From Clostridia bacterium (GTDB lineage Bacteria; Bacillota; Clostridia; Christensenellales; Aristaeellaceae), in assembly GCA_017512985.1 (NCBI GenBank), contig JAFWEJ010000008.1, positions 1 through 64,000 on the forward strand: a stretch of 64,000 nt of DNA, given 5' to 3'. Under the pieces are notes generated by a model. The model made no database searches, was not told the origin of the DNA, and saw only the letters and a list, made by a program, of their open reading frames with translations. The translations under genes were made by a program, and so were the position numbers. This document shows, one piece after another, positions 1 to 64,000 of this stretch (positions within the stretch are counted from its first letter, which is position 1; each line of letters starts with the position of its first letter).

Positions 1-93
1 GACCAGCGCGACAATTCTGCCGCACTCCGCGGCAACGGACTGGATATATTCAAATACGGCCTGCCTGTCCTGCACACTGAAAACTTTTCCCAT
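1..93 (-). CDS. N-terminal part of an unidentified protein, cut by the window edge
   Basis: An open frame begins with ATG at 93 and runs leftward off the window, giving 31 residues that start MGKVFSVQDRQ. A good ribosome binding site (GGAAGGA, 7 bases before the ATG) supports the start. The 128 bases between this start and the next gene hold no other frame I can support. The residues are too few to assign a family; a nucleotidyltransferase-type protein is a guess only. It has the same orientation as the next eight or so genes. Confidence 0.5.
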   Translation of the reverse strand, partial: MGKVFSVQDRQAVFEYIQSVAAECGRIVALV

Positions 94-221
94 TTCTGTA
101 CTTCCTTCCGCAGAACAACTGTTTTCACTGCAGTCATTCCTACAATTTCTGATCCGGCATAGCGAGGTGTTTCAAAATATTTGTTCCGAGATTCCTTGCC
201 AATAAATATCCCTGCAAACCT

Positions 222-959
222 TTATTTATCTTTATCCAGTAAGGAACGTACCTCCGCAATCGCACGAACCGTCAGTTCAACAGAATGATCAAGGAATGAA
301 GCACATTCTTCTCTTGAGAAACCAACAAAGGGGTATTTCCCTTCTTCTAATGTCGGCATGTAATACATCATCCTGATTTTTGCAGGGATAGCGCCCTTTG
401 GAAGATACTCAATATAGTCTGGAAAGGTCTTTAAATCCTGAATTTCAGTGAAATAACCGGAGTTGGGATGCTCATCCAGATATTCTCTTTCAACAACGTA
501 AAAATCTTTCATACGCTCCTTACGGTCGGGAAAGAGTTTCTTAAAGTTGTCCCAGGTTTCATCCATACCGGAAGACTGCTCACGAAGTTCATCAAATGCT
601 TTTGCGCGTTTCCAGGCAGCCGCCACACGTTTTTCGTCCCGGATGGTTCGCTGATGTTCGGCATCCGTTATCAAATGCGCATAATACCCAAGAAGAAAAG
701 ATAATTCTTCTTCTGAACTGATCTCGCCGATTCTTTTCAGGATATATTCATCCCGAAAGGCAGAGCAGTCATCAGCTTTTTTCCTTTTGCCCTTCATCCA
801 ATGTGTGATCTCCCTGGATGGAGTAAACTCGGACAAGTCTTCATTGGGAATATTACAGTCAGGCGCGATATTTCCAACACAAAATTCATGTCTCTTTAGC
901 CATGGCAATATTTCCCATACCCTGTCAGCCACAATTAAATGAGATACCCATTCAGCCAT
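222..959 (-). CDS. Zinc-dependent phospholipase C-like hydrolase
   Basis: The 245-residue product resembles the bacterial zinc-dependent phospholipase C / S1-P1-type hydrolase family. Visible family-like residues are an early His (VSHL, residues 5-8), the GNIAPDC motif near residue 29, a THWM motif near residue 52 and the His/Asp-rich YYAHLITDAEHQ segment near residue 92, which together could form a metal site. There is no signal peptide, so it is probably cytoplasmic, unlike classical secreted toxins of this fold. The start at 959 follows an AGAGGT site. It lies 93 bases downstream of a HAD phosphatase gene and may share its transcript. The substrate is unknown. Confidence 0.6.
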   Translation of the reverse strand: MAEWVSHLIVADRVWEILPWLKRHEFCVGNIAPDCNIPNEDLSEFTPSREITHWMKGKRKKADDCSAFRDEYILKRIGEISSEEELSFLLGYYAHLITDAEHQRTIRDEKRVAAAWKRAKAFDELREQSSGMDETWDNFKKLFPDRKERMKDFYVVEREYLDEHPNSGYFTEIQDLKTFPDYIEYLPKGAIPAKIRMMYYMPTLEEGKYPFVGFSREECASFLDHSVELTVRAIAEVRSLLDKDK

Positions 960-1052
960 TATTTACCTCTTTCAGTATACTGGCCATGCTCTGTATAAAC
1001 TTCGATTTTTCTTTCCAACGGATACCCCGATAAACTGGAATTGTATGATCAC

Positions 1053-1781
1053 TCAGGGACATGTTACAGTGGATGCCCACTTTTTCAGAATATCATACAG
1101 TTCATCGAAAGAAGAAGCGCAGTAGTCAATATCGTATTTCATTCTTGCTTCCATAATATTTCCGGAAGGCATAAACCATACGGAATCCAGGGAAGCGTTT
1201 TTTGCACCGAGCATATCTGAAGAAAGTGAATCGCCGATCATAATGCATGAAGCTTTCGGTTCTCCAATTCGATCCAGGCAAATATCAAAGAAGGCCGCGT
1301 TGGGCTTAGTCACCCCCATATCCTCGCTGATAAACATGCCGTCAATGTACTGGTCAAGGCCTGTAGAAGCAATCCTGCCCTTTGCATTTATGGTTGCGCC
1401 ATTGGAGGCGATGTAGATCCTTGCATCCGGTATATTTTTCCTGAGCTTTCTGACGAATTCCAGCGCACCGTCCATCAGCACGCCGTTTACAGACATTGTC
1501 CTGATAAATTCATCGTTGACCTCCAGGGGATCGAGTCCTGAAGCATCTCCTTCGCACCGACTGAAAACATCCAGGAACCGCTTCGTAAATAGTTCTGCCC
1601 TCGAGATATTCCCTTTTTCAAGTTCCAGCCAGAGGGATTTGTTGTATGCTTTGAAAGCCTGATAAATCTTATCTGAGAATGAAAGCCCATTTGCTCTCAG
1701 GACGATTCCGAGTGCTTTATACTCAGAGGCGTGAAAGTCCAGCAATGTCTGGTCCAGGTCGAAAAGGAAATTATGATGCAT
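1053..1781 (-). CDS. HAD-family phosphatase, YjjG-like pyrimidine nucleotidase
   Basis: A 242-residue haloacid dehalogenase-type hydrolase. Motif I is FDLDQT near the N-terminus, with the nucleophile Asp and the second Asp two residues later. Motif II is the ASNG segment, and the GVTKPNAAFF and IMIGDSLSSD segments supply the Lys and acidic residues of motifs III and IV. The alpha-helical cap after motif I and the GVTKP spelling fit the YjjG type of nucleotide phosphatase, which removes phosphate from non-canonical pyrimidine nucleotides; that specificity is inferred. I place the start at 1781 (MHHNFLFDLD) because GGAGG stands 6 bases upstream; an upstream in-frame start would add 20 unrelated residues. 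It follows the GNAT gene by 35 bases. Confidence 0.8.
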   Translation of the reverse strand: MHHNFLFDLDQTLLDFHASEYKALGIVLRANGLSFSDKIYQAFKAYNKSLWLELEKGNISRAELFTKRFLDVFSRCEGDASGLDPLEVNDEFIRTMSVNGVLMDGALEFVRKLRKNIPDARIYIASNGATINAKGRIASTGLDQYIDGMFISEDMGVTKPNAAFFDICLDRIGEPKASCIMIGDSLSSDMLGAKNASLDSVWFMPSGNIMEARMKYDIDYCASSFDELYDILKKWASTVTCP

Positions 1782-1816
1782 CCTGTGCCTCCACTGATAG
1801 AGAGAAAAATCAAAAG

Positions 1817-2296
1817 TTACAGCACGTGATAATAAGGGCAAATGTTCTCATAGCGCCCGTCCTTCATCCTGAATCCTCCGGGGATTGTTCCAAGCTGAAT
1901 AAACCCCAGCCGCTCGTACAGATGCCGAGCATGGATATTGCTCTCAACAACGGCGTTGAACTGGAGAACACGGAAGCCAAGCTCCTTTGCGGTCTTCAGG
2001 CAGTCCAGCACCAGTTTTTCACCGATATGCTGGCCCCTGCATGCGGATGATACTGCATAACTGGCATTACAGATGTGCCCACAGCGCCCGACGTTGTTAG
2101 GATGCAGGATATACAATCCGACAATCTTACCGTCATTTTCCGCTACGCCGGTATAGCTCTGGGAGGCAAAGAAGTATCCGCCGTTTTCTTCCGTCAGGCA
2201 TTCTTCCTGGGGAAAAGCAATGCCTTCTTCCACCACTTCATTCCAGATTGATGTCATTTCCGGAAGATCGGTTTCCTGATATTTCCTAATCTGCAT
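1817..2296 (-). CDS. GNAT-family N-acetyltransferase
   Basis: A 159-residue acetyltransferase of the GNAT fold, related to phosphinothricin/PanZ-like acetyltransferases. The acetyl-CoA loop is seen as SSACRGQHIGEKL, followed by a helix and the NAVVESNIHARHLYERLGF segment typical of motif B. The C-terminal GRYENICPYYHVL is close to common GNAT endings. I chose the start MQIRKYQ at 2296, where AAAGGAT precedes by 6 bases; another ATG at 2314 adds MKKDDK but has no clear site. The substrate cannot be told. It sits between a secreted-protein gene and a HAD phosphatase gene in one direction with short gaps, so cotranscription is likely. Confidence 0.8.
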   Translation of the reverse strand: MQIRKYQETDLPEMTSIWNEVVEEGIAFPQEECLTEENGGYFFASQSYTGVAENDGKIVGLYILHPNNVGRCGHICNASYAVSSACRGQHIGEKLVLDCLKTAKELGFRVLQFNAVVESNIHARHLYERLGFIQLGTIPGGFRMKDGRYENICPYYHVL

Positions 2297-2368
2297 TTTG
2301 TCATCCTTTTTCATGCCATAGAAGGATATTTTAAAAGTTGCAAAATCAGAGATTTCATTCAGCGCTGA

Positions 2369-3019
2369 TCAGTTCATTTCTACCAAGATCGCTTCCTCAG
2401 GAGAAAAATAATCATTTGAATTGCTGCTTAGTCCTGCAGCCATATATGCCCGTTCAAAAGAAATTTCCGGCACGTTACTCAGGTATACGTATGTGGAATT
2501 CATGGCCGCATTTGGCATTCTCCCGCTGATTTCAAAGCGGTATTGATATGAATATCCTTCACATTCCCAACTGCCATCCGGCATTTCGGTGTACGTCCTT
2601 AAATTCCCTTCGATTGCTTCTTTTACTGCCGGAAGCATACGGAGAACCATCCAGTCGGCCATTTCTACTGTGCCTTCGTACTCATTCCACTTCGGGTTGG
2701 CGATGACCAGAATGCTTCCATTGGTAAGGCCTTCGTCTCCCATGAAGTTCACAATCATGCTGTCCTCACCGTTTCCGGAAAACAAGTTGACAGTTCCGGT
2801 TTCATCTTCCGCAATCGCCAGTACGGGGTTCAGAATGGTTTTGACCCGCAGAAGCAACATACAGTCTCCGCATTCACCCTTGGCGTCAATCCATTCCTGA
2901 ATGGTCACAAACTTTGTGCCTTCAAGTGCGACGACAGCATCCTCCTCGGCAAAGGACTGTGCGTTGAACAGAGTGAAAAGCATAGCAAACGCCAGAATCA
3001 GTGTTAAAAGCCTTTTCAT
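2369..3019 (-). CDS. Secreted protein of unknown function, OB-fold-like
   Basis: The 216-residue product has a clear Sec signal peptide (MKRLLTLILAFAMLFTLFNA, cleavage near SFAEE). The mature part has an alternating strand pattern around residues 45-130 that resembles an OB-fold, but no catalytic motif. I do not recognise a named family. The start at 3019 follows GAGGAGG by 7 bases, and an in-frame start 24 codons upstream would bury the signal peptide. The gene lies immediately downstream of repeat copy A, whose TTGACG/TATGAT promoter points at it with a leader of about 70 nt. This suggests expression from the mobile-element scar. Confidence 0.65.
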   Translation of the reverse strand: MKRLLTLILAFAMLFTLFNAQSFAEEDAVVALEGTKFVTIQEWIDAKGECGDCMLLLRVKTILNPVLAIAEDETGTVNLFSGNGEDSMIVNFMGDEGLTNGSILVIANPKWNEYEGTVEMADWMVLRMLPAVKEAIEGNLRTYTEMPDGSWECEGYSYQYRFEISGRMPNAAMNSTYVYLSNVPEISFERAYMAAGLSSNSNDYFSPEEAILVEMN

Positions 3020-3096
3020 GGTGATACCTCCTCGCAACGATTGATTTATTAAATCAAAGATAGTGATCAAAGTCTCTTCTGTAAAAATCAATAATT

Positions 3097-3126
3097 ATCA
3101 TACCAAATCCATAACTGTTCCGTCAA
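3097..3126 (-). promoter_or_regulatory. Promoter inside scar copy A
   Basis: The minus strand reads TTGACG (3121-3126), 18 bases, then TATGAT (3097-3102) with a TGG extension. It faces the secreted-protein gene that starts at 3019 and lies directly after the recombinase terminator. Confidence 0.7.
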
Positions 3127-3127
3127 A

Positions 3128-3158
3128 GAAAAACGAGAGGGAAGTGCGTATCCCTCTC
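3128..3158 (-). terminator. Terminator of the recombinase remnant
   Basis: An 8-bp perfect stem (3135-3142 with 3151-3158) is followed on the minus strand by GTTTTTC. It begins 15 bases after the recombinase stop codon. Confidence 0.75.
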
Positions 3159-3172
3159 CGGCTGATATCCCT

Positions 3173-3460
3173 TTAGCTGCAGGAATCAATCAGCCGCTGC
3201 ATCCTGTCTGCGGAATCCTGCTTCATCTGCGGGGTCACATGGCCGTAAATATCCAAGGTGAAAGCGACGGTCGCGTGACCCAGGTTTTCCGACACTGTCT
3301 TAATCGGATCCCCGATCCGGATGGCGTTTGTCGCGTATGTGTGGCGGAGGTCATGGAAACGGGTTTCCGGAATCCCAATCTTTGTCACAATTGCTTTCAG
3401 GTGCTTCAGGACCGTGTTGTCGATCAGGTGCCCGCCCGTCTCATTTACAAAGACAAGATG
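3173..3460 (-). pseudogene. C-terminal remnant of a tyrosine recombinase (integrase)
   Basis: About 95 residues match the end of a phage/ICE-type tyrosine recombinase. Visible are HDLRHTYAT (catalytic H-x-x-R), LGHA (second His) and DIYGHV (the nucleophile Tyr), ending in QRLIDSCS. The core-binding domain and the first catalytic Arg are missing. Residues encoded upstream of about 3460 in the open frame (up to 3535) do not resemble the family and look like chance coding. A complete integrase of this type has about 370 residues, so this is a 3' fragment and inactive by itself. Its terminator follows at once. A second, more decayed tail of the same gene lies at 5433-5670. Confidence 0.85.
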
Positions 3461-3562
3461 ATCAACTGAACAATATGTATTATATACCAATATTGTCATG
3501 GAATCATTGGACAAAAAAGTGGTATAATTGCACAATATAACAATAGCATGCGCTGTTATTCG

Positions 3563-3681
3563 ATTTGTCGATCGTCGTTTATTTCAAAAGATAGTGATCA
3601 AAGGCTCTTCTGTAAAAAACAATAAAGATCATGCCCGTCTGTTTTTTCCACAAATTTGTCGATGGTCAATTATCTCAAAAG
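3563..3681. repeat. Imperfect 28-bp direct repeat bracketing scar copy B
   Basis: Two direct copies, 3563-3590 and 3654-3681, share ATTTGTCGAT, GTC, TTAT and TCAAAAG and differ at 4 of 28 positions. Scar copy B (3589-3632) lies between them. The arrangement could be a duplicated recombination site, but no core crossover can be proven. Confidence 0.5.
3589..3632 (-). repeat. Scar repeat copy B (partial)
   Basis: The block repeats the tail of copies A and C (AGATAGTGATCAAAG, CTCTTCTGTAAAA, CAATAA) but stops before the promoter and terminator part. It lies upstream of the recombinase remnant at 3173-3460. Confidence 0.7.
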
Positions 3682-3738
3682 CTACACGGCTATCATTCGA
3701 CGCAGGTTCAGCCGAATCCTGTATGCCGAATCTGCATT

Positions 3739-3771
3739 CAAAAAACACCAGCCTGTGATGACCGGTGCTGA
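3739..3771 (-). terminator. Probable terminator after the DUF3784-like gene
   Basis: On the minus strand a CACCGG-type stem with mismatches pairs with GCTGGTG and is followed by TTTTTTG. It stands 47 bases after the stop codon at 3818. The stem is imperfect. Confidence 0.45.
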
Positions 3772-3817
3772 AAAATGTATTCCGAGTTTACTCACGATCA
3801 GTTGCATTGACAATATG

Positions 3818-4141
3818 TTAATGATTATATCTGATTCCCGCCAGCATGAGCAGCACAATTCCAATTACTAATCCGGCTGTCATAGGGATATAGGCGAAAA
3901 CGGAATGTATAAAGGCGGAACAGATCCCGGAAAGAATAAACCCAATCCCAATCACGAATACTCCAATCCCTGAAAGCGTACAGTAAGCCGGTTGGTTTTC
4001 TTTACTTACCTTGTCACAATGATGACGGATGATAAGTTCCATCTTCTGCTTTTTCCAGATTACCAGGCCCAATCTGATAAATATGAAGCCAAGCAATACA
4101 AATAAGGCACTAATCAGAATAAACCATATGATATCGTCCAT
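3818..4141 (-). CDS. Small membrane protein, DUF3784-like
   Basis: The 107-residue product has three hydrophobic segments (about residues 4-26, 53-75 and 80-102). A WKKQKMELI stretch follows the first helix, as in DUF3784 membrane proteins of Firmicutes. No function is known for that family. I chose ATG at 4141, which follows GAGGGG closely; a TTG at 4165 is in frame but has no usable site. It lies 141 bases downstream of the secreted-protein gene in the same direction, within the region of recombinase scars, and may be cargo of a former element. Confidence 0.6.
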   Translation of the reverse strand: MDDIIWFILISALFVLLGFIFIRLGLVIWKKQKMELIIRHHCDKVSKENQPAYCTLSGIGVFVIGIGFILSGICSAFIHSVFAYIPMTAGLVIGIVLLMLAGIRYNH

Positions 4142-4282
4142 ATTCCCCTCATAAATCCTGATCAATCCTGGTCAGCAAAATATATTTTCCGGGTTTCCTG
4201 ACAATCAGGTGTTCGGATCCATTTGTTTAACAGGTGTTTTGCCATCCGGAGACAGGAACGCGTCATGCGGATTATTGCGGCT

Positions 4283-5224
4283 TTATCCGTGACCATAGCG
4301 TTCCGGTTCCCGAATCTCTATGACGTCACCATTGGAAGGATCAATCAGGACCGGATAGGCGAAAAACTCTACAGAAGGATCAAAACCCTCGAGCGAAGGA
4401 TCAGCGCGTTGATCCTGAATGCTGATCACCCATAAAGGTTCCGCAAAAACCTCTGGAAGGACTCCTTCATTTTCATCATATTCATCATAGAAACCGAATG
4501 TGTCAAACAGGATGAACGCGCTTTCACCCATCACCAGAGGATCCTCCGGCGAACTGCTCCACTTGTCCAGGCATGCAGAACGGGCTGTCTCAAATGCTTC
4601 GCCACGGGAAATATAACCGTCATAATGAACGTCCCAGTTAAAATTCATATCCACATACGCCATAAGTTCAGGCGCATCCTTCGGATTCTCCGAAGTTTTT
4701 GCTATCAGGATCGCTATTGCTTCGCTCACATCTCCGAAAGAAATCAATATACAATTATCATCCATTTGGGCAATGCAGTTCATCGAATAATCAGCGGCAA
4801 TGCTGCCGCGAAATGTGCAAAATACTTCTTCAGCCCATTTTATTTCTGCTTCTGTCAGTTCATCTTTCGGGATGATCTGTTCACTGAGGTGATTCAATAC
4901 CGGCAACCCGTATGCAGCTTTTCGATAGTATACGACTAAGTCGTCATTGTCGCCATCTATCTGCATATAGGCAAGAATGTTGTTATCCCCATCCATTGCC
5001 TGAATATTCCATAGTCCGATTCCTTCGTCAAGGACTGATATCTCAGTGCCTTTTGGCATCCAGGAGGTTGCAAAAATCTGTTCAGCTGTTTCATACACAG
5101 TGTTTTTCCCGGCAAGGCGTGAATCAGGGGTATCTTCTGCGAATGAAAAGCTCCAGGAAGCTATACTTACAGAGACAGCAAAAACCAATATGAGTAGAAT
5201 TGCGATCGCAAAATGCTTTTTCAT
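4283..5224 (-). CDS. Secreted protein of unknown function
   Basis: A 313-residue protein with a Sec signal peptide (hydrophobic core AIAILLILVFAVSVSIA, cleavage near SFAEDTP). The mature part is acidic and carries two segments like PepSY or DUF-type domains. The first is YISRGEAFETARSACLDKW around residue 205, and the second is the closing YPVLIDPSNGDVIEIRE, which resembles the end of PepSY repeats; this is only a resemblance. I chose ATG at 5224, 9 bases after AAGGAG; the TTG three codons upstream touches the site. The promoter of scar copy C points at this gene, with a leader of about 120 nt. Confidence 0.65.
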   Translation of the reverse strand: MKKHFAIAILLILVFAVSVSIASWSFSFAEDTPDSRLAGKNTVYETAEQIFATSWMPKGTEISVLDEGIGLWNIQAMDGDNNILAYMQIDGDNDDLVVYYRKAAYGLPVLNHLSEQIIPKDELTEAEIKWAEEVFCTFRGSIAADYSMNCIAQMDDNCILISFGDVSEAIAILIAKTSENPKDAPELMAYVDMNFNWDVHYDGYISRGEAFETARSACLDKWSSSPEDPLVMGESAFILFDTFGFYDEYDENEGVLPEVFAEPLWVISIQDQRADPSLEGFDPSVEFFAYPVLIDPSNGDVIEIREPERYGHG

Positions 5225-5353
5225 CAGCTTCAACTCCTTTTCATGGATTCCACTGATATAAACGAATTATCCTGCTAATCTGTTTCTTCCATACCGATGG
5301 GCAGGAAAATCATAAGACAGTGATCAAAGTCCCTTCTGCAAAATTCAATAATG

Positions 5354-5383
5354 ATCATACCAAATCCATATCCGCTCCGTCAA
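5354..5383 (-). promoter_or_regulatory. Promoter inside scar copy C
   Basis: The minus strand reads TTGACG (5378-5383), 18 bases, TATGAT (5354-5359) with TGG before it. It faces the secreted-protein gene starting at 5224. Confidence 0.7.
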
Positions 5384-5418
5384 AGAAAAAGGAGAGGGAA
5401 GCATTATGCTCCCTCCCC
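5384..5418 (-). terminator. Terminator of the second recombinase remnant
   Basis: On the minus strand GGAGGGAGC pairs imperfectly with GCTTCCCTCTCC and is followed by TTTTTCTTTG. Position and spelling match the terminator at 3128-3158. Confidence 0.6.
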
Positions 5419-5432
5419 GGTATATTGGCGTT

Positions 5433-5670
5433 TCAGCTGCAGGAATCGATCGGCCGCCGCATCCGGTCAATTGAATCCTGCTTCATGCCGGCATCACATA
5501 TCTCCATTCGATCAGGGCGTGTGCGACTGTTGCATGACCCGGGCTTTCTGAAACAGTCCTGGTCGGATCGCCGATCCGGATGGCGTTTGTGACATATGTA
5601 AGGAGGAGGCCATGGAAGCGGGTTTCCGGAATGCCGATTTTTTTTACGCCATCAGGGCTTTTGTAATGCC
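5433..5670 (-). pseudogene. Decayed C-terminal remnant of the same tyrosine recombinase
   Basis: Reading the minus strand, KIGIPETRFH and TNAIRIGDP are shared with the remnant at 3173-3460. HDLRHTYAT has become HGLLLTYVT, LGHA has become PGHA and the Tyr motif is lost. An in-frame stop and a shift follow before the matching ending PIDSCS and TGA. The catalytic residues are gone, so it is a dead fragment. It starts right next to the stop of the flavoprotein gene and ends 13 bases before scar copy C. Confidence 0.8.
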
Positions 5671-5675
5671 GCGGT

Positions 5676-6293
5676 TTACCTGATAAAGTTGAAGAACTGA
5701 GTATGCTTTACATCCGGTTTGCCGAACTGTTCTTTTCCGGCACGGATGGATTTGATCAGGAATGCCATATTCGCGGCCATATTCCGGATGGTTTCACAGC
5801 CTTCCAGGTCTTCCAGGACATCTTCCCCTTTATAACCATGCACGTCATTCCAGTAGGTGCTGGGAACGGTGGGCATCCCGTTGATCCCGAAGAACTGGTT
5901 CATAATTTCAAAAGTGGCACTGTTCCCGCCGCGCCTGCAGGAAACCACGGAAGCACCGACCTTCATGTGCAGATCGCAGCCGCAGCTGAAGAAAAGCCGC
6001 TGCATAAAGGAGAGTACCGTTCCGTTGGGCATGCTGTAATACACAGGCGATCCGATAATAATCCCGTTCGCCTCCGCAAGCTTGGGGGCCGTTTCGTTCA
6101 CCAGGTCATTGAACACACACTTTCCGATTTCATGGCACCGGCGGCAGGCAATACAGCCCCGGATATCCTTGTTACCTACATGGATCTCCTCGGTTTCGAT
6201 GCCCTCTTTGTTCAGCACCTCCGCAGCCAGCGTCAGAGCAGTGTGGATACAGCCTTTTCCGTCCGGGCTGCCGTTGATCATCAGCACTTTCAT
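5676..6293 (-). CDS. NAD(P)H-dependent FMN reductase-type flavoprotein
   Basis: The 205-residue product is a flavodoxin-fold protein of the NADPH-dependent FMN reductase / iron-sulfur flavoprotein type. The phosphate-binding loop is MINGSPDGKGCIHTA near the N-terminus, and the FMN-contacting GSPVYYSMPNGT follows near residue 81. The segment GCIACRRCHEIGKC (residues 47-60) has four Cys in a spacing like that of iron-sulfur flavoproteins and may bind a cluster or a metal. It probably reduces quinones, azo or nitro compounds in the cytoplasm. The start at 6293 follows GGAG by 8 bases. It lies 19 bases after the truncated MATE gene and probably shares the promoter of scar copy D. Confidence 0.8.
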   Translation of the reverse strand: MKVLMINGSPDGKGCIHTALTLAAEVLNKEGIETEEIHVGNKDIRGCIACRRCHEIGKCVFNDLVNETAPKLAEANGIIIGSPVYYSMPNGTVLSFMQRLFFSCGCDLHMKVGASVVSCRRGGNSATFEIMNQFFGINGMPTVPSTYWNDVHGYKGEDVLEDLEGCETIRNMAANMAFLIKSIRAGKEQFGKPDVKHTQFFNFIR

Positions 6294-6312
6294 GAGAACG
6301 CTCCTTCTTTTT

Positions 6313-6573
6313 TCATTCTTTATCCTTCAACATGGATTGAACGGCCTTCATTACGGGCTTTGATCTTCGGATATGCCTGAATGTATCTGCACCGCAACCG
6401 TGCAGTACCATAAAGATCGGATAAATCAGGTTTACCGACTCCAGCTGTGTAACACCCAGCAGGTTGGAGACAAAAAAGCCGTCCACCACCTGGAAGGAAG
6501 TCAGGACAAGCATGTTCCCGATGCTGGGGAGCGAATACCGCAGCAACTTTTGATATGTAAAATGTTCCGACAT
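6313..6573 (-). pseudogene. Truncated MATE-family transporter (N-terminus only)
   Basis: Residues 1-58 (MSEHFTYQKLLRYSLPSI, then VVDGFFVSN, then VNLIYPIFMV) match the start of MATE multidrug exporters, which normally have about 450 residues and 12 helices. After LHGCGAD the sequence no longer resembles the family, and a stop comes at residue 87. More than 80% of the gene is therefore deleted. The start at 6573 is preceded by CAGGA. An export function is not possible from this fragment. Confidence 0.75.
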
Positions 6574-6663
6574 TTCGATCCTGGCCAATATTGTCACCTG
6601 CCGATTCGTACTTCGTACAGTTTTTGCACCGAAAACAGTTTAGAAATATGGGATAATTTTTTT

Positions 6664-6715
6664 TATTATACCAAATCCATCCCCATTCCGTCAAAGAAAA
6701 AAGGAGAGGGAAGGA
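6664..6715 (-). repeat. Scar repeat copy D (promoter and T-run part)
   Basis: On the minus strand CTTCCCTCTCC, TTTTTTC, TTGACG, 18 bases and TGG TATAAT match copies A and C. The tail after the promoter differs. The stop codon of the CPBP protease gene lies 5 bases before the block, so that gene occupies the place the recombinase has in the other copies. Confidence 0.75.
6665..6694 (-). promoter_or_regulatory. Promoter inside scar copy D
   Basis: TTGACG (6689-6694), 18 bases, TATAAT (6665-6670) with a TGG extension on the minus strand. This is the best match to consensus among the copies. It faces the truncated MATE gene and the flavoprotein. Confidence 0.75.
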
Positions 6716-6719
6716 CAAG

Positions 6720-7571
6720 TCATCTCCGGTTCCCGGCCGTGTATTCAAGCAGCCTGCCGACATGGCGGGTCTCAAAGAACATGTCCTTATTCGCCATGAC
6801 GATGATTATGGTCACCGCTGTGATGACGACTGTCTCCACACACTTTGTCTCCGGCGTCATGGCGATCTTTTCCTGCATGAAGTTGACGAACAGATGGAAA
6901 ATCATGCAGGCCAGTATTGAACGGTCACTTGCGAGATAAACCCAGGTGATGACGAATCCCATGGGAATGCCGCTGACAAAAAAGTTGACCACATACAGCG
7001 GATTGACCATCAGGCCGGCCTGATAGGTTCCCTGGATGAAAATGAGAGGAAAATGCCAGAAAGACCAGAGTGCACCGAAGATCATGGATTCCCAGAACCA
7101 GTTCATGCTGTTGCCGATCGAATCCTCGCAATATCCTTTCCAGCCGACCTCCTCGATGATCGAAGCGACAGCAATGGTGAAAAACGCTCCCGCTATCCCG
7201 ACACCGGTAAATGAAAAGTCTTCCGTGAAAGAAAACTGATTCATGGACTGTCCAACGAGAAGCGATAACAGGATGGACACGACGATCACTGCCGCAAAGA
7301 CGATAACCGCCCACAGGACATTGAGCCATTTCACCTTATAGAATCCGACGATCTTATTCTTAAGATCCTGTTTCAGGGCATCCGACCCCGATACCATAAC
7401 GAAGACTGTGGATACCGCCGCAGGCGCAATCAGCCCGGCAAGCATAAGTACCGGACTGACCTTTTCAGAAGTAAATATGGCCGGTATCCAGAATATCCAT
7501 GTAAAAAGATATGCCAGCGCAAAGAAAAGGACCGGTCTGTACCTGTATGTGCCTGAAGCCTGATTATTCAT
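6720..7571 (-). CDS. CPBP-family intramembrane metalloprotease
   Basis: The 283-residue membrane protein has about eight helices and the three motifs of the CPBP / Abi (type II CAAX protease) family. They are EEVGWKGY (the EExxxR-type motif with Trp in the usual Arg region), FWHFP, and FHLFVN. These Glu and His residues would hold the catalytic metal. Family members process prenylated or peptide substrates or give bacteriocin self-immunity; which applies here is unknown. The start at 7571 (MNNQASGTY) follows GGAGG by 6 bases and overlaps the end of the TetR gene by 8 bases. The two therefore form one translationally coupled unit, and the TetR regulator probably controls this protease. Confidence 0.85.
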   Translation of the reverse strand: MNNQASGTYRYRPVLFFALAYLFTWIFWIPAIFTSEKVSPVLMLAGLIAPAAVSTVFVMVSGSDALKQDLKNKIVGFYKVKWLNVLWAVIVFAAVIVVSILLSLLVGQSMNQFSFTEDFSFTGVGIAGAFFTIAVASIIEEVGWKGYCEDSIGNSMNWFWESMIFGALWSFWHFPLIFIQGTYQAGLMVNPLYVVNFFVSGIPMGFVITWVYLASDRSILACMIFHLFVNFMQEKIAMTPETKCVETVVITAVTIIIVMANKDMFFETRHVGRLLEYTAGNRR

Positions 7572-8184
7572 GCGATACCTCCATATCATGCTTGTCTATC
7601 AGATCATATACAAAACTCATTGTTCCCGTTTCCGCGCCGAGCAGTTTCTCGGTCAAATCGATGAAAACGGATATATCACGCGCGCTGAACGCATGTTCGT
7701 TAAACAGATCGTTGCTGACGATAAGAAGCATCCTTACACGCTCGGGGATGTTGTCGCAGGAAAAGATTCCTTCATCCGCTCCCGCTTTCACGGTTTCCGA
7801 CAAAAGGGGAACCAGAGCCTCAATCAGTTTCTTCCTGATTTTGTCGTGCATCAGCACGTTTTCCGGCCGCATCAGCGCGTCGCTGATCGGCTGCTCAGCC
7901 TCGGCCGGCCTGACAGATGTAATGATCCCGACGATCTTCTGCGGCACCGGAATGCCGGATTCCAGGATCCGCCTTGCCGCTTCCGTCTCGCTTTCGATCA
8001 TCATCCCTATGACATTTTCAAGCATCTGTTCCTTGCTGGAAAAATAATAATAATACGTGCCCTTGGCGATCTGTGCCGCCTCTATGATTTCATCCACACT
8101 CGTATCCTCATATCCGCGTGAAAGGAACATATCATAGGCGATCTTCAAAAGCTCCTGCTTCCTTTTTTCTCCCTTTTTCATCAT
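7564..8184 (-). CDS. TetR-family transcriptional regulator
   Basis: The 206-residue product has the TetR N-terminal DNA-binding domain: ELLKIAYDMFLSRGYEDTSV, then IAKGTYYYYFSSKEQML at about residues 10-58. A divergent all-helical ligand domain follows. The start at 8184 (MMKKGEKRKQE) follows GGAGG by 5 bases; an upstream in-frame start would lie inside the promoter. Two palindromes flank its promoter, so it very probably represses its own operon with the CPBP protease. The inducer is unknown. Confidence 0.9.
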   Translation of the reverse strand: MMKKGEKRKQELLKIAYDMFLSRGYEDTSVDEIIEAAQIAKGTYYYYFSSKEQMLENVIGMMIESETEAARRILESGIPVPQKIVGIITSVRPAEAEQPISDALMRPENVLMHDKIRKKLIEALVPLLSETVKAGADEGIFSCDNIPERVRMLLIVSNDLFNEHAFSARDISVFIDLTEKLLGAETGTMSFVYDLIDKHDMEVSHE

Positions 8185-8198
8185 ACTCACCTCCATAA

Positions 8199-8271
8199 TC
8201 GACCGTTGGTCGGTTTTATGATACAACAACAGTTTTCTGGCGTCAACCATTTTTATCGACTTTGGGTCGAT
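8199..8271 (-). promoter_or_regulatory. Promoter of the tetR-CPBP operon with two operator palindromes
   Basis: On the minus strand TTGACG (8241-8246), 17 bases and TATCAT (8218-8223) form a strong sigma-A promoter. One palindrome (CGACC, 3 bases, GGTCG, within 8199-8213) sits just after the -10. A second (ATCGAC, 5 bases, GTCGAT, 8255-8271) sits upstream of the -35. Both share GAC/GTC half sites as in many TetR operators. Confidence 0.75.
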
Positions 8272-8455
8272 TTTGTATCAGAAAATATACACTGTGATTA
8301 TTCGCACGCCGGAGAGCCGCCTGACAGGGGAGAAAACGCCGGACAACTGGTAAATATTACCTGTTGAAGTTTCAAACAATTTGAAATACACTATATTTAG
8401 TAATGAACGCGAACAGTTTATCCAATATATAGGCTGAGAAATGAGGGCTTCTAAG

Positions 8456-10048
8456 ATGAAAAAGAACCTGTGCCTGGCGCTGTGCCTGATCCTGCTGACG
8501 GGACTGCTTCCGATTCCGGCCATGGCTCTTGATATACCGGACCCGACAATAATTTATGACGCGGACCATGACTGGGAAGGGACGCTCGTGATCAGTGAAA
8601 GCATGACGGTCGGGATCAGGGGAGTTGTCCACAGCGGCCAGAACGGCTCTGCCATCAAAATCTGCAACGGAGCGACTGTCAACCTGGTATTTGAGGGGGA
8701 TACGATACTGGAAGGAAACGCCGGCAAGATATCCGCCGGGATCGAAGTGGAAGAGGGCAGCACCGTGAATATTTACGGAAAGGACGGATCCACCCTGACT
8801 GTGACCGGCGGGAAATACAGCGCCGGTATCGGCGGTATCGGATACGGCCAAACAAGCGCAGCCAATCCAAAGGCCGGGAACGTCCATATCTGGTGCGGAA
8901 CCATTACGGCAATCGGCGGGGACAAAGGCGCGGGGATCGGCTCGGGATACCATTCTTCCGCGGGCGTCATCCATATTCACGGAGGAAACATCACAGCCCT
9001 TGGAACCGGCAGCGGAGCCGGTATCGGCTCGGGATACGGTACTTCAGGCGGAGCTGCCTATGCCGTAGGGTTCTATAACGGCGGGCAGATTACGATCTCC
9101 GGCGGGACGGTGCGGGCTGCGGGCTGCCATATAAACTTTGACAACGTCGACCAATACAACCTGGAGTCCCTGTATGGAGAAGGCTATTCAGATACCTTCA
9201 GCGCAGGTATCGGCGGCGGATACGGGGCTTCCTCCGGAACGATCGTCATTGAGGGAGACGCGGATGTGACAGCTGTAGGCATCAGCGGAGGTTCGGGTAT
9301 CGGTACAGGCCGGGGCACGTCCAAAACAAATAATTATGACGCAAGCACCACCCCGGTGAATATTACGATCCGGGACAACGCCAAAGTGGTCGCGCTGGCG
9401 ACGGAAGACAGGCGTTCAAATATAATCGGTAACGGCGTCGGCGCCGCGATCGGCACAGGGTACGGCGTGAGCCTGGAGGACGGGAGCGCCCCGACGGGAA
9501 GCGTGCGGATTCTTGGAAACGCCAATGTTTACGCAAGCACGTATAAAGAAGCCAACGCTATCGGCACGGGTTTTTATGTGACAACGCGAGAAAAACAGGA
9601 GGACGGCACGATCCTGCCGCTTCCCATGAGAGGCCCGGCCAACGGGCTGGACGTGCTGGAGATCGGTCCGGAATGTACGATCGTCGCGGTCTGTGAAGGA
9701 ACAAGGACTGCCATCGATGAGACGAAGCTGCCGCTGGCAGGTGTGGCAGTCGTGGACAACAATCAGATCCGGGAGTCGGAAAACGCGCCGGACGACCTGA
9801 AGGCCGGGAGCGTGCTGTTCAGCGCGGGTACAGTCTCCAGCGGAGAAACAGGCGGCGAAAAGATCCCTGTTACGGCAGCTGAACCGCGGCAGTTCGCGGT
9901 ACAGCTGCCGGGGAATACCGGAGCATTGTTCTTTGCGGACGACACGCGTATCCTGCTGAGCAGCCAGGGGGGATCCTTCCCGGCAGTTCCCGGCAGGAAA
10001 AACACAGGAGATCATCGACGTAATCCCTATAGATTATTATGCGGTTAA
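8456..10048 (+). CDS. Repeat-rich surface protein, N-terminal part (frameshifted)
   Basis: A 530-residue product with a signal peptide (CLALCLILLTGLLPIPAMA). A long body repeats the pattern GAGIGSGYG or AGIGGGYG followed by a strand such as ITISGGTV. About eight such units between residues 110 and 420 suggest a right-handed beta-helix or carbohydrate-binding surface domain. The start at 8456 follows GAGGG by 8 bases. The last residues after SSQGG are out of register: the sequence that continues the protein lies in another frame and encodes the sorting signal at 10056-10430. Dropping one G from the G6 run at 9967-9972 joins the frames into a protein of about 657 residues. Confidence 0.75.
   Translation: MKKNLCLALCLILLTGLLPIPAMALDIPDPTIIYDADHDWEGTLVISESMTVGIRGVVHSGQNGSAIKICNGATVNLVFEGDTILEGNAGKISAGIEVEEGSTVNIYGKDGSTLTVTGGKYSAGIGGIGYGQTSAANPKAGNVHIWCGTITAIGGDKGAGIGSGYHSSAGVIHIHGGNITALGTGSGAGIGSGYGTSGGAAYAVGFYNGGQITISGGTVRAAGCHINFDNVDQYNLESLYGEGYSDTFSAGIGGGYGASSGTIVIEGDADVTAVGISGGSGIGTGRGTSKTNNYDASTTPVNITIRDNAKVVALATEDRRSNIIGNGVGAAIGTGYGVSLEDGSAPTGSVRILGNANVYASTYKEANAIGTGFYVTTREKQEDGTILPLPMRGPANGLDVLEIGPECTIVAVCEGTRTAIDETKLPLAGVAVVDNNQIRESENAPDDLKAGSVLFSAGTVSSGETGGEKIPVTAAEPRQFAVQLPGNTGALFFADDTRILLSSQGGSFPAVPGRKNTGDHRRNPYRLLCG
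9967..9972 (+). other. G6 tract where the surface-protein frame breaks
   Basis: With five G instead of six, translation runs on as QGDPSRQFPAG, then TQEIIDVIPIDYYAVKEIV, into the downstream frame without a stop. This identifies the run as the most likely site of the shift. Confidence 0.6.
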
Positions 10049-10055
10049 GGAAATT

Positions 10056-10430
10056 GTGGAATACACCCAGGGAAGCGGAGTAAATACGGTTATCACTGTC
10101 AAGCGGACCGTGAACGACAGCATGGCCTGGCCAAATTATACCTATTCGACAATCGACGGCGGCAGGATACCGGATGAGGGCCATAAAGCCGATAAGGGCA
10201 GCCTTGTCCTGACGCTGATGGGCAAATACCTGGACACGCTTTCCCCGGGAAGCCATACAGTACAGGTCAGCTTTACAGACGGATCGGCTGACGTTACGCT
10301 GAACATTAAACCGAAGCCGGTGCCGAAAACCGGGGATAAGGCAAATCCGTTGCTGTGGCTGGCAATGATTTTGCTGGGTTTGGCGGGGATTTGCGCAAAC
10401 GCCGCAAAACGACAAAAGAAACAAAGATAA
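10056..10430 (+). CDS. C-terminal part of the surface protein with a sortase signal
   Basis: The frame is the natural continuation of the gene at 8456. Its open reading extends upstream of 10056 to the G6 tract, so the GTG at 10056 is probably not a real start. The 124 residues contain a small beta-domain (GSHTVQVSFTDGSADVTL) and then PKTGD, a hydrophobic helix and RQKKQR. This is a variant LPXTG cell-wall sorting signal with Pro-Lys-Thr-Gly. The protein would be anchored to peptidoglycan by sortase if the two halves are expressed as one chain. A terminator follows 30 bases after the stop. Confidence 0.7.
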   Translation: MEYTQGSGVNTVITVKRTVNDSMAWPNYTYSTIDGGRIPDEGHKADKGSLVLTLMGKYLDTLSPGSHTVQVSFTDGSADVTLNIKPKPVPKTGDKANPLLWLAMILLGLAGICANAAKRQKKQR

Positions 10431-10460
10431 AAAACACCGGGAACAGAAATGCAATTCCAA

Positions 10461-10490
10461 AACTCCTTCCCCTGCGGGAAGGAGTTTATA
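10461..10490. terminator. Strong hairpin between convergent genes
   Basis: AACTCCTTCCC (10461-10471) pairs perfectly with GGGAAGGAGTT (10476-10486) over a 4-base loop. T-rich sequence lies on the plus side and TTTTGG on the minus side, so it can serve both the surface-protein gene and the acyltransferase gene. Confidence 0.75.
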
Positions 10491-10512
10491 TGCCTGCGGG
10501 TTTATTCTGCAG

Positions 10513-11664
10513 TCACGCTGTATTTCGCAGGAAGCGTTTTCCGAACGACGCGCGGAGCCGGTCCCAGGCCCATTTCAGGGCCAGGGGCCCCAGAATGCCG
10601 AACGCCAGGTATACCAGTTTGAAGTTGCTGCTCAGGCCCCAGTAATACCATTCCGATTCCTGAAAGGCTTCAACATCAAAATACATCAGCGGGACGATGT
10701 GGTTGTTCACCGCCAGCAGGATACAATTCAGGATATTAAAGAACAGGATATGGAAGCCCATGATCCAGAAGGTGTTGCAGGACATATAATTGACGAACCT
10801 GCTTTCGTAAACCGGTTTTCCAACCAGATCAACAAGCGTCAGCCAGAACAGTATCCCAACAAGGGAAGACACCAGCGGCGTAACGATATAAGGGCTTGTG
10901 AAACCGGAAAGATCATTGATGCTGTCAAATGCAACGTCATAAGAATTCGGCAGATACATCATACGGGCCATATTTACGGCGAGCAGAACGAACAGAAGCG
11001 CAATCTTCCACCCGCCGGACAGGCCTGAATGCTTTTTCTCAAGATGATCCCTGTATATGACGCCCATTTCGATAAAAGGAAGGAAGAACAAAACTTTCAG
11101 CGGCACAAGGAACCACGTAATGGAATCCGGTTCCGTCGTTTTTGCAAAATACACGACAAGGAGGTGCAGGGCGCAGAAGAGCGCAAGCATCACCCAGCTG
11201 TTCCAGATTTTACAAAGGAGCTTTTTCAGGACCGCATAGACGACAAGGGCCGCAAACAGGGATATGACAAACCACATAGGCTCGACAATCGATGCAAACG
11301 ATCCGACCGTTACGATCCTTTCCAGCGCATACTCCAGGTACCATGAAGGGACAGATGGAACCTCACCGGCCTTTATCCAGTTGATCAGCTGCTGGAGCAG
11401 GAAGACGCACAGGGATATGCCCACATAAGGCACCAGAAGCGTTTTAATCTTCTTCCAGAGATACTTCGGCAAACTGGTGGAAGAATCCACCTTGTTAAAA
11501 TATCCGGAAATAAAGACAAACATGGGCATAAAAAAAGAATTATAAGGGATGAAATCTCCAAAGAGATTAAATGTGATCCATGTATGATGATCAACGACCA
11601 TAAAGATCCCAAGCGCAGACAGCAACATGAATTTCTTGTTTGATTTGCTTCGCCGTTCCGCCAT
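10513..11664 (-). CDS. Acyltransferase 3-family membrane protein
   Basis: A 383-residue integral membrane protein with about ten helices, of the acyltransferase 3 family (OafA/NodX type). The family His-Asp-type active region is visible near the N-terminus as VVDHHTW, followed by FFMPMFVFISGYF, a hallmark of the family. Such enzymes transfer acetyl or other acyl groups to cell-envelope polysaccharides or glycolipids. The start at 11664 has GGGGGAG about 10 bases upstream. It has its own promoter and no cotranscribed partner, so the acceptor cannot be deduced. Confidence 0.85.
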   Translation of the reverse strand: MAERRSKSNKKFMLLSALGIFMVVDHHTWITFNLFGDFIPYNSFFMPMFVFISGYFNKVDSSTSLPKYLWKKIKTLLVPYVGISLCVFLLQQLINWIKAGEVPSVPSWYLEYALERIVTVGSFASIVEPMWFVISLFAALVVYAVLKKLLCKIWNSWVMLALFCALHLLVVYFAKTTEPDSITWFLVPLKVLFFLPFIEMGVIYRDHLEKKHSGLSGGWKIALLFVLLAVNMARMMYLPNSYDVAFDSINDLSGFTSPYIVTPLVSSLVGILFWLTLVDLVGKPVYESRFVNYMSCNTFWIMGFHILFFNILNCILLAVNNHIVPLMYFDVEAFQESEWYYWGLSSNFKLVYLAFGILGPLALKWAWDRLRASFGKRFLRNTA

Positions 11665-11706
11665 GATTCAACAACTCCCCCGAAAAGTCATGATTCAATA
11701 GACTGC

Positions 11707-11736
11707 ATCATATCAAAAGCATACGGATTCAGTCAA
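11707..11736 (-). promoter_or_regulatory. Promoter of the acyltransferase gene
   Basis: TTGACT (11731-11736), 18 bases, TATGAT (11707-11712) on the minus strand, with a TGA extension before the -10. The leader is about 40 nt. Confidence 0.7.
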
Positions 11737-11758
11737 AGATTATCAGCAATTTCGAACA

Positions 11759-11787
11759 GCAAAAAAACCGCTGCCGGGGCGGCGGTT
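11759..11787 (-). terminator. Terminator after the lipoprotein gene
   Basis: On the minus strand AACCGCCGCC pairs with GGCAGCGGTT (one mismatch) and is followed by a run of seven T. It lies 20 bases beyond the stop at 11807. Confidence 0.8.
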
Positions 11788-11806
11788 CAGCATGGCAGGG
11801 AGGAAG

Positions 11807-12238
11807 TTATCTTGAAAACGTGTACATCCCGGTGGCGGAGTCAACGATCCAGCCTTTATACATCTCCACGGTGAGAAGATGTTCGCCTTCCGGGGATTCG
11901 AAGGAGTAGAACCAGGTGCCTCCGGTTACGGAGAGGTCATTTGCTTTGCCGATGATCACGCCGCTGATCGCAATGCTGCGGATATTTTCGATCTCTTCGG
12001 GCGTCATCTCGATTTCGCTTGGGCCTGTCTCACAGTCGCTTTTATAGCCTTTGACAACGGCTGTTTCCAGGCCTTCGCGCCTGCCGTGGCAGAATTTCCA
12101 GACGGGAACAGCTTCCGCGGCGGCATCCGACGCGGCCTGCCCGCCGGGATTACCGGACGGGACGTTCTCAACGCGGGTGCAGGCGGCCAGGCACAGGAGG
12201 AGCAGAACCAGAACTGCGCTCAGGAGATTGCGTTTCAT
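11807..12238 (-). CDS. Lipoprotein of unknown function
   Basis: The 143-residue product has a lipoprotein signal peptide (SAVLVLLLLCLAAC, lipid-modified Cys at about residue 20) and a short low-complexity linker. A small domain of about 95 residues follows with the segments EIEMTPEEIENIRSIAISG and GGTWFYSFESPEGEHLLTVE. I do not recognise the family. I place the start at 12238, where a GGAAGGG site stands 8 bases upstream; an upstream in-frame start would precede the signal peptide by 12 residues. It has its own promoter and terminator, so it is a single-gene unit. Confidence 0.7.
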   Translation of the reverse strand: MKRNLLSAVLVLLLLCLAACTRVENVPSGNPGGQAASDAAAEAVPVWKFCHGRREGLETAVVKGYKSDCETGPSEIEMTPEEIENIRSIAISGVIIGKANDLSVTGGTWFYSFESPEGEHLLTVEMYKGWIVDSATGMYTFSR

Positions 12239-12332
12239 GACAGTATCCCTTCCTTTCAATCTGTAAGACGGCAAAAACCGGAGAAAGTTCCCGGAACGAA
12301 TATGATCTTTTTTTCGTATTCTTTACGGACCC

Positions 12333-12361
12333 ATGATAAAGGTTTTCCTGCCGCTTTGCAA
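12333..12361 (-). promoter_or_regulatory. Promoter of the lipoprotein gene
   Basis: TTGCAA (12356-12361), 17 bases, TATCAT (12333-12338) on the minus strand. The perfect palindrome at 12381-12402 lies 20 bases upstream of the -35. Confidence 0.65.
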
Positions 12362-12380
12362 GATTTTCGGCAAGGCGGGC

Positions 12381-12402
12381 CATCTTACGAAAACGTAAGA
12401 TG
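12381..12402. promoter_or_regulatory. 22-bp perfect palindrome in a divergent intergenic region
   Basis: CATCTTACG and CGTAAGATG are perfect inverted arms of 9 bp around AAAA. No T-run follows on either strand. It sits between the divergent promoters of the lipoprotein gene and the YczE-like gene, so an operator is more likely than a terminator. Confidence 0.5.
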
Positions 12403-12520
12403 AAAGTCACCGGAAATTAAGGTTGACCTGCCAGAATGGATCCGGAAACAGACCGGAGGATCACGTACGGGCCGCAGGATGAACTTTCCCGGTATTTTTG
12501 TGCGGGAGCGGAAAGGATTG

Positions 12521-12529
12521 TGGTATAAT
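12521..12529 (+). promoter_or_regulatory. Extended -10 promoter of the yczE-like gene
   Basis: TGG TATAAT (12521-12529) is a perfect extended -10. No good -35 is seen at the usual distance. The leader to the ATG at 12566 is about 30 nt. Confidence 0.6.
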
Positions 12530-12565
12530 GCTCCCTGCATACGATTTCGGGAGGAGGCGGCAGGA

Positions 12566-13240
12566 ATGCGCGCAAAGGTTGTCCGGCAATGGCTGCGGAT
12601 CATCTTCGGACTGCTGGTGTTTGCCTTCGGCGTACATCTGACGATCTTCGCGAATATCGGACTGGCCCCGTGGGACTGCCTGGGGATGGGCATCGCGAAG
12701 CACACGCCGCTGAATTACGGCTTTTCCATGACCCTGATAGCGCTGGTGATCCTGGGGATCGACCTGCTTCTGAAGGAACGGATCGGATTCGGAACGATCA
12801 TTGACGCGGTGCTGACGGGCAATTTCGTGCAGATGTACAACGACCTGAACCCGCTGGGAGAGAACCGGAGCATATGGCTCGGGATCCTGATCATGCTGTG
12901 CGGCTTTGTGTTCATGGCCCTGGGCATGTGGATCTACATGAAGGGCGAACAGTGCTGCGGGCCGCGGGATTCCCTGCTGGTCGGCCTGGGGAAAAGGCTT
13001 CCGAAAGTGCCGATCGGTATTGTTGAGATCATGCTCTGGGCAGCGGTGCTGCTGGCCGGGTGGCTGCTTGGCGGACCGGTCGGGATCGGAACGCTGATCA
13101 GCACATTCGGCGCGGGTCTGGTGATGCAGGTGGTCTATAACATGCTGAAGTTCGAACCCCGGAAGGTGGTCCACAGGGACGTGCTGCAGACGCTCCGGAC
13201 GCTGTTTCCGCATAATGCAGAAGGAGAAATCGAAACATGA
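12566..13240 (+). CDS. YczE/YitT-type membrane protein
   Basis: The 224-residue protein has five or six hydrophobic helices and the start RQWLRIIFGLLVFAFGVHLT followed by GLAPWDCLGMGI. Both are typical of the YczE/YyaS membrane protein family of Firmicutes. The family role is unclear; YczE of Bacillus affects surfactin-related functions. The start at 12566 follows GAGGAGG by 8 bases; a longer frame from 12479 has no site and would contain the promoter. Its last four bases overlap the start of the secreted-protein gene (ATGA), so the two are translationally coupled. Confidence 0.8.
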   Translation: MRAKVVRQWLRIIFGLLVFAFGVHLTIFANIGLAPWDCLGMGIAKHTPLNYGFSMTLIALVILGIDLLLKERIGFGTIIDAVLTGNFVQMYNDLNPLGENRSIWLGILIMLCGFVFMALGMWIYMKGEQCCGPRDSLLVGLGKRLPKVPIGIVEIMLWAAVLLAGWLLGGPVGIGTLISTFGAGLVMQVVYNMLKFEPRKVVHRDVLQTLRTLFPHNAEGEIET

Positions 13241-14646
13241 AAAAACTGGTATGTGTGATCCTGGCGGCGGTGCTGGCGATGATCGCCTGCGCGGCGGCAT
13301 TTGCGAATGATACGGCAGTCGACCTGTATGACAAAACGGCGATCCTGCTGTTTGAACACAACAACCTGACCCTGAACGTGAACGCGAAGCTGTCACTGGA
13401 CGGACAATGGTTCAAGACGGTTGAAGGAACCTGGAAACAGGACGGGGCGAATTCCTTCCGGAAGCTGCACCTGCGTTCCCCCAAGGCAGACGGAACGGAA
13501 CGGGAGAACGGATACACGATCGTGACAGAGGGATATTACCTCTATCTGATGGAAGACTTTACGCCGGGTTTCTACCGCCCGGGTATCACCGGCGACAGGG
13601 CTTCCGTCCTCCGCAACACGGCCGAGTCGAAACAGCTGGTCAGCCTGGGCCGCGCGCTGGTCTCGCAGGCGGACCTGATCCTGGGCAAGGACGCAATCAC
13701 GAAAGCGGACAACGGAGACATCGTCATCAAGATCGGCGACGACGCGCCCGCACTTCTGAACGCCGCCCTGAACCAGGCATACCAGTTTGCCGTGAGACGG
13801 TTCTTTAACGTGGATTATGACAGGATCCTGGCGGAAGGAAGCTACGCGACCATCCGGGATTACGGTACCGTGTCGCAGGGCATCCTTTACTGCGCAAGGG
13901 GATTCTCCCTGAGGAACGCGGAGATCACGGTAAAGATGGGAGAGCACTATCCCGCGCACGCGGAAGGCAGCATCGGCCTGTATATGGAAACGGCCGGGGA
14001 AGGCGTGCGCCGGCTGGACATCTCCTTTGAAGCGGACGCGACCGACATCGGCGACACGATGCTGAAAAAGTTTGATCCGGCTGATTACGGCGTGGAACTT
14101 GCGCCTGACGCGGTGGATTACGGCCGGGAAGAGCCGTATCAGCCCGTGCTTGACGCGGCGCTGAAAGACCAGATGGAACTGGACGCCATGGATATCTGGC
14201 GGCCCGCCGGGTTCAACACGAACGCCACTGCCCCTGTGTCCTGCGAATGGGACGAATATAATTACATCGTGACAATCAGGGACGGCGACGGGATTGACAA
14301 GAAGACCTTCTTTGATGAAACCGGCAGGTTCTACCACATGGAAGCAAGCCCGAACGACTGGTGGGACGGTATCCTTTCCATCGAAGAATACAACACCGAA
14401 CCGCAGCTGGACAGCGAAACCGACAGGAAAGCCAAGGCTTTCTTCATGGAATACCTTGAAAACATACACTATGAGCAGCGGGACCAGGTGAAGGACCTTC
14501 GGGTGCAGTGGACGTTTGAAAAGAACGGAAACCTTTATGTGTGCTATGAGGACAAAGCGGATCCGAACGGGGAAGGCGTCTATTTTGTGATCCGGATCAG
14601 TCCGGAAATGCGGATTGAGTCATACAGCTGCATTTCAAACGGATGA
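13237..14646 (+). CDS. Secreted protein of unknown function
   Basis: A 469-residue protein with a signal peptide (MKKLVCVILAAVLAMIACAAAFA, cleavage near NDTAV). The mature part, about 445 residues, is acidic and alternates beta-strands with charged loops. No catalytic motif, repeat or membrane anchor is visible. Its last 150 residues (DEYNYIVTIRDGDG, KKTFFDETGRFYHMEASP, GEGVYFVIRISPE) resemble PepSY-like or NTF2-like beta-rich domains, but only vaguely. It is coupled to the YczE-like gene by a 4-base overlap and followed by a terminator. The pair is therefore a two-gene operon of a membrane protein and an exported partner. Confidence 0.65.
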   Translation: MKKLVCVILAAVLAMIACAAAFANDTAVDLYDKTAILLFEHNNLTLNVNAKLSLDGQWFKTVEGTWKQDGANSFRKLHLRSPKADGTERENGYTIVTEGYYLYLMEDFTPGFYRPGITGDRASVLRNTAESKQLVSLGRALVSQADLILGKDAITKADNGDIVIKIGDDAPALLNAALNQAYQFAVRRFFNVDYDRILAEGSYATIRDYGTVSQGILYCARGFSLRNAEITVKMGEHYPAHAEGSIGLYMETAGEGVRRLDISFEADATDIGDTMLKKFDPADYGVELAPDAVDYGREEPYQPVLDAALKDQMELDAMDIWRPAGFNTNATAPVSCEWDEYNYIVTIRDGDGIDKKTFFDETGRFYHMEASPNDWWDGILSIEEYNTEPQLDSETDRKAKAFFMEYLENIHYEQRDQVKDLRVQWTFEKNGNLYVCYEDKADPNGEGVYFVIRISPEMRIESYSCISNG

Positions 14647-14670
14647 CGGAAAACTGAAACCCATTGATAC

Positions 14671-14697
14671 AACAGGCCGGGAGGCCTGTTGTTTTAT
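14671..14697 (+). terminator. Terminator after the yczE-secreted protein operon
   Basis: AACAGGCC pairs perfectly with GGCCTGTT around GGGA and is followed by GTTTTATT. It starts 25 bases after the stop at 14646. Confidence 0.85.
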
Positions 14698-14709
14698 TAT
14701 CCGAAATAA

Positions 14710-14787
14710 TTTTGGTAAAAATGACAAAAAATGTATTGACAACCCGATAAGAAGACTGTAAGATCATTATGGTCAAAATGACCATAA
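14710..14787 (+). promoter_or_regulatory. NAD operon promoter with two NrtR-type operators
   Basis: TTGACA (14736-14741), 17 bases and TAAGAT (14759-14764) make a strong promoter. Directly after the -10 lies a perfect palindrome, TTATGGTCA and TGACCATAA around AAA (14767-14787). A similar site, TTTTGGTAA to TGACAAAAA (14710-14730), lies just upstream of the -35 and matches it at 17 of 21 positions. The two are centred 57 bp apart and flank the promoter. Confidence 0.85.
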
Positions 14788-14800
14788 AGGAGAGAGCAAG

Positions 14801-15529
14801 ATGCATGAGTCACTTGTCCGGGGCCGGCTGTATGTGACAGTGGATATGCTGATCCTGACTGTGAAAGACGGGAAGCTGAACCTGCTCCTGTCCAGAAGGA
14901 AGGACGCTCCATACGCGGGAAGGTGGGCGCTGCCGGGCCGGTTTGTAGGCGTGGATGAATCCGCTGAAACCGCGGTCCGGAAACTGCTGAATGAGATGCT
15001 GCCGGTCAGGGACGCGTTTCTGGAACAGCTCTACACCTTTTCAGACGTAAACCGTGACCCGCGAGGCCGGGTCATTTCCACAGCATATCTGGTCATTATT
15101 CCGGGCCAAAAGCTGGACGCACTGCCGGAAGATACCAAAGAACTGTTCGGGCAGTTTGCGGTGACGGAAGAATCTGAGAGGCTTCGTCTGAACGGCGGGG
15201 ACGGAACTGTACTGATCGGCAGCGACCTGGCGTTTGACCATGGCCGGATCATTGAGACCGGCGTGCTCCGGCTTCAGGGCAAGATTGATTATACAGATGT
15301 GGGATTCCGGTTCCTGAACAACCTGAAAGCGTTTTCCCTGGGAGAACTGGAAACCGTGTTTGAGGCGGTGCTGGGAAAGAAACTGGATAGCAGCAATTTC
15401 CGCCGCTCCATTCTGAAAAGATATGAGGAAACCGGCAGGATGATCCTGACGGACCGGGAAGACAAGCAGAAAAGGGGACGGCCGGCTGCGCTTTACCAGC
15501 TGATTGAGAAAGAAGGGAAGAAACCATGA
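14801..15529 (+). CDS. nrtR: NrtR-type Nudix-related repressor of NAD metabolism
   Basis: The 242-residue protein joins an N-terminal Nudix-like domain (residues 8-150, with GRWALPGRFV) to a C-terminal winged helix ending RPAALYQLIEK. The Nudix box is degenerate: the REUXEE part reads RKLLNEM, so hydrolysis is unlikely. That architecture is the NrtR family, which in other bacteria binds ADP-ribose or NAD and represses NAD genes. The setting fits exactly: it is the first gene of an operon with nicotinamidase, NAD synthetase and nicotinate phosphoribosyltransferase. A palindromic operator pair lies around the promoter, so autoregulation is expected. The start at 14801 follows GGAGAGAGCAAG. It overlaps the next gene by 4 bases. 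Confidence 0.9.
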   Translation: MHESLVRGRLYVTVDMLILTVKDGKLNLLLSRRKDAPYAGRWALPGRFVGVDESAETAVRKLLNEMLPVRDAFLEQLYTFSDVNRDPRGRVISTAYLVIIPGQKLDALPEDTKELFGQFAVTEESERLRLNGGDGTVLIGSDLAFDHGRIIETGVLRLQGKIDYTDVGFRFLNNLKAFSLGELETVFEAVLGKKLDSSNFRRSILKRYEETGRMILTDREDKQKRGRPAALYQLIEKEGKKP

Positions 15530-16062
15530 CGGAGAAAATGATCCTGATTGCAGTGGACCTGCAGAACGACTTTATAGACGGCGCGCTCGGAACCAAAGAA
15601 GCGGAAGCGATTGTTCCCGCCGCGGCGGCGCGGATCAGGGAATGCCGGGAAGCCGGAGCGGACATTTTCGCGACCCTGGACACGCACGGCGAAGACTATA
15701 TGGAAACCCGGGAAGGAAAGCGGCTGCCGGTGCCCCACTGTATCAGGGGCACGGACGGCTGGCAGTTGAACCCGGTAATCCGGGAAGCGCTGGGGGACTG
15801 TACGCTGGTTGAGAAGCCCACTTTCGGCAGTGTCCGTCTGCCGGAACTGATCCGGGACCGGATCGGCGGGGCGGAACATGTGACGATCGAACTGCTGGGT
15901 TTGTGTACAGATATCTGCGTGGTTTCCAACGCGCTGCTGCTGAAGGCGGCGTTCCCGGAAGCTGACGTACAGGTCAGCGCCGCCTGCTGCGCGGGTGTAA
16001 CACCGGAAAAGCATAAAGCGGCGCTGGAAACCATGGCAAGCTGCCAGATCGATATTCTGTGA
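15526..16062 (+). CDS. pncA: Nicotinamidase (isochorismatase-like cysteine hydrolase)
   Basis: A 178-residue cysteine hydrolase that would convert nicotinamide to nicotinate and ammonia. The triad is visible as Asp11 (DLQNDF), Lys97 (VEKPTFGS) and Cys131 (CTDICVVS). The metal ligands are probably Asp52 and His54 (DTHGED) and His71. Length and motifs match small nicotinamidases. The ATG overlaps the nrtR stop (ATGA), and the nadE gene follows after 25 bases with its own AAAGGAGG site. Its operon context, feeding nicotinate to the phosphoribosyltransferase encoded two genes on, makes nicotinamide more likely than isochorismate as substrate. Confidence 0.88.
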   Translation: MTEKMILIAVDLQNDFIDGALGTKEAEAIVPAAAARIRECREAGADIFATLDTHGEDYMETREGKRLPVPHCIRGTDGWQLNPVIREALGDCTLVEKPTFGSVRLPELIRDRIGGAEHVTIELLGLCTDICVVSNALLLKAAFPEADVQVSAACCAGVTPEKHKAALETMASCQIDIL

Positions 16063-16087
16063 CGAACCGAAAAGGAGGATACAGGGC

Positions 16088-16861
16088 ATGGAAGAGTACA
16101 GATTTGACGCGGCGAAGGTCAGGGACCGGCTGGTGGAACTGATCCGGGAGACCGCAGGGAAGCAGGGATTCAGCCGGATTGTGATCGGTATCTCCGGCGG
16201 CAAGGATTCCACAGTGACAGCGGCACTGTGCGCGCGGGCACTGGGCAGGGAAAACGTCTACGGAGTGATGCTGCCAGACGGGGAACAGAAAGATATCAGC
16301 GACAGCCGGGCCGTGTGCGACGCGCTGGGCATCCGGTACAGAACGGTCAACATCGGCGCGATCCACCAGGCCCTGAAATCAGTGACTGACCAGAACGGGA
16401 TCACGGCAGAAGACGGAGAATTCCCCGTTCCTGCCAGCCGTGCTTCCGATATTAACGTCGGACCGCGCCTGCGGATGACGGTGCTGCGCTATATCGCGCA
16501 GGCACTGGATGCAAGGCTGGCCGGCACGGGCAACCTGAGCGAGGCAACAACCGGCTACTGTACGAAAGACGGGGATACTTCCTGCGACTTCGCGGTACTG
16601 GGGAAACTGACCAGCGTTGAGGTGGTACAGGTCGGACTGACGATGCCGGAACTGCCTGGGGAACTTGTGCAGAAAACGCCCAGCGACGGGCTGAGCGGCA
16701 AAAGCGACGAAGAAAACATGGGCCTGAAATACGCGGATATTCACCGGTATCTGAGAGAAGGAACCTGCGGTGATCCGCAGACTGATGGGAAGATCCGGAA
16801 ACGGGAAGCGGCCAATATGCATAAACGGCGGATGCCGCTGACACTGAACCCCTTTGAATGA
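16088..16861 (+). CDS. nadE: NH3-dependent NAD+ synthetase
   Basis: A 257-residue enzyme of the N-type ATP pyrophosphatase family that amidates nicotinate adenine dinucleotide to NAD+. The pyrophosphate loop SGGKDS is at residues 36-41. GTGNLSEATTGYCTKDGD near residue 140 is the conserved NAD synthetase segment, and ENMGLKYADIHRYL is typical near the C-terminus. There is no glutaminase domain, so ammonia is the nitrogen source. The start follows AAAGGAGG with good spacing. It is the third gene of the NrtR operon. An adenylyltransferase (nadD) is not in this operon and must lie elsewhere. Confidence 0.92.
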   Translation: MEEYRFDAAKVRDRLVELIRETAGKQGFSRIVIGISGGKDSTVTAALCARALGRENVYGVMLPDGEQKDISDSRAVCDALGIRYRTVNIGAIHQALKSVTDQNGITAEDGEFPVPASRASDINVGPRLRMTVLRYIAQALDARLAGTGNLSEATTGYCTKDGDTSCDFAVLGKLTSVEVVQVGLTMPELPGELVQKTPSDGLSGKSDEENMGLKYADIHRYLREGTCGDPQTDGKIRKREAANMHKRRMPLTLNPFE

Positions 16862-16879
16862 CGGAAGGAGCGCGGAACA

Positions 16880-18082
16880 ATGAGACTGGAACCGATCATC
16901 AATTCACTCCTGGACACGGATCTGTATAAATTCAACATGGACCAGGTGATTTTTCACAAGCACACAGACCTCAGCGGCGAATACTATTTCCGCTGCCGCA
17001 ACGAGGGCGTGGTATTCACGCAGGAAATGTATGATGAAATCAACGAACAGATTGATCACCTGTGCTCGCTGACCTTTACAAAAGACGAACTGGACTACCT
17101 GCGGTCCATCCGGTTCATCAAAAGCGACTATGTGGAGTTCCTGCGGCTGTGGAGACCGATCCGCGACTATGTGGAAACCCGGCTGACCGACGAAGGCAGG
17201 CTCAAGATTGTGGTCCGCGGGCCGCTGTTTTCCGCCATGCAGTTTGAAATCTACCTGCTGGAGATCGTCAACGAGGTCTATTTCCGGCTGAAATACGATT
17301 ATATGACCCTGCGGCGGGCGGCGGAGGAACGCCTGAACGAGAAGATCGAAGCCTTCCGGAACGGAAAATATACCTTCAGCTTTGCCGAGTTCGGATGCCG
17401 GCGGCGTCTTTCCCGGGAGTGGGAGGACGAGGTCGTACGGCGCCTGGCAACGGAGACGAAGAACTGCGTCGGCACTTCCAACGTGATGCTGGCAAAGAAA
17501 TACGGGCTCAAGCCTATTGGCACCTATGCGCATGAGTTTGTGCAGATGTACCAGGGCATTGATTCCATCCCGCTGGCCTATACCAACCATTATGCCCTGG
17601 AAGACTGGTATGATGAGTACCGCGGTGACAACGGAACCGCACTGACGGATACGGTGACGACGGATCTGTTCCTGCTGGACTTCAACCGGGCCATGGTCAA
17701 CAACTTCACCGGCGTACGCCACGACAGCGGAGATCCCTATGAATGGGGCGAGAAGATGATCGCGCATTACAAAAAGTACGATGCGGATCCGAAGACGAAG
17801 CTGCTGCTGTTCAGCGACAGCCTTGACTTTGACCGGGCGCAGGCGATCTATGAGCATTTCAGGGACCGGGCAAAGGTATCCTTCGGCATCGGGACTTTCT
17901 GTTCCAACGATACAAGCGAGGACGCTCTGAACATCGTGATCAAGCTGCAGACCGTGAACGGACGGGCCGTGGCGAAGCTGAGCGACTCCAAGGGCAAGGA
18001 AATGTGCAGGGACGAGGACTATCTGGAGTATCTGGAAAGGTCGGTACAATTCCGGCTGGAGAGGGAAAAGGACAAAAGATAA
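16880..18082 (+). CDS. pncB: Nicotinate phosphoribosyltransferase
   Basis: A 400-residue enzyme that joins nicotinate and phosphoribosyl pyrophosphate, the entry step of the Preiss-Handler pathway. Family marks are the start (INSLLDTDLYKFNMDQ), GTYAHEFVQM near residue 213 with the phosphorylated His of the family, and the GVRHDSGDPYEW motif near residue 275 that binds the pyrophosphate. The length is normal for the short PncB class. It is the last gene of the NrtR-controlled operon and is followed by a terminator at 18154-18187. The start at 16880 has a GGAAGGAG site. Confidence 0.92.
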   Translation: MRLEPIINSLLDTDLYKFNMDQVIFHKHTDLSGEYYFRCRNEGVVFTQEMYDEINEQIDHLCSLTFTKDELDYLRSIRFIKSDYVEFLRLWRPIRDYVETRLTDEGRLKIVVRGPLFSAMQFEIYLLEIVNEVYFRLKYDYMTLRRAAEERLNEKIEAFRNGKYTFSFAEFGCRRRLSREWEDEVVRRLATETKNCVGTSNVMLAKKYGLKPIGTYAHEFVQMYQGIDSIPLAYTNHYALEDWYDEYRGDNGTALTDTVTTDLFLLDFNRAMVNNFTGVRHDSGDPYEWGEKMIAHYKKYDADPKTKLLLFSDSLDFDRAQAIYEHFRDRAKVSFGIGTFCSNDTSEDALNIVIKLQTVNGRAVAKLSDSKGKEMCRDEDYLEYLERSVQFRLEREKDKR

Positions 18083-18153
18083 AAGGCAAGGTTTCCGTCC
18101 GGGAAAAGCGAAGCGGCCGCCAGTGGAAACGGAAACAGGGCAAAAGGAATCCG

Positions 18154-18187
18154 GAAGGCGTTGTCGGAGAATAACGCCTTCTTTTTT
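18154..18187 (+). terminator. Terminator of the NAD operon
   Basis: GAAGGCGTT pairs perfectly with AACGCCTTC over a 10-base loop and is followed by TTTTTT. The roughly 70 bases between the pncB stop and this hairpin hold nothing I recognise. Confidence 0.88.
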
Positions 18188-18232
18188 ATCCGGGGATGAA
18201 AAATAAGAGTGGATAAATTTCCCAGTTGTACG

Positions 18233-18261
18233 TTCAAATTTTCCGGAATATGTGGTATCAT
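18233..18261 (+). promoter_or_regulatory. Promoter of the ABC transporter pair
   Basis: TTCAAA (18233-18238), 17 bases, TATCAT (18256-18261) with a TGG extension. The leader to the ATG at 18315 is about 45 nt. Confidence 0.6.
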
Positions 18262-18314
18262 CAGAACTGTCAGAAAGAAAAAGGGAAGGCGGCGGAACCG
18301 CCGGAGGAGGACCC

Positions 18315-19052
18315 ATGATCGACATTAAGAATGTGACGAAGACTTACGCCAAGAACAAGAAAAAGGCCGTGGACGACCTGACGCTCCATGTGGAGGGCGG
18401 GGAACTGTTCGGCTTTATCGGCCCGAACGGCGCCGGCAAAACCACCACGATCAAGCTGATGACCGGCGTGCTGAATCCGGACGAAGGCGAGATCACCATG
18501 GCGGGGCACCGGATGGCCGAGGACCGCCTGGAAGCCCAGCGGCTGATCGGTTTTGTGCCGGACGGAAACGACCTGTATGACCGCCTGACCGGCATGGAAT
18601 ACCTGAACTTCATGGCGGACGTGTACCAGGTGGACGCTGCCCGGCGGAAGGCGCACATTGAGAAGTACCTGAACATCTTTGAGCTGGAAGACGCGATCAA
18701 CAGCCAGGTGCGCACTTATTCCAAGGGTATGAAGCAGAAGCTGGTTGTGATCGGCGCGCTGATCCACAATCCGCCGATCTGGATCCTGGACGAGCCGCTG
18801 GGCGGACTGGACCCCCGCGCGGCTCACCTGCTGAAAGAAGAGATGATCCGGCACTGCAACGAGGGGAACACGGTATTCTTCTCCACCCATGTGCTGGAAG
18901 TTGCCGAAAAACTGTGCACCCGCATCGGTGTGATCGATCACGGCACGCTGCGGGCCCAGGGCACGCTGGAAGAACTGCGCTCCGGTGAGAAGGGCGCCAG
19001 CCTGGAAGAACTGTTCCTGCAGCTGACCAACGACGGAGGCGAAGAAGCATGA
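18315..19052 (+). CDS. ABC transporter ATP-binding protein
   Basis: The 245-residue ATPase of an ABC-2 type exporter. Walker A is GPNGAGKT (residues 36-43), the signature is YSKGMKQKL, and Walker B is ILDEPLGGLDP. The Q-loop and H-loop (FFSTHVLE) are in place. The start at 18315 follows GGAGGAGG by 4 bases; the upstream in-frame extension to 18252 has no support. Its stop overlaps the start of the permease gene by 4 bases. The substrate is unknown. Confidence 0.88.
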   Translation: MIDIKNVTKTYAKNKKKAVDDLTLHVEGGELFGFIGPNGAGKTTTIKLMTGVLNPDEGEITMAGHRMAEDRLEAQRLIGFVPDGNDLYDRLTGMEYLNFMADVYQVDAARRKAHIEKYLNIFELEDAINSQVRTYSKGMKQKLVVIGALIHNPPIWILDEPLGGLDPRAAHLLKEEMIRHCNEGNTVFFSTHVLEVAEKLCTRIGVIDHGTLRAQGTLEELRSGEKGASLEELFLQLTNDGGEEA

Positions 19053-20716
19053 CGGGATTCAAAGCATTGCTGCGGCTGCAGCTGCTGTCCCGGTTCGCGG
19101 ACTTTAAACCGCGGAACCTGAAGACGGCGCTGAAGGAGAAAAAAGGCCGCACCATCGGAATGTTTATCGCCATCCTGTTCCTGGTGGTTTATCTCGGCGT
19201 GATCCTCTATATCGTTGAAACCAAAATGCTGGATTTCATGATTGCTCTGGGCACGCCTGAGATGCTGATCACCATGGCGGTCATGCTGACCACGGCGGGT
19301 ACACTGATCCTGTCCTTCTTCTTTACGCTCAGCGCATTGTACCTGGGCCGGGACGCCGCTTACCTGGCGGCGCTGCCCCTGAAACCGCGGACGATCCTGA
19401 GCGCGAAGCTTGTGCAGGTATGGATTTCCGAGACGCTTATTGACGCAGTTATCCTGCTGCCTGCCTGCATCCTGTACGCCGTGAAGGTCGGCGTCGATCC
19501 CGGGTTCTATCTGCGGATGATTGCAGCCTGGCTTCTGATCGCCCTGATGCCGATCTGCGTGATCGCATTTGTATCGAGCCTGCTGATCCGGCTGAGCGCC
19601 CTGTGGAAGCACCGTGAAGTCCTGCTGACCGTGAGCGGCATTGCGCTGATGGTCGGCTATATGTTCCTGATGATGAACCTGGGCGGCATCACGGGCGATA
19701 CCGCGGACGGCGGAGAGATGATCCGGCAGCTGGTGGAGAGCAGCAGCGCCCGCATCGGCGCAATGACGAAGATGTTCCCGCCGGCAGCCTGGGCCGCGAA
19801 CGGCATACTGGGCCAGAATTACGGTATGTTTATCGTATGGATCCTGATCTCCCTGGCTGCGCCGGTGATTACGGTATGGCTCCTTGGCTACAGCTACCGG
19901 AAGCTGTCCATGCTGCAGACTGAGACACCCGGCGGCAGCAAGAAGAAGCTGACCGGCAGGGAATCCTTTGCCGCCGGAACCCAGCTGAAGGCCTGCTGCC
20001 TGCGTGAGCTCAGGACAATCCTGCGGGTGCCGAGCTACGCGACGAACATCCTTCCGGTATGCTTCATGCCCCTGCTGATGGTGATCATGATCGTTATCGT
20101 GGGCGGCAGGAGCGCCGGCGAGAACGGCGAAGGCTTCAAAATGATCTTCCAGAACCTGAATCCCGTAATCGTCATGGGCATTCTGGCCGCGGTCATGGCC
20201 TATATGAGCGGCATGAACCCGGCGCTGTCCACCGCGGTGACGCGGGAAGGCAAAGGCCACGACTTTATGACCGCGCTGCCGGTTTCCGTACACACCTTTG
20301 TCACCGCGAAGTTTATTGTGGGATTTGCCATGAGCATGTTCGGCATCATCGCAGCGGCTGTCGCACTGGCAATCTATTTCCAGGACTTTGTGCTTCCCAT
20401 CATCCTTGCCTGCGTGCTGTGCCTGCTGTTCAGCTTTGCAAACGCCGCGCTGGCGCTGAGCCGGGACGTCAAGAAGCCGCGCCTGGACTGGGTTACAGAA
20501 CAGGAAGCTGTAAAGCAGAACTTCGGCGTTCTGATCTCGATGCTGATCTCCTGGGTCATCCTCGGCCTGCTGGCCCTGCTGACCTACTTCCTCGTCAAAT
20601 GGGGACTGGAGATGGTGCCGGTGTTCCTGATCCTGGCTGCGATCCTGGCCGTGCTGTGCTTCGGGGCATACATGATCCTGAGGAAGACCACAGAGAAATA
20701 CTACTGCGCGGGATAA
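19049..20716 (+). CDS. ABC-2 type permease
   Basis: A 555-residue membrane protein with about 12 hydrophobic segments, of the type encoded beside ABC-2 ATPases in Clostridia. The N-terminus (FKALLRLQLLSRF, then NLKTALKEKKGRT) is cytoplasmic. The first helices form the FLVVYLGVILYI and LILSFFFTLSALYL segments, and DAAYLAALPLKPRTIL is a typical loop. It is translationally coupled to the upstream ATPase (ATGA overlap) and followed by a terminator, so the pair forms one exporter. Fused or duplicated six-helix halves would explain its length. What is exported cannot be told. Confidence 0.78.
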   Translation: MTGFKALLRLQLLSRFADFKPRNLKTALKEKKGRTIGMFIAILFLVVYLGVILYIVETKMLDFMIALGTPEMLITMAVMLTTAGTLILSFFFTLSALYLGRDAAYLAALPLKPRTILSAKLVQVWISETLIDAVILLPACILYAVKVGVDPGFYLRMIAAWLLIALMPICVIAFVSSLLIRLSALWKHREVLLTVSGIALMVGYMFLMMNLGGITGDTADGGEMIRQLVESSSARIGAMTKMFPPAAWAANGILGQNYGMFIVWILISLAAPVITVWLLGYSYRKLSMLQTETPGGSKKKLTGRESFAAGTQLKACCLRELRTILRVPSYATNILPVCFMPLLMVIMIVIVGGRSAGENGEGFKMIFQNLNPVIVMGILAAVMAYMSGMNPALSTAVTREGKGHDFMTALPVSVHTFVTAKFIVGFAMSMFGIIAAAVALAIYFQDFVLPIILACVLCLLFSFANAALALSRDVKKPRLDWVTEQEAVKQNFGVLISMLISWVILGLLALLTYFLVKWGLEMVPVFLILAAILAVLCFGAYMILRKTTEKYYCAG

Positions 20717-20724
20717 GCGCGGAG

Positions 20725-20748
20725 AAAGAGGCTTCGGCCTCTTTTTTC
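20725..20748 (+). terminator. Terminator after the ABC permease gene
   Basis: AAAGAGGC pairs with GCCTCTTT over a TTCG tetraloop and runs into TTTTTTC. It begins 8 bases after the stop. Confidence 0.88.
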
Positions 20749-20762
20749 GTTTATCCGCAGAT

Positions 20763-20792
20763 TTGACATAAAAACGGAGAAAAATATATAAT
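20763..20792 (+). promoter_or_regulatory. Promoter of the small lipoprotein gene
   Basis: TTGACA (20763-20768), 18 bases, TATAAT (20787-20792). Both hexamers match consensus perfectly. Confidence 0.8.
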
Positions 20793-20824
20793 TAAACAAA
20801 AAACAACCGGAAGGGAAAACCAAT

Positions 20825-21301
20825 ATGAAAAAGAGCCTTGCTCTGCTGACCTGTATCATGCTGCTGTTCGGCTGCGCTGCGGCTGATCAGGCAGTTGTAC
20901 TGCCGGACAGCCGGTATGTGATCGACATTCCGGACGGAATGAAGTACAGCAAACCACAGAACGGTGACGACGGAATCCATGCGTATTATTCCGATACGCT
21001 TGAGATGGACTTCCTTTCCTATCCGATGGAAGACACGGCTGCGCCCGATCCGGCGGAAAGCCTGCAGGACAGGGCGAAGAAGCTGGCAGCGGACGGACTG
21101 GAGGTTGAACTGCGCCGGATAAACGGTATTGACACAATTGTTTACCGGATTACTGATGAGACGGACGATACGCCGGGCATCGGCTATGTGCTGGAAGACG
21201 GCGGTACGGTCATTGAAGTGATTTTCTGGTTCGCGACGGAGGAAGCGGCGAATATGACAAGAACCATTATGGAATCAATCAGGGAGACATCGGATCCCTG
21301 A
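20825..21301 (+). CDS. Small lipoprotein or secreted protein of unknown function
   Basis: The 158-residue product starts MKKSLALLTCIMLLFGCAAA. LLFGC fits a lipobox with Cys17, so lipid anchoring is likely. The mature domain (YVIDIPDGMKYS near residue 37, then a central helix and a C-terminal strand-helix ending EAANMTRTIMESI) resembles the PsbP/DcrB-like fold seen in many clostridial lipoproteins. No enzyme motif is visible. A consensus promoter stands upstream and a terminator follows, so it is a single-gene unit. The lipoprotein at 60005 may share the same fold. Confidence 0.65.
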   Translation: MKKSLALLTCIMLLFGCAAADQAVVLPDSRYVIDIPDGMKYSKPQNGDDGIHAYYSDTLEMDFLSYPMEDTAAPDPAESLQDRAKKLAADGLEVELRRINGIDTIVYRITDETDDTPGIGYVLEDGGTVIEVIFWFATEEAANMTRTIMESIRETSDP

Positions 21302-21331
21302 GTTCAGGAAAAAGAGAATACCCGTATGACC

Positions 21332-21365
21332 GCGGCTCTCCGGCTGAGGAGGGTCGCTTTTTTTC
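21332..21365 (+). terminator. Terminator after the small lipoprotein gene
   Basis: GCGGCTCTCC and GGAGGGTCGC form a 10-bp stem with two G-U pairs around a 6-base loop, followed by a T-rich run. Confidence 0.8.
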
Positions 21366-21377
21366 ATGGCCTGATTA

Positions 21378-21386
21378 TGGTATAAT
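21378..21386 (+). promoter_or_regulatory. Extended -10 promoter of dnaE
   Basis: TGG TATAAT (21378-21386). The -35 region would fall in the T-run of the preceding terminator. The leader to 21432 is about 40 nt. Confidence 0.55.
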
Positions 21387-21431
21387 ACAAACTGGATTTA
21401 TATGCGGGCGGTTTCGGCCGCCGGGGGGATT

Positions 21432-24400
21432 ATGAGCTTTACGCATCTTCATCTGCACACGGAATACAGCCTGCTGGACGGCGCCTGCCGGATCAGTTCA
21501 CTGGTGAACAGGCTGAAAGAGCTGGGCATGGATTCGTGCGCTGTTACGGATCACGGCGTGCTGTACGGCGCGATCGATTTCTATTCCGCAATGAAGGACG
21601 CCGGAATCAAACCGATCATCGGCTGTGAGGCGTATGTCTGCCGGGACCGGACGGACAAATCCCTGACCGGGCGGGAAAACAGCCACCTGATCCTGCTGTG
21701 CGAGAACAACACAGGCTACAAAAACCTGATGTACCTGATCAGCGAAGGATTCCTGACAGGGTATTATTACCGGCCGCGGATCGACTATAACCTGATCCGG
21801 GAGCATCATGAAGGCCTGATCTGCCTGAGCGCGTGCCTGAGCGGCGACCTGCCGAAGATGCTGCTGAACGGACAGGATGAAAGCGCGCACGCCTATGTGC
21901 GGGAAATGCAGGATATTTTCGGCGAGAACAACTTCTATATTGAGATCATGGACCACAACCTGCGGGAGGAGAAGACCGTGCTGCCGCGGCTGATTGCCCT
22001 GGCGCGGGAAATGAACGTTCCGCTGGTCGCGACGAACGACTGCCATTACCTGGAGAAGAAGGACGCGCCTGCCCAGGAAGTGCTCATGTGTATCCAGACC
22101 GGCAAGACGCTGGCGGATGAGCAGCGTATGCGCATGGAGACCGAAGAACTCTATGTGAAGAGCGAAGAGGAAATGAGGGAGATCTTCCGGCAGGTGCCGG
22201 ACGCTGTTGACCGGACGCAGGAGATCGCGGAGCGGTGCAATGTCGAGTTTGAATTCGGCAAGACCCAGCTGCCGCACTATCCCGTGCCGGAAGGAGAGAC
22301 CGCCCGGAGCATGCTGCGCCGCCTGTGCGGAGAAGGCATGAGAAAGCTGTATCCGGACGCGAAGGAAGGGGACGAGCCCTATAAGCGGCTGGAGTATGAA
22401 CTTTCCACAATCGAGAAGATGGGCTATGTGGACTATTTCCTGATCGTGTGGGATTTTATCCATTACGCAAAGTCCAACGGCATCATGGTCGGGCCGGGCC
22501 GCGGCAGCGGCGCGGGTTCCATTGTCGCCTATACGCTGGGCATCACCATGCTGGACCCGCTGAAATACCAGCTGCTGTTCGAGCGTTTCCTGAACCCGGA
22601 ACGCGTGAGCATGCCCGATATTGACGTGGACTTCTGCTATGAACGGCGGCAGGAGGTCATTGACTATGTCGCGCGGAAATACGGATCGGACCATGTGAGC
22701 CAGATCATTACCTTCGGAACGATGGCGGCAAAGGGCGTCGTGCGGGATGTCGGCCGGGTGCTCGGCATGAGCTACCAGGATACGGACGCGGTGGCCAAGG
22801 CGATCCCGTTTGACCTGGGCATGACGCTGAGCAAAGCGCTGAAAATTTCCCCGATGCTGCGGGAGATGTACGATAACGAACCGAAGGTCAGGGAACTGAT
22901 CGACACGGCAATGACGCTGGAAGGCATGCCGCGGCACGCTTCCACGCATGCTGCCGGCGTACTAATCACCGGCAGGCCGGTGGTTGAGTTCGTGCCGCTG
23001 CAGCGCAACGACGAGGTGATCACCACCCAGTATCCCATGGGCACGATCGAGCGGCTGGGCCTGCTGAAAATGGACTTCCTCGGCCTGCGGACGCTGACGG
23101 TGATCCGGGACACGCTGGATATGATGCGCGAATCCGGAACGGACATGAAGCCGGAGGATATCCCGCTGGACGACCCGGAGGTCTATGAGATGATCAGCCG
23201 GGGCGATACGGACGGCGTGTTCCAGATGGAAGGCGCGGGCATGACCGGCTTCCTGACAAATATGAAACCAAGCTGCTTTGAAGACATCATCGCGGCGATT
23301 TCCCTCTACCGCCCGGGCCCGATGGATTCCATTCCGCGGTACATTGCAGGGAAAGCGGACCCTTCAAGCGTTAAATACAAGACGGAGAAACTGCGGCCGA
23401 TCCTGGACGTGACCTACGGGTGCATGGTGTACCAGGAGCAGGTCATGCAGATCGTACGCGACCTGGCCGGATACAGTTACGGCCGGAGCGACCTGGTGCG
23501 CCGCGCCATGGCGAAGAAAAAGCACAAGGTCATGGAGGATGAGCGGAAGACCTTTGTTCACGGCATGACGGACGAGAACGGCAACGTGACCGTGCCCGGC
23601 TGCGTGCGCAACGGCGTGCCGGAAAATGTGGCGAACGAGATCTATGACGAGATGATCGCTTTCGCGAGCTACGCCTTTAACAAATCCCACGCGGCGGCAT
23701 ACGGTGTAGTGGCCATGCAGACGGCCTGGCTGAAGCGTTATTATCCGGTGCAGTTCATGGCGGCGATGCTGAACAGCGTGTACGGAAACACCGGCAAGAT
23801 TGCTGGATATATCCAGTACTGCCGCGGCAGGGACATTTCCGTGCTGCCGCCGAACGTGAACCGCAGCCGCTGGAAGTTCACCGTGGATACGGATGAGCGC
23901 GGGAAAGCAGCGATCCTGTTCGGACTGGGCGCGATCAAAAGCGTCGGCGAGAACGCGGTGGCAGCGATCATCCGTGAGCGGGAGAATGCCGGCCCGTTCC
24001 GGGATATCTTTGACTTCTGCCGGCGGATTGACACCACGGACTGCAACAAGCGCGTGACGGAGAGCCTGATCAAGGCGGGCGCCTTCGACGGACTGGGCGC
24101 GAACCGGCCCCAGATGCTGGCGGTATACGAGGCGGCCATGGATGCCAACCAGGCGCAGAAAAAGAAGAACGTTTCCGGGCAGGTCAGCCTGTTTGACATG
24201 TTCGGCGGCGGGGAAGCGAAACCGCTGTTTGAAGCGGAACTGAAACTGCCCGATCTTCCGGACTGCCCGGCCAGGGTGAAACTGAATATGGAAAAGGACG
24301 CGTCCGGCGTGTATATGACCGGCCATCCGCTGGACGACTACCGGGAAACGCTGAAAAAACTGTCATTTACAACGGCGGAGATCACCGAACCGGACGAGGA

Positions 24401-24986
24401 GACAGAAGGGCCGGACATGGACGGCGTGTTCGTGGACCTGGGAGGCATCCTGACGGAAGTCAAGGAGAAGGCGACCAAGAAGGGCGACTATATGGCCTTT
24501 GTGACACTGGAAGATATGACCGGGCAGATCGAGTGCCTGGTGTTCCCGAGGGTGTTTGAGAAATACCGAAACCTGCTGAACGCGGATGAGGCCGTGGTGA
24601 TCAGCGGCAAAATCAGTGTGCGCGAGGACGAGGCGCCCAAGCTCCTGGCGGAAAAAGTGACCCGGATGGACGAGTGGGCGATGCATCCCTCACTGCCGAG
24701 GGCACAGGATCCTGCCATGCGGAACGTGCCGCCGAAGACAGATGCGCAGCTGGCCGCGGACGCCGACAGGAAACTGTTCCTGCGGCTCGCCCGCAGGGAT
24801 ATGGACCGCGCGAGCGCCATACTGGCGTTGAGCGCGGGAGACGTGCCGGTGTATATGCATATTCCCGAGGAGAAGATTACACTCCTGTGCCCGAAAGAAA
24901 ACTGGTGCAGCGGGGACGGGGAATGCATGCGCCGACTGCAGGACGCGCTGGGTGCGGAAAACGTAGTAATGAAACAGAAGGGATGA
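21432..24986 (+). CDS. dnaE: DNA polymerase III alpha subunit
   Basis: A 1184-residue replicative polymerase of the DnaE type. The PHP domain opens the protein (FTHLHLHTEYSLLDGA). The catalytic core holds GPGRGSGAGSIVAYTLGI near residue 355 and PDIDVDFCYERR near residue 395, with two catalytic Asp residues. AFASYAFNKSHAAAYG near residue 740 is the conserved fingers region. A helix-hairpin-helix and a C-terminal OB domain (GGILTEVKEKATKKGDYMAF) follow. There is no exonuclease insert as in PolC. I start at 21432 (MSFTHLHL) rather than at the in-frame 21402, since homology begins at once and GGGGGATT precedes it. The GtrA gene follows after 6 bases. Confidence 0.95.
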   Translation: MSFTHLHLHTEYSLLDGACRISSLVNRLKELGMDSCAVTDHGVLYGAIDFYSAMKDAGIKPIIGCEAYVCRDRTDKSLTGRENSHLILLCENNTGYKNLMYLISEGFLTGYYYRPRIDYNLIREHHEGLICLSACLSGDLPKMLLNGQDESAHAYVREMQDIFGENNFYIEIMDHNLREEKTVLPRLIALAREMNVPLVATNDCHYLEKKDAPAQEVLMCIQTGKTLADEQRMRMETEELYVKSEEEMREIFRQVPDAVDRTQEIAERCNVEFEFGKTQLPHYPVPEGETARSMLRRLCGEGMRKLYPDAKEGDEPYKRLEYELSTIEKMGYVDYFLIVWDFIHYAKSNGIMVGPGRGSGAGSIVAYTLGITMLDPLKYQLLFERFLNPERVSMPDIDVDFCYERRQEVIDYVARKYGSDHVSQIITFGTMAAKGVVRDVGRVLGMSYQDTDAVAKAIPFDLGMTLSKALKISPMLREMYDNEPKVRELIDTAMTLEGMPRHASTHAAGVLITGRPVVEFVPLQRNDEVITTQYPMGTIERLGLLKMDFLGLRTLTVIRDTLDMMRESGTDMKPEDIPLDDPEVYEMISRGDTDGVFQMEGAGMTGFLTNMKPSCFEDIIAAISLYRPGPMDSIPRYIAGKADPSSVKYKTEKLRPILDVTYGCMVYQEQVMQIVRDLAGYSYGRSDLVRRAMAKKKHKVMEDERKTFVHGMTDENGNVTVPGCVRNGVPENVANEIYDEMIAFASYAFNKSHAAAYGVVAMQTAWLKRYYPVQFMAAMLNSVYGNTGKIAGYIQYCRGRDISVLPPNVNRSRWKFTVDTDERGKAAILFGLGAIKSVGENAVAAIIRERENAGPFRDIFDFCRRIDTTDCNKRVTESLIKAGAFDGLGANRPQMLAVYEAAMDANQAQKKKNVSGQVSLFDMFGGGEAKPLFEAELKLPDLPDCPARVKLNMEKDASGVYMTGHPLDDYRETLKKLSFTTAEITEPDEETEGPDMDGVFVDLGGILTEVKEKATKKGDYMAFVTLEDMTGQIECLVFPRVFEKYRNLLNADEAVVISGKISVREDEAPKLLAEKVTRMDEWAMHPSLPRAQDPAMRNVPPKTDAQLAADADRKLFLRLARRDMDRASAILALSAGDVPVYMHIPEEKITLLCPKENWCSGDGECMRRLQDALGAENVVMKQKG

Positions 24987-24992
24987 GGCAGG

Positions 24993-25472
24993 GTGGAACA
25001 GAAAAAGGGCCGGACAGCGGAGGTTATTCGGTTCGCAATATCCGGCGGAGCCTGCTTCCTGATCGAACAAGGTATATTCGCACTGCTGAACCAGACACTG
25101 GGAATGGGATCAATTGCTGCAAAAACCATAGCATTCCTGATAAGTGCAATCATCAATTACCTGCTGTGTATACATTGGGTATTCGAGGGGAACAAAGATT
25201 CCGGGAACCTGGCCAAAGCAGGGTTCCTGATTACCAGCGGCATCGGATGGCTGCTGAATGTGCTGCTGATGATCCTGTTTGCAAAGATATGGGGAGAAGA
25301 TACTGTACTCTGTACGGTTTTCGGGCGGGAGATCAAAATCGTCCTTATGAACAGCTGCGTTGCAACCGTGCTGGTTATGATCTGGAATTATTTTACCAAA
25401 AGAGCGATCCTGAAGTCGGGACTGCTGACAATGCTGACAAAGAAAACGACAGGGGAAGAAGAAAAACAGTAA
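24993..25472 (+). CDS. GtrA-family membrane protein
   Basis: A 159-residue protein with four transmembrane helices and the GtrA pattern: VIRFAISGGACFLIEQGIF, then SAIINYLLCIHWVF, and a last helix ending in NYFTKRAIL. GtrA proteins are thought to move undecaprenyl-linked sugars across the membrane for envelope glycosylation. The start is a GTG at 24993, right after dnaE, preceded by a GAGG-containing site. It ends 13 bases before the ABC ATPase gene. Its place between dnaE and an ABC operon gives no functional hint. Confidence 0.8.
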   Translation: MEQKKGRTAEVIRFAISGGACFLIEQGIFALLNQTLGMGSIAAKTIAFLISAIINYLLCIHWVFEGNKDSGNLAKAGFLITSGIGWLLNVLLMILFAKIWGEDTVLCTVFGREIKIVLMNSCVATVLVMIWNYFTKRAILKSGLLTMLTKKTTGEEEKQ

Positions 25473-25485
25473 TCGGGGTATCAGT

Positions 25486-26415
25486 ATGATCGAACTGGAA
25501 CATGTCACGAAGCTTTACGGCAGCATCCCGGCGCTCCGGGATGTCTCGTTTCATGTTCCCAAAGGACAGACCGCGGGACTGCTGGGGCGCAACGGCGCAG
25601 GCAAAACCACGGCCCTGAACCTGATGACCGGATATTTTCCGCCAACGGAAGGAAAAGTCCGGATCGCCGGAAAGGACATGCTTGCCGATCCGCGGGCCTG
25701 CAAGCGGATGATCGGCTATCTGCCGGAGCGGCCGCCGCTGTATGACGAGATGACAGTGGAAGACTACCTGGCGTTTGTATGCGAGCTGCGGGAGGTCGTC
25801 CGGAAGGCGAACAGGGCGCATGTGGAAGAGATTTTGGAACTGTGCGCGCTGAAGGAAATGCGGCAGCGGCTGATCGGCCACCTGAGCAAGGGCTACCGGC
25901 AGCGGGTCGGGATTGCCCAGGCGCTTTGCGGGTCTCCGGAGATCCTGATCCTGGATGAACCGACGGTCGGACTGGACCCGAAGCAGACGGTGGAGATGCG
26001 GGAGCTGATCCGCAGGCTGGGAGAGGATCATACGGTGCTGTTTTCCAGCCATATCCTGAGCGAAGTGCAGCAACTGTGCTCCCGGGTGATCATCCTGAAC
26101 GAGGGAAGGATGGTGCAGAGCATAGACCTGGCGGAGGAGAAGAAGGGTATACTGAAGCTTCGGCTGCGGGCCGCCGCCCAAAAAGAAGCGCTGCTGAACG
26201 CCCTGAAGGGACTGAAGTGCGTGATGAGCGCGGAAGCGGTGAAAAGCCCGGAGGAGGGGACCGCGGAGGTCGTGATGGAGTGCAGGCCGGCGGATGAGTC
26301 CGGCAGGGCGACGGACCAGATATTCCGGCTGCTCGCGGAGATGAACGCGCCGATACGCCTTATGCAGGAAGAGAAAGATACGCTGGAGGAGATATTCCTG
26401 CGGGAGACGGAATAA
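25486..26415 (+). CDS. ABC transporter ATPase, GldA-like
   Basis: A 309-residue ATPase with Walker A GRNGAGKT (residues 34-41), signature LSKGYRQRV and Walker B ILILDEPTVGLDP. It has an extra C-terminal domain of about 90 residues after the H-loop, as in GldA-type proteins. Downstream come a GldF-like permease, a GldG-like protein and a DUF4340 protein in the same direction. That set is a conserved ABC system of unknown substrate in many Firmicutes; the gliding link of the names applies to Bacteroidetes only. The start follows a GGTATCAGT spacer with a weak site and fits the domain start. Confidence 0.85.
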   Translation: MIELEHVTKLYGSIPALRDVSFHVPKGQTAGLLGRNGAGKTTALNLMTGYFPPTEGKVRIAGKDMLADPRACKRMIGYLPERPPLYDEMTVEDYLAFVCELREVVRKANRAHVEEILELCALKEMRQRLIGHLSKGYRQRVGIAQALCGSPEILILDEPTVGLDPKQTVEMRELIRRLGEDHTVLFSSHILSEVQQLCSRVIILNEGRMVQSIDLAEEKKGILKLRLRAAAQKEALLNALKGLKCVMSAEAVKSPEEGTAEVVMECRPADESGRATDQIFRLLAEMNAPIRLMQEEKDTLEEIFLRETE

Positions 26416-26444
26416 ATGAACAATGAACAATGAATAATGAATGC
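26415..26444. repeat. AT-rich ATGAA/CAATGAA repeat
   Basis: The sequence after the ATPase stop repeats AATGAACA, AATGAATA and ATGAATGC. Its reverse complement is of the TTCATTATTCATTG kind and resembles the repeats at 39726, 47849 and 58926. Confidence 0.6.
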
Positions 26445-26466
26445 TTTTCAGAAAGGAGGAAAGTGC

Positions 26467-27174
26467 ATGAATACGATTCGGAAACGAGAAATGCAGGGGT
26501 ATTTCTATACGCCCGTGGGATATGTGTTTATCGGCGTATTCCTGACGGTTTCCTCCGTACTGTTCTATATGCAGATCCTGAAGCAGCGGAGCGGCGACCT
26601 GCCGAACTTCATTGCGGAGATGTGCTACCTGTGGATGCTGCTGTGCCCGGTGCTGACGATGCGGCTGCTGGCGGAAGAAAAGCAGAAGAAGACAGACCAG
26701 CTGCTGCTGACCAGCCCGGTTTCGCTTCCGGGTATTGTGCTCGGGAAATACCTGGCGGCGGTGACGGTGCTGCTGATTACGGCCGGGCTCACGCTGCTGT
26801 TTGCACTGGTCGTGGCGCTGTACGGGCGTGTATATCCGGCGGAGCTGGCGGTGAATTACCTGGGATTTATCCTGCAGGGATGCGCGTTTGTGGCAATGGA
26901 CCTGTTCCTGTCCGGATGCGCGGCAACGCCTGTGACAGCGGCCGTGCTGGCGTTCGGAGCGAACTTCCTGATGTGGATCCTGGACCTGCTGGAGAACGCG
27001 GTGCAGGCGGAATGGCTCTCGGAGGCCATGCGGTTTCTGTCGCTGTACCGGCGGAACGAACCATTTATGATGGGGCAGCTGAGTTTTGCCGGCATCCTGT
27101 TTGACGTGTCGTTTATCGCGGCGTTCCTGGCACTGACGGTCTGGCACCTTGACCGGAAACGGTACGGGAGGTGA
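26467..27174 (+). CDS. ABC-2 permease, GldF-like
   Basis: A 235-residue permease with six transmembrane helices. The start IRKREMQGYFYTPVGYVFI is a hallmark of GldF-type permeases, followed by MRLLAEEKQKKTDQLLLTSP. The start at 26467 follows AAAGGAGG by 7 bases; the in-frame ATG at 26437 lies before this site and within the AT repeat. It pairs with the ATPase encoded just upstream and overlaps the next frame at GTGA. The product would be the membrane pore of the exporter. Confidence 0.83.
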   Translation: MNTIRKREMQGYFYTPVGYVFIGVFLTVSSVLFYMQILKQRSGDLPNFIAEMCYLWMLLCPVLTMRLLAEEKQKKTDQLLLTSPVSLPGIVLGKYLAAVTVLLITAGLTLLFALVVALYGRVYPAELAVNYLGFILQGCAFVAMDLFLSGCAATPVTAAVLAFGANFLMWILDLLENAVQAEWLSEAMRFLSLYRRNEPFMMGQLSFAGILFDVSFIAAFLALTVWHLDRKRYGR

Positions 27175-27179
27175 CCGGG

Positions 27180-28631
27180 ATGAAGAAGAGCAGGACAGGG
27201 AAGCTGAAATACGGCTCGGTATCGGCACTCATGATCGTGATGGTGCTGGCGGCGCTGATCGCGCTGAATGCCGGCGTGTACGCGCTGGAAAAGAAAAAAG
27301 GCTGGCGGATCGACCTCTCCTTTAACGGGATTGTTTCCCAGAGCAAGGAGACGGCTGAGGTGCTGAAGGGGCTGGAGGAAAACGTAGAGATTATGGCGCT
27401 GTTCCGGAAGGGCGATGAAGACGCACCGCTGATGGAACTGCTGGACAGGTATGCCGCGGCAAGTGACAATGTTACCTGGAAGCAGACGGATCCGTCGATG
27501 AATCCCGCACTGCTGAAGCGCTTTACAACAGACAGCGTGGCGCCGGGAAACAACGACCTGATTGTATACTGTGAGAAAACAGGCCGGTTCCGGGTACTCG
27601 GGCCGGACGATTATGTCAGTGTGGGCATGGATACGGAGACAGGCGAATATTCCTATACCGGATGGACCTATGAGAGCAGTATTACCGGCGCGATCGCCTA
27701 TGTGACGAAGGAACGGGTGCCGCGGGCGGTGATCCTGCAGGGGCACGGAGAGATGGACAGCGAAACGCTGCAGTATTTCCGGGGACTGCTGGAGGCAAAC
27801 CAGTACGAGGTGGCCTTTGAGGATATGACCGCCGGGGATTTTGATCCAAACCCGGAGGACCTGCTGATCTTCTTCAGCCCGGTGCGTGACCTGACCGAAC
27901 CGGAACTGAAGAAACTGTCGGACTTTGCCGCAAAGGGCGGAAGTTTCCTGTTCTGCTGCGACTATACGGATCCGGTCGTGAACATGCCGAACTATACCGC
28001 GCTGCTGAGGACATACGGATTCAAACCGCTGGACGGCATTGTGATCGCGGATACGGCGGACGCGGGAACATATTATGACAGAGAACATCCATACTGGCTG
28101 CTGCCGGAGATGTGCTCCACAGACCTGACGCTGAGCCTGATCACCGCCGGGGCAAACCATCTGCTGCTGCCCGGGGCAAGGGCTTTTGAGGAACCGGAAG
28201 AAACGGACCGCAACCTGACAGCGGCAACTGTGCTGCGCAGCGGAAAGACGTCCTACCGCAAGGAACTGACAGCTCAGACGACAAGCATTGAAAAAACGGC
28301 AGATGACGAGGAAAGGGCGTTTCCGCTGGCGCTGGAAGCCCGGCGTGTGACGACGGAGGGATATGTTTCCAGGGCATTCATCATCGGATGCAGTGCAGCA
28401 CTGGCGGACCAGCAGGTCTATGCGATGACAGACAGCCAGCAGGTGACGATCCGTGTAATGGAATTCCTGCTGAAGACGGACGCGTCGGACCTGATGATTG
28501 CCCCGAAGGAAGCAATCCGTCCGGCGCTCGGCACGGGCAGCACAAGCCTCGGATCAGTGCTGCTGGTGGCACTGCCGCTGTCTGTGCTGTTTGCGGCGCT
28601 GCTGATACTGGGACCGAGGAGAAGCAGGTAA
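27180..28631 (+). CDS. GldG-like ABC system protein
   Basis: A 483-residue protein with an N-terminal helix (SVSALMIVMVLAALIALNAG), a large extracytoplasmic part and a C-terminal helix (LGSVLLVALPLSVLFAALLI) ending in RRSR. The outer part matches the GldG/IFT52-like fold: ENVEIMALF, AVILQGHGEMD near residue 183, and a PEDLLIFFSP segment. Such proteins bind the membrane complex of GldA/GldF. I chose ATG at 27180 (GGGAGG 8 bases upstream) over GTG at 27171. The next gene follows after one base. Confidence 0.8.
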   Translation: MKKSRTGKLKYGSVSALMIVMVLAALIALNAGVYALEKKKGWRIDLSFNGIVSQSKETAEVLKGLEENVEIMALFRKGDEDAPLMELLDRYAAASDNVTWKQTDPSMNPALLKRFTTDSVAPGNNDLIVYCEKTGRFRVLGPDDYVSVGMDTETGEYSYTGWTYESSITGAIAYVTKERVPRAVILQGHGEMDSETLQYFRGLLEANQYEVAFEDMTAGDFDPNPEDLLIFFSPVRDLTEPELKKLSDFAAKGGSFLFCCDYTDPVVNMPNYTALLRTYGFKPLDGIVIADTADAGTYYDREHPYWLLPEMCSTDLTLSLITAGANHLLLPGARAFEEPEETDRNLTAATVLRSGKTSYRKELTAQTTSIEKTADDEERAFPLALEARRVTTEGYVSRAFIIGCSAALADQQVYAMTDSQQVTIRVMEFLLKTDASDLMIAPKEAIRPALGTGSTSLGSVLLVALPLSVLFAALLILGPRRSR

Positions 28632-28632
28632 T

Positions 28633-30129
28633 ATGCAGAGGGTGGAACGGAAACAGAAGAACAGACAGCGGAAGCCGCTGATCTGGGTGCTTTTGTGCGC
28701 CGTTCTGCTGATCGGCGGAGTGACGGCCGGCATCCTGCTGCGAAACAAGGCAAAAGAGGAAACAGTTGAGACACATCGTCATATCTCCGGTTCCATTGTT
28801 CAGCGGGACGCGGAAGACCTGCAGAGCATAACCGTGATCCGGCGGGGGAAAGAATCCTGGACAGCGGTGCGCGAAGCGGACGGCAGCCTGCGGCTTCAGC
28901 CTGAAGACGACACCATGCCGGATACATGGCTGGTGGACGAGAGCATTGCCGGAATGCTGACGGACGCGGCAGTCAACCTGGCCTATGACGATGTGTTCAC
29001 GGAAAACCGTTCAGACTGGGAACCGGACGCAGACGATTTCGGCCTGAAGGATCCGCTGGTCACGGCGGTATTCCGCTATACGGACGGAACGGAAGTGACC
29101 GCGCGCTTCGGCGATTCCGCAGATCCCGGCGATAACGCCTATTACTATATGACGATTGACGGGGACGACCGGCTCTTTGCTGTGGCAAAAGGCACGGTGG
29201 ATGACCTGAACACGGAAAAGGAATTGCTGCATCCGGTGCATGAACTGCAGATCCGCAGCGCGCTGCTGGACCGGATCACCGTGAAGAACGGTGACGGAAC
29301 GATCCGGCAGGAATGGACGCTGCAGGGACAGGTTTCAGACCGGGACGCCGCTGAAAACTGGCTGCTGACGCAACCCTTTGTTTATCCGGCAGACTACGAC
29401 ACAATAAAGAACCTGCGGGACAGCGCGGAAAACCTCACACTGGGCGTATATATCGGAAACGCGGAAAAGGAAGCACTGAAACAGTGCGGATTTGACGAGC
29501 CTTCCGCAATCATTGAGCTGCATATGGCCGCCGGATCCACCGGTACGGTCAGCGATTACGGCGTGTTTGATGTGGTGGACTGGGAAGAACGGACAGAAAC
29601 GCTGACCCTGGGCAGCAGCAGGAGCGAGATGGTCGTGTATGTCCTGTATGGAGAGGAGATCTATACGATCAGCCATTTTTCCGTGGACGTATTCACAAAG
29701 ACACAGCCGATGTCAACAGTTGCCCGTTATACGGTTGCAACGCCTCTGAATTCACTAGACAGTATAACGGTTGAGAAACCGGAGGACTCTGTTCGCTACG
29801 CGATTGTCAGGACGGACGACGATACGGCCGCAAATGAACAGGAAGGGACGGAAGAACACACACAATACCGCTGCATGAAGAACGGGGAAGAGATCTCCTA
29901 CGACGCGTTTGACGCAGCCTGGGAGCGGCTGCTGACAGTTACAGTGAGCGGCAGACTGCCTGGAGGCTGGCAGAAAAAAGAAACACACACAAAATATACG
30001 CTCCGCACGGTGAGCGGCGGAACGCATACGATTGAACTGAGCGACTATGACGGTATGCACGACGCAGTGACGCTGGACGGGCATACATATTTCTACCTGA
30101 TCAAGGGCGGGATGACGGAACTGCCATGA
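28633..30129 (+). CDS. DUF4340 domain protein
   Basis: The 498-residue product has one N-terminal helix (LIWVLLCAVLLIGGVTAGIL) and a long extracytoplasmic region. Two copies of the DUF4340 pattern are visible: strand segments around DFGLKDPLVTAVFRYTDGTE and LFAVAKGTVDDL, later repeated around CGFDEPSAIIELHM and SHFSVDVFT. DUF4340 genes regularly close GldA-GldF-GldG operons. The role is unknown. It is the last gene of the operon, and its stop lies 3 bases from the stop of a convergent gene, with no clear terminator between them. Confidence 0.78.
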   Translation: MQRVERKQKNRQRKPLIWVLLCAVLLIGGVTAGILLRNKAKEETVETHRHISGSIVQRDAEDLQSITVIRRGKESWTAVREADGSLRLQPEDDTMPDTWLVDESIAGMLTDAAVNLAYDDVFTENRSDWEPDADDFGLKDPLVTAVFRYTDGTEVTARFGDSADPGDNAYYYMTIDGDDRLFAVAKGTVDDLNTEKELLHPVHELQIRSALLDRITVKNGDGTIRQEWTLQGQVSDRDAAENWLLTQPFVYPADYDTIKNLRDSAENLTLGVYIGNAEKEALKQCGFDEPSAIIELHMAAGSTGTVSDYGVFDVVDWEERTETLTLGSSRSEMVVYVLYGEEIYTISHFSVDVFTKTQPMSTVARYTVATPLNSLDSITVEKPEDSVRYAIVRTDDDTAANEQEGTEEHTQYRCMKNGEEISYDAFDAAWERLLTVTVSGRLPGGWQKKETHTKYTLRTVSGGTHTIELSDYDGMHDAVTLDGHTYFYLIKGGMTELP

Positions 30130-30132
30130 TTG

Positions 30133-30603
30133 TTATTTCTGATATCCGATGATGTTACGGCCGGTGTATTTCAGGGTAACCTGATCACCGGCAGTAAAAG
30201 CGGGGAGCGGGAGTTCCCTGTCCCAGTAGAAACGCTGTTCACGGACGCCGTGTTTATCCGGCGCACCAAGAAAGATCATGCCAAGGCAGGGAACGCCATC
30301 CACAACGGAGGTATCATCCTCCGTTTTTTCATATACCATTTCTTCGGTATGCGTGCGGCCGGTGAGGGCGGATGTGATCAGGCTTTTATACCGGCGCAGC
30401 GGCAGGCAGAACAGATCAACCGCAAAGACCGCGCCGGCAAAGAAAATGATAAAAGAGGCGATGCTCAGCCATTCAGCACGGATGATCATGGAGACGACAA
30501 ACACAGCCAGGATGACAGCCAGGAAACAGCCAATGGCCAGATATCGTTTTTTCAGCTGGCCTGAGAGCTCCTGAAGGTCTTTTTCGGAATACAGGTCATG
30601 CAT
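30133..30603 (-). CDS. Membrane protein of unknown function
   Basis: A 156-residue protein with two adjacent transmembrane helices (residues 21-41 and 46-67) and a C-terminal domain of about 85 residues on one side. The tail segment REQRFYWDRELPLPAF, then GDQVTLKYTGRNIIGY, looks like a small beta-barrel such as an NfeD or SH3-like module. No motif gives a function. The start at 30603 has GGGAGG about 11 bases upstream. It follows the gene at 30638 after 34 bases in the same direction and may be cotranscribed with it. Confidence 0.6.
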   Translation of the reverse strand: MHDLYSEKDLQELSGQLKKRYLAIGCFLAVILAVFVVSMIIRAEWLSIASFIIFFAGAVFAVDLFCLPLRRYKSLITSALTGRTHTEEMVYEKTEDDTSVVDGVPCLGMIFLGAPDKHGVREQRFYWDRELPLPAFTAGDQVTLKYTGRNIIGYQK

Positions 30604-30637
30604 AGGCAGGGGTTCCTCCCGTGTACAGATAAATGTA

Positions 30638-32935
30638 TTATTCCAGATCGTCCATTGACCCGGAGTGGACGCCCATGTTGCCGTCGGAGACGAGCTCCAG
30701 CGTGATGGACATGGTATGGTTATGCTTCATCTCAAAGCTTTCGCTGACAGAGATGGCATCGGGTTCATTGAAGAAGTATTTTTCTCCGTACCAGACCGTT
30801 CCGGAGCAGTAAACCAGATAGTATTCACCGACCGGAACTTTCAGGGAAACAGACTTCCCCGGATGGATAAACAGGGTGGCAACGACAGCGCGGGAATCCT
30901 CGTTGCGAACCTGGATATAGGTCGGTTTTCCCCCGGCGGGCAATTTGACAGTGAGCGGCTGACCTGATTTGCCGCCGGACAGGAGCTTGCTGCCGGGCAT
31001 CTTAACAGCGGCCGTTTCCGGAAGGACTTCGATTTTTCCGGTCATGGATTCCAAAACACTGTGGATATCATACCCGGCCAGGTAGTTCATGTAGCTGTCC
31101 GGCATAGATGATATGCCCAGTTCGTCCGCGTCAATGCTCATGGTATGTTTTTCCTTTGCGGAGAAGGCTGTCTTTGCAATCGTCTCCAGAAGCGCATGTT
31201 CCGGATCTTCAAGGGCGGTACGCTCCCCGATGGGCAGGGCAGCCATATTCTCCACGACGGTATCGGCAGCGGACGCCACCGTTTTATCCGGATCCGCGAT
31301 TCCTGTGAGGGTCAGCACCAGCTTGTGGGGGCCGTTCTTAACATCGACGGCCAGGTTTTTCTGGGCGCAGCAAATGATTGAGAACAGCTCAGCGGTGAGA
31401 TATTCATTTTCGCTGAAGCGGTCACTGAAGAGTTCTTTGAAGCTGTCAGACGGTTCCAGCAACTGGGTGTATTTGGACGCCTTTCCCTCCAGCGGGGCAG
31501 GGAAAAGATAATCCTTCAGCGCTGTAACCATATCCGATGAACTGTATGCTTTTTTTGCCGTACCGGCAGCCTTGCGAACTGCGTTTTTAATCTGAGCCAG
31601 GGACTGAGCGGTCGGCTTGCCGTCAGAGATCTTCAGGGTAAGGTTCAGGTCGTGGGCCCCGATGTTCTTCGCAGCGCCGGCTATCCAGCCGGAAGTGCTC
31701 TTTGCTTTGCGGTATGAGCCGAGATCCTTCAGCTTCGGGTCGAAGCTGCGCAGGGAGAAGGAAACCTCCGAGCCGTTCAGGCTGATGTTTTCGGCGCCGC
31801 CTGTATAGATGGCATACTCCCAGGCATCCGCGTCCTTCGCCTGCGTTTCCAGGATTCCGGCCAGGACTGCTTTTGCGTTTCTTTCTGTGAGCGGACGGGT
31901 GGCGGAGGCCAGGTTTTCCTGCTTTCTGACCTCGGAAGCAATTGCTTTGCCAAAGGATTTCATGGAACTGTTGTTGCTGAAATCAGGAGTATCCGTCACT
32001 TTCATGATTCCGTTGTCCCATTTGAAATACATGCCGGCGTTCAGTTTGATCTTTACGGTTTCCTTGTAACTGGCAAGATCTTTTTTTGTTGACGCGTCTC
32101 TCAGCGTCACTGAGAAGACCGTGTTATGACCGCGCACCTTGGTTACACCATTGATGAGGTAACTGCCATTGACGGAAAAAGACACGTCATAAATCAAAAA
32201 GGCAGAAGCAAGGTTCGGGTTGCCGGTGATGACAGGAGCGGAATCCCCGCAGGAATCGCACACCGCGCTGATAACGGCCCTGAACTGATCCAGAAAGTCA
32301 TCATCTTCGTCTGAATCGCTCCAGGTTTTATTCGGCCAGGAATGCGCGTCTTTTTTGACGACAATGCACATATACCCGGCCCGGGGACGGCTGGGAACGA
32401 ATTTGGAGAAATCCGTATTATACAGGGTTTTAAAATCTTTTTCTTTCAACAAACAGGCGGGGGCGCAGTATTGGGCGCCTGAATCATTGACCATGGATTT
32501 GAAAGCTTCGGAGGCCTGGCGGGTGCTGTATGCATCAAATGAGATACTGCTGATATATGAACGGTTGGATGACCAGTCATAATTCAGCTCGTGCCTGGTG
32601 CTTTCCTCCGAACTGAGCACATCCATCAGTGCATTATACCCCTTACCGCCCATCGAGACATAGTTTTCCAGCGCGTATGTGAAATAGGGATACATATCTT
32701 TCTGATCCGCGGCTTCATACAGGGCATCCAGGACTGCCGCAGGATCAATACCTTCCCGGAGCGCATCCTCTGCCGCTTCGAACAGGGACGGAATCGTATC
32801 ATACGCCATGAAGGTTTCGAGTAGGTCAGGGCCTTCTTTCTGAGCACGTTCTTCCGCGAAAGCGGCGCAGGAAAGCAAAAGCGACAGGACAAGCGCAAGA
32901 GAGAGGATCTTAATCCAGGCGTTGTTCAGTTTCAC
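30638..32935 (-). CDS. Large secreted protein of unknown function
   Basis: The 765-residue product has a signal peptide (ILSLALVLSLLLSCAAFA, cleavage near EERAQ). The start is a GTG at 32935, because AAGGAGG stands 7 bases upstream; the in-frame start at 32971 would bring a charged leader. The mature part holds a repeated pattern of small helices and strands around residues 100-600 (for example YCAPACLLKEKDFKTLYN, then TLRDASTKKDLASY). It ends in a C-terminal domain with GKSVSLKVPVGEYYLVYCSG, which resembles a Pro/Gly-rich beta-sandwich. I do not recognise a family. Upstream lies a TGACCGGTCA palindrome (32973-32982). Confidence 0.65.
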   Translation of the reverse strand: MKLNNAWIKILSLALVLSLLLSCAAFAEERAQKEGPDLLETFMAYDTIPSLFEAAEDALREGIDPAAVLDALYEAADQKDMYPYFTYALENYVSMGGKGYNALMDVLSSEESTRHELNYDWSSNRSYISSISFDAYSTRQASEAFKSMVNDSGAQYCAPACLLKEKDFKTLYNTDFSKFVPSRPRAGYMCIVVKKDAHSWPNKTWSDSDEDDDFLDQFRAVISAVCDSCGDSAPVITGNPNLASAFLIYDVSFSVNGSYLINGVTKVRGHNTVFSVTLRDASTKKDLASYKETVKIKLNAGMYFKWDNGIMKVTDTPDFSNNSSMKSFGKAIASEVRKQENLASATRPLTERNAKAVLAGILETQAKDADAWEYAIYTGGAENISLNGSEVSFSLRSFDPKLKDLGSYRKAKSTSGWIAGAAKNIGAHDLNLTLKISDGKPTAQSLAQIKNAVRKAAGTAKKAYSSSDMVTALKDYLFPAPLEGKASKYTQLLEPSDSFKELFSDRFSENEYLTAELFSIICCAQKNLAVDVKNGPHKLVLTLTGIADPDKTVASAADTVVENMAALPIGERTALEDPEHALLETIAKTAFSAKEKHTMSIDADELGISSMPDSYMNYLAGYDIHSVLESMTGKIEVLPETAAVKMPGSKLLSGGKSGQPLTVKLPAGGKPTYIQVRNEDSRAVVATLFIHPGKSVSLKVPVGEYYLVYCSGTVWYGEKYFFNEPDAISVSESFEMKHNHTMSITLELVSDGNMGVHSGSMDDLE

Positions 32936-33070
32936 GGGATTTCCTCCTTCAGGTATAATTCCGCATCGCAAATGACCGGTCAGGTCACTTTATGCTATGG
33001 AAAAACGGCAGAGACTCTGCTAAAAAAATAACATATACGGGAACAGAATGTCAAATAAAGCCGAAATCAC

Positions 33071-33111
33071 AGAAAAAAGAAACCTCTTCGCCTTGTGCAG
33101 GGGCGAAGAGG
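33071..33111 (-). terminator. Terminator of the alpha-type ribosomal operon
   Basis: On the minus strand CCTCTTCGCC pairs perfectly with GGCGAAGAGG over a 9-base loop and is followed by TTTCTTTTTT. It begins 29 bases after the rplQ stop. Confidence 0.88.
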
Positions 33112-33139
33112 TATGTTTGCTTGATGTGTATCGGTAGTG

Positions 33140-33652
33140 TCAGACGAGCTCGAGCACGACCATCTCAGCGGCGTCGCCGCGGCGCGGTCCGAGCTTATAG
33201 ATGCGGGTATAGCCGCCGGAGCAGTTCTTTTCAGCGTTGCGGGCCTTGTACTTGGGTCCGAGTTCGCGGAAGAGCTTCTCCACCACAGGATGCTTGTTGT
33301 CCTTGGTGCGCTCACGGTATTCGGCCTTGTTCTCGTCGTCCTTCTTGCCTTCCTTGAGATCATACAGGTAGGCCATCATGATACGGCGGGCATGGAGCTT
33401 GGACGGAGCATCGTTCACCACTTCGAGGGTGACGAGCTGTCCCTTGTCGTTATGGGTTTCCTTGGTGGTGGAAACCGTGTTTTCGCATTCGCGCACAGCC
33501 AGTGTGATCATCTTATCAGCGATCCGGCGGACTTCCTTGGCCTTGGACTCGGTAGTCGTGATACGGCCATTCCAGATCAGATTGGTCACCTGATTGCGAA
33601 GCAGCGCCTTCCGCTGATCCGCTGTGCGACCCAGCTTGCGTTGGTTAGCCAT
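33140..33652 (-). CDS. rplQ: 50S ribosomal protein L17
   Basis: A 170-residue L17. The N-terminus ([20 protein letters not shown]) is the family signature, and [18 protein letters not shown] follows. The protein is longer than the usual 115-130 residues because a charged stretch of about 45 residues ([20 protein letters not shown] and beyond) is inserted before the last third. The closing [19 protein letters not shown] is normal. It is the last gene of the rpsM-rpsK-rpsD-rpoA-rplQ operon and sits at the exit tunnel of the large subunit. Confidence 0.95.
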
Positions 33653-33723
33653 GGGAATTTCCCTCCTACATTCAATGCATGTGATCTGTTACCCGAATCA
33701 AAGAATCGGAAAGATCATCATAG

Positions 33724-34671
33724 TCAGTCTTCATTGGGGCGAAGGCCCAGGCCCAGGGCGCTGAGCTTCTGCTCAACTTCCTCAAGGCTCTTACGGCCGA
33801 GATTGCGGACCTTCATCATGTCTTCCTGATTCTTCTGCACGAGTTCGGCGACGCTGTTGATGCCGGCGCGCTTCAGGCAGTTGTAGGCACGGACGGAAAG
33901 ATCCAGTTCCTCGATGGTCATCTCCAGAACCTTGTCTTTCTTATCGTCTTCGGGCTGAACCATGCTGACGGGCATGACCTGGTCGGTCAGGCTGATGAAC
34001 AGGTTCAGGTGCTCGTTCAGGATCTTGGCGGCGCTGGAAACGGCCTCTTCGGGCTTCAGCGTGCCGTTGGTCCAAATCTCAAGCGTCAGCTTGTCATAGT
34101 CCGTGATCTGGCCTACACGGGTATCTTCTACCGTATAGTTGACCTTCTTCACAGGGGTGAAGATGGAGTCGATCGGGATCACGCCGATGGGCATGCTGGC
34201 GGTCTTGTTCTTATCGGCGCTCACATATCCGCGGCCGCGGTCGAGGGTCAGCTGCATCTGGAGATGAGCGTCCTCGTTCAAGGTGGCGATATGGAGATCC
34301 GGGTTGGCGATTTCAACCTCATCATCCGTCTTGATATCACCGGCCTTCAGTTCACAGGGGCCCTTCACATCAATTGTGAGCTGCTTGGGGCCTTCGGCGA
34401 ACATCTTGCAGGCCATGGTCTTCAGATTCAGGATGATTTCCGTAACATCTTCCTTGACTCCCGGGATCGTGGAGAACTCATGCTGCACACCTTCGATGTG
34501 CACAGAGGAAACCGCCACGCCGGGGAGGGAGGAAAGAAGCACGCGGCGCAGGGAGTTGCCCAGAGTATGACCGAAACCGCGCTCAAGCGGCTCGACCACG
34601 AAGCGGCCGTAGCAGCCGTTCTGTCCAACTTCGACGCATTCGATGCGGGCTTTTTCGATTTCGACGATCAT
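33724..34671 (-). CDS. rpoA: RNA polymerase alpha subunit
   Basis: A 315-residue alpha subunit. The N-terminal assembly domain contains [20 protein letters not shown] and [13 protein letters not shown]. The C-terminal helix-hairpin-helix domain ([16 protein letters not shown], then [16 protein letters not shown]) binds UP elements and activators. It follows rpsD by 41 bases in the alpha operon. The strong coding bias and its order fit housekeeping expression. Confidence 0.97.
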
Positions 34672-34712
34672 TTCGTTGTACCCTCCTCAAGATACGGGTT
34701 GTCCGGTAATTG

Positions 34713-35309
34713 TTAACGGGAGTAGAACTCGACGATCATGTTTTCCTGGACCTGCAGGTCGATGTCTTCACGGGTAGGAAGAGCGGCGACGGTGCCGGTG
34801 AGGTTCTGAGCGTCAAAGCTGAGCCACTTGGGGGTCAGGGCGCTGGTGCCTTCACGCAGGCTCTTGAACATATCCATCTCTTCGCTGCGCTTCCGCAGGG
34901 TGATCTTATCGCCGACCTTCACCTGGTAAGAGGGAATGTCGACCTTGATGTCATTGACCCGGATGTGGCCGTGACCAACAATCTGGCGGGCCATGCGGCG
35001 GGTCTTGGCCAGGCCAAGGCGGAACACCACGTTGTCCAGGCGCTGCTCCAGCAGGCGGAGCATGTTGTCGCCGGTGATGCCCTTCATATTGGCGGCCTTC
35101 AGGTAATACTTATGGAACTGCTTTTCCTGGACGCCGTATACGAACTTGACCTTCTGCTTTTCCTGCAGCTGGGCGCCGTATTCGGAGACCTTCTTGCGGC
35201 GGGTTCCGCCGGGATTGCGGGTAGACTTTTTATTGCCATAGCCCATAACTGCCGGGGAGATATCGAACTTCCGGCATTTCTTGGCGATCGGCTCTCTTGT
35301 AACTGCCAT
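34713..35309 (-). CDS. rpsD: 30S ribosomal protein S4
   Basis: A 198-residue S4. The S4 RNA-binding domain is seen at RLDNVVFRLGLAKTRRMARQ and VGHGHIRVNDIKVDIPSYQV. The N-terminal part lacks the zinc-binding Cys cluster, having only KKCRKF. S4 is a primary binder of 16S rRNA and in other bacteria represses its own operon by binding its mRNA leader. That makes the hairpin-rich leader of this operon at 36163-36424 a candidate target. Confidence 0.96.
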   Translation of the reverse strand: MAVTREPIAKKCRKFDISPAVMGYGNKKSTRNPGGTRRKKVSEYGAQLQEKQKVKFVYGVQEKQFHKYYLKAANMKGITGDNMLRLLEQRLDNVVFRLGLAKTRRMARQIVGHGHIRVNDIKVDIPSYQVKVGDKITLRKRSEEMDMFKSLREGTSALTPKWLSFDAQNLTGTVAALPTREDIDLQVQENMIVEFYSR

Positions 35310-35327
35310 TTCTGTCTGTCCTCCTTC

Positions 35328-35729
35328 TTACACGCGACGGCGTTTGGGCGGACGGCAACCGTTGTGAGGAATGGGCGTCACGTCCTTGATCATGTTCACA
35401 TCCAGACCGGCGGCCTGCAGGGAACGGATAGCGGCTTCGCGTCCGGAACCGGGGCCTTTGACATACACTTCAACCGTGCGCAGGCCATATTCCATAGCGG
35501 CCTTGGCGGCGGTTTCAGCGGCCATCTGAGCAGCGAAGGGCGTGGACTTCTTGCTTCCGCGGAAGCCCAGACCACCGGCGCTGGCCCAGGAAAGCGCATT
35601 GCCCTGGATGTCAGTGATGGTCACGATGGTATTGTTGAAAGAAGAACGGATATGGGCAGCGCCGCGCTCAACGAGCTTCCGTTCGCGGCGTTTACGCGTA
35701 GCCTTCTTCAGCTTTTGCTTAGGTGCCAT
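35328..35729 (-). CDS. rpsK: 30S ribosomal protein S11
   Basis: A 133-residue S11, with the family segments [20 protein letters not shown] and [20 protein letters not shown] and the C-terminal [18 protein letters not shown]. It is a platform protein of the small subunit. It lies 55 bases downstream of rpsM and 18 bases upstream of rpsD in the alpha operon. Confidence 0.96.
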
Positions 35730-35784
35730 TGATTTTTTCCCTCCGTATTATCCGCATAAGAGCGGAATCAATTCATCAATAGAC

Positions 35785-36162
35785 TTACTTGGTGGCTTTC
35801 TTCTTGCCGGCGATGGTCTTCTTGGGTCCCTTGCGGGTGCGGGCATTCTGTTTGGTGTTCTGTCCGCGGACAGGAAGGCCATGACGATGACGGACGCCAC
35901 GGTAGCAGCCGATTTCGATCAGACGCTTGATATTGAGCGAAACTTCACGGCGAAGGTCACCTTCCACCTTCAGGTTGTGCTCAATGTATTCACGCAGCTT
36001 GCTGATTTCGGTCTCGGAGAGATCCTTTACCCGTGTGTCGGGATTAACGCCGACTTCCGCGAGCATCTTCTGCGAAGTGGTCAGGCCGATGCCGTAGATG
36101 TAGGTCAGGCCGATCTCAACGCGCTTTTCTCTGGGCAGGTCAACACCTGCAATGCGTGCCAT
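35785..36162 (-). CDS. rpsM: 30S ribosomal protein S13
   Basis: A 125-residue S13 with [20 protein letters not shown] at the start and [20 protein letters not shown] near the C-terminus. The start at 36162 has a GGAGGTG site about 11 bases upstream; a longer in-frame extension to 36378 would be part of the leader and is not protein-coding by homology. It is the first gene of the alpha operon, with no infA or rpmJ directly upstream as in many Clostridia. Confidence 0.96.
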
Positions 36163-36424
36163 TTTTAGTAGTACACCTCCATATGTTATCTGACCCCCGC
36201 GGGTCAATGGGGAAAGAGCGTTCCGCATGGAGCGAGGCAACCCAACCAGGCACCGCGGACACGTGACTCTGCGCCGGCGCCCGGTGAAAGCGGGCGCACA
36301 ACAACACTGACGGACTGCTATGGAAGGTGCAGTCTGCCAGCGCCTAAAGAGACGGGGTTTGATTTCCCGCCGGAACACCCGTTTTTCAACGGATGCAGCC
36401 GCCCGGCGGCAAACCAGGGCTAAC
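36163..36424 (-). promoter_or_regulatory. Structured leader of the alpha ribosomal operon
   Basis: From the promoter at 36431-36459 to the rpsM start there are about 260 nt without a supported gene. On the minus strand it can fold into several hairpins: GCCGCC with GGCGGC, GACTGC with GCAGTC, CGCCCG with CGGGCG, and TGACCC with GGGTCA just before the ribosome binding site. In other bacteria S4 binds the rpsM leader; this one is a candidate for the same control, but no pseudoknot has been shown. Confidence 0.5.
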
Positions 36425-36430
36425 TTCGAC

Positions 36431-36459
36431 AGTTTAGCACAACGGAATCAAAAAGGCAA
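36431..36459 (-). promoter_or_regulatory. Promoter of the alpha ribosomal operon
   Basis: TTGCCT (36454-36459), 17 bases, TAAACT (36431-36436) on the minus strand. The DNA upstream (36460-36510) is rich in A/T tracts such as AATTTATAATTTTG, as expected of an UP element. Confidence 0.65.
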
Positions 36460-36514
36460 CGGAAAAGTGAGGAAAAATCTTAAATTTTTATAAAGATTGT
36501 TACAAAATTATAAA

Positions 36515-37102
36515 TTACTCATCCCCGGCTGATATAAACCACGTGTGAGAATGGCCGGTTCTGCCGACAGGGGGCTGCACTTCATCGGGAACAAAGGCCA
36601 GGCGTCCGTCTTCAAGGGAAACAGTTCCCCAGGTATCCGTGAGGGGATCGCCGTAGCCGTAAGGCCCGCATTCCACCACGACAAGCCTGCCGCCGGATAT
36701 CCCTTTAATAAAATAGAAGTAGTTGTATCCGTCCAGGATATAACGTTCATGGGCAAGCGGATCAAAGACGACCGTCTCAACGCGGGTCATGCCGCTTCCG
36801 AAAACCCTTTGCGTGCAAAGGTCCATACAGCCGTCCCCGGTGACGTCGAAGAAGATGAAATCAGGGCTCCCGTCCGATCTGTACGGGGGCAGGGAAACGA
36901 CAAAGCCGCGGGATTTGGCGTTTAAGCCGTAATATTCATTGACGACGTCCTCCAGAACAAGGCCGTGTTCCGCAAGGTTCCGCTCCGCTTCCACGAGATT
37001 CCGCTCAGTATCCGTAAGGTTCTCCGCGTGAACGGCGGACACGCACCCGAGCAGGAGGACGAGCCCGAGGGCTGCCGCGAGGAGATGCTTCCTGAATGGC
37101 AT
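36515..37102 (-). CDS. Secreted protein or lipoprotein of unknown function
   Basis: A 195-residue product with a signal sequence (HLLAAALGLVLLLGCVSAVHA). It could be cleaved at VHA-EN, or lipid-modified at the Cys in LLLGC. A short helical stretch (LTDTERNLVEAERNLAEH) leads into a beta-rich domain with FIFFDVTGDGCMDLCTQRVF, which resembles FG-GAP or VCBS-like calcium-binding strands (DVTGDGCMD). The start at 37102 follows AAGGAG by 7 bases. It lies upstream of the alpha operon in the same direction, separated by the ribosomal promoter. Confidence 0.6.
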   Translation of the reverse strand: MPFRKHLLAAALGLVLLLGCVSAVHAENLTDTERNLVEAERNLAEHGLVLEDVVNEYYGLNAKSRGFVVSLPPYRSDGSPDFIFFDVTGDGCMDLCTQRVFGSGMTRVETVVFDPLAHERYILDGYNYFYFIKGISGGRLVVVECGPYGYGDPLTDTWGTVSLEDGRLAFVPDEVQPPVGRTGHSHTWFISAGDE

Positions 37103-37195
37103 AGCGTTGCTCCTTTTCCGGTTGATACCGGAACTGTCTTTCAGTCCGGCTGACAGTATGACGCAGGAAACAGGCGGAAGGTTCCGCGGGAACCA

Positions 37196-37300
37196 TCAGG
37201 CACCGGCAGGTTTTTCGGACAGGTACCTGAGGAGGGGCTCATTTTCATTGGGAGTCCTGCCGTCCATGACAGCTTCCGGCAGCATCTGCAGGACTTCGCT
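37196..37300 (-). pseudogene. Duplicated 3' end of a cca gene
   Basis: In a frame different from the overlapping gene, LQMLPEAVMDGRTPNENEPL and the stop match the last residues of the cca product at 38358-39737 (LQSLLEAVMDGRVQNEKAAL). The match covers about 30 codons and is clear at DNA level too. It overlaps the last codons of the gamma-glutamylcyclotransferase-like gene. It looks like a fragment left by an old duplication. Confidence 0.6.
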
Positions 37301-37724
37301 TCCGGCTTCTTTCCAGCGCCGGCTGCAGCACAGTGCTGATCCGGGATTCAAGGCCCAGCATGCGGTAAGCCCCGGCGATCCCTTCGTAGTATTCATCGCG
37401 GGGAGAGGAGTGCCGGATCTGTTTCATCAGGTAGATCATACCGACAGTTTCCGAATCGTCGGACATAAGGACGGGCCATTCCTCCTTAATGTAATAAGCG
37501 GGGACTCCTTCATACATGTCCAGCCGACGCTCGTCCTGAGGGGAAATCTCCCATACGGCGACCGGAACCTGATCCTGCTCATTGCCGGTTTTTTCGACCG
37601 TGGCGTGAAGATAGAACTCCAGACGGGCACCGCAGATATAACCGGTGCCCAGCAGCCGGGCGTCAGGACAGCGATAAGCCATCTGTTCCCGGGACATGTT
37701 TGATCCGTAAGCGATGTATTTCAT
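37245..37724 (-). CDS. Gamma-glutamylcyclotransferase-like protein
   Basis: A 159-residue product of the GGCT/AIG2-like fold. The substrate-binding loop YGSN is at residues 6-9, and the catalytic-type Glu is in LDMYEGVPAYY near residue 77. The last 40 residues (after SRISTVLQPALERSRKR) read SPADAAGSCHGRQDSQ and are not family-like. They lie where a duplicated cca tail overlaps in another frame, so the C-terminus has probably been replaced. Enzymes of this fold cleave gamma-glutamyl amines or peptides in the cytoplasm. The start follows AGAGGAT with 6-base spacing. Confidence 0.75.
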   Translation of the reverse strand: MKYIAYGSNMSREQMAYRCPDARLLGTGYICGARLEFYLHATVEKTGNEQDQVPVAVWEISPQDERRLDMYEGVPAYYIKEEWPVLMSDDSETVGMIYLMKQIRHSSPRDEYYEGIAGAYRMLGLESRISTVLQPALERSRKRSPADAAGSCHGRQDSQ

Positions 37725-37740
37725 AAGATCCTCTAAAATA

Positions 37741-37941
37741 CTATATGCGTTTCAGTCCGGGCCCGAATGAACAGGATCGTCCCAACCGTTCGGTTGAACG
37801 ATACACCATTTTTGGTGGGCTATTCAATTTCATCGTTAGATTGTTCTTTGCGTACCCTTTGGCTTTGTCGCCGCAGGTCTCCAAGGCTTTGGCTTTCGCC
37901 TGCTTTATCTGATCAAGCACCTCGGAATTGTTGCTGGAAAA
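37741..37941 (-). pseudogene. Possible remnant of a phage morphogenesis gene (HK97 gp10-like)
   Basis: An open frame without a start codon encodes NNSEVLDQIKQAKAKALETC, then GDKAKGYAKNNLT. This is reminiscent of the N-terminus of HK97 gp10-like phage proteins (a helix with alternating Ala/Lys followed by a YAK-NLT turn). The following residues (SPPKMVYRSTERLG) do not fit the family. It would be a prophage scar. The resemblance is by eye only. Confidence 0.35.
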
Positions 37942-37961
37942 TTATACGCACATAATTAACC

Positions 37962-38168
37962 TCACACATAACCATCTTTGGCCTTTTCAGATTGCCTTTC
38001 ATCCCACCACTTTTTGTATTGCTTTTTCAATTCTTCCCTATCGCTTTCTTTGATTGCATCATCAAGGAATATGATGTCCCCGTTTCCAAGGTCGGCATAC
38101 TGCCCGATATTTAAATACGGAAAAGGCTTTGGTTCAATGTACATATAATTATCCATTTGCTCCTTCAT
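37962..38168 (-). CDS. Small protein of unknown function
   Basis: A short frame encodes 68 residues with PKPFPYLNIGQYADLGNGDI near the middle and a charged C-terminal helix (DREELKKQYKKWWDERQSEK). There is no signal peptide or membrane helix. Start choice is open: MKEQ at 38168 has a poor site, and the Met at 38156 follows AAGGAG too closely. It could be a phage-derived or toxin-antitoxin-type small gene given the neighbouring remnant. The 189 bases to the cca stop (38178-38357) hold no gene I can support. Confidence 0.4.
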   Translation of the reverse strand: MKEQMDNYMYIEPKPFPYLNIGQYADLGNGDIIFLDDAIKESDREELKKQYKKWWDERQSEKAKDGYV

Positions 38169-38357
38169 AATTACCAATCCATTGGTTCTTCTTTAACGGC
38201 TCATATTTCCGCATTTACAGTTATTCTTCTTCTGTTTCAATTTTTGAAATTCACCATGATTTTTTCAGGATTGTATATTGATGCATATATTTCTATTGAT
38301 CTCCAGTGTTCGGAACCCATTGAAATATATCCTTTCGGAGCGCAACTTCAAACAATG

Positions 38358-39737
38358 CTATTCATTATCAGAATCGTTGTCTTTTGATTTGTGATCCAGA
38401 CTGAGAAGCAAGGCTGCCTTTTCATTCTGTACCCTGCCGTCCATGACGGCCTCGAGGAGGGACTGGAGCGCTTCGCCGACGGCTTTGCCTTTCAGGCCGA
38501 CAGCGGTCAGGTCCCGGCCGTTGACAGCCAGGTCCTTCAGGGTGAAACAGGGCTGCTCCGCCAAGAGCGCATCCAGCGCGGCCATCCGTTCCGCCAGGCG
38601 GGCTTTTTCCCGCTCCGGGGTGGAATAACCGGTGGCGATCCGGTCTGAACAATGGATCAGGAACAGGGTACGGAGGTTCTCTTCTCCAAATATATTCAGC
38701 CTGCGCAGCAGGAAGGAGCGGTCCGTGTTGATCTCTCCGCTCTGGGTACGCAGGGGTGTATCATGATGCAGAACCAGGGTGCAGAGCCGGTCCCGGAAAG
38801 CGTTATCCAGGTGAAGGGATTCCGCAGTCCGGCGCGCGATCTCTTCAGAGACTTTGGGGTGTCCTTTGTAATGGCCTTCTCCTTTTTCGTCCGTGGTGCG
38901 GACAGCCGGCTTCCCTGTATCGTGCAGGAGCATGGCCAGGCGCAGCACCGGATCCGCAGGGACGCCTTCGACGCCTCGGACCGTATGCTCCCAAAGGTCG
39001 AAGCTGTGATGATGGTTCTGCTGATCGTAGCCGATCATCGGCCGGATTTCCGGGATGATTTCCGCAAGCACTTCCGGGTATTCCCGCAGGATCTGACCGA
39101 CGGATTTTCCGCAAAGCAGTTTCAGCAGTTCTTCCCGGACGCGCTCCCCGGCGACCAGTTTCAGGTCCGGGGCCTTTGCCCGCAGCGCGGAGGCTGTGGC
39201 GGGTTCGATCGCAAAACCGTATACCGAGGCAAACCGCAGTGCGCGGAGTACGCGCAGGGCGTCTTCCTCAAAACGCTGTTCCGGTTCACCGACACAGCGG
39301 ATCAGGCCGGCGGACAGGTCGCGACGCCCATCGAAGGGGTCTGCAAGGCCGGTATCCGGCGACCATGCCATGGCGTTGACGGTGAAATCCCGCCGGGCCA
39401 GGTCCTGGGTCAGGTCGTCCACAAAACGGACGGAATCCGGATGGCGGTGGTCGGTATAATCCCCGTCGATCCGGTAGGTTGTCACCTCGTAGGGCACGTG
39501 ATCCATGACCACGGTGAGGGTGCCGTGCTTCAGGCCGGTTTCCACGGTACGCAGGCCGCTGAAAACGGACTGCATCTGCTCCGGAAGGGCTGAAGTGCAG
39601 ATGTCCCAGTCGTGGGGTTCAAACCCCATCAGCGAATCCCGGACGCAGCCGCCGACGACATACGCCGAAAAGCCGGCCCCCTTCAGGCGGGCCAGCAGAG
39701 CGGAAACATTGGCGGGAAGGATCAGTTCATAATTCAT
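38358..39737 (-). CDS. cca: CCA tRNA nucleotidyltransferase with HD domain
   Basis: A 459-residue class II CCA-adding enzyme or poly(A) polymerase relative. The nucleotidyltransferase domain has AYVVGGCVRDSLMG and HDWDICTSA with the two metal-binding Asp residues. RRDFTVNAMAWS and RVLRALRFASVYGF follow. A C-terminal HD domain is marked by LLHDTGKP near residue 280 and LVLHHDTPLR. The start at 39737 lies within an ATTCATAATTC repeat that supplies the first four codons, and no ribosome binding site is visible. Its 3' end is duplicated at 37196-37300. Confidence 0.9.
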   Translation of the reverse strand: MNYELILPANVSALLARLKGAGFSAYVVGGCVRDSLMGFEPHDWDICTSALPEQMQSVFSGLRTVETGLKHGTLTVVMDHVPYEVTTYRIDGDYTDHRHPDSVRFVDDLTQDLARRDFTVNAMAWSPDTGLADPFDGRRDLSAGLIRCVGEPEQRFEEDALRVLRALRFASVYGFAIEPATASALRAKAPDLKLVAGERVREELLKLLCGKSVGQILREYPEVLAEIIPEIRPMIGYDQQNHHHSFDLWEHTVRGVEGVPADPVLRLAMLLHDTGKPAVRTTDEKGEGHYKGHPKVSEEIARRTAESLHLDNAFRDRLCTLVLHHDTPLRTQSGEINTDRSFLLRRLNIFGEENLRTLFLIHCSDRIATGYSTPEREKARLAERMAALDALLAEQPCFTLKDLAVNGRDLTAVGLKGKAVGEALQSLLEAVMDGRVQNEKAALLLSLDHKSKDNDSDNE

Positions 39738-39771
39738 AATTCATAGTTCATAATTCATATTCATGAATTAT
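39726..39771. repeat. ATTCATAATTC repeat at the cca start
   Basis: Five near-copies of TTCATAA/TTCATAG in a row cross the intergenic gap between the GH43 stop and the cca start. The cca start codon and next codons lie inside the repeat. Similar repeats are at 26415-26444, 47849-47871 and 58926-58955. Confidence 0.75.
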
Positions 39772-39774
39772 CTT

Positions 39775-41190
39775 TTAATTCAGGGTGAAAGAACGAAGGG
39801 CGGCGGAGCCGGGACCGGTATAGGTGAAGTAAAGGGCCTGAACGCCGTCGGGGATGGACACGTCGGCGGTATAGTCTGTCCAGACGTTGGTGAATTCCAC
39901 GGGAATGGAAGCGAGCGCCGGGCCATCCCAGGCGGTTTTGACCTCAAACGCGCCGGAACAGTAGCCCCGGACCTCGATGGAAACAGATTTTACGCCCCTG
40001 CAGTCAAAGTATTTGAAGCCGCAGGTGGCGCTATTCAGCATGTTCATAATATAGGGCTGTTCCTCATCTCCGTCCCGGCCGTCCTGTGTGATGCGGGGGA
40101 AACAGCCGTCCGCCCAGACACCGCCGCCGTAGCCGCCGGTATAGACGGCTTCTTTTTCGGTGAAAAGGTTGCAGGCAATATGGGCAGGATAGGTGCCGCG
40201 GCCTTCCAGCGGCCCGCCGTTCAGGCCGCAGGAGGTCATTTCCACCTGCGGGATGGCGCCGTCCGGCAGCAGGGTGACTTCCTCCGCCATGCCCTGGCGG
40301 CTGTAGGTGGTGCCGTTGGTCTGGCGGTGATAGAAGATATAGGTCTTTCCGCCGACCTGCACGAGGCCGCCGTGGTTGTTTCCGCCGTAGTACATGGGCT
40401 TGCCGGCGGGCTTATAGGTATTAATGCCGATGTCATTGTTGCTGACGATAACGCCCCGGTAGGAGAAACCGTGATCCGGGTATTTACTGACGGCATAAGC
40501 CAGCTCATGCATGACGACGGAGGAATAGACGAAGTAGTAAAGATCCCCGAACTTCCGGATGGAGGAGGCTTCAAAGAATTCGTGCCCCTCATAGCCGGAG
40601 CCGGCGCTGTAAGGACGGCTGGGCATGAGGAAGACGGGCTCCTGCTCAATGGTCAGCATGTCTTCCGCCAGTTTCGTGCACATGGGGCCGTGGCGCGAGG
40701 CGTCCGTATGGCCGCAGAATCCGGTGTAGAGCCAGGTCTTTCCGTTCTCGGTCAGGACGCCCGGGTCAAACTGCGGCTCGTCCCCGGGACGGTTGCCGAG
40801 CAGGCCGCCTTCCTTGTCATGAACATGGCCGTAAAACACATATTTACCGGCGGGTTTATCGCATACGGCGACCGCGACGCGGCTTTGCTTGTCCAATACA
40901 TAATAGAGATAATACCGGCCGTCGGGTCCCTGCGTCACATCCGGCGCGTAAAGGCAGGCTTTCCCTTCAGGGTTGTCCGGGTCGTCTGTCTTTCTGTAGA
41001 TGACGCCTTCATAGCGCCAGTCCGCCAGGTTGTCCACCGGCGCTGACCAGCAGACGTAGTCGTTCAGGCAGAAGACATGGCCGTTAAAACGGTCGTGGGA
41101 TCCGTAAACATAAACCCTGCCTTCAAAGACATGCGGTTCGCCGTCCGGGATATATTCCCATCCGGGAAGATAAGGGTTGAAAGCCTGCAT
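39775..41190 (-). CDS. Glycoside hydrolase family 43 enzyme with C-terminal beta-sandwich
   Basis: A 471-residue enzyme of the five-bladed beta-propeller GH43 type, which hydrolyses arabinofuranosyl or xylosyl bonds of plant polysaccharides. Likely catalytic residues are Asp16 (YIPDGEPHVF), Asp84 (LYAPDVTQG) and Glu207 (HEFFEASSI). Residues 350-471 form a CBM6-like sandwich (GVKSVSIEVRGY, then GVQALYFTYTG). There is no signal peptide in the chosen frame, so it is cytoplasmic unless the start is wrong. The start at 41190 follows AGGAGG by 7 bases; a longer in-frame extension to 41343 has no support. It may be cotranscribed with cca downstream. Confidence 0.88.
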   Translation of the reverse strand: MQAFNPYLPGWEYIPDGEPHVFEGRVYVYGSHDRFNGHVFCLNDYVCWSAPVDNLADWRYEGVIYRKTDDPDNPEGKACLYAPDVTQGPDGRYYLYYVLDKQSRVAVAVCDKPAGKYVFYGHVHDKEGGLLGNRPGDEPQFDPGVLTENGKTWLYTGFCGHTDASRHGPMCTKLAEDMLTIEQEPVFLMPSRPYSAGSGYEGHEFFEASSIRKFGDLYYFVYSSVVMHELAYAVSKYPDHGFSYRGVIVSNNDIGINTYKPAGKPMYYGGNNHGGLVQVGGKTYIFYHRQTNGTTYSRQGMAEEVTLLPDGAIPQVEMTSCGLNGGPLEGRGTYPAHIACNLFTEKEAVYTGGYGGGVWADGCFPRITQDGRDGDEEQPYIMNMLNSATCGFKYFDCRGVKSVSIEVRGYCSGAFEVKTAWDGPALASIPVEFTNVWTDYTADVSIPDGVQALYFTYTGPGSAALRSFTLN

Positions 41191-41296
41191 CTGAAAACCT
41201 CCTAATATAACAATGATGACAAATACAATAATCCTGCGGCTCCGCTGTATCCGCCCGGCGGCAGGGTGCAGGGCTTTGGATATGCATAAACCCGAA

Positions 41297-42304
41297 TCAC
41301 GGAACCAGGTCTTTTGCATGCTTGAAAAACACACTTTCCCCAAGAATCAGGATCATATCGATCCCGTATTCCCTGACTGCTTCCTGCATGGAAAAAGCCT
41401 GATTGAATTCATCTTTGTAGTATCGCAGATCTATGCTGACGATACGGTTAAAATGCTTCGCCAGAAGGTATTTTACTCCGGCACCCATTGAATTTGAGAA
41501 CAGGAGCAGATTGGGCTTTTCTTCCAGTCCGGTTTCCATCACCACACAGGCATAATTCCCGCCATAACACAACTGATAATGATTGGCATATACTTCCTTG
41601 CTGTATTTCCCGCTCAGATATGCCTGGATTCTGTCGTATTTGTTCTGCTTACCATTTATATATGATGTATAAGGCTGCAGCTCAGAGAACCGGTAGAGCG
41701 CAAAATATTCCGTGGAACAGGGATTTTTACATTTCTTTGCATATGAACCGTTATACAGTACCGGCAAAACAACTTCTTCCTCGGGCACCTGGATTTCTTC
41801 CTGATCACCGAAGATCATGCGTATGATATCCACATATCCCTGATAAGCACCGCGATGATTCCAATGGTGGTCTGTAGAATAAAAGTATTCACAGAACTGC
41901 CCGAAAGTACTGAATTTCAGATGATCATGTTTGTCCGCATGAAGCCTGGTACAGAGATAATTGTAATATCCGGAGTTTTCGTCAAAACTGGCTTTCAACG
42001 GATGAGAACGGGAACTCTCAACAAAATAAAGATAGACCGGCACATGGGGATTCAGGGCTTTAATGGCCCGATTGAACATATTTATACAATGATCTGCATC
42101 TGATGTTTTGAAAATTCCATAATAATTTGCGAATCGATTATAGGATGGAGAATAAAGAACATCGTGGCCAGTGCCTGAAAAATCCAGTTTCTGATCGTTG
42201 CCGGTCCTCGTATCAGCCAAAGACAGCACCGGACACAAAAACGAAAACAAAAGTATCCAGGCTACGGCCGGAACAAGGCAACTGTTCTTTTTTCTTCCAT
42301 TCAT
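41297..42304 (-). CDS. DHHW-family secreted protein
   Basis: A 335-residue product with a signal peptide (VPAVAWILLFSFLCPVLSLA) and an AlgX/SGNH-like fold. The DHHW motif (FYSTDHHWNHRGAYQGY, near residue 145) is the family mark. YLYFVESSRSHPL and the late NLLLFSNSMG with the Ser loop complete the SGNH-like pattern. DHHW proteins are thought to act on envelope polysaccharides, possibly as O-acetyltransferases. The start at 42304 follows AAAGGAG by 7 bases. It has its own promoter at 42374-42402. Confidence 0.8.
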   Translation of the reverse strand: MNGRKKNSCLVPAVAWILLFSFLCPVLSLADTRTGNDQKLDFSGTGHDVLYSPSYNRFANYYGIFKTSDADHCINMFNRAIKALNPHVPVYLYFVESSRSHPLKASFDENSGYYNYLCTRLHADKHDHLKFSTFGQFCEYFYSTDHHWNHRGAYQGYVDIIRMIFGDQEEIQVPEEEVVLPVLYNGSYAKKCKNPCSTEYFALYRFSELQPYTSYINGKQNKYDRIQAYLSGKYSKEVYANHYQLCYGGNYACVVMETGLEEKPNLLLFSNSMGAGVKYLLAKHFNRIVSIDLRYYKDEFNQAFSMQEAVREYGIDMILILGESVFFKHAKDLVP

Positions 42305-42373
42305 ATGCCTGCTCCTTTCGAAGTCCGTTGCCGCATGAAGACAAAGCGTTTTTCAGTCAATTCATCAAGTTGA

Positions 42374-42402
42374 ATGATACAACGTTCATGAAAGTTTGTC
42401 GA
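42374..42402 (-). promoter_or_regulatory. Promoter of the DHHW gene
   Basis: TCGACA (42397-42402), 17 bases, TATCAT (42374-42379) on the minus strand. The leader is about 60 nt. Confidence 0.6.
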
Positions 42403-42518
42403 GTAACAGAATCTTTTGTTTTTCCCAGTGCCTGCAGTGAGAAGGGAAGGCGACAGACAGTTTACAGGATCATGCATCCTGAAAACATATTGCCGCTGAT
42501 TCTGAAACGATCTGCTGC

Positions 42519-42547
42519 TTGAAGGCGGAATGCTGAAGTACTATAAT
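42519..42547 (+). promoter_or_regulatory. Promoter of the DUF5058 operon
   Basis: TTGAAG (42519-42524), 17 bases, TATAAT (42542-42547). Together with the previous promoter it makes a divergent pair in the 285-base gap. Confidence 0.65.
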
Positions 42548-42589
42548 CCTGTTGAAACCAATCTTTCTGAGTAACCGGAGGAAACAATC

Positions 42590-43342
42590 ATGACTGTTCT
42601 GGAACAGCTGAACGGCGGAGGGGTGTATCTCATCTGCGGTTCGATCGTGGCGTTTATCGCCGTGGTCTGCGTGATCTTTATGATCCGCGCCTGGCGCGCC
42701 GGCAAGGCGCTGGGTATGGACGTGACCCGCATGAAACGGGCAGTGACAGCCAGCGCGACGTTTTCCGTACTGCCCAGCGTCGGCATTTTGCTGGGCGTGC
42801 TCGCGCTGAGCGGAAGCCTGGGCGTGCCGTGGCCGTGGCTGCGGCTGTCCGTGATCGGCGCGCTGCATTATGAAACGCAGGTGGCGGACGCCGCGGCTGA
42901 GCAGCTTGGCGTTTCGCTGGGCTCCGGCCAGATGACGGCACAGGCGTTTCCGACGATAGCGCTGCTGATGAGCATCTGCATCATGTGGGGCATGATCCTG
43001 AGCACCCTGTTCAACAAAAGATACCTGCACAAACTGCAGCAGGGCGGGAAGACGGAAACCCGCAAAGGCGGCGGATTCGGCGACAAAGCGATGGCGGCGA
43101 TGTTCATCGGCATGGTGAGCGCGTATATCGGCAGCTATGTGGGAGAATTCATCTCCGGGAACAAAAAGCTGTTTTCCTTTTCCGGCAGCTGGACACCGCT
43201 GGTGGTCGTGGCGGCCGCGGCACTGGCGATGTCGGTATTCACATACTTTTCCGAAAAGAAAGGCATGGCCTGGCTGGACAACTTCTCCATCGCGGGAAGC
43301 ATGCTGATCGGTATGCTTGCCGCGGTTCTGATCGGACACTGA
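42590..43342 (+). CDS. DUF5058 family membrane protein
   Basis: A 250-residue integral membrane protein with about six helices. The segments SATFSVLPSVGILLGVLALS, PWPWLRLSVIGALHYE and FIGMVSAYIGSYVGEFISG match the DUF5058 family of Firmicutes. It is encoded with a second membrane protein and a membrane-anchored M20 peptidase, which suggests transport of a peptide or amino acid conjugate. The start at 42590 follows CGGAGG by 7 bases. The family has no known function. Confidence 0.78.
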   Translation: MTVLEQLNGGGVYLICGSIVAFIAVVCVIFMIRAWRAGKALGMDVTRMKRAVTASATFSVLPSVGILLGVLALSGSLGVPWPWLRLSVIGALHYETQVADAAAEQLGVSLGSGQMTAQAFPTIALLMSICIMWGMILSTLFNKRYLHKLQQGGKTETRKGGGFGDKAMAAMFIGMVSAYIGSYVGEFISGNKKLFSFSGSWTPLVVVAAAALAMSVFTYFSEKKGMAWLDNFSIAGSMLIGMLAAVLIGH

Positions 43343-43358
43343 GAAAGGGGATGGGAAT

Positions 43359-44045
43359 ATGGAAAAGCAGAAGACCTATGAAGCTTACCTGAAATCCACC
43401 CACCGGATCGGCCGGATTGTTTCCGTAATCACACTGGTACTGCTGGTCGGCGCGCCGTTTGCCATCGGTACGCTGCTGGGCGCGTCCCCGGACCTGGGCG
43501 CAGTAGCGCGGGCATTTCTCTCTGTCGGGCTGGTGTGGACCGTGTCCAGCGTGGTCGAGTTCCTGGTCTATACGCCGATGCTGGGCGCCGGCGGAAGCTA
43601 TCTTGCCTTTATCACCGGGAACCTGATCAACATGAAGATCCCTTGTGCGATGAACGCAAAGGAACTGGTGGACGCGAAGTCCGGAACTGCCGAGAACGAA
43701 GTCATCGCTACACTGTCGATCGCGACATCCTCTCTGGTGACGATTGTTGTGCTCGCGCTGGGCGTGGTGCTTCTGATCCCGCTGCAGCCGGTTCTGCAGA
43801 ACCCGGTACTGGCACCGGCGTTTGCGAACGTCGTGCCCGCACTGTTCGGCGCGATGGCATACAAGTATTACAGGAAGGATCCGCGGCTCGCGATGGTTCC
43901 GCTGGCGGTGATGGTCGTGCTGTTCACGCTGGTGCCGTCACTGACATCCTCCACCAGTTTCATGATTATCCCCAGCGGCGCGCTGGCGATCCTGCTTGCC
44001 TGGCTGAAATACCGGAAAGAGACGAAGGGGGCGGCGGGAGAATGA
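43359..44045 (+). CDS. Membrane protein paired with DUF5058
   Basis: A 228-residue protein with six or seven helices. It contains FLVYTPMLGAGGSYLAFITG and a GNLINMKIPCAMNAKEL loop that resemble substrate pockets in small transport proteins. It follows the DUF5058 gene by 16 bases with an AAAGGGG site and overlaps the peptidase gene by 4 bases (ATGA). The two membrane proteins probably form one transporter. I do not know the substrate; the neighbouring peptidase suggests N-acyl amino acids or dipeptides. Confidence 0.65.
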   Translation: MEKQKTYEAYLKSTHRIGRIVSVITLVLLVGAPFAIGTLLGASPDLGAVARAFLSVGLVWTVSSVVEFLVYTPMLGAGGSYLAFITGNLINMKIPCAMNAKELVDAKSGTAENEVIATLSIATSSLVTIVVLALGVVLLIPLQPVLQNPVLAPAFANVVPALFGAMAYKYYRKDPRLAMVPLAVMVVLFTLVPSLTSSTSFMIIPSGALAILLAWLKYRKETKGAAGE

Positions 44046-45478
44046 TCGTCCTGTGGATCCTTCTCGGAATCGCCGGCCTGGTCCTGCTGCTGCTTCTGGC
44101 GGCGGTGCTCCATACGCTGATGATCCCGAACAGGCAGTCGACCTACATCCCCGATCCGGATCCGGAGAGGGCGACGGGCTATGCCGAAAAGCTGTCTGCC
44201 ATGGTCCGGTGCGAAACAGTATCCGTCCCGGGCGAAGAACAGCGGGAGAAGTTCCTGGCGTTTCACAAAGTGCTGGAGGAACTGTTTCCGCTGGTGCATG
44301 AAAGACTGGAAAAAACCGAGATCGACGGCAGCCTGCTGTATCACTGGAAGGGCGGGAAGGACGACAGGCCGCTGGTACTGATGAGCCATCAGGACGTGGT
44401 GCCGGTGGAAGGCGAATGGGAGCACGGGCCCTTTTCCGGCGATATTGCGGACGGGAAAGTCTGGGGGCGCGGCGCTTCCGATACCAAGTGCTCTGTGATG
44501 GCCTTTTTCCAGGCTGCTGAGGAACTGCTTGCTGCCGGTTATACGCCGCCTCAGGATGTATACCTGTCCTCCTCCTGCACAGAGGAATGGGGCGGGGACG
44601 GCTGCCCGAAGATCGTGGCAGAACTTGAAAAACGCGGCGTGAAGCCGTACCTGGTCTGTGACGAGGGCGGAGGCATTATCAGCGAACCCATCGGCGGAAT
44701 CCACGGGAACTTCGCGATGGTCGGCGTGTTTGAGAAAGGCAAGGCGGATGTGAAATTCACGGCAGCCTCTGAAGGCGGGCATGCCAGCGCTCCGAAAGCG
44801 CATTCTCCGGTGGCCCGGCTGGCGGCTTTTGTGAATGAGATTGAGACGCACCCGGTCTTCAGGAGGAAGATGCCGAACGAAGTTGCTGCGATGTTTGAAA
44901 CGCTGGCTCCGTACGCGGGCTTCCCGCTGAAACTGGTGTTTACCAATCTGTGGCTGTTCCGGCCTGTGCTGCTGAAGGCGCTGCCGCTGATCAGCGCGCA
45001 GGCAGGCGCCATGATCCGGACAACGATCGCCTTTACGATGATGAGCGGATCGGATGCCTGCAACGTGATGCCCCAGGAAGCTTCCGTGTGTGCCGATATG
45101 CGGTTCATTCCGCACCAGGGTATGGAGGAAAGCCTCGGAATCGTCCGGAAGATTGCGGAGAAGCACGGCCTGAAGATGGAGGTGCTCAGCGCAAACGACT
45201 ATACGGAACCGGCGGATATTCACGGTGAGGCTTTCAACACAGTGCAGCGGGTGATCGGGGAGACATTCCCGGGATGCGCGGGCAGCCCGTATGTGATGAC
45301 AGGGGCAACGGATTCACGGTTCTACCAGAGGATCTGTGAGAATGTGATCCGGTTCGCACCAGTAATCTACGGACCGGAACAGATGAAGGGCATGCACGGG
45401 CTGAATGAGAACATTGAGTACAACTGCCTGCCCGGTGCGGTGGACTTCTATAAAAACCTGATCAGGGCAATGGTATAA
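44042..45478 (+). CDS. M20-family metallopeptidase, PM20D1-like
   Basis: A 478-residue M20/M28-type metal peptidase with an N-terminal membrane helix (IVLWILLGIAGLVLLLLLAA), as in PM20D1 and carboxypeptidase S. The metal site is visible as the His of LMSHQDVVPV near residue 117, the Asp of GRGASDTKC, the Glu-Glu of CTEEWGGDG, and later Asp and His residues. The protein would cleave peptides or N-acyl amino acids. The start at 44042 (MIVLWILL) overlaps the previous gene by 4 bases; a frame from 43535 extends this reading without homology. It is the third gene of the DUF5058 operon. Confidence 0.85.
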   Translation: MIVLWILLGIAGLVLLLLLAAVLHTLMIPNRQSTYIPDPDPERATGYAEKLSAMVRCETVSVPGEEQREKFLAFHKVLEELFPLVHERLEKTEIDGSLLYHWKGGKDDRPLVLMSHQDVVPVEGEWEHGPFSGDIADGKVWGRGASDTKCSVMAFFQAAEELLAAGYTPPQDVYLSSSCTEEWGGDGCPKIVAELEKRGVKPYLVCDEGGGIISEPIGGIHGNFAMVGVFEKGKADVKFTAASEGGHASAPKAHSPVARLAAFVNEIETHPVFRRKMPNEVAAMFETLAPYAGFPLKLVFTNLWLFRPVLLKALPLISAQAGAMIRTTIAFTMMSGSDACNVMPQEASVCADMRFIPHQGMEESLGIVRKIAEKHGLKMEVLSANDYTEPADIHGEAFNTVQRVIGETFPGCAGSPYVMTGATDSRFYQRICENVIRFAPVIYGPEQMKGMHGLNENIEYNCLPGAVDFYKNLIRAMV

Positions 45479-45491
45479 ACGCTGTTTCTGT

Positions 45492-45521
45492 TTGCGGGGT
45501 ATACGTACGTTATGGTATGAT
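45492..45521 (+). promoter_or_regulatory. Promoter of the SH3-type secreted protein gene
   Basis: TTGCGG (45492-45497), 18 bases, TGG TATGAT (-10 at 45516-45521). The leader to 45550 is about 20 nt. Confidence 0.55.
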
Positions 45522-45549
45522 GAACCGAGAAAAAAAGGAGGATACATTT

Positions 45550-46455
45550 ATGGGAAAGAGCAGGAGAATCACAGCGGCGGTACTCACTCTGGCACTGATA
45601 TTTCTCTGCGGAGGCACGCTTGCGGAAAGCGGTTCCTCCTGCCCGGCGGCTGAATCGGAGACGGTTGCGCAGTTGCTGCAGGTACCTGATTTCAAGTTTA
45701 CAGATAAGGAAGACGGTATCGGAACAGGATCCGCTCCTGTCTATACCGCACCTTCCAAAGATTCAATCCGCCTGAACGACGGAAAAGCAAGCTGCAATGT
45801 TCACAGGAAGATAGGCGTGCTGGGTTATGTCGACGGCTGGCTGATGGTCCGCTATGACATCGGCAAAAAAGACGAGAAGGATCCGCAGGCACGCGTCGGG
45901 TATATTCCTCCGGAATACAGTCAAAGATACCAGGCCGGGAAACAGAATATCAGCTTTTCCGCAATTCCGGCCCGGCTCGCAGGGGAGACTGAGATCACGG
46001 ACAACCCGCGTGACAACAGCACTCCTTACGGCGCGCTGGCAGACGGAACGGACATTACGGTTCTTGGGAAATATACCTACACCGGCAACTGGTGGTATAT
46101 CGAAACGACACTGAACGGGCAGCTGACCCGCGGCTTCATCAACAGAGCCGAAGCGGCTCTCCTGATCGACGGGAAAGTATATACCGGAAACAGTGAACTG
46201 GGTTATCCGGTTTCCTCTCCTGACGGAGCCGGCCGGACCGGCATGGTTACCGTGACCGGCGCCGCGAATGACGCAATGATCGTACGGAGATCCGCGGGCA
46301 TCGAACATGCCATGGTGGCAAGGGTACACGGCGAGGACAGATATCCGTGCTACGGATCTGAAACACACGGCAGCAGGGTATGGTATTATATCTGGGTGGA
46401 TGGCGTCTGGGGCTGGATTTCCGGCGGACTCTCCACATTCACCGAAGGGGAATAA
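45550..46455 (+). CDS. Secreted protein with bacterial SH3-type domains
   Basis: A 301-residue product with a signal peptide (AVLTLALIFLCGGTLA, cleavage near ESGSS). Three segments have the SH3b pattern: GSAPVYTAPSKDSIRLND with VDGWLMVRYDIG, GDNSTPYGALADGTDITVL-type turns near residue 160, and VRRSAGIEHAMVARVHGED near residue 250. Such modules bind peptidoglycan or cell-wall peptides. The start at 45550 follows AAAGGAGG by 8 bases. Fumarase begins 17 bases later in the same direction, so cotranscription is possible though not a functional link. Confidence 0.72.
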   Translation: MGKSRRITAAVLTLALIFLCGGTLAESGSSCPAAESETVAQLLQVPDFKFTDKEDGIGTGSAPVYTAPSKDSIRLNDGKASCNVHRKIGVLGYVDGWLMVRYDIGKKDEKDPQARVGYIPPEYSQRYQAGKQNISFSAIPARLAGETEITDNPRDNSTPYGALADGTDITVLGKYTYTGNWWYIETTLNGQLTRGFINRAEAALLIDGKVYTGNSELGYPVSSPDGAGRTGMVTVTGAANDAMIVRRSAGIEHAMVARVHGEDRYPCYGSETHGSRVWYYIWVDGVWGWISGGLSTFTEGE

Positions 46456-46472
46456 CAGAACAGGAGCAGGAC

Positions 46473-47846
46473 ATGACATACAGGACAGAGCACGATTCCA
46501 TGGGAGAAGTCCGCGTTCCGGCGGATCGTTACTGGGGCGCACAGACAGAGAGAAGCCGGAACAATTTTCCGATCGGCGCGGGGAAGGAAACCATGCCGGA
46601 GGAAATTATCCGGGCCTTTGCTGTGCTGAAAAAAGCGGCGGCGCTTGCCAACCGGGAACTGAAGCCGGAGAAGATGACCGCAGAAAAGTACGACGCGATC
46701 AGGAGAGCCGCAGAAGAAATCCTGGACGGGAAACTGGACGGGCATTTTCCGCTGGTGGTCTGGCAGACGGGCTCCGGTACCCAGAGCAACATGAATATGA
46801 ACGAAGTCATCGCGAACCGGGGAAACGAGATCGCCGGCAGGAGGCTCCTGCACCCGAATGACGACGTGAACATGAGCCAGTCCTCCAACGATACTTTCCC
46901 GACAGCCATGCATATTGCCGCGGCGGAAGCGCTGGAGGGGACGATCGCCGCAAATGCGCGCCTGAAGGAAGAACTTATCCGCCTGGAAAAAGAAAACACG
47001 GATGCGCTTAAGTGCGGCAGGACCCATCTGCAGGACGCGACGCCCATCCTGTTCTCCCAGGAGATTTCCGGCTGGCGGGCCAGCCTGGAAAAGGATGAAG
47101 AGCTGCTGCGGCAGGCGGAGAAGCCCCTGCTTTCCCTGGCGCTGGGCGGCACGGCAGTCGGCACCGGACTGAACGCGCCAGCGGGCTTCGATACGCTTTC
47201 CGCCGCAAAGATCGCGGAAGAGACCGGGCTGCCGTTTGTCACGGCGGAGAACAAGTTCCATGCCCTGACATCAAGGGATGAGATGGTGTTTGCCCACGGC
47301 GCGCTGAAAGCGCTGGCAGCGGACCTGATGAAAATTGCCAATGATATCCGGTGGCTGGCCAGCGGACCGCGTCTGGGGCTGGGCGAGATCACGATCCCGG
47401 AAAACGAACCGGGATCCTCCATCATGCCGGGCAAGGTAAATCCCACCCAGTGCGAGCAGGTGACCATGGTCGCCGCCCAGGTGATGGGCAACGACGTGAC
47501 CGTAGGGATTGCCGCGAGCCAGGGAAATTTTGAGCTGAATGTGTTTATGCCGGTATGCGCCTACAATTTCCTGCAGAGCGCCCGACTGCTTCGGGAGAGC
47601 ATGGATTCGTTCCGGGAACGGTGCGTCAGCGGGATTCAGGCGAACCGGGAAAAGATGAAGGAGAATGTGGACCGGTCGCTGATGCTGGTAACGGCGCTGT
47701 CGCCGAAGATCGGGTATGAGAATGCCGCGAAAACAGCACAGAAGGCGCATAAAGAGGGGACAAGCGTGAAAGAGGCCTGCCTTGCCTTGGGATTCCTCAG
47801 TGAAGAAGAATTTGACGAGTATTATCATCCGGAGCAAATGGTTTAA
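46473..47846 (+). CDS. fumC: Class II fumarate hydratase
   Basis: A 457-residue enzyme of the fumarase/aspartase superfamily that interconverts fumarate and malate. The N-terminus (EHDSMGEVRVPADRYWGAQT) is typical. QTGSGTQSNMNMNEVIANR near residue 98 and the signature GSSIMPGKVNP near residue 316 are present. GKCRTHLQDA-type residues (KCGRTHLQDATPI near residue 185) include the catalytic His region. The start at 46473 follows CAGGAG; a longer frame to 46380 lies in the previous gene. FumC does not need an iron-sulfur cluster, which suits an anaerobe exposed to oxygen, though that is inference. Confidence 0.93.
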   Translation: MTYRTEHDSMGEVRVPADRYWGAQTERSRNNFPIGAGKETMPEEIIRAFAVLKKAAALANRELKPEKMTAEKYDAIRRAAEEILDGKLDGHFPLVVWQTGSGTQSNMNMNEVIANRGNEIAGRRLLHPNDDVNMSQSSNDTFPTAMHIAAAEALEGTIAANARLKEELIRLEKENTDALKCGRTHLQDATPILFSQEISGWRASLEKDEELLRQAEKPLLSLALGGTAVGTGLNAPAGFDTLSAAKIAEETGLPFVTAENKFHALTSRDEMVFAHGALKALAADLMKIANDIRWLASGPRLGLGEITIPENEPGSSIMPGKVNPTQCEQVTMVAAQVMGNDVTVGIAASQGNFELNVFMPVCAYNFLQSARLLRESMDSFRERCVSGIQANREKMKENVDRSLMLVTALSPKIGYENAAKTAQKAHKEGTSVKEACLALGFLSEEEFDEYYHPEQMV

Positions 47847-47848
47847 CA

Positions 47849-47871
47849 CAATTCATAATTCATAGTTATGG
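47849..47871. repeat. ATTCATAATTC repeat after fumC
   Basis: ACAATTCATAATTCATAGTT lies right after the fumC stop. The ATG of TTATGG at its end could start the next gene four codons early. Confidence 0.65.
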
Positions 47872-47879
47872 AGTTACTG

Positions 47880-49067
47880 ATGACTGAAAGACTATACTAC
47901 GACGACGCATATCTTTGGGCGTTTGATGCGGTTGTTACATCAGTGAAGAACGGAAAGCGGCCGGGAGAGTGGGAAGTGACGCTGGACCGGAGCGCTTTCT
48001 ATCCGACGTCGGGCGGGCAGCCGTTCGATACCGGGACGCTGGGATACGGGAAAGTGAAGGCCAGGGTCACGGATGTGGAGGCGGACGCGGAAGGCGAGGT
48101 CATTCACACGGTTGACAGGGAGATTCCTGCCGGGACAGCGGTGCACGGAGAAATTGACGGAGCACGGCGGACGGACCATATGGAACAGCATGGCGGCGAG
48201 CATATGCTGGCCGGCGCGATCTGGGAAAAACTCGGCGGGACGACGATCGGACTGCATCTGGGACAGACGGAGTCCAGCATCGACGTGTCCATGCCGGACG
48301 AGCGGACACACCTGACTGATGAAGAGATACTGATGCTGGAAAACACGGTGAATGAGCGTATCCGGATGGACGCGCCGATCCGCTGCTGGTTCCCGGAGAA
48401 GGACGAACTGAAAAAACTTCCGCTCCGCAAAGCGCCGACGGTGACGGAACATGTGCGGATCGTAGCCATGGGTGATTTTGAGATGGTTGCATGCGGCGGA
48501 ACGCATCCGGCTTCCACCGGACGGATCGGCCTGCTGAAAATCATCTCCGCGATTCCGGCAAAGGGAAAAATCCGCGTCTCGTTTGTGTGCGGAGGACGGG
48601 CGGTGAGCCTGTTCCAGACCTATATGCGTTTTGCCGACAAGGCCGGCGCCGCCCTGAGCTGCCCGGTGGAAAAACTTTCTTCCGCCGCGGCAGAACTGAA
48701 ATACCGGCTGTCTGAAGCGGAAAAGCGCGCAAACAGGCTGGAAACCAGGGAAATCCTGGCAAAAATGGAAGAAGCAGGAGAAGAGATCAGCGGCGTGACA
48801 CTTTGCGCGTTTGTTCTGCCGGAAACGGACGGCAAGGCAGTGACAGCGGCGGTATCGGAATACATCAGCGCCAAAGGACGGGCAGTCCTGCTGTGTGCCG
48901 GTGAGCGGCTGACGTTTGCCAGGTCGGCCGATGTGAAGACTGATATGAACGAACTGATCAAGCGGGTTGCCCGCGGCGGCGGGAGACCTGACATGGCAAG
49001 CGGCGCCGGAATCCCGGAATGCGTATCGGTGGCAAAGAAGATCCTGGTTACGGAGGGAATCGGCTGA
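47880..49067 (+). CDS. Alanyl-tRNA editing protein, AlaX-type with DHHA1-like domain
   Basis: A 395-residue protein that resembles the editing and C-terminal parts of alanyl-tRNA synthetase and would deacylate Ser- or Gly-tRNA(Ala). The zinc site is HMEQHGGEHML near residue 105 with CGGTHPASTG near residue 205. PTSGGQPFDTGTLG lies near residue 43, and the C-terminal part (GGRPDMASGAG) is the DHHA1 glycine motif. I chose ATG at 47880 because GGAG stands 6 bases upstream; an ATG at 47868 lies in the AT repeat. The next gene begins with overlapping TGATG. Confidence 0.88.
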   Translation: MTERLYYDDAYLWAFDAVVTSVKNGKRPGEWEVTLDRSAFYPTSGGQPFDTGTLGYGKVKARVTDVEADAEGEVIHTVDREIPAGTAVHGEIDGARRTDHMEQHGGEHMLAGAIWEKLGGTTIGLHLGQTESSIDVSMPDERTHLTDEEILMLENTVNERIRMDAPIRCWFPEKDELKKLPLRKAPTVTEHVRIVAMGDFEMVACGGTHPASTGRIGLLKIISAIPAKGKIRVSFVCGGRAVSLFQTYMRFADKAGAALSCPVEKLSSAAAELKYRLSEAEKRANRLETREILAKMEEAGEEISGVTLCAFVLPETDGKAVTAAVSEYISAKGRAVLLCAGERLTFARSADVKTDMNELIKRVARGGGRPDMASGAGIPECVSVAKKILVTEGIG

Positions 49068-49309
49068 TGATGGAAGAGAAAGACCTGATCCGGATCCGCT
49101 GGCATGTGGACCGCGGGCAGGAACCGGCAGTCTATATGCTGGTCTGCGAGCATCCGGATTATCCGGATCTGCAGGTGAGCGTTTCCTCGGAAGAAGTGAC
49201 GGAGCGCGTGGCCAAGGCGAAGCTCATGCAGGAAATGTATGAACTTGGTGAAAAGAAAGGGATCGAACCGAGGAGGCTCCGGTTCCGGATCAATGGAATC
49301 GAAGAATAA
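49067..49309 (+). CDS. Small protein of unknown function
   Basis: An 80-residue acidic/basic cytoplasmic protein (MMEEKDLIRIRWHVDRGQEP, then ending RRLRFRINGIEE). A predicted order of strands and one helix (SSEEVTERVAKAKLMQEMY) suggests a compact domain. No family is recognised. It starts at the TGATG junction with the AlaX-type gene and has a CGGAGGG site 9 bases upstream, so the two are translationally coupled. A terminator follows at once. Confidence 0.6.
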   Translation: MMEEKDLIRIRWHVDRGQEPAVYMLVCEHPDYPDLQVSVSSEEVTERVAKAKLMQEMYELGEKKGIEPRRLRFRINGIEE

Positions 49310-49310
49310 A

Positions 49311-49344
49311 AAACGCAGCTGCTTCATGTGAAGCAGCTGTGTTA
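49311..49344. terminator. Bidirectional terminator
   Basis: CAGCTGCTTC pairs perfectly with GAAGCAGCTG over ATGT. On the minus strand the stem is followed by TTTTTT, so it serves secG best; on the plus strand a T-rich tail follows. Confidence 0.85.
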
Positions 49345-49359
49345 ATTTCTGATCGATCC

Positions 49360-49590
49360 TTACTTGGTGATGATGATCATAACCAGGGACAGTACAACAA
49401 AGATGCCGGCAGCAATCTTGGTGCCCAGCGCAAGCTTGGCCTCGAAAGTCTTGGTTTTGGACTTGCTGAGATAGCTGTTGGACTGGCCGGAGATGGCGCT
49501 GATGCCGCCCTCTTCAGAGGACTGCAGAAGCACGGTCACGATCATAAAAAGCGCTGCGATGATCAGCACGATAGAAACAACAGTAACCAT
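49360..49590 (-). CDS. secG: Protein-export membrane protein SecG
   Basis: A 76-residue protein with two transmembrane helices (residues 3-22 and 53-74) and the intervening SSEEGGISAISGQSNSYLSK loop typical of SecG. It assists SecYE in pushing preproteins through the membrane, which fits the many secreted products of this window. The start at 49590 follows GAGGAGG. It has its own promoter and terminator and lies downstream of a GntR-type gene on the same strand. Confidence 0.93.
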   Translation of the reverse strand: MVTVVSIVLIIAALFMIVTVLLQSSEEGGISAISGQSNSYLSKSKTKTFEAKLALGTKIAAGIFVVLSLVMIIITK

Positions 49591-49623
49591 AAGAATAAAC
49601 CTCCTCGATGAATCAGCCGGAAC

Positions 49624-49652
49624 ATCATATCATAAGGCAAAGAGAAATGCAA
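49624..49652 (-). promoter_or_regulatory. Promoter of secG
   Basis: TTGCAT (49647-49652), 17 bases, TATGAT (49624-49629) on the minus strand, placed between the GntR stop and secG. Confidence 0.75.
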
Positions 49653-49659
49653 GAAGTAT

Positions 49660-50352
49660 TTACTCGCCGATTTCCCTGTTCTGCTTGCGGGCAGCCAGTG
49701 CGGCAAGGCAGCATTCCTTGCTGCGCTCGATATGGTGTTTCATCAGTTTCTCAAACTCCGGCAGGTTCTTCTGCTCTACCAGATCCACAAGTTTGTGGTG
49801 CTCGGCGCGGGCTTCGCCGCGGCGGTCTTCCTGTTTGATGGCCATGGCGGAGAAACGGCGGATGTATTCGTCCTGGCCTTCGATGACCCGGAGGATCCGG
49901 CTCTTGCCGGAGATGGAGGTCAGCTGGGAATGGAAATCCCTTGCAAGGGGGGAGAGGGTTTCCACATCGTTTTTCTTGTCAAGCTCATCCATTTTGGCAA
50001 GCTTTTCACGCAGGGAAGCAATGTCTTCCGGCGTGGCATTCCGGATAATATCCGGCAGGGTCAGCATTTCCAGAGAGTTGCGGATGGTGTAGATCTGTTC
50101 AACGTCTTCCGCGGTGAAGGCATGTACAATGACGCCGCGGCGCATGACATATTCAACCAGGCCGTCCCGCTCCAGCTTGCGCAGAGCCTCCCGCAGGGGT
50201 GTGCGCGAAATGTGGAGACGGTCTGCATAATCAGTTTCAACAATCCGTTCACCGGCAGAGATTTCTCCGGTGATAATGGCTTTCTTCAGCACTTCGTAAG
50301 CGATTTCCCGAATGGGGCGGCTTTCCATCATGGGCTGGAAGGTAAGGGACAT
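49660..50352 (-). CDS. GntR-family (FCD) transcriptional regulator
   Basis: A 230-residue regulator. The N-terminal winged helix has EIAYEVLKKAIITGEISAGE and LHISRTPLREALRKLERDGL (residues 17-66). The all-helical FCD ligand domain follows with ARDFHSQLTSISG near residue 133 and HHKLVDLVEQKN near residue 185. FCD regulators sense organic acids or sugars acids. No target gene lies beside it except secG and the divergent murB, so its regulon cannot be read from the window. The start at 50352 follows GAGGAGG by 7 bases. Confidence 0.9.
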   Translation of the reverse strand: MSLTFQPMMESRPIREIAYEVLKKAIITGEISAGERIVETDYADRLHISRTPLREALRKLERDGLVEYVMRRGVIVHAFTAEDVEQIYTIRNSLEMLTLPDIIRNATPEDIASLREKLAKMDELDKKNDVETLSPLARDFHSQLTSISGKSRILRVIEGQDEYIRRFSAMAIKQEDRRGEARAEHHKLVDLVEQKNLPEFEKLMKHHIERSKECCLAALAARKQNREIGE

Positions 50353-50402
50353 GTCATAACCTCCTCGTTTTCAGTACAGCATTTTCTCTGCACTTTGGAT
50401 AC

Positions 50403-50431
50403 AATTTACAACAAAAAAACAATTATGTCAA
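50403..50431 (-). promoter_or_regulatory. Promoter of the GntR gene
   Basis: TTGACA (50426-50431), 17 bases, TAAATT (50403-50408) on the minus strand. Confidence 0.7.
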
Positions 50432-50445
50432 GATTTGCGGATGAG

Positions 50446-50475
50446 TTGCAGAAGGGGGGAAGGAGAAGGTATAAT
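50446..50475 (+). promoter_or_regulatory. Promoter of murB
   Basis: TTGCAG (50446-50451), 18 bases, TATAAT (50470-50475). It is divergent from the GntR promoter. The leader of about 90 nt contains sequence resembling the AT repeat (TTGATTCACAATTCGG). Confidence 0.7.
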
Positions 50476-50572
50476 ACCATGTTGATTCACAATTCGGGAT
50501 TCAGGATTGCTGAATTGATTTATTCGGCAGCACAGTCATTCGGGCATGCTGCCGATCATAAGGAGATATCTG

Positions 50573-51469
50573 ATGTTTGAAAGCTTCAATGCCATAGTGA
50601 ACGCGCCGATGAGCGAGCATACGACGCTGAAACTGGGCGGACCGGCGGATTATCTTGTTTTCCCGCGAAGTGAGGACGAAATTGACGCAATGTTTTCCGA
50701 AGCGGGAGCCAATAACCTTCCTGTGACCGTGATCGGCCACGGGAGCAACCTGCTGGTTCTGGACGGCGGGATCCGGGGCCTGGTGATCTGTATAGGGAAA
50801 AACATGCGGAAGATCACCAGGGAGGGAAATACGATTACTGCACAGGCGGGAGCGATGCTCGGCAGCGTTGCAGTTGAAGCCGCGGACGCGGGGCTGACCG
50901 GCCTGGAATTTGCCTCCGGCATTCCCGGCACAGTCGGCGGCGGCGTAACCATGAACGCAGGCGCCTACGACGGAGAGATGGGCCAGGTGGTTACAAGGGT
51001 GAGGGGAATCTATCCCGGAGGGAAGGCCGTTACGCTTTCCCGGGAAGAAATGGATTTCCGATACCGCCATTCCGCTGTGACGGAAAAGAATCTCATTGTG
51101 ACGGAAGTGACGTTTGAACTGCGGGAAGGTGATCCGGCGGAGATTCGCGCAAAGATGTCCGAATTGAACGCGAGGCGCGCAGAGAAACAGCCGCTGGATG
51201 TTCCCAGCGCCGGCAGCACATTCAAGCGGCCGGAAGGATTCTTTGCAGCGGCACTGATTGACCAGTGCGGACTGAAAGGATACAGCATCGGAGGCGCGCG
51301 CGTGAGCATGAAACACGCAGGGTTCCTGGTCAATACCGGAAACAGCAGCAAAGATTTCCTGGATCTGATGCATAAGGTCCAGCAAATCGTGGAAGAACGC
51401 GTCGGTGTAAAACTTGAACCTGAGATCAAGATTGTCGGAGAAGAGCTGCCGTCCGGGAAACAAGGGTGA
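50573..51469 (+). CDS. murB: UDP-N-acetylenolpyruvoylglucosamine reductase
   Basis: A 298-residue type II MurB, the flavoenzyme that reduces UDP-GlcNAc-enolpyruvate to UDP-MurNAc in peptidoglycan synthesis. The FAD domain has TTLKLGGPADYLVFP and VIGHGSNLLVLDGGI. GLEFASGIPGTVGGGVTMNA is at about residue 110, and the catalytic Ser is in SAGSTFKRP near residue 216. The C-terminal Glu is in EPEIKIVGE. The start at 50573 follows AAGGAG by 7 bases. The stop codon lies inside the GGTGAAA segment of the riboswitch-like element that precedes rapZ. Confidence 0.94.
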   Translation: MFESFNAIVNAPMSEHTTLKLGGPADYLVFPRSEDEIDAMFSEAGANNLPVTVIGHGSNLLVLDGGIRGLVICIGKNMRKITREGNTITAQAGAMLGSVAVEAADAGLTGLEFASGIPGTVGGGVTMNAGAYDGEMGQVVTRVRGIYPGGKAVTLSREEMDFRYRHSAVTEKNLIVTEVTFELREGDPAEIRAKMSELNARRAEKQPLDVPSAGSTFKRPEGFFAAALIDQCGLKGYSIGGARVSMKHAGFLVNTGNSSKDFLDLMHKVQQIVEERVGVKLEPEIKIVGEELPSGKQG

Positions 51470-51580
51470 AAACCCGAAGATGACCGGGTAACGGCAATCC
51501 TGCCACAGTAGCCCGTGACCGGCAGGGATCAGCGGAGACATGATGATGAGTCAGTGCTTCAGCACTGGGACGAATCACAT
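51455..51580 (+). promoter_or_regulatory. Cobalamin-riboswitch-like element before rapZ
   Basis: Elements appear in cobalamin-aptamer order: GGGAA, GGGTGAAAACCC (which contains the murB stop), GCAATCCTGCCAC paired with GGCAGG, then GATGATGAGTCAG. Stems seen are GGG/CCC, CGGG (51485-51488) with CCCG (51512-51515), CCTGCC with GGCAGG, and CAGTGC with GCACTG. The expected ACTGTAA and GACCTGCC signatures are altered. It may be a variant, a decayed copy or another leader. Confidence 0.45.
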
Positions 51581-51631
51581 ACAGCGTAGAACGGGCGCGA
51601 CGATCGCAAGCGCAACAGAAGGAGAAGCATC

Positions 51632-52534
51632 ATGAGGTACCTTATTGTAACGGGCCAGAGCGGAGCAGGAAAAACTGCCTGCGTCCGCTATCTGGAAGAC
51701 AAGGGCAGTTTCTGCATGGACAATATTCCGCCCATGATGCTTCCGAAACTGATTGAAGCTTTCAGCACCACGCCTGTGAAACACCAGACGGTGACGATCG
51801 GGGTGGATGTACGCAGCGGCGAGTTTTTTGACGCGAATGCCGTGGCCAGAATGATTGCCCAGCTGCGGGTGATGGGCAATCAGGTTGAAGTTATCTTTAT
51901 GGAAGCCAGCGACGAAACGCTGCTTGACCGTTATAAAGAGACCCGCAGGGAACATCCGCTTTGCCAGGAAGGCCTGACCCTGACAGAGGCGATCACTGAG
52001 GAACGGAGCCGGCTTCAGCCGCTGCGTGAAATTGCAGGCTGTGTTGTCGACACGACAAATATGTCCGCGCGGATGATGAAAAAGGCGCTGGACAAGAGAC
52101 TGGGCGATTTATCCGACATGGAGCCGCCGATCCGGGCAGAGGTGATGAGTTTCGGCTTCAAGCGGGGCCTTCCGCGCCAGGCGGACCTGGTGGCGGACGT
52201 GAGATTCCTGCCGAATCCGTTCTATATTGAAACGCTTTGCAGGCACTGCGGCCTGGATGATGATGTGCGCAGCTTTGTGATGGATCATCCCACAACAAAG
52301 GAGTTTATGCGCAGATATACGGAAATGCTGGATTTCCTGATTCCGCATTACCGGGAAGAAGGAAAACGCCGCCTGGTGATCGCCGTCGGGTGTACAGGCG
52401 GTGCGCACAGATCGGTAGCCATCGCGGAAGCCATCGGGCAGTATCTGCGGGAGAAGGGGCTTCCGACAGAGATCAACCACCGGGATATGCTGCTGGAACA
52501 GGCGCGCTGGACAACGCCGGTTGAGGAGTCATAA
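51632..52534 (+). CDS. rapZ: RNase adapter / nucleotide-binding protein RapZ
   Basis: A 300-residue RapZ (YvcJ-type) protein with the P-loop GQSGAGKT at residues 8-15 and MDNIPPMMLPKLIEAF after it. The C-terminal part has FGFKRGLPRQADLVADVRFL and IAVGCTGGAHRSVAIAE. RapZ proteins bind nucleotides and sense or transmit cell-envelope precursor status; in Firmicutes the gene clusters with yvcK and whiA. The start follows AAGGAG by 7 bases. Its stop overlaps the start of whiA (TAATG), with no yvcK between them. Confidence 0.92.
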   Translation: MRYLIVTGQSGAGKTACVRYLEDKGSFCMDNIPPMMLPKLIEAFSTTPVKHQTVTIGVDVRSGEFFDANAVARMIAQLRVMGNQVEVIFMEASDETLLDRYKETRREHPLCQEGLTLTEAITEERSRLQPLREIAGCVVDTTNMSARMMKKALDKRLGDLSDMEPPIRAEVMSFGFKRGLPRQADLVADVRFLPNPFYIETLCRHCGLDDDVRSFVMDHPTTKEFMRRYTEMLDFLIPHYREEGKRRLVIAVGCTGGAHRSVAIAEAIGQYLREKGLPTEINHRDMLLEQARWTTPVEES

Positions 52535-53523
52535 TGCGAACGTCGGATACGCGGAGCTTTTCCGCGGGGGTCAAGGAGGAACTGATCAGGCTTCCCATGG
52601 GGAAACCCTGCTGTATGCTGAGCGAAATTTCTGCCCTGACCCAGACATCCGGCCATCTGGCTTTTCGGGGCGGAGGATGGATTTCTGCCAGCTACAGGCT
52701 GGATAATGCGGGTACAGCAAGGCGCCTGTTCCAGCTCCTGAAGAAACGGCTGAATGTCGCACCGAAGCTTCATTTTGTCCAGACCCGCCAGCTGGGCGGC
52801 CGCCGCAGCTGCGTACTGTCGCTGGGCACGGAGGACACCCGGACGCTGCTGAATGCCCTGCATATGGCTGAAACAGACGAGGACGGGCAGATCCACCTGA
52901 AACGGACGGTTCCACGGCATCCCATGACGCGCCAGTGCTGCCGCAGGGCATTTCTGCGGGGAGCGTTTCTCGGCGCCGGTACGCTGACCCATCCCGAAAA
53001 AGGTTATCATTTTGAATGGAAGGCAGAGGACGAACGACTGGCGGAAACACTTGAAAAGCTGCTTGAAAAATGTGATCTGCCATATAAAAGCTATCTCCGC
53101 AAGGGAACCCGGGTGATCTACCTGAAAGGAGCCCAGCAGATTTCAGATATCCTGGCCGTCATGGGTGCAGGCAGCAGCGTTCTGGAGATGGAGAACATAC
53201 GGATCAACAAGCAGCTTCGCGCCGCGGCGACACGGGCTGCCAACTGTGACGAACACAACAGTGAAAAGATGCTGGACGCCGGGCACAGGCAAGCGGAAGC
53301 AATCCGGCATATTTCCATTGCCAAAGGCCTGTTTACGCTGCCGCCTGCCCTGAGGGAGATTGCGAGGCTGCGTGTGGAAAACCCGGATATGAGCCTTCAG
53401 GAACTGGGCGCGATGATGGATCCGCCGGTTGGAAAGAGCGGCGTGAATCACCGCCTGCGCCGTCTGATGGAGATCTCACGGCGAATTGAAGAGGAATACG
53501 GGGAAGGAGGGAAGAACGGATGA
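52534..53523 (+). CDS. whiA: WhiA-type DNA-binding regulator
   Basis: A 329-residue WhiA, with an N-terminal LAGLIDADG-like domain (SAGVKEELIRLPMGKPCCML) that has lost nuclease use in this family. FLRGAFLGAGTLTHPEKGYH lies near residue 150 and AANCDEHNSEKMLDAG near residue 235. The C-terminal helix-turn-helix has NPDMSLQELGAMMDPPVGKS. WhiA links chromosome segregation and division in Firmicutes. It follows rapZ with a one-base overlap and overlaps the membrane-protein gene downstream by 4 bases. Confidence 0.93.
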   Translation: MRTSDTRSFSAGVKEELIRLPMGKPCCMLSEISALTQTSGHLAFRGGGWISASYRLDNAGTARRLFQLLKKRLNVAPKLHFVQTRQLGGRRSCVLSLGTEDTRTLLNALHMAETDEDGQIHLKRTVPRHPMTRQCCRRAFLRGAFLGAGTLTHPEKGYHFEWKAEDERLAETLEKLLEKCDLPYKSYLRKGTRVIYLKGAQQISDILAVMGAGSSVLEMENIRINKQLRAAATRAANCDEHNSEKMLDAGHRQAEAIRHISIAKGLFTLPPALREIARLRVENPDMSLQELGAMMDPPVGKSGVNHRLRRLMEISRRIEEEYGEGGKNG

Positions 53524-55790
53524 TCGCCTCTCTGATTTATACTTTTCTGTATCTGTATGCCGGCGTGATGACCGTCCGCTTCCTGCTGCCCCGGCATCGA
53601 CCGCTGAGCCGCCTCTGGCTCGGAATGAGCCTCGGCCTGCTGGAGGAGATGTGGCTGCCCGCGATCGGCGCAATGTGGTTTACTTTCGGCGCGGAGGCAC
53701 ATGTTTGCGGTGCGGTTATTCTGATATTCCTCACGACAGCCTGCTGGTTCATGCGGGACAGAAGGGCACCTGCCGAATGGGATGAAAAGGAAGACGCGCT
53801 GCTCCGGCAGCTGCTGATTATCGGGATTCCGCTGACGATTCTGGCAGCATGGCTGCAGTACACCCATGTGATGCGGGTGGATGAAGCGGGCAACTGGCGC
53901 GTCGGCCAGAGCACATACGGCGACCTGCCGATGCACCTGAGCTTTATTACCGGCCTGATCGGGAAAAAGTTTCCGGCGGATTATCCGTTCTATCCCGGCG
54001 CCAGACTGAGCTATCCCTTCCTGACAGACAGCCTGAGCTCCACGTTCTGCCTGCTGGGATGCAGCCTTCAGGCGGCAGTGATTATTCCGGCAGTGCTGAT
54101 GATGGCGCTGTGCTATACAGGTGTGATTATACTGGCGCGGGACATGACCGGAGGCAAAAGGACGGCGCTTCTTGCAGCCACCCTGTTCTTCCTGAACGGC
54201 GGACTGGGCTTCCTGTACGACTTTGACCAGGCTGGCGGCACATGGACAACGATTGATCCGAACGCTCCCATTTTTGTACGGATCGGCCAGACGGTGTCCG
54301 GGTGGTTTGCGACCGTCGGAGAGCGGATCGGGCATATCCTGACAGGGTATTACAAGACGCCGACCAACCAGCCGGATCCGAACAATCTGAGATGGAGCAA
54401 TGTGATCTGTGACATGATGGTGCCCCAGAGGACGCTGCTGGGCGGCTGGTGCATGGTTATTCCCTGCTTTTACCTGCTGAACATGGAATTCCGTCCGCGT
54501 ATGCAGGATCCGGCGAACAAAGGCCGCGGCCTGATCCTGCTGGGCGTTTGGGCCGGAGCGCTTCCGTTGATTCATACCCACAGTTTTCTTGCGCTTGGGC
54601 TGGCTTCTATTGGGACAATATGCTATGACATGATCCACGGCGATCCAAAGGCTTTATTACAGCGAAGGCCGCGGTGGGAGATTATGCTCAGGTATATGAT
54701 CTTCGGCGGAATCACAACTGCACTTGCTGCGCCTCAGTTGTTTGAATTTACTTTCAGGCAGTCGTTTCAGAACGGGCAGGATGCCTCTGTAAACTATGAA
54801 CTTTATCTGTGGTTTTACCTTTTCCTTGCGCTCGGGCCTGTTTCCTACGCAGCGCTTTGCCGCAGAATAGTTAACGGCAGACAAAACGGACTGTCGGGCC
54901 GGAGAATAATCCCGGTGATCATTCTGCCATGCATTGGGATTGCAGCGGCTGTTACAGCGCTCGTGCTGTTCGTTTTTGCTTTTACACAGGAATTCCAGGG
55001 CGAAGGCTTTACGACTTTTCAGTTCAACTGGGTCAACAATCCTTCCGGAAGAGGAATGAGAGACCTTTACCTGTGGTTCTATATCAAAAATATCGGGCTG
55101 CCATTCCTGGCGCTGATCGCGGCCCTGTTTGACAAAAACCCGCGGAACCGGCGGATCTTTGCCATGGCGCTTCCCATTATCCTGGCCGCGGAATTTGTCC
55201 GCTTCCAGCCAAACGAATACGATAACAACAAACTGTTCTACCTGGCCTGGCTGCTGTGCTGCATGATTGTGTCGGACTGGTGCTCCCGCCTGTGGAAACG
55301 GCTGGACGGAATGCGCGGACGCCACTTCCTTGCTGTACTGGCTGCGTTGGTCACTTTTCTGAGCGCCGGGCTGACGATCTGGCGGGAATGCGTATCGGAT
55401 TATGTCGCCTTCAGCAGGGACGCGGTGGAAGCAGCTGAATTCACGAAGGATAATACGGCGCAGGACGCCGTGTTCATTACCGGAACCCAGCACCTGAACC
55501 CGATCGATTCCATTGCCGGGCGCGATATCGTCTGCGGACCCGATCTGTATCTGTACTGGCACGGATTTGACACGCGGGAGCGCCAGGCGGAAATTGCCGC
55601 CTTTTATGAAGACCCGGAAGGGCATCCGGAAATTCCCGAAAAATACGGTGCGGAATATGTATATGTCTCCTCGTATGAACGCGGAAGCTATGACGTGGAC
55701 GAGGAAGGACTGGAGCGGATCGGCCTGAAAGTGTTTGAAAACCATGAAGCAAGCATTTACCGGCTTGCCGGCGCGGACGCAAAAAAATAA
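53520..55790 (+). CDS. Large GT-C-like membrane protein
   Basis: A 756-residue protein with about 14 helices and a soluble C-terminal part (residues 640-756). Early luminal loops carry DEAGNWRV and STYGDLPMHLSFI, the kind of Asp-bearing loop found in GT-C glycosyltransferases. LFFLNGGLGFLYDF and the large loop with TGYYKTPTNQPDPNNL follow. A C-terminal TQHLNPIDSIAGRDIVCGPD segment resembles the soluble end of such enzymes. It probably transfers a lipid-linked sugar outside the cell, but no donor or acceptor is known. It overlaps whiA by 4 bases and so is coupled to the division-linked operon. Confidence 0.65.
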   Translation: MIASLIYTFLYLYAGVMTVRFLLPRHRPLSRLWLGMSLGLLEEMWLPAIGAMWFTFGAEAHVCGAVILIFLTTACWFMRDRRAPAEWDEKEDALLRQLLIIGIPLTILAAWLQYTHVMRVDEAGNWRVGQSTYGDLPMHLSFITGLIGKKFPADYPFYPGARLSYPFLTDSLSSTFCLLGCSLQAAVIIPAVLMMALCYTGVIILARDMTGGKRTALLAATLFFLNGGLGFLYDFDQAGGTWTTIDPNAPIFVRIGQTVSGWFATVGERIGHILTGYYKTPTNQPDPNNLRWSNVICDMMVPQRTLLGGWCMVIPCFYLLNMEFRPRMQDPANKGRGLILLGVWAGALPLIHTHSFLALGLASIGTICYDMIHGDPKALLQRRPRWEIMLRYMIFGGITTALAAPQLFEFTFRQSFQNGQDASVNYELYLWFYLFLALGPVSYAALCRRIVNGRQNGLSGRRIIPVIILPCIGIAAAVTALVLFVFAFTQEFQGEGFTTFQFNWVNNPSGRGMRDLYLWFYIKNIGLPFLALIAALFDKNPRNRRIFAMALPIILAAEFVRFQPNEYDNNKLFYLAWLLCCMIVSDWCSRLWKRLDGMRGRHFLAVLAALVTFLSAGLTIWRECVSDYVAFSRDAVEAAEFTKDNTAQDAVFITGTQHLNPIDSIAGRDIVCGPDLYLYWHGFDTRERQAEIAAFYEDPEGHPEIPEKYGAEYVYVSSYERGSYDVDEEGLERIGLKVFENHEASIYRLAGADAKK

Positions 55791-55824
55791 AAAACAACGA
55801 ACCCTGTTCAAAACGGCAGAAATG

Positions 55825-55833
55825 TGATAAAAT
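55825..55833 (+). promoter_or_regulatory. Extended -10 promoter of the coiled-coil protein gene
   Basis: TGA TAAAAT (55825-55833) with a poor -35 (TTCAAA lies 15 bases upstream). Confidence 0.4.
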
Positions 55834-55894
55834 ATGCACAAATACCGGCGCAGGCCGGAATCATGTTCATTAACCAAATCAGGAGGATACTGCT

Positions 55895-56935
55895 ATGAAG
55901 AAGACCGGTACCATCGTAACTGCATTGCTTGCTGTCCTGGCGATCGTTTTTGCGATCCTGTATTTTTCGGGCAACGGCGAAAAGGGTAACCTGACGATTG
56001 AAAAAACCAATCTGACTGAACAAATCGCAAGCCTGAAGGAAGAGGCCGCCAAGGCCGCGACAGAGGCTCAGTCCAAGATTGACGAACTGACCGGACAGGT
56101 GGACACCCTGACCGCGGATGCCGCCAAAGCCGCAGAGGAAGCTGCGGCATCGCTGCAGGCTGCCAATGAGGAAAAGGATGGTCTTGCCGCACAGATTGAA
56201 ACCCTGAAGGCTGACGCTGCCAAGGCCGCGGAAGACGCCGCTGCCCAGCTTGAGAGCGTGAAGGCAGATGCCGCCAAGGCCGCGGAAGACGCCGCGAATG
56301 AAGCTGCCGCATCCCTGAAGACCGTGACAGACGAGAAGGATGCCCTGGCTGCACAGATTGAGACCCTGAAGGCAGACGCTGCCAAGGCCGCGGAAGACGC
56401 CGCTGCCCAGCTGGAGAGCGTGAAAGCCGACGCCGCCAAGGCAGCAGAAACCGCCGCGAATGAAGCCGCAGCATCCCTGAAGGCCGTGACGGACGAGAAG
56501 GACGCGCTGGCTGCGGAGATCGAAACTCTGAAGGAAAATGCCACCAAGTCTGCTGATGAAGCGCTGAAAGCCGCGATGGAAGAGAAGGATGCCCTGTCTG
56601 CGCAGATTGAGACCCTGAAGGCAGACGCTACCAAGGCTGCGGAAGACGCTGCTGCCCAGCTGGAGAGCGTGAAGGCTGATGCTGCCAAGGCCGCGGAAGA
56701 CGCCAAGGCGACACTGGAAAGCGAAGTGGCCAAAGCCAAGGAAGCTGCCCAGGGAACGATCGATGAGCTCACCAAAAAGGTTGAGGAACTGGGGAAAGCC
56801 GTGGACTTTGAGAACATGGACGAGGACGGCCTGATGGGCGTGTTCCAGAAACTGATCAAGAACCCCAAGGCGATGGAAGTCCTGAAAAAGATCCCCGGAA
56901 TCGGAAGCCTTCTGTCCGGTACGACAGGGGAATAA
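55895..56935 (+). CDS. Membrane-anchored coiled-coil protein with 54-residue repeats
   Basis: A 346-residue protein with one N-terminal helix (GTIVTALLAVLAIVFAILYF) and a long Ala/Lys/Glu coiled coil. A unit of 54 residues recurs: EKDALAAQIETLKADAAKAA, then EDAAAQLESVKADAAKAAED, then a NEAAASLKTVTD link. It appears twice in full, once shortened and once more at the end. The DNA is repeated too, at about 162-bp periods from 56165 to 56720. A small C-terminal domain (VFQKLIKNPKAMEVLKKIPG) closes it. It could be a spacer or scaffold at the membrane. The start follows CAGGAGG. Confidence 0.75.
   Translation: MKKTGTIVTALLAVLAIVFAILYFSGNGEKGNLTIEKTNLTEQIASLKEEAAKAATEAQSKIDELTGQVDTLTADAAKAAEEAAASLQAANEEKDGLAAQIETLKADAAKAAEDAAAQLESVKADAAKAAEDAANEAAASLKTVTDEKDALAAQIETLKADAAKAAEDAAAQLESVKADAAKAAETAANEAAASLKAVTDEKDALAAEIETLKENATKSADEALKAAMEEKDALSAQIETLKADATKAAEDAAAQLESVKADAAKAAEDAKATLESEVAKAKEAAQGTIDELTKKVEELGKAVDFENMDEDGLMGVFQKLIKNPKAMEVLKKIPGIGSLLSGTTGE
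56165..56720 (+). repeat. 162-bp coding tandem repeat
   Basis: Two full copies, one shortened copy and a partial one of a 162-base unit encode the 54-residue repeat. Sections such as GCCAAGGCCGCGGAAGACGC recur almost unchanged, which makes copy number changes by slippage or recombination likely. Confidence 0.75.
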
Positions 56936-56952
56936 ACCTAAGGCATAAACGC

Positions 56953-56994
56953 AAAACCGGCCCGTTCTGCAAGCAAGGACGGGCCGGTTTTTCC
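56953..56994 (+). terminator. Terminator after the coiled-coil gene
   Basis: AAAACCGGCCCGT and ACGGGCCGGTTTT form a 13-bp perfect stem over a 13-base loop, running into TTTTT. Confidence 0.88.
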
Positions 56995-57023
56995 TTGCTT
57001 TTTACGGGAAAATGGGATAAAAT
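56995..57023 (+). promoter_or_regulatory. Promoter of rplI-dnaB
   Basis: TTGCTT (56995-57000), 17 bases, TAAAAT (57018-57023). The -35 lies directly at the end of the terminator. The leader is about 23 nt. Confidence 0.65.
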
Positions 57024-57052
57024 ATTCATAATATGCAGGAGGTGGGTTTTTC

Positions 57053-57505
57053 ATGAAGGTTGTATTGCTGAAAGATGTTAAGAATGTCGGGAAGAGAGAT
57101 GATATCCTGACAGTCAGCGACGGTTATGCCCGGAACTTCCTGTTCCCACAGAAACTGGCTGCGGAAGCCACTCCCGGCGCACTGAAGGAAATCCAGCGCA
57201 AACGCGCGGCGCAGGACGCCCGCGAGGCAGAGATGCTGGCTGAAGCAAAAGACAAAGCTGCCGCGCTGAAAGACAAGGTGATCGCCCTGGAAGTGAAGTG
57301 CGGGGACAAGGGCCGCCTTTACGGATCCGTGACCGCGGCTGAGGTGGCAGAGGCTCTTGAAAAGCAGCACGGGGTTAAAGTCGACAAGCGCAAGATCGAC
57401 ATCGGGGAGCCGATCCGGGAAACCGGGGAGCGGACAATCTCAGTCTGGCTGTATTCCGGAGTAACAACGCCCATGAAACTGGATGTGCAGCCGATGAAAA
57501 AGTGA
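57053..57505 (+). CDS. rplI: 50S ribosomal protein L9
   Basis: A 150-residue L9 with the N-terminal domain [15 protein letters not shown] and [19 protein letters not shown], the long connecting helix ([20 protein letters not shown]) and a C-terminal domain ([20 protein letters not shown]). The start at 57053 follows GCAGGAGG with a spacing of about 10. It is followed by dnaB after 47 bases, the usual Firmicutes order, though the gdpP-type phosphodiesterase gene often upstream is not here. Confidence 0.95.
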
Positions 57506-57552
57506 CAGGCGCCCCGGTCGGAATGACATAATCGGAAGGATTTCGGGAACGG

Positions 57553-58920
57553 ATGGACATCAGGGAAGAGACGGGCAGCCGGGCGCTGCCAAACAGTACG
57601 GATGCGGAGATCAGCGTCCTGGGCGCAATGCTGCAGGACAGCACCGCTGTGCTCCGCGCCGCTGAGCAGCTCAAACCTGAAGACTTCTACCATCCGGAAC
57701 ATAAAGAGATCTTTACGGCCCTGACGGGCATGAACAGCCGGCAGACTGCGATCGACCTTGTGACCGTCAAGGACGAACTGACCCGGCGCGGAACGCTGGA
57801 CGGGGTCGGCGGCGTCCAATACCTGATGAAGATTAACGGGGACGTGCCCACAGCAGCCAACGTCCAGTCATATATTGATATTGTCCGGGAAAAGAGTACG
57901 CTGCGCAAGATGATCGCAGCCTGCCAGGATATCATGAAAGACTGTTACGGGCAGGACAAGGAGCTGCAGGACGTTCTGGCGAACGCGGAGAAAGCAATCT
58001 TCGATATTGTAATGAACCGCCAGGGCGGGGAAGAACTCAAACCGCTGGGCGAGGTGCTGACCAACACCATGCAGATCATCGAAGATCTGGCAAAGCGGCA
58101 CGGGGAACTTGCCGGTGTGCCGACCGGATTTATCGACCTGGACAGCATGCTGACCGGACTGCATCCCGGTGAACTGATCATTGTCGGCGCGCGCCCGGCC
58201 ATGGGCAAGACTTCCTTTGCCATGAACATCGCGGAATATGCCGCGGTGAACAAAGACAAATCGGTCGCCGTGTTCACGCTGGAAATGCCGCGGGAGCAGA
58301 TTGCGCTCCGCATGCTCTGTTCAGATGCGAGGGTGGATATGCAGCGGGTCCGCAAGGGCACCCTGCACGACGATGACTGGATGCGGCTGGCCCAATCTCT
58401 CGGCCCGCTTTCCGCAGCGCCGATGTATATTGACGATTCATCCGCCCTTTCGCCCACTCAACTGCGCTCCCGGTGCCGAAGGCTGATGATGGACACCGGC
58501 AAGCTGGACCTGATCGTGATCGACTACCTGGGCCTGATGCGCTCGGACGGCCGGTCAGAGAACCGCAACATGGAGATCAGCGAGATCAGCCGCAGGCTGA
58601 AAGCCATCGCGCTGGAGCTGAAGATCCCGATCATCGCCTGCGCACAGCTGAGCCGGGCCAACAAGGACCGGATCGACAAACGCCCGGTGCTGAGCGACCT
58701 GCGGGATTCCGGCTCAATTGAGCAGGATGCGGACGTGGTTATGTTCCTGCACCGCGAGGAGTATTACAACAGGGAAACAGAAGACAAGAACATCGGGGAA
58801 GTAATTGTTTCCAAACAACGGAGCGGTCCTCTGGGAACGGTCAAACTCGCCTGGCTGAGCGAATTTACCACGTTCGCGAATCTGGCGAAGGACAGCCAGA
58901 ACGGCGAGGCACCATTTTAA
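57553..58920 (+). CDS. dnaB: Replicative DNA helicase
   Basis: A 455-residue DnaB. The N-terminal domain begins LPNSTDAEISVLGAMLQDS. Walker A is GARPAMGKTS near residue 215, followed by FTLEMPREQIALRMLCSDA, and Walker B is LIVIDYLGLM near residue 318. KAIALELKIPIIACAQLSR and DLRDSGSIEQDADVVMFLHR complete the RecA-like core. It opens the fork as a hexamer. No intein is seen. The start at 57553 has GGAAGGA about 12 bases upstream. An AT repeat follows the stop. Confidence 0.95.
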   Translation: MDIREETGSRALPNSTDAEISVLGAMLQDSTAVLRAAEQLKPEDFYHPEHKEIFTALTGMNSRQTAIDLVTVKDELTRRGTLDGVGGVQYLMKINGDVPTAANVQSYIDIVREKSTLRKMIAACQDIMKDCYGQDKELQDVLANAEKAIFDIVMNRQGGEELKPLGEVLTNTMQIIEDLAKRHGELAGVPTGFIDLDSMLTGLHPGELIIVGARPAMGKTSFAMNIAEYAAVNKDKSVAVFTLEMPREQIALRMLCSDARVDMQRVRKGTLHDDDWMRLAQSLGPLSAAPMYIDDSSALSPTQLRSRCRRLMMDTGKLDLIVIDYLGLMRSDGRSENRNMEISEISRRLKAIALELKIPIIACAQLSRANKDRIDKRPVLSDLRDSGSIEQDADVVMFLHREEYYNRETEDKNIGEVIVSKQRSGPLGTVKLAWLSEFTTFANLAKDSQNGEAPF

Positions 58921-58925
58921 TATAT

Positions 58926-58955
58926 CATTCACAATTCATAATTCATAATTATGAG
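58926..58955. repeat. ATTCATAATTC repeat after dnaB
   Basis: CATTCACAATTCATAATTC and ATAATTATGAG, almost the same as the repeat at 47849-47871, lie between the dnaB stop and the next start. Confidence 0.7.
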
Positions 58956-58983
58956 TTGATTATACAGAGTTGAGGAATAAAGC

Positions 58984-59934
58984 GTGGAGAATTATACGGT
59001 CTGCCAGCTGCAGCGGGATATGAGATATGAGGGATTCCTGCTTATCCGTTCCGCAGACAAGCGGAAGGACAGCAAAGGCAACGACTATGTCGATATGAAC
59101 CTGACCGACCGGACAGGCGAGATCAACTGCAAGATCTGGAACTGGGATCCGGACGCGGATACACCGGAACCCGGCCAGCCTGTCAAGGTACGGGGAACGA
59201 TCCAGGAATACAACGGCCGGCTGCAGCTGCGGGTTGAGAAATGGCGGCTGTGTACGGACGATGATCCGGTGGACATGAACGCGCTGGTTCCCTGCGCACC
59301 GAGGAAACCGGAAGAAATGCTCAAAGAGATTGAAGACACCGTGGACAGTTTCAGGAATGAAGACCTGAAGAAACTGACACGGGGAATGCTGGAAATTGCC
59401 GGAGAAAGGCTGAAATGGTTTCCGGCGGCGCAGCGGATGCACCACGCGGAACGCAGCGGCCTGCTGCACCACACGACGGATATGCTCCGGCTGGCAAGGG
59501 CACTGCTGGACATTTATCCCTGGCTGAACCGTGAGCTGCTGCTGGCCGGGGTGATCATCCACGATCTTGGCAAGATTGAGGAAATGAAGAGCGACAGGAC
59601 CGGAAACGTGACGGATTATACCCGGGACGGGCAGCTGCTCGGCCATCTGGTCCGGGGGATCACAAACCTGAACCGGGTCGCGGAAGAAACCGGAGTGACC
59701 GGTGAAAGCCTGGTGCTGCTGGAACATATGCTGCTGAGCCATCACGGAGAAAGCGAATACGGCAGTCCGAAGCCCCCGATGTTCTCTGAAGCGGAAGCGC
59801 TGCACTGGATTGACATCATGGACGCGCGGATGAATACGATGAAGACGGTGACGGATAAAACGCCGCCCGGCGCGTTCAGTGAGAAAATATTCAGCCTGGA
59901 CAGGCGGGTATACCATCCCGAAATCCAGAACTGA
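58984..59934 (+). CDS. yhaM: 3'-5' exoribonuclease of the YhaM type
   Basis: A 316-residue protein that joins an N-terminal OB-fold (YVDMNLTDRTGEINCKIWNW, residues 35-55, and VKVRGTIQEYNGRLQLRVEK) to a C-terminal HD domain with HAERSGLLHHTTDMLRLA, IIHDLGKIEEM near residue 190 and LLSHHGESEYGSP. This is the layout of YhaM/CBF1, a 3'-5' exonuclease for RNA and single-stranded DNA. The start is a GTG at 58984 with GAGGA 7 bases upstream. It lies 63 bases after dnaB and could be read from the same promoter. Confidence 0.88.
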   Translation: MENYTVCQLQRDMRYEGFLLIRSADKRKDSKGNDYVDMNLTDRTGEINCKIWNWDPDADTPEPGQPVKVRGTIQEYNGRLQLRVEKWRLCTDDDPVDMNALVPCAPRKPEEMLKEIEDTVDSFRNEDLKKLTRGMLEIAGERLKWFPAAQRMHHAERSGLLHHTTDMLRLARALLDIYPWLNRELLLAGVIIHDLGKIEEMKSDRTGNVTDYTRDGQLLGHLVRGITNLNRVAEETGVTGESLVLLEHMLLSHHGESEYGSPKPPMFSEAEALHWIDIMDARMNTMKTVTDKTPPGAFSEKIFSLDRRVYHPEIQN

Positions 59935-60004
59935 TCATTCAGAATTATTGGAACCAAGACCCGGAACCGATCGTTTAGAGTATGAAGGATGGAGGAAATG
60001 AAGT

Positions 60005-60823
60005 ATGTGGAAGAAGAGAATCCTTTGCCTGGTGCTGGTTGTATGCGCTGCGCTGGCGATGACGGCGTGCAAGCAGAAGGAGACGTTCCCGACAACGCCC
60101 CAGCAGGATCAGCTGACCGCAGAGCCGCAGAGTGAGCAGAATATCTTCGGCGATACTCCGGTGCCTACAGAAATCAACTGGGACGACGGCAGCTACAATC
60201 CGGCCCAGGAAGAAGGCGGAGACCAGGAAGAGGTCGTGGATACAAATGAGGCGACAGCCGCTCCGACCATGAAGAGCGAATATGCCGGCGCCACGCCCGT
60301 GCTGATCGATCCGATCGACAAGCCCACGCCCACGCCGCTGCCCCCGCTGACCTTCACCTATGAAAAATACGAGGCGAAAGCGCTCGGCCTGACCTTTGAG
60401 GCGCCTTCCGGATGGCTTGCTGACGACAGCCAGCCGGACACCTATACGCTGACCAATCCGAACCCCGGCATGGATTATGCCGCCCAGCTGTCCATACGCG
60501 TGGTTCCGGTGAACAAGAACTACAACAAGAATGAATTGATCAAGGAAGTCAAGGGTACGCTGGACACCCTGGCCAGCGAGGGCTTCAAAAAATTTGAACG
60601 CTCCAATACCGCCGGCCGCAAGTTCATGAACACGGACGCAATTTACGCCAACTATACCGCCACGACGAAGGAAAACGTCAAAATTTCGGGCCGGATCATC
60701 ATTGCGTGTGCAAACAAGACGCTGTACATCCTGCATGTCAGCTGCCCGCAGGGATACACAAAAACCTACGTGGACAATGTATACGATAAATTCCGCCACA
60801 CGGTCAAAACGATTTCAAAGTAA
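60005..60823 (+). CDS. Lipoprotein of unknown function with PsbP-like domain
   Basis: A 272-residue product with a lipoprotein signal (CLVLVVCAALAMTAC, Cys22). A Pro/Thr/Glu-rich linker of about 85 residues (VLIDPIDKPTPTPLPPLTF) follows. A domain of about 150 residues begins ALGLTFEAPSGWLADDS and ends HVSCPQGYTKTYVDNVYDKF, close to the PsbP/DcrB-like fold. Its role is unknown. The start at 60005 follows GGAGG by 9 bases. A GC-rich hairpin at 60852-60882 lies between it and the SdrD-like gene. Confidence 0.68.
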   Translation: MWKKRILCLVLVVCAALAMTACKQKETFPTTPQQDQLTAEPQSEQNIFGDTPVPTEINWDDGSYNPAQEEGGDQEEVVDTNEATAAPTMKSEYAGATPVLIDPIDKPTPTPLPPLTFTYEKYEAKALGLTFEAPSGWLADDSQPDTYTLTNPNPGMDYAAQLSIRVVPVNKNYNKNELIKEVKGTLDTLASEGFKKFERSNTAGRKFMNTDAIYANYTATTKENVKISGRIIIACANKTLYILHVSCPQGYTKTYVDNVYDKFRHTVKTISK

Positions 60824-60851
60824 CCGGTCATTCCTGCATTATTTCAGACGT

Positions 60852-60882
60852 GACGCGCTCGCCGGGCCCCGGCCGGCGCGTC
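60852..60882 (+). other. GC-rich hairpin between lipoprotein and SdrD-like genes
   Basis: GACGCGC (60852-60858) pairs with GCGCGTC (60876-60882), with a further GCCGGG/CCCGGC stem inside. No T-run follows, so it is more likely an attenuating or RNA-stabilising stem than an intrinsic terminator. Confidence 0.45.
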
Positions 60883-60913
60883 GCGGCATCCTGTCGGGAG
60901 GAAATTCTTGAAC

Positions 60914-63900
60914 ATGGCAAAGACTTTCCGCTGTATTGCGCTGATTCTTGTGACCGCACTGCTGTGCGGAATGATCCAGGCAGCAGGCGCAGACGTCGTC
61001 TCGCTTGGCATTTATTTCTGCGGAAGAAGGACCGCTGCCGACGGCTCGCAGCAAATTGTTAAGCTGGAGGGCCGTTTTCGCGTAACACAGAACGGAGAGG
61101 AAGCCGGCATTATTTCAGCAGGGGAGAATACCCTGACGCTGGGCAGTACAGAACGTATCCGGATCGAACCGATACCGGAAAGCATCGCACCGGAATGGGA
61201 CCTGAGTACCGTGGCCAGGGAAGTCAGTCCGGAAGCCGGCGGGACCACGACCATTTCGATTGTGGTGGAACCGCTGAAGGCGGACGCGTCAATCCCGACG
61301 CCCGCGCCCACTGCCGAACCCTCTCCGGTTCCGGAAGAACCGGTTCAGACCGACACGCCGGAGCCTCCCGCCGAACCGGACGAACCGGACGTACCGGAAG
61401 ACGAACCGGACGTACCGGAAGACGAACCGGAAGATGAACCGGAAAGCGAACCGGAAGACACGAAAGAAACGGATGACGATGAGCCCCTGCTGCCCGCGGC
61501 ACCGGTGGTCACGCCGACCATGCCTCCGTATGACCTGTCTTCACTGGCTCCTACGCCGGAACCGGAATGGAAAACCCTGCCCGCAGGCAGCGGCAGCGTC
61601 CGTGCTTTTGCCTATTACGACCAGATCGGAAACGGCCAGGCGGATCCAAAGGAAACGGGCGTGAAGGACGTAACCGTCTGCCTTTTCACAGAGGAAGGGG
61701 AAGCAGTCAGCTCTGCGAAGACTGCCGGCGACGGATACGTCCGGTTTGACAGCCTGCCGGAGGGCAGATACCGCATCAAAGCGATCCTTCCAAAAGGATG
61801 GGCGTTCAATATGAAAGGGGACGCCGGAAATCCCTACGCAGGCATATTCAGCGGCTCCTATGAAGGGGAAGCGATGAGCGACGCGTTCAGCGTCAGCGCC
61901 GACAGCACGGCAACACCCGGGATCGCCCTGAAAAAGAGCCTGCATGTCAGCGGCACATGCTGGTTTGAAACCACCATTGACGGCCTGTATGACAATGCAG
62001 AGCAGGGTCTCCCCGGCGTCAGGATTGAACTTGACGGCGAGAAGAACGGCCTGCACTATGAAACCGTGTCTGATAAGAACGGCAACTGGTACATTGACCG
62101 CGTCGCGCCTGCCGCCTACAAACTGACGGCGCATGCACCGGACGGCATGATGTTCACACGGGTTCCCAAGAAGAACGGCAGGAAAACCATCATCGCCAGG
62201 GACGGAGTTTCCTCTGCTTCCCACAGGGTCGACCTGAATGACGCCAGCAGCAAAAACAACCTGTATATCGGATTTACATGGGCAGGCCGGATTTCCGGCA
62301 TCTGTTTCCTGGACGCCAACTACAACGGCCTGTATGACGAGGGAGAACTGCCCATGCCCGGCGTGAAGATCAACGCCATTAAGCAGGCAAAGGACGAAAG
62401 TGTGGCAACGGTCTATTCCGGTGAAGACGGAAGGTACGTTATTACCGGACTGCGGGCAAATACCTACAGGATACGCGCGGTCCTGCCGGAAGACGGGAGC
62501 GATTTCACCAAAGTTGTCAGCAATCCGCTGGGCAATCATTTCCAGGCACGGCCCGGCAGGAGGGAAAACTTCTGGAAGGACTTTACGCTGCAGGCCTCCG
62601 AACAGCGGGAAGTGAACGTCGGCGTGATCTACCCGGCCAGCGTGAGCGGTACGGTGTACAAGGACGACGATTTCTCCGGAACGCTGAACGGCAGGGAAAA
62701 CATTGTTTCCGGGTATCTGGTCAAACTGTATGATGAGAACGGCACCCTGGTAACGATGGATAAGACGAGCGTAAAGGGCAAATATGAACTGACGGATGTA
62801 CCGCCGGGAAATTATTACCTTAGCGTGACCGCACTGAAAAACTATGCCTTTACAAAACAGGGCGAAGGAAATGTGATCCTGAACCGGACGAACGGGGAAG
62901 GCTATTCCGAAATGTTCCATCTTGACCTGAAGGAAAACCGGAAGGGAATGGACATCGGCATGATCCTGCCCGGAACAGTCCGGGGATCCGTCTTCGCGGA
63001 TAAAAACGACAACGGAATCCGGGATAACGGCGAGGAAGGCCTTCCCGGAACGAAGGTCCGCCTGATGGGCGAGGAAGGCGAAGCATTCGCTGCGGAAATC
63101 GGCGCAGACGGCACCTATCTGTTTGACGCAGTGATGCCCGGGACCTATTACCTGGAATATGACCTGCCGGAAAACGCTGTGTTCGCACGCGTGGCTGACG
63201 GCGGCAATACCATATCCGGCGACGGAAAAGGACAGAGCGCTTCGTTTGAGATGTCTTCCGGCATTGAACGGACGGGCCCAGTGTGCGGCGCCCTGACGCT
63301 CGGCAGGATTGACGGCTGCGTCTACCAGGACCATGACGGCAACGGTATCCGGACGGATGACGAGGAAGCCATTGCCGGGCTGACGATTACGCTGACACCT
63401 TCCCGTGACGTACTGGAGGAAATCACCGTTACGGCCGGAGAAGACGGCGTGTTTGCCCTTCCCGCACTGCGGCCGGATGAATACACACTGACAGTTGCCT
63501 GCCCGGACCAGTATGTGCTGAGCCGCACAGACAACCTGAAACTGCCGCTAAGCGCCGGCAAAGAAACACAGAGCGTGACACTTTCCGTTGCCATGGGAGC
63601 CGTATGGAACGATCAGCAAATCGGTACGGTTATCCCGGCTGCCTTAAGCGGACAGCTCTGGCTTGACGAGAACAACAACGGCCTGTTTGACGCAGATGAA
63701 AGTATGCCTGCAGGATATGAGATTACAGTAACAGACAACCGGACCGGCAGGGTCTTTGATACGCTCCGTACAGATGAGAACGGGCGTTACGCGACTTCCG
63801 GAATGATTCCCGGCAGCTTTACCCTTTCTTTCCCGCTGGACGGGCAGACCATTGCCCCCAAACCGGGCAACAGCGATTTCCGGGAAGAAAACGGAAAACT

Positions 63901-64000
63901 GGTCCTGCCGGGAATTGAACTGGTTGAAAATGAACACAGGGAAGGATTGATGCTGGGCATAGTCCGTTACACGTCCATCGGCGGCAAAGTCTGGATGGAC
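60914..64000 (+). CDS. Large SdrD-like repeat surface protein, cut by the window edge
   Basis: An uninterrupted frame of 1029 codons runs from ATG at 60914 off the right edge. It has a signal peptide (CIALILVTALLCGMIQAAGA) and a first domain of about 85 residues. A stalk rich in Pro, Asp and Glu follows (PDEPDVPEDEP and similar, residues 128-190). Then come repeated units that begin like GRISGICFLDANYNGLYDEG or GSVFADKNDNGIRDNGEEGL. I count eight starts near residues 226, 346, 459, 577, 689, 798, 912 and 1023, the last one cut. The Asp/Asn-rich loops are the calcium-binding type of SdrD B-like domains. It is probably a surface adhesin; its anchor would lie beyond the window. Confidence 0.82.
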   Translation, partial: MAKTFRCIALILVTALLCGMIQAAGADVVSLGIYFCGRRTAADGSQQIVKLEGRFRVTQNGEEAGIISAGENTLTLGSTERIRIEPIPESIAPEWDLSTVAREVSPEAGGTTTISIVVEPLKADASIPTPAPTAEPSPVPEEPVQTDTPEPPAEPDEPDVPEDEPDVPEDEPEDEPESEPEDTKETDDDEPLLPAAPVVTPTMPPYDLSSLAPTPEPEWKTLPAGSGSVRAFAYYDQIGNGQADPKETGVKDVTVCLFTEEGEAVSSAKTAGDGYVRFDSLPEGRYRIKAILPKGWAFNMKGDAGNPYAGIFSGSYEGEAMSDAFSVSADSTATPGIALKKSLHVSGTCWFETTIDGLYDNAEQGLPGVRIELDGEKNGLHYETVSDKNGNWYIDRVAPAAYKLTAHAPDGMMFTRVPKKNGRKTIIARDGVSSASHRVDLNDASSKNNLYIGFTWAGRISGICFLDANYNGLYDEGELPMPGVKINAIKQAKDESVATVYSGEDGRYVITGLRANTYRIRAVLPEDGSDFTKVVSNPLGNHFQARPGRRENFWKDFTLQASEQREVNVGVIYPASVSGTVYKDDDFSGTLNGRENIVSGYLVKLYDENGTLVTMDKTSVKGKYELTDVPPGNYYLSVTALKNYAFTKQGEGNVILNRTNGEGYSEMFHLDLKENRKGMDIGMILPGTVRGSVFADKNDNGIRDNGEEGLPGTKVRLMGEEGEAFAAEIGADGTYLFDAVMPGTYYLEYDLPENAVFARVADGGNTISGDGKGQSASFEMSSGIERTGPVCGALTLGRIDGCVYQDHDGNGIRTDDEEAIAGLTITLTPSRDVLEEITVTAGEDGVFALPALRPDEYTLTVACPDQYVLSRTDNLKLPLSAGKETQSVTLSVAMGAVWNDQQIGTVIPAALSGQLWLDENNNGLFDADESMPAGYEITVTDNRTGRVFDTLRTDENGRYATSGMIPGSFTLSFPLDGQTIAPKPGNSDFREENGKLVLPGIELVENEHREGLMLGIVRYTSIGGKVWMD

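Follow-up and report, generated by a model that had tools for sequence, protein, structure and literature searches.

Promoter repeats beside tyrosine recombinase remnants in a probable tRNA-Ser(CGA) island of a Clostridia bacterium

Introduction

The window analysed here, a stretch of 64,000 nucleotides from the genome of a Clostridia bacterium, raises the question of why one short block with a predicted promoter recurs beside the remains of recombinase genes and in front of a different gene each time. According to Oliveira et al. (2017, PMC5635113), many hotspots of gene transfer have neither integrases nor recognisable mobile elements, and gene turnover at such places is an open matter. The repeats of this gut bacterium look like end pieces left behind by mobile elements which inserted at one serine tRNA gene. 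Their probable island has a tRNA as its anchor, stranded element ends, repeated promoters and accessory genes that vary between genomes, and a relative keeps one element intact. As one promoter repeat is a likely exchange point, hotspot turnover becomes testable here, partly by sequence data alone.

Promoter copies in the window

Two full copies of the block, a partial third and a tail-only fourth were found at about the positions given by a first-pass annotation, and pattern matching bore out the arrangement TTGACG, 18-base spacer, TGG, TATRAT in three copies, all on the minus strand. The full copies (3057–3144 and 5314–5401) share 90% identity over 88 bases, and the partial copy (6663–6701) is 87% identical to the first over 39 bases. 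All three promoters (3126–3097, 5383–5354 and 6694–6665) have a spacer of 18 bases and a TG before the -10 box. Predicted promoters 1 (3097–3126, minus strand) and 2 (5354–5383, minus strand) both read TTGACG-18-TATGAT with an extended -10, and match the promoter profile R1, whose training set excluded the window's genome, with E values of 1.4e-9 and 5.8e-10, respectively. Copy 3 (6665–6716, minus strand; R1 E 5.1e-7) consists of a remnant of the terminator 3' arm and predicted promoter 3 (TTGACG-18-TATAAT), the hairpin being lost (z -0.5). A fourth promoter of this class, which has no scar, is predicted at 11707–11738 (minus strand; R1 E 3.6e-6) upstream of a 383-aa ORF (10513–11664). When the entire 2.63-Mb genome was searched with at most one mismatch allowed, the pattern CTTTGAC-N14-TTTGGTATNAT matched four times, always inside the window (3097, 5354 and 6665, exact; 11707, one mismatch), and its reversed control never.

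The conserved tail of copy 1 (3057–3096, minus strand; repeat families D3 and D5) is a probable 5' leader, and that of copy 2 (5314–5353, minus strand) was delimited by repeat comparison. The tail-only copy (3587–3635, minus strand) is 90% identical to tail 1 over 49 bases and has no intact -35 box. Positions 1–13000 of the window gave no Rfam match at E ≤ 1.

Recombinase scars, terminators and downstream genes

The ORF at 3173–3535 (minus strand) matches Pfam Phage_integrase (E 3.3e-14), and scar 1 (3173–3475, minus strand), the 3' end of a tyrosine recombinase gene, is homologous to residues 318–418 of the intact 419-aa integrase of a relative, genome G030 (87% amino acid identity). Scar 2 (5432–5647, minus strand) is the 3' end of a related integrase gene, frameshifted and 5'-truncated at a different point. 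A search of the window by Pfam, family HMM and alignment found 3' fragments only and no intact tyrosine integrase. Scar 1 is followed by a predicted intrinsic terminator (3135–3158, minus strand) with an 8-bp stem and a T run (-15.3 kcal/mol, z -4.0), and scar 2 by another (5391–5418, minus strand; hairpin z -4.6). The annotation was thus right to see a recombinase end and a terminator at both full copies; however, it had placed the integrase ends inside the block, which they adjoin.

Downstream of promoters 1 and 2 lie ORFs of 216 aa (2369–3019, minus strand) and 316 aa (4283–5233, minus strand), respectively, each with a signal-peptide-like start by eye and no Pfam match at 0.001. Promoter 3 precedes an FMN reductase gene (5676–6293, minus strand; FMN_red PF03358, E 6.5e-25), with a 94-aa ORF (6313–6597) between them; of the MATE remnant and flavoprotein proposed here, the flavoprotein is confirmed, while the MATE remnant has no Pfam match at E 0.001. 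When the cargo was searched for defence genes with PADLOC, neither the 286-aa protein of G030 described below nor any of three window proteins gave a match. A scan of viral contigs yielded one relative (52% identity).

An intact relative of the scars

The complete copy with an intact recombinase that the annotation had asked for was found in G030, where the integrase stop codon is followed by a terminator, a predicted promoter (TTGACG-18-TATTAT), a 286-aa ORF, arm-type repeats and tRNA-Ser(CGA). This element of 17.3 kb carries integrase, primase, HTH and restriction-type genes and is bounded on its far side by a 21-bp direct repeat of the tRNA end. None of 13 proteins of the G030 contig (11 of them inside the element) is a virion protein by Pfam, four being also checked with PHROGs. 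Since G030 is intact with this order, the integrase lineage carries, in one intact case and as read from its sequence, a gene slot with its own putative promoter beside the integrase end.

The scars may be separate remnants of such elements, or a single scar, along with its promoter and tail, may have been copied inside the island; the promoter would then be a chance survival that drives nothing special. This duplication is possible but rather unlikely. It would account for the tail common to copies 1 and 2, which is absent from intact G030 (the conserved tail occurs in no intact element, and a loose likeness was seen only in genome G001), and for three copies in 3.7 kb in one orientation. The integrase parts of copies 1 and 2, however, are closer to G030 (78% and 74%, respectively, over shared columns) than to each other (69%), and the scars have different truncation points and different downstream genes. 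Decay after a duplication could yield the same integrase identities, and as the three four-point sums computed by hand with integrase locus L008 are all close together, the integrase parts fit separate elements and duplication alike.

Copies 1 and 2 share 65 of 78 bases (83%) from the promoter on, against 202 of 293 (69%) in integrase and terminator; in gap-free stretches the values are 90% and 80–84%. This comparison weakly suggests that the promoter is kept by selection, as had been proposed. The spacer of 18 bases is not universal, related island promoters having 17.

A probable tRNA-Ser(CGA) island

As predicted, the window's genome has a tRNA-Ser(CGA) gene, 1.7 kb from the end of another contig, C3, and beside it the same element end as in G030 (three AGGGTA-type repeats and a hairpin). 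The element was read here at its tRNA-side end only, the 21-bp direct repeat being known from G030. AGGGTA-type repeats were found in none of five other genomes (G001, G002, G007, G020 and G036) within 190–250 bases beside the tRNA. On its far side, the tRNA-Ser(CGA) island of G001 is flanked by sequence syntenic with positions 12.6–56 kb of the window (to 49 kb in G002), and the part of the window that belongs to the hypervariable island is thus placed at 1–12600. The locus is one place with conserved flanks and differing content, as is expected of a hotspot of horizontal transfer. In the window's genome a contig gap intervenes: C3 and the window's contig, C9, do not overlap, and so we infer their adjacency. 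Because of the element end beside the genome's own tRNA-Ser(CGA) and the far-flank synteny, the scars very probably lie in this tRNA-anchored, hypervariable island. Island genes are small and varied: among 83 scanned proteins (out of 95 ORFs of 70 aa or more on the minus strand of G001 and G021), 16 are Acetyltransf_1 and four are APH.

The promoter class without a recombinase

Profile R1 has 43 matches at E ≤ 0.01 in 7 genomes, 31 of them in tRNA-Ser(CGA) islands (seven each in G001 and G002); with two further matches in G020, at most 53 kb from tRNA-Ser(CGA), all 33 point to the tRNA. The integrase-family HMM found no member in the examined island stretches of G001, G002, G007, G021 and G031 (those of G007 and G031 being partial), and PF00589 has no match in the G001 or G002 islands. 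Since many island genes without an integrase have a profile match, the promoter does not belong to the recombinase as such, and a recombinase-borne promoter module is not supported by these sequences. Across another 17 genomes of the genus, 19 R1 matches at E ≤ 0.01 fall in eight genomes, and only one of these matches is on a tRNA-Ser(CGA) contig, at a site that belonged to the training set; therefore the class, present in some genomes of the genus and absent from others, is not tied to the island throughout.

A CT-rich box (TTCCCTC) stands 5' of the -35 in nine of 66 promoters, compared with 45 of 18508 background windows, and in five of 53 after removal of integrase-linked promoters. The leader CTTT(T)(T)GAT follows five of 56 promoters (66 less L021, L044, L049, L052 and L146, which are of another class, and near-identical leaders) against 79 of 4952 background windows, but nine of 261 module-free gene starts also carry it (P 0.08).

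The first-pass annotation had suggested that the integrating element bears an outward promoter as a platform for captured genes; Pc plays such a part in an integron. The gene order of G030 (integrase, terminator, promoter, ORF, tRNA) is what such a module would look like, but this is a single intact case. The integrase relatives found are phage-type, many beside tRNA genes; a tRNA or tmRNA lies beyond the integrase at 13 of 22 loci (L045 and L053 being one contig), and at 12 of these 13 only 51–272 bases past the integrase stop (1203 bases at L049). Moreover, L008 keeps the terminator and has no promoter, most promoters of the class have no nearby recombinase of this integrase family, and seven of the eight distinct indels described below have no common core. 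The platform is thus quite improbable, the intact order in G030 being the part of the proposal that stands.

Possible exchange of gene units at promoter repeats

In G007, a 2594-bp unit lies between two promoter modules. G001 and G031, which are two other species, lack the unit at that locus, and their empty sites are chimeric in different ways, with switch points in the promoter repeat (just after the -10 box; at the left edge of the module). Because two chimeric empty sites switch within the repeat, exchange at promoter repeats is seen, at one locus, in the aligned sequences. Another replaced stretch has one end shortly 3' of a promoter module, and this module was swapped together with the gene preceding it.

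These cases bear on a further reading, in which a cassette array without recombinase uses the promoter repeats for exchange: promoters that recur in one orientation are short homologies and would therefore permit RecA-type swaps of whole units, each newcomer landing behind a working promoter. The G007 unit, the chimeric sites of G001 and G031, the second replaced stretch and the small, varied island genes are consistent with it. On the other hand, clean indels of 4.0, 1.7, 1.3 and 0.8 kb lie away from modules, and among the indel junctions of three related islands (11 sets, eight distinct events) no common core was found and one event is at promoter repeats. Breakpoints, counted without HSPs shorter than 200 bases or on the opposite strand, were not significantly enriched at promoters in four tests: within 60 bases, starts at six of 36 modules versus 15 of the 146 remaining gene starts (P 0.38) and ends at two versus 25 (P 0.11); within 100 bases, starts at 13 versus 34 (P 0.14) and ends at six versus 35 (P 0.50). 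Such an array is an unlikely explanation. It is similarly doubtful that the short repeated promoter, with its CT-rich box, TTGAC[GT]G and extended -10, serves at once as expression signal and as swap homology of a recombinase-free platform; if it were, integrative elements at tRNA-Ser(CGA) would merely supply new genes and promoter copies.

Proposed explanation

The reading preferred here, which is somewhat probable as a whole, joins stranded integrase ends, a gene slot, the tRNA-Ser(CGA) island and exchange at promoter repeats. The blocks would be stranded integrase-end remnants of integrative elements targeting the 3' end of tRNA-Ser(CGA), whose gene slot (terminator, extended -10 promoter and gene) would lie after the integrase stop codon and before the arm-type repeats near the tRNA. 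The integrases would have eroded from the 5' side, each to a different point, while the promoter was retained in three copies and the hairpin in two, presumably because both insulate and express the downstream gene. The remnants would sit among mostly co-oriented accessory genes in an island anchored at tRNA-Ser(CGA), where putative promoters of the same class also precede genes without an integrase, and the repeated promoters may, judging from one locus, serve as homologous-recombination sites for gene-unit exchange. The sequences themselves show the scars, the terminators, the promoter-like sequences, the gene order of G030, the anchored island of the relatives and the chimeric repeats of one locus; transcription, selection, the position of C9 next to C3 and the arrival of island genes with such elements are what we infer.

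Comparison with known systems

Integrons likewise combine a promoter close to a tyrosine recombinase with arrayed small genes in one orientation, here GNAT- and APH-type. In contrast, the integrase here is phage-type and tRNA-targeting, indels have no common core, and most promoters have no recombinase; inspection of intergenic stretches and indel junctions gave no common element or core, none being visible by eye in the intergenic stretches shorter than 130 bases that were read from G001 and G021. A phage moron is one prophage gene framed by a promoter and a terminator of its own, which resembles the single gene with predicted promoter and terminator seen here, but no virion gene occurs among the scanned proteins, and the site is next to the integrase and arm repeats. 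In its integrase, tRNA repeat, primase, HTH and restriction-type genes, G030 resembles integrative elements that target tRNA genes and phage satellites whose accessory gene adjoins the integrase; unlike these, the window has integrase ends only, and in G030 the ORF with its own putative promoter stands between integrase and arm-type repeats. With hotspots of horizontal transfer (PMC5635113), the locus shares one chromosomal place, conserved flanks, fast turnover, an adjoining tRNA and islands without PF00589 (in G001 and G002), whereas it differs from them in its repeated co-oriented promoters and in one locus with switch points inside them.

Recombinase scars and predicted promoters of the window

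The repeat copies reported in the first-pass annotation are present in the window, all on the minus strand. Copies 1 (3057–3144) and 2 (5314–5401) share 90% identity over 88 bases, copy 3 (6663–6701) matches copy 1 at 87% of 39 bases, and a tail-only copy (3587–3635; 90% over 49 bases) is bracketed by a 31-base direct repeat (84%; 3563–3593 and 3654–3684). Copies 1 and 2 are each preceded by a stranded tyrosine recombinase 3' end (scar), the two being truncated at different points and both on the minus strand. Scar 1 (3173–3475) is an open frame (Pfam E 3.3e-14) that shares 87% amino acid identity with an intact relative, and scar 2 (5432–5647) is frameshifted. Each is followed by a hairpin with a T run (z −4.0 and −4.6, respectively), and the folding z-score test found no such hairpin at copy 3. 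Copies 1 and 2 may be the remains of two elements or of one duplicated scar.

The annotated promoter pattern, TTGACG-18-TAT(G/A)AT with TG ahead of the −10 box, was recovered in all three predicted promoters; allowing at most one mismatch, it has four matches in the 2.63-Mb genome, all of them within 12 kb of the window's start, whose reversed control has none. The proposal that the promoter is kept by selection is weakly supported: between copies 1 and 2, promoter and tail (65/78 identical) are better conserved than integrase and terminator (202/293), but the difference is small and shrinks in gap-free stretches (90% on the promoter side versus 80–84%).

Intact element of the same lineage

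A complete relative with an intact recombinase, of the kind the annotation proposed to seek, was found in uncultured Clostridiales bacterium RUG13884 (G030), whose 419-aa integrase is of the same lineage as the scars. Past the stop codon come, in order, a terminator resembling those of the window (z −1.4), TTGACG-18-TATTAT, a 286-aa ORF, three GGGTA-type repeats, a hairpin and tRNA-Ser(CGA). The tRNA 3' end recurs as a 21-bp repeat 17.3 kb from the tRNA, and the genes in between encode a D5-type primase, HTH proteins, a serine recombinase, a type IV restriction protein and an HNH protein. A tRNA or tmRNA is located past the integrase in 13 of the 22 integrase loci scanned, at 51–272 bases from the stop in 12 of the 13 (two being one contig), and at 1203 bases, with the ORF in between, in G030. 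The gene slot beside the integrase thus belongs to this lineage, with one intact case.

G030-type elements most likely use tRNA-Ser(CGA) as their insertion site and have the integrase directed at the tRNA, and the lineage would carry an ORF, a terminator and a predicted promoter between integrase and arm repeats. The integrase would then decay, while the promoter would be retained as driver of the downstream gene and the hairpin as a block to read-through. The differing 5' truncations, the better conservation of promoter and tail than of integrase and terminator, and copy 3, where hairpin and integrase are gone and the promoter is kept, are all consistent with such decay.

Probable placement in the tRNA-Ser(CGA) island

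In the related genomes G001 and G002, a hypervariable island of small, mostly co-oriented genes runs from the 3' end of tRNA-Ser(CGA), with 68/88 and 62/86 genes, respectively, pointing to the tRNA, as counted with our own simple gene finder. From 12.6 kb, the window is syntenic with 459–524 kb of G001 and 279–335 kb of G002 (the extent of the compared sequence), which form the far flank of their islands. Since the window starts its contig (C9), the tRNA-Ser(CGA) of this genome was predicted at the end of another contig, and it was indeed located at 18285–18373 of C3 (20,048 bases), adjoined by a G030-type element end with three repeats and a hairpin. C3 and C9 share no overlap; they are probably adjacent. 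Element-end repeats were found in none of G001, G002, G007, G020 and G036 (190–250 bases beside the tRNA); of seven genomes, the G030-type end is kept only in the two with lineage integrases in the island, G030 and the window's own.

Window positions 228–606 are 93.7% identical to G002 203841–204220, which adjoins tRNA-Ser(CGA), and are possibly shared by recent transfer; the conserved flank is mostly 71–86% identical, with 90–93% at 33.1–36.5 kb. Three genomes carry a partial second tRNA-Ser(CGA) region about 290–310 bases ahead of the full copy (G007:C3:19451–19561, G021:C100:17152–17262 and G020:C1:2856199–2856275).

Promoter class across genomes

Profile R1, trained on 29 promoters from other genomes and none from the window's, gave 43 matches (E<=0.01) in seven genomes (own 5, G001 8, G002 10, G007 6, G020 2, G030 2, G031 10), 31 of them inside tRNA-Ser(CGA) islands (own 4, G001 7, G002 7, G007 5, G030 1, G031 7, the last with its tRNA at 708 kb and the far end of the island inferred from G001). 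Both G020 matches lie within 53 kb of the tRNA, and the far flank of that island was not found. These 33 matches all point toward the tRNA, those of the window's genome via the inferred C3–C9 order. Many training sites came from the islands of G001, G002, G007, G021 and G031, so cleaner tests come from the window's genome and from G020. The window's three block copies do not count as independent matches. Seventeen further genomes gave 19 matches in 8 genomes, of which only G036:C11 lies on a contig bearing tRNA-Ser(CGA), and this site, like other G036 and G043 sites, was in the training set; these results argue against generality of the island link.

The integrase-family HMM has members only in the window's genome and G030 among the island stretches examined (part of the island in G007 and G031), and PF00589, the tyrosine recombinase family, has no match in the G001 and G002 islands. 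The longer island of G031 contains a PF00589 match in a 265-aa frame (G031:C1:666680–667132, minus strand) that runs opposite to the island promoters. As R1 promoters occur in islands without a family integrase, island genes can have a promoter of this class whether or not a recombinase is present, which does not support the promoter as a recombinase-borne module.

A CT-rich box, TTCCCTC, precedes the −35 by about 10–20 bases in integrase-free promoters (L074, L082, L090, L104 and L120), and is also found upstream of the −35 in the window's blocks. Several genomes of the genus also have another repeated promoter family, resembling CTTTGACTGAGGCTTCTCCGGTATGGTATKAT, which precedes different genes (L105, L109, L115, L121 and others).

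Gene turnover and proposed exchange at promoter repeats

Between close species, whose aligned stretches are mostly 93–97% identical (88–100% overall), insertions range in size from 0.8 to about 10 kb. The eleven sets of junctions read represent eight distinct events, of which seven lack a common core, and one of these seven ends shortly past a promoter. G007 carries a 2594-bp unit, flanked by two promoter modules, that is missing from G001 and G031; the empty sites are chimeras of both G007-type modules, switching directly past the −10 in G001 and at the module's left edge in G031. Such chimeras, formed twice and at different places, are the product expected of recombination between promoter repeats. 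Breakpoints lie within 100 bases of 13/36 modules versus 34/146 other gene starts (P 0.14), and none of three further tests for breakpoint enrichment at modules was significant. The sequences thus point to exchange at promoter repeats at one locus, with no significant general enrichment.

A 785-bp segment, 100% identical at different island positions in G031 (L143:15182–15966) and G007 (L179:6337–7121), breaks in G031 a stretch uninterrupted in G001 and is probably a small mobile element. The 83 island proteins of G001 and G021 scanned (L136–L140) include 16 Acetyltransf_1 (GNAT) members, 4 APH-type phosphotransferases and 2 members of the Pfam beta-lactamase family.

Relation to known systems

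In a literature search covering few subscription papers, no description was found of a repeated co-oriented promoter class, of such a class at an element's integrase end, or of exchange at promoter repeats, and no paper was found in it on genomic islands of Aristaeella, our guess at the genus. Hotspots that are anchored at a tRNA and contain element remnants are an already known kind, which the window's island fits. In a survey of 80 species, half of such hotspots showed no evidence for mobile elements (PMC5635113).
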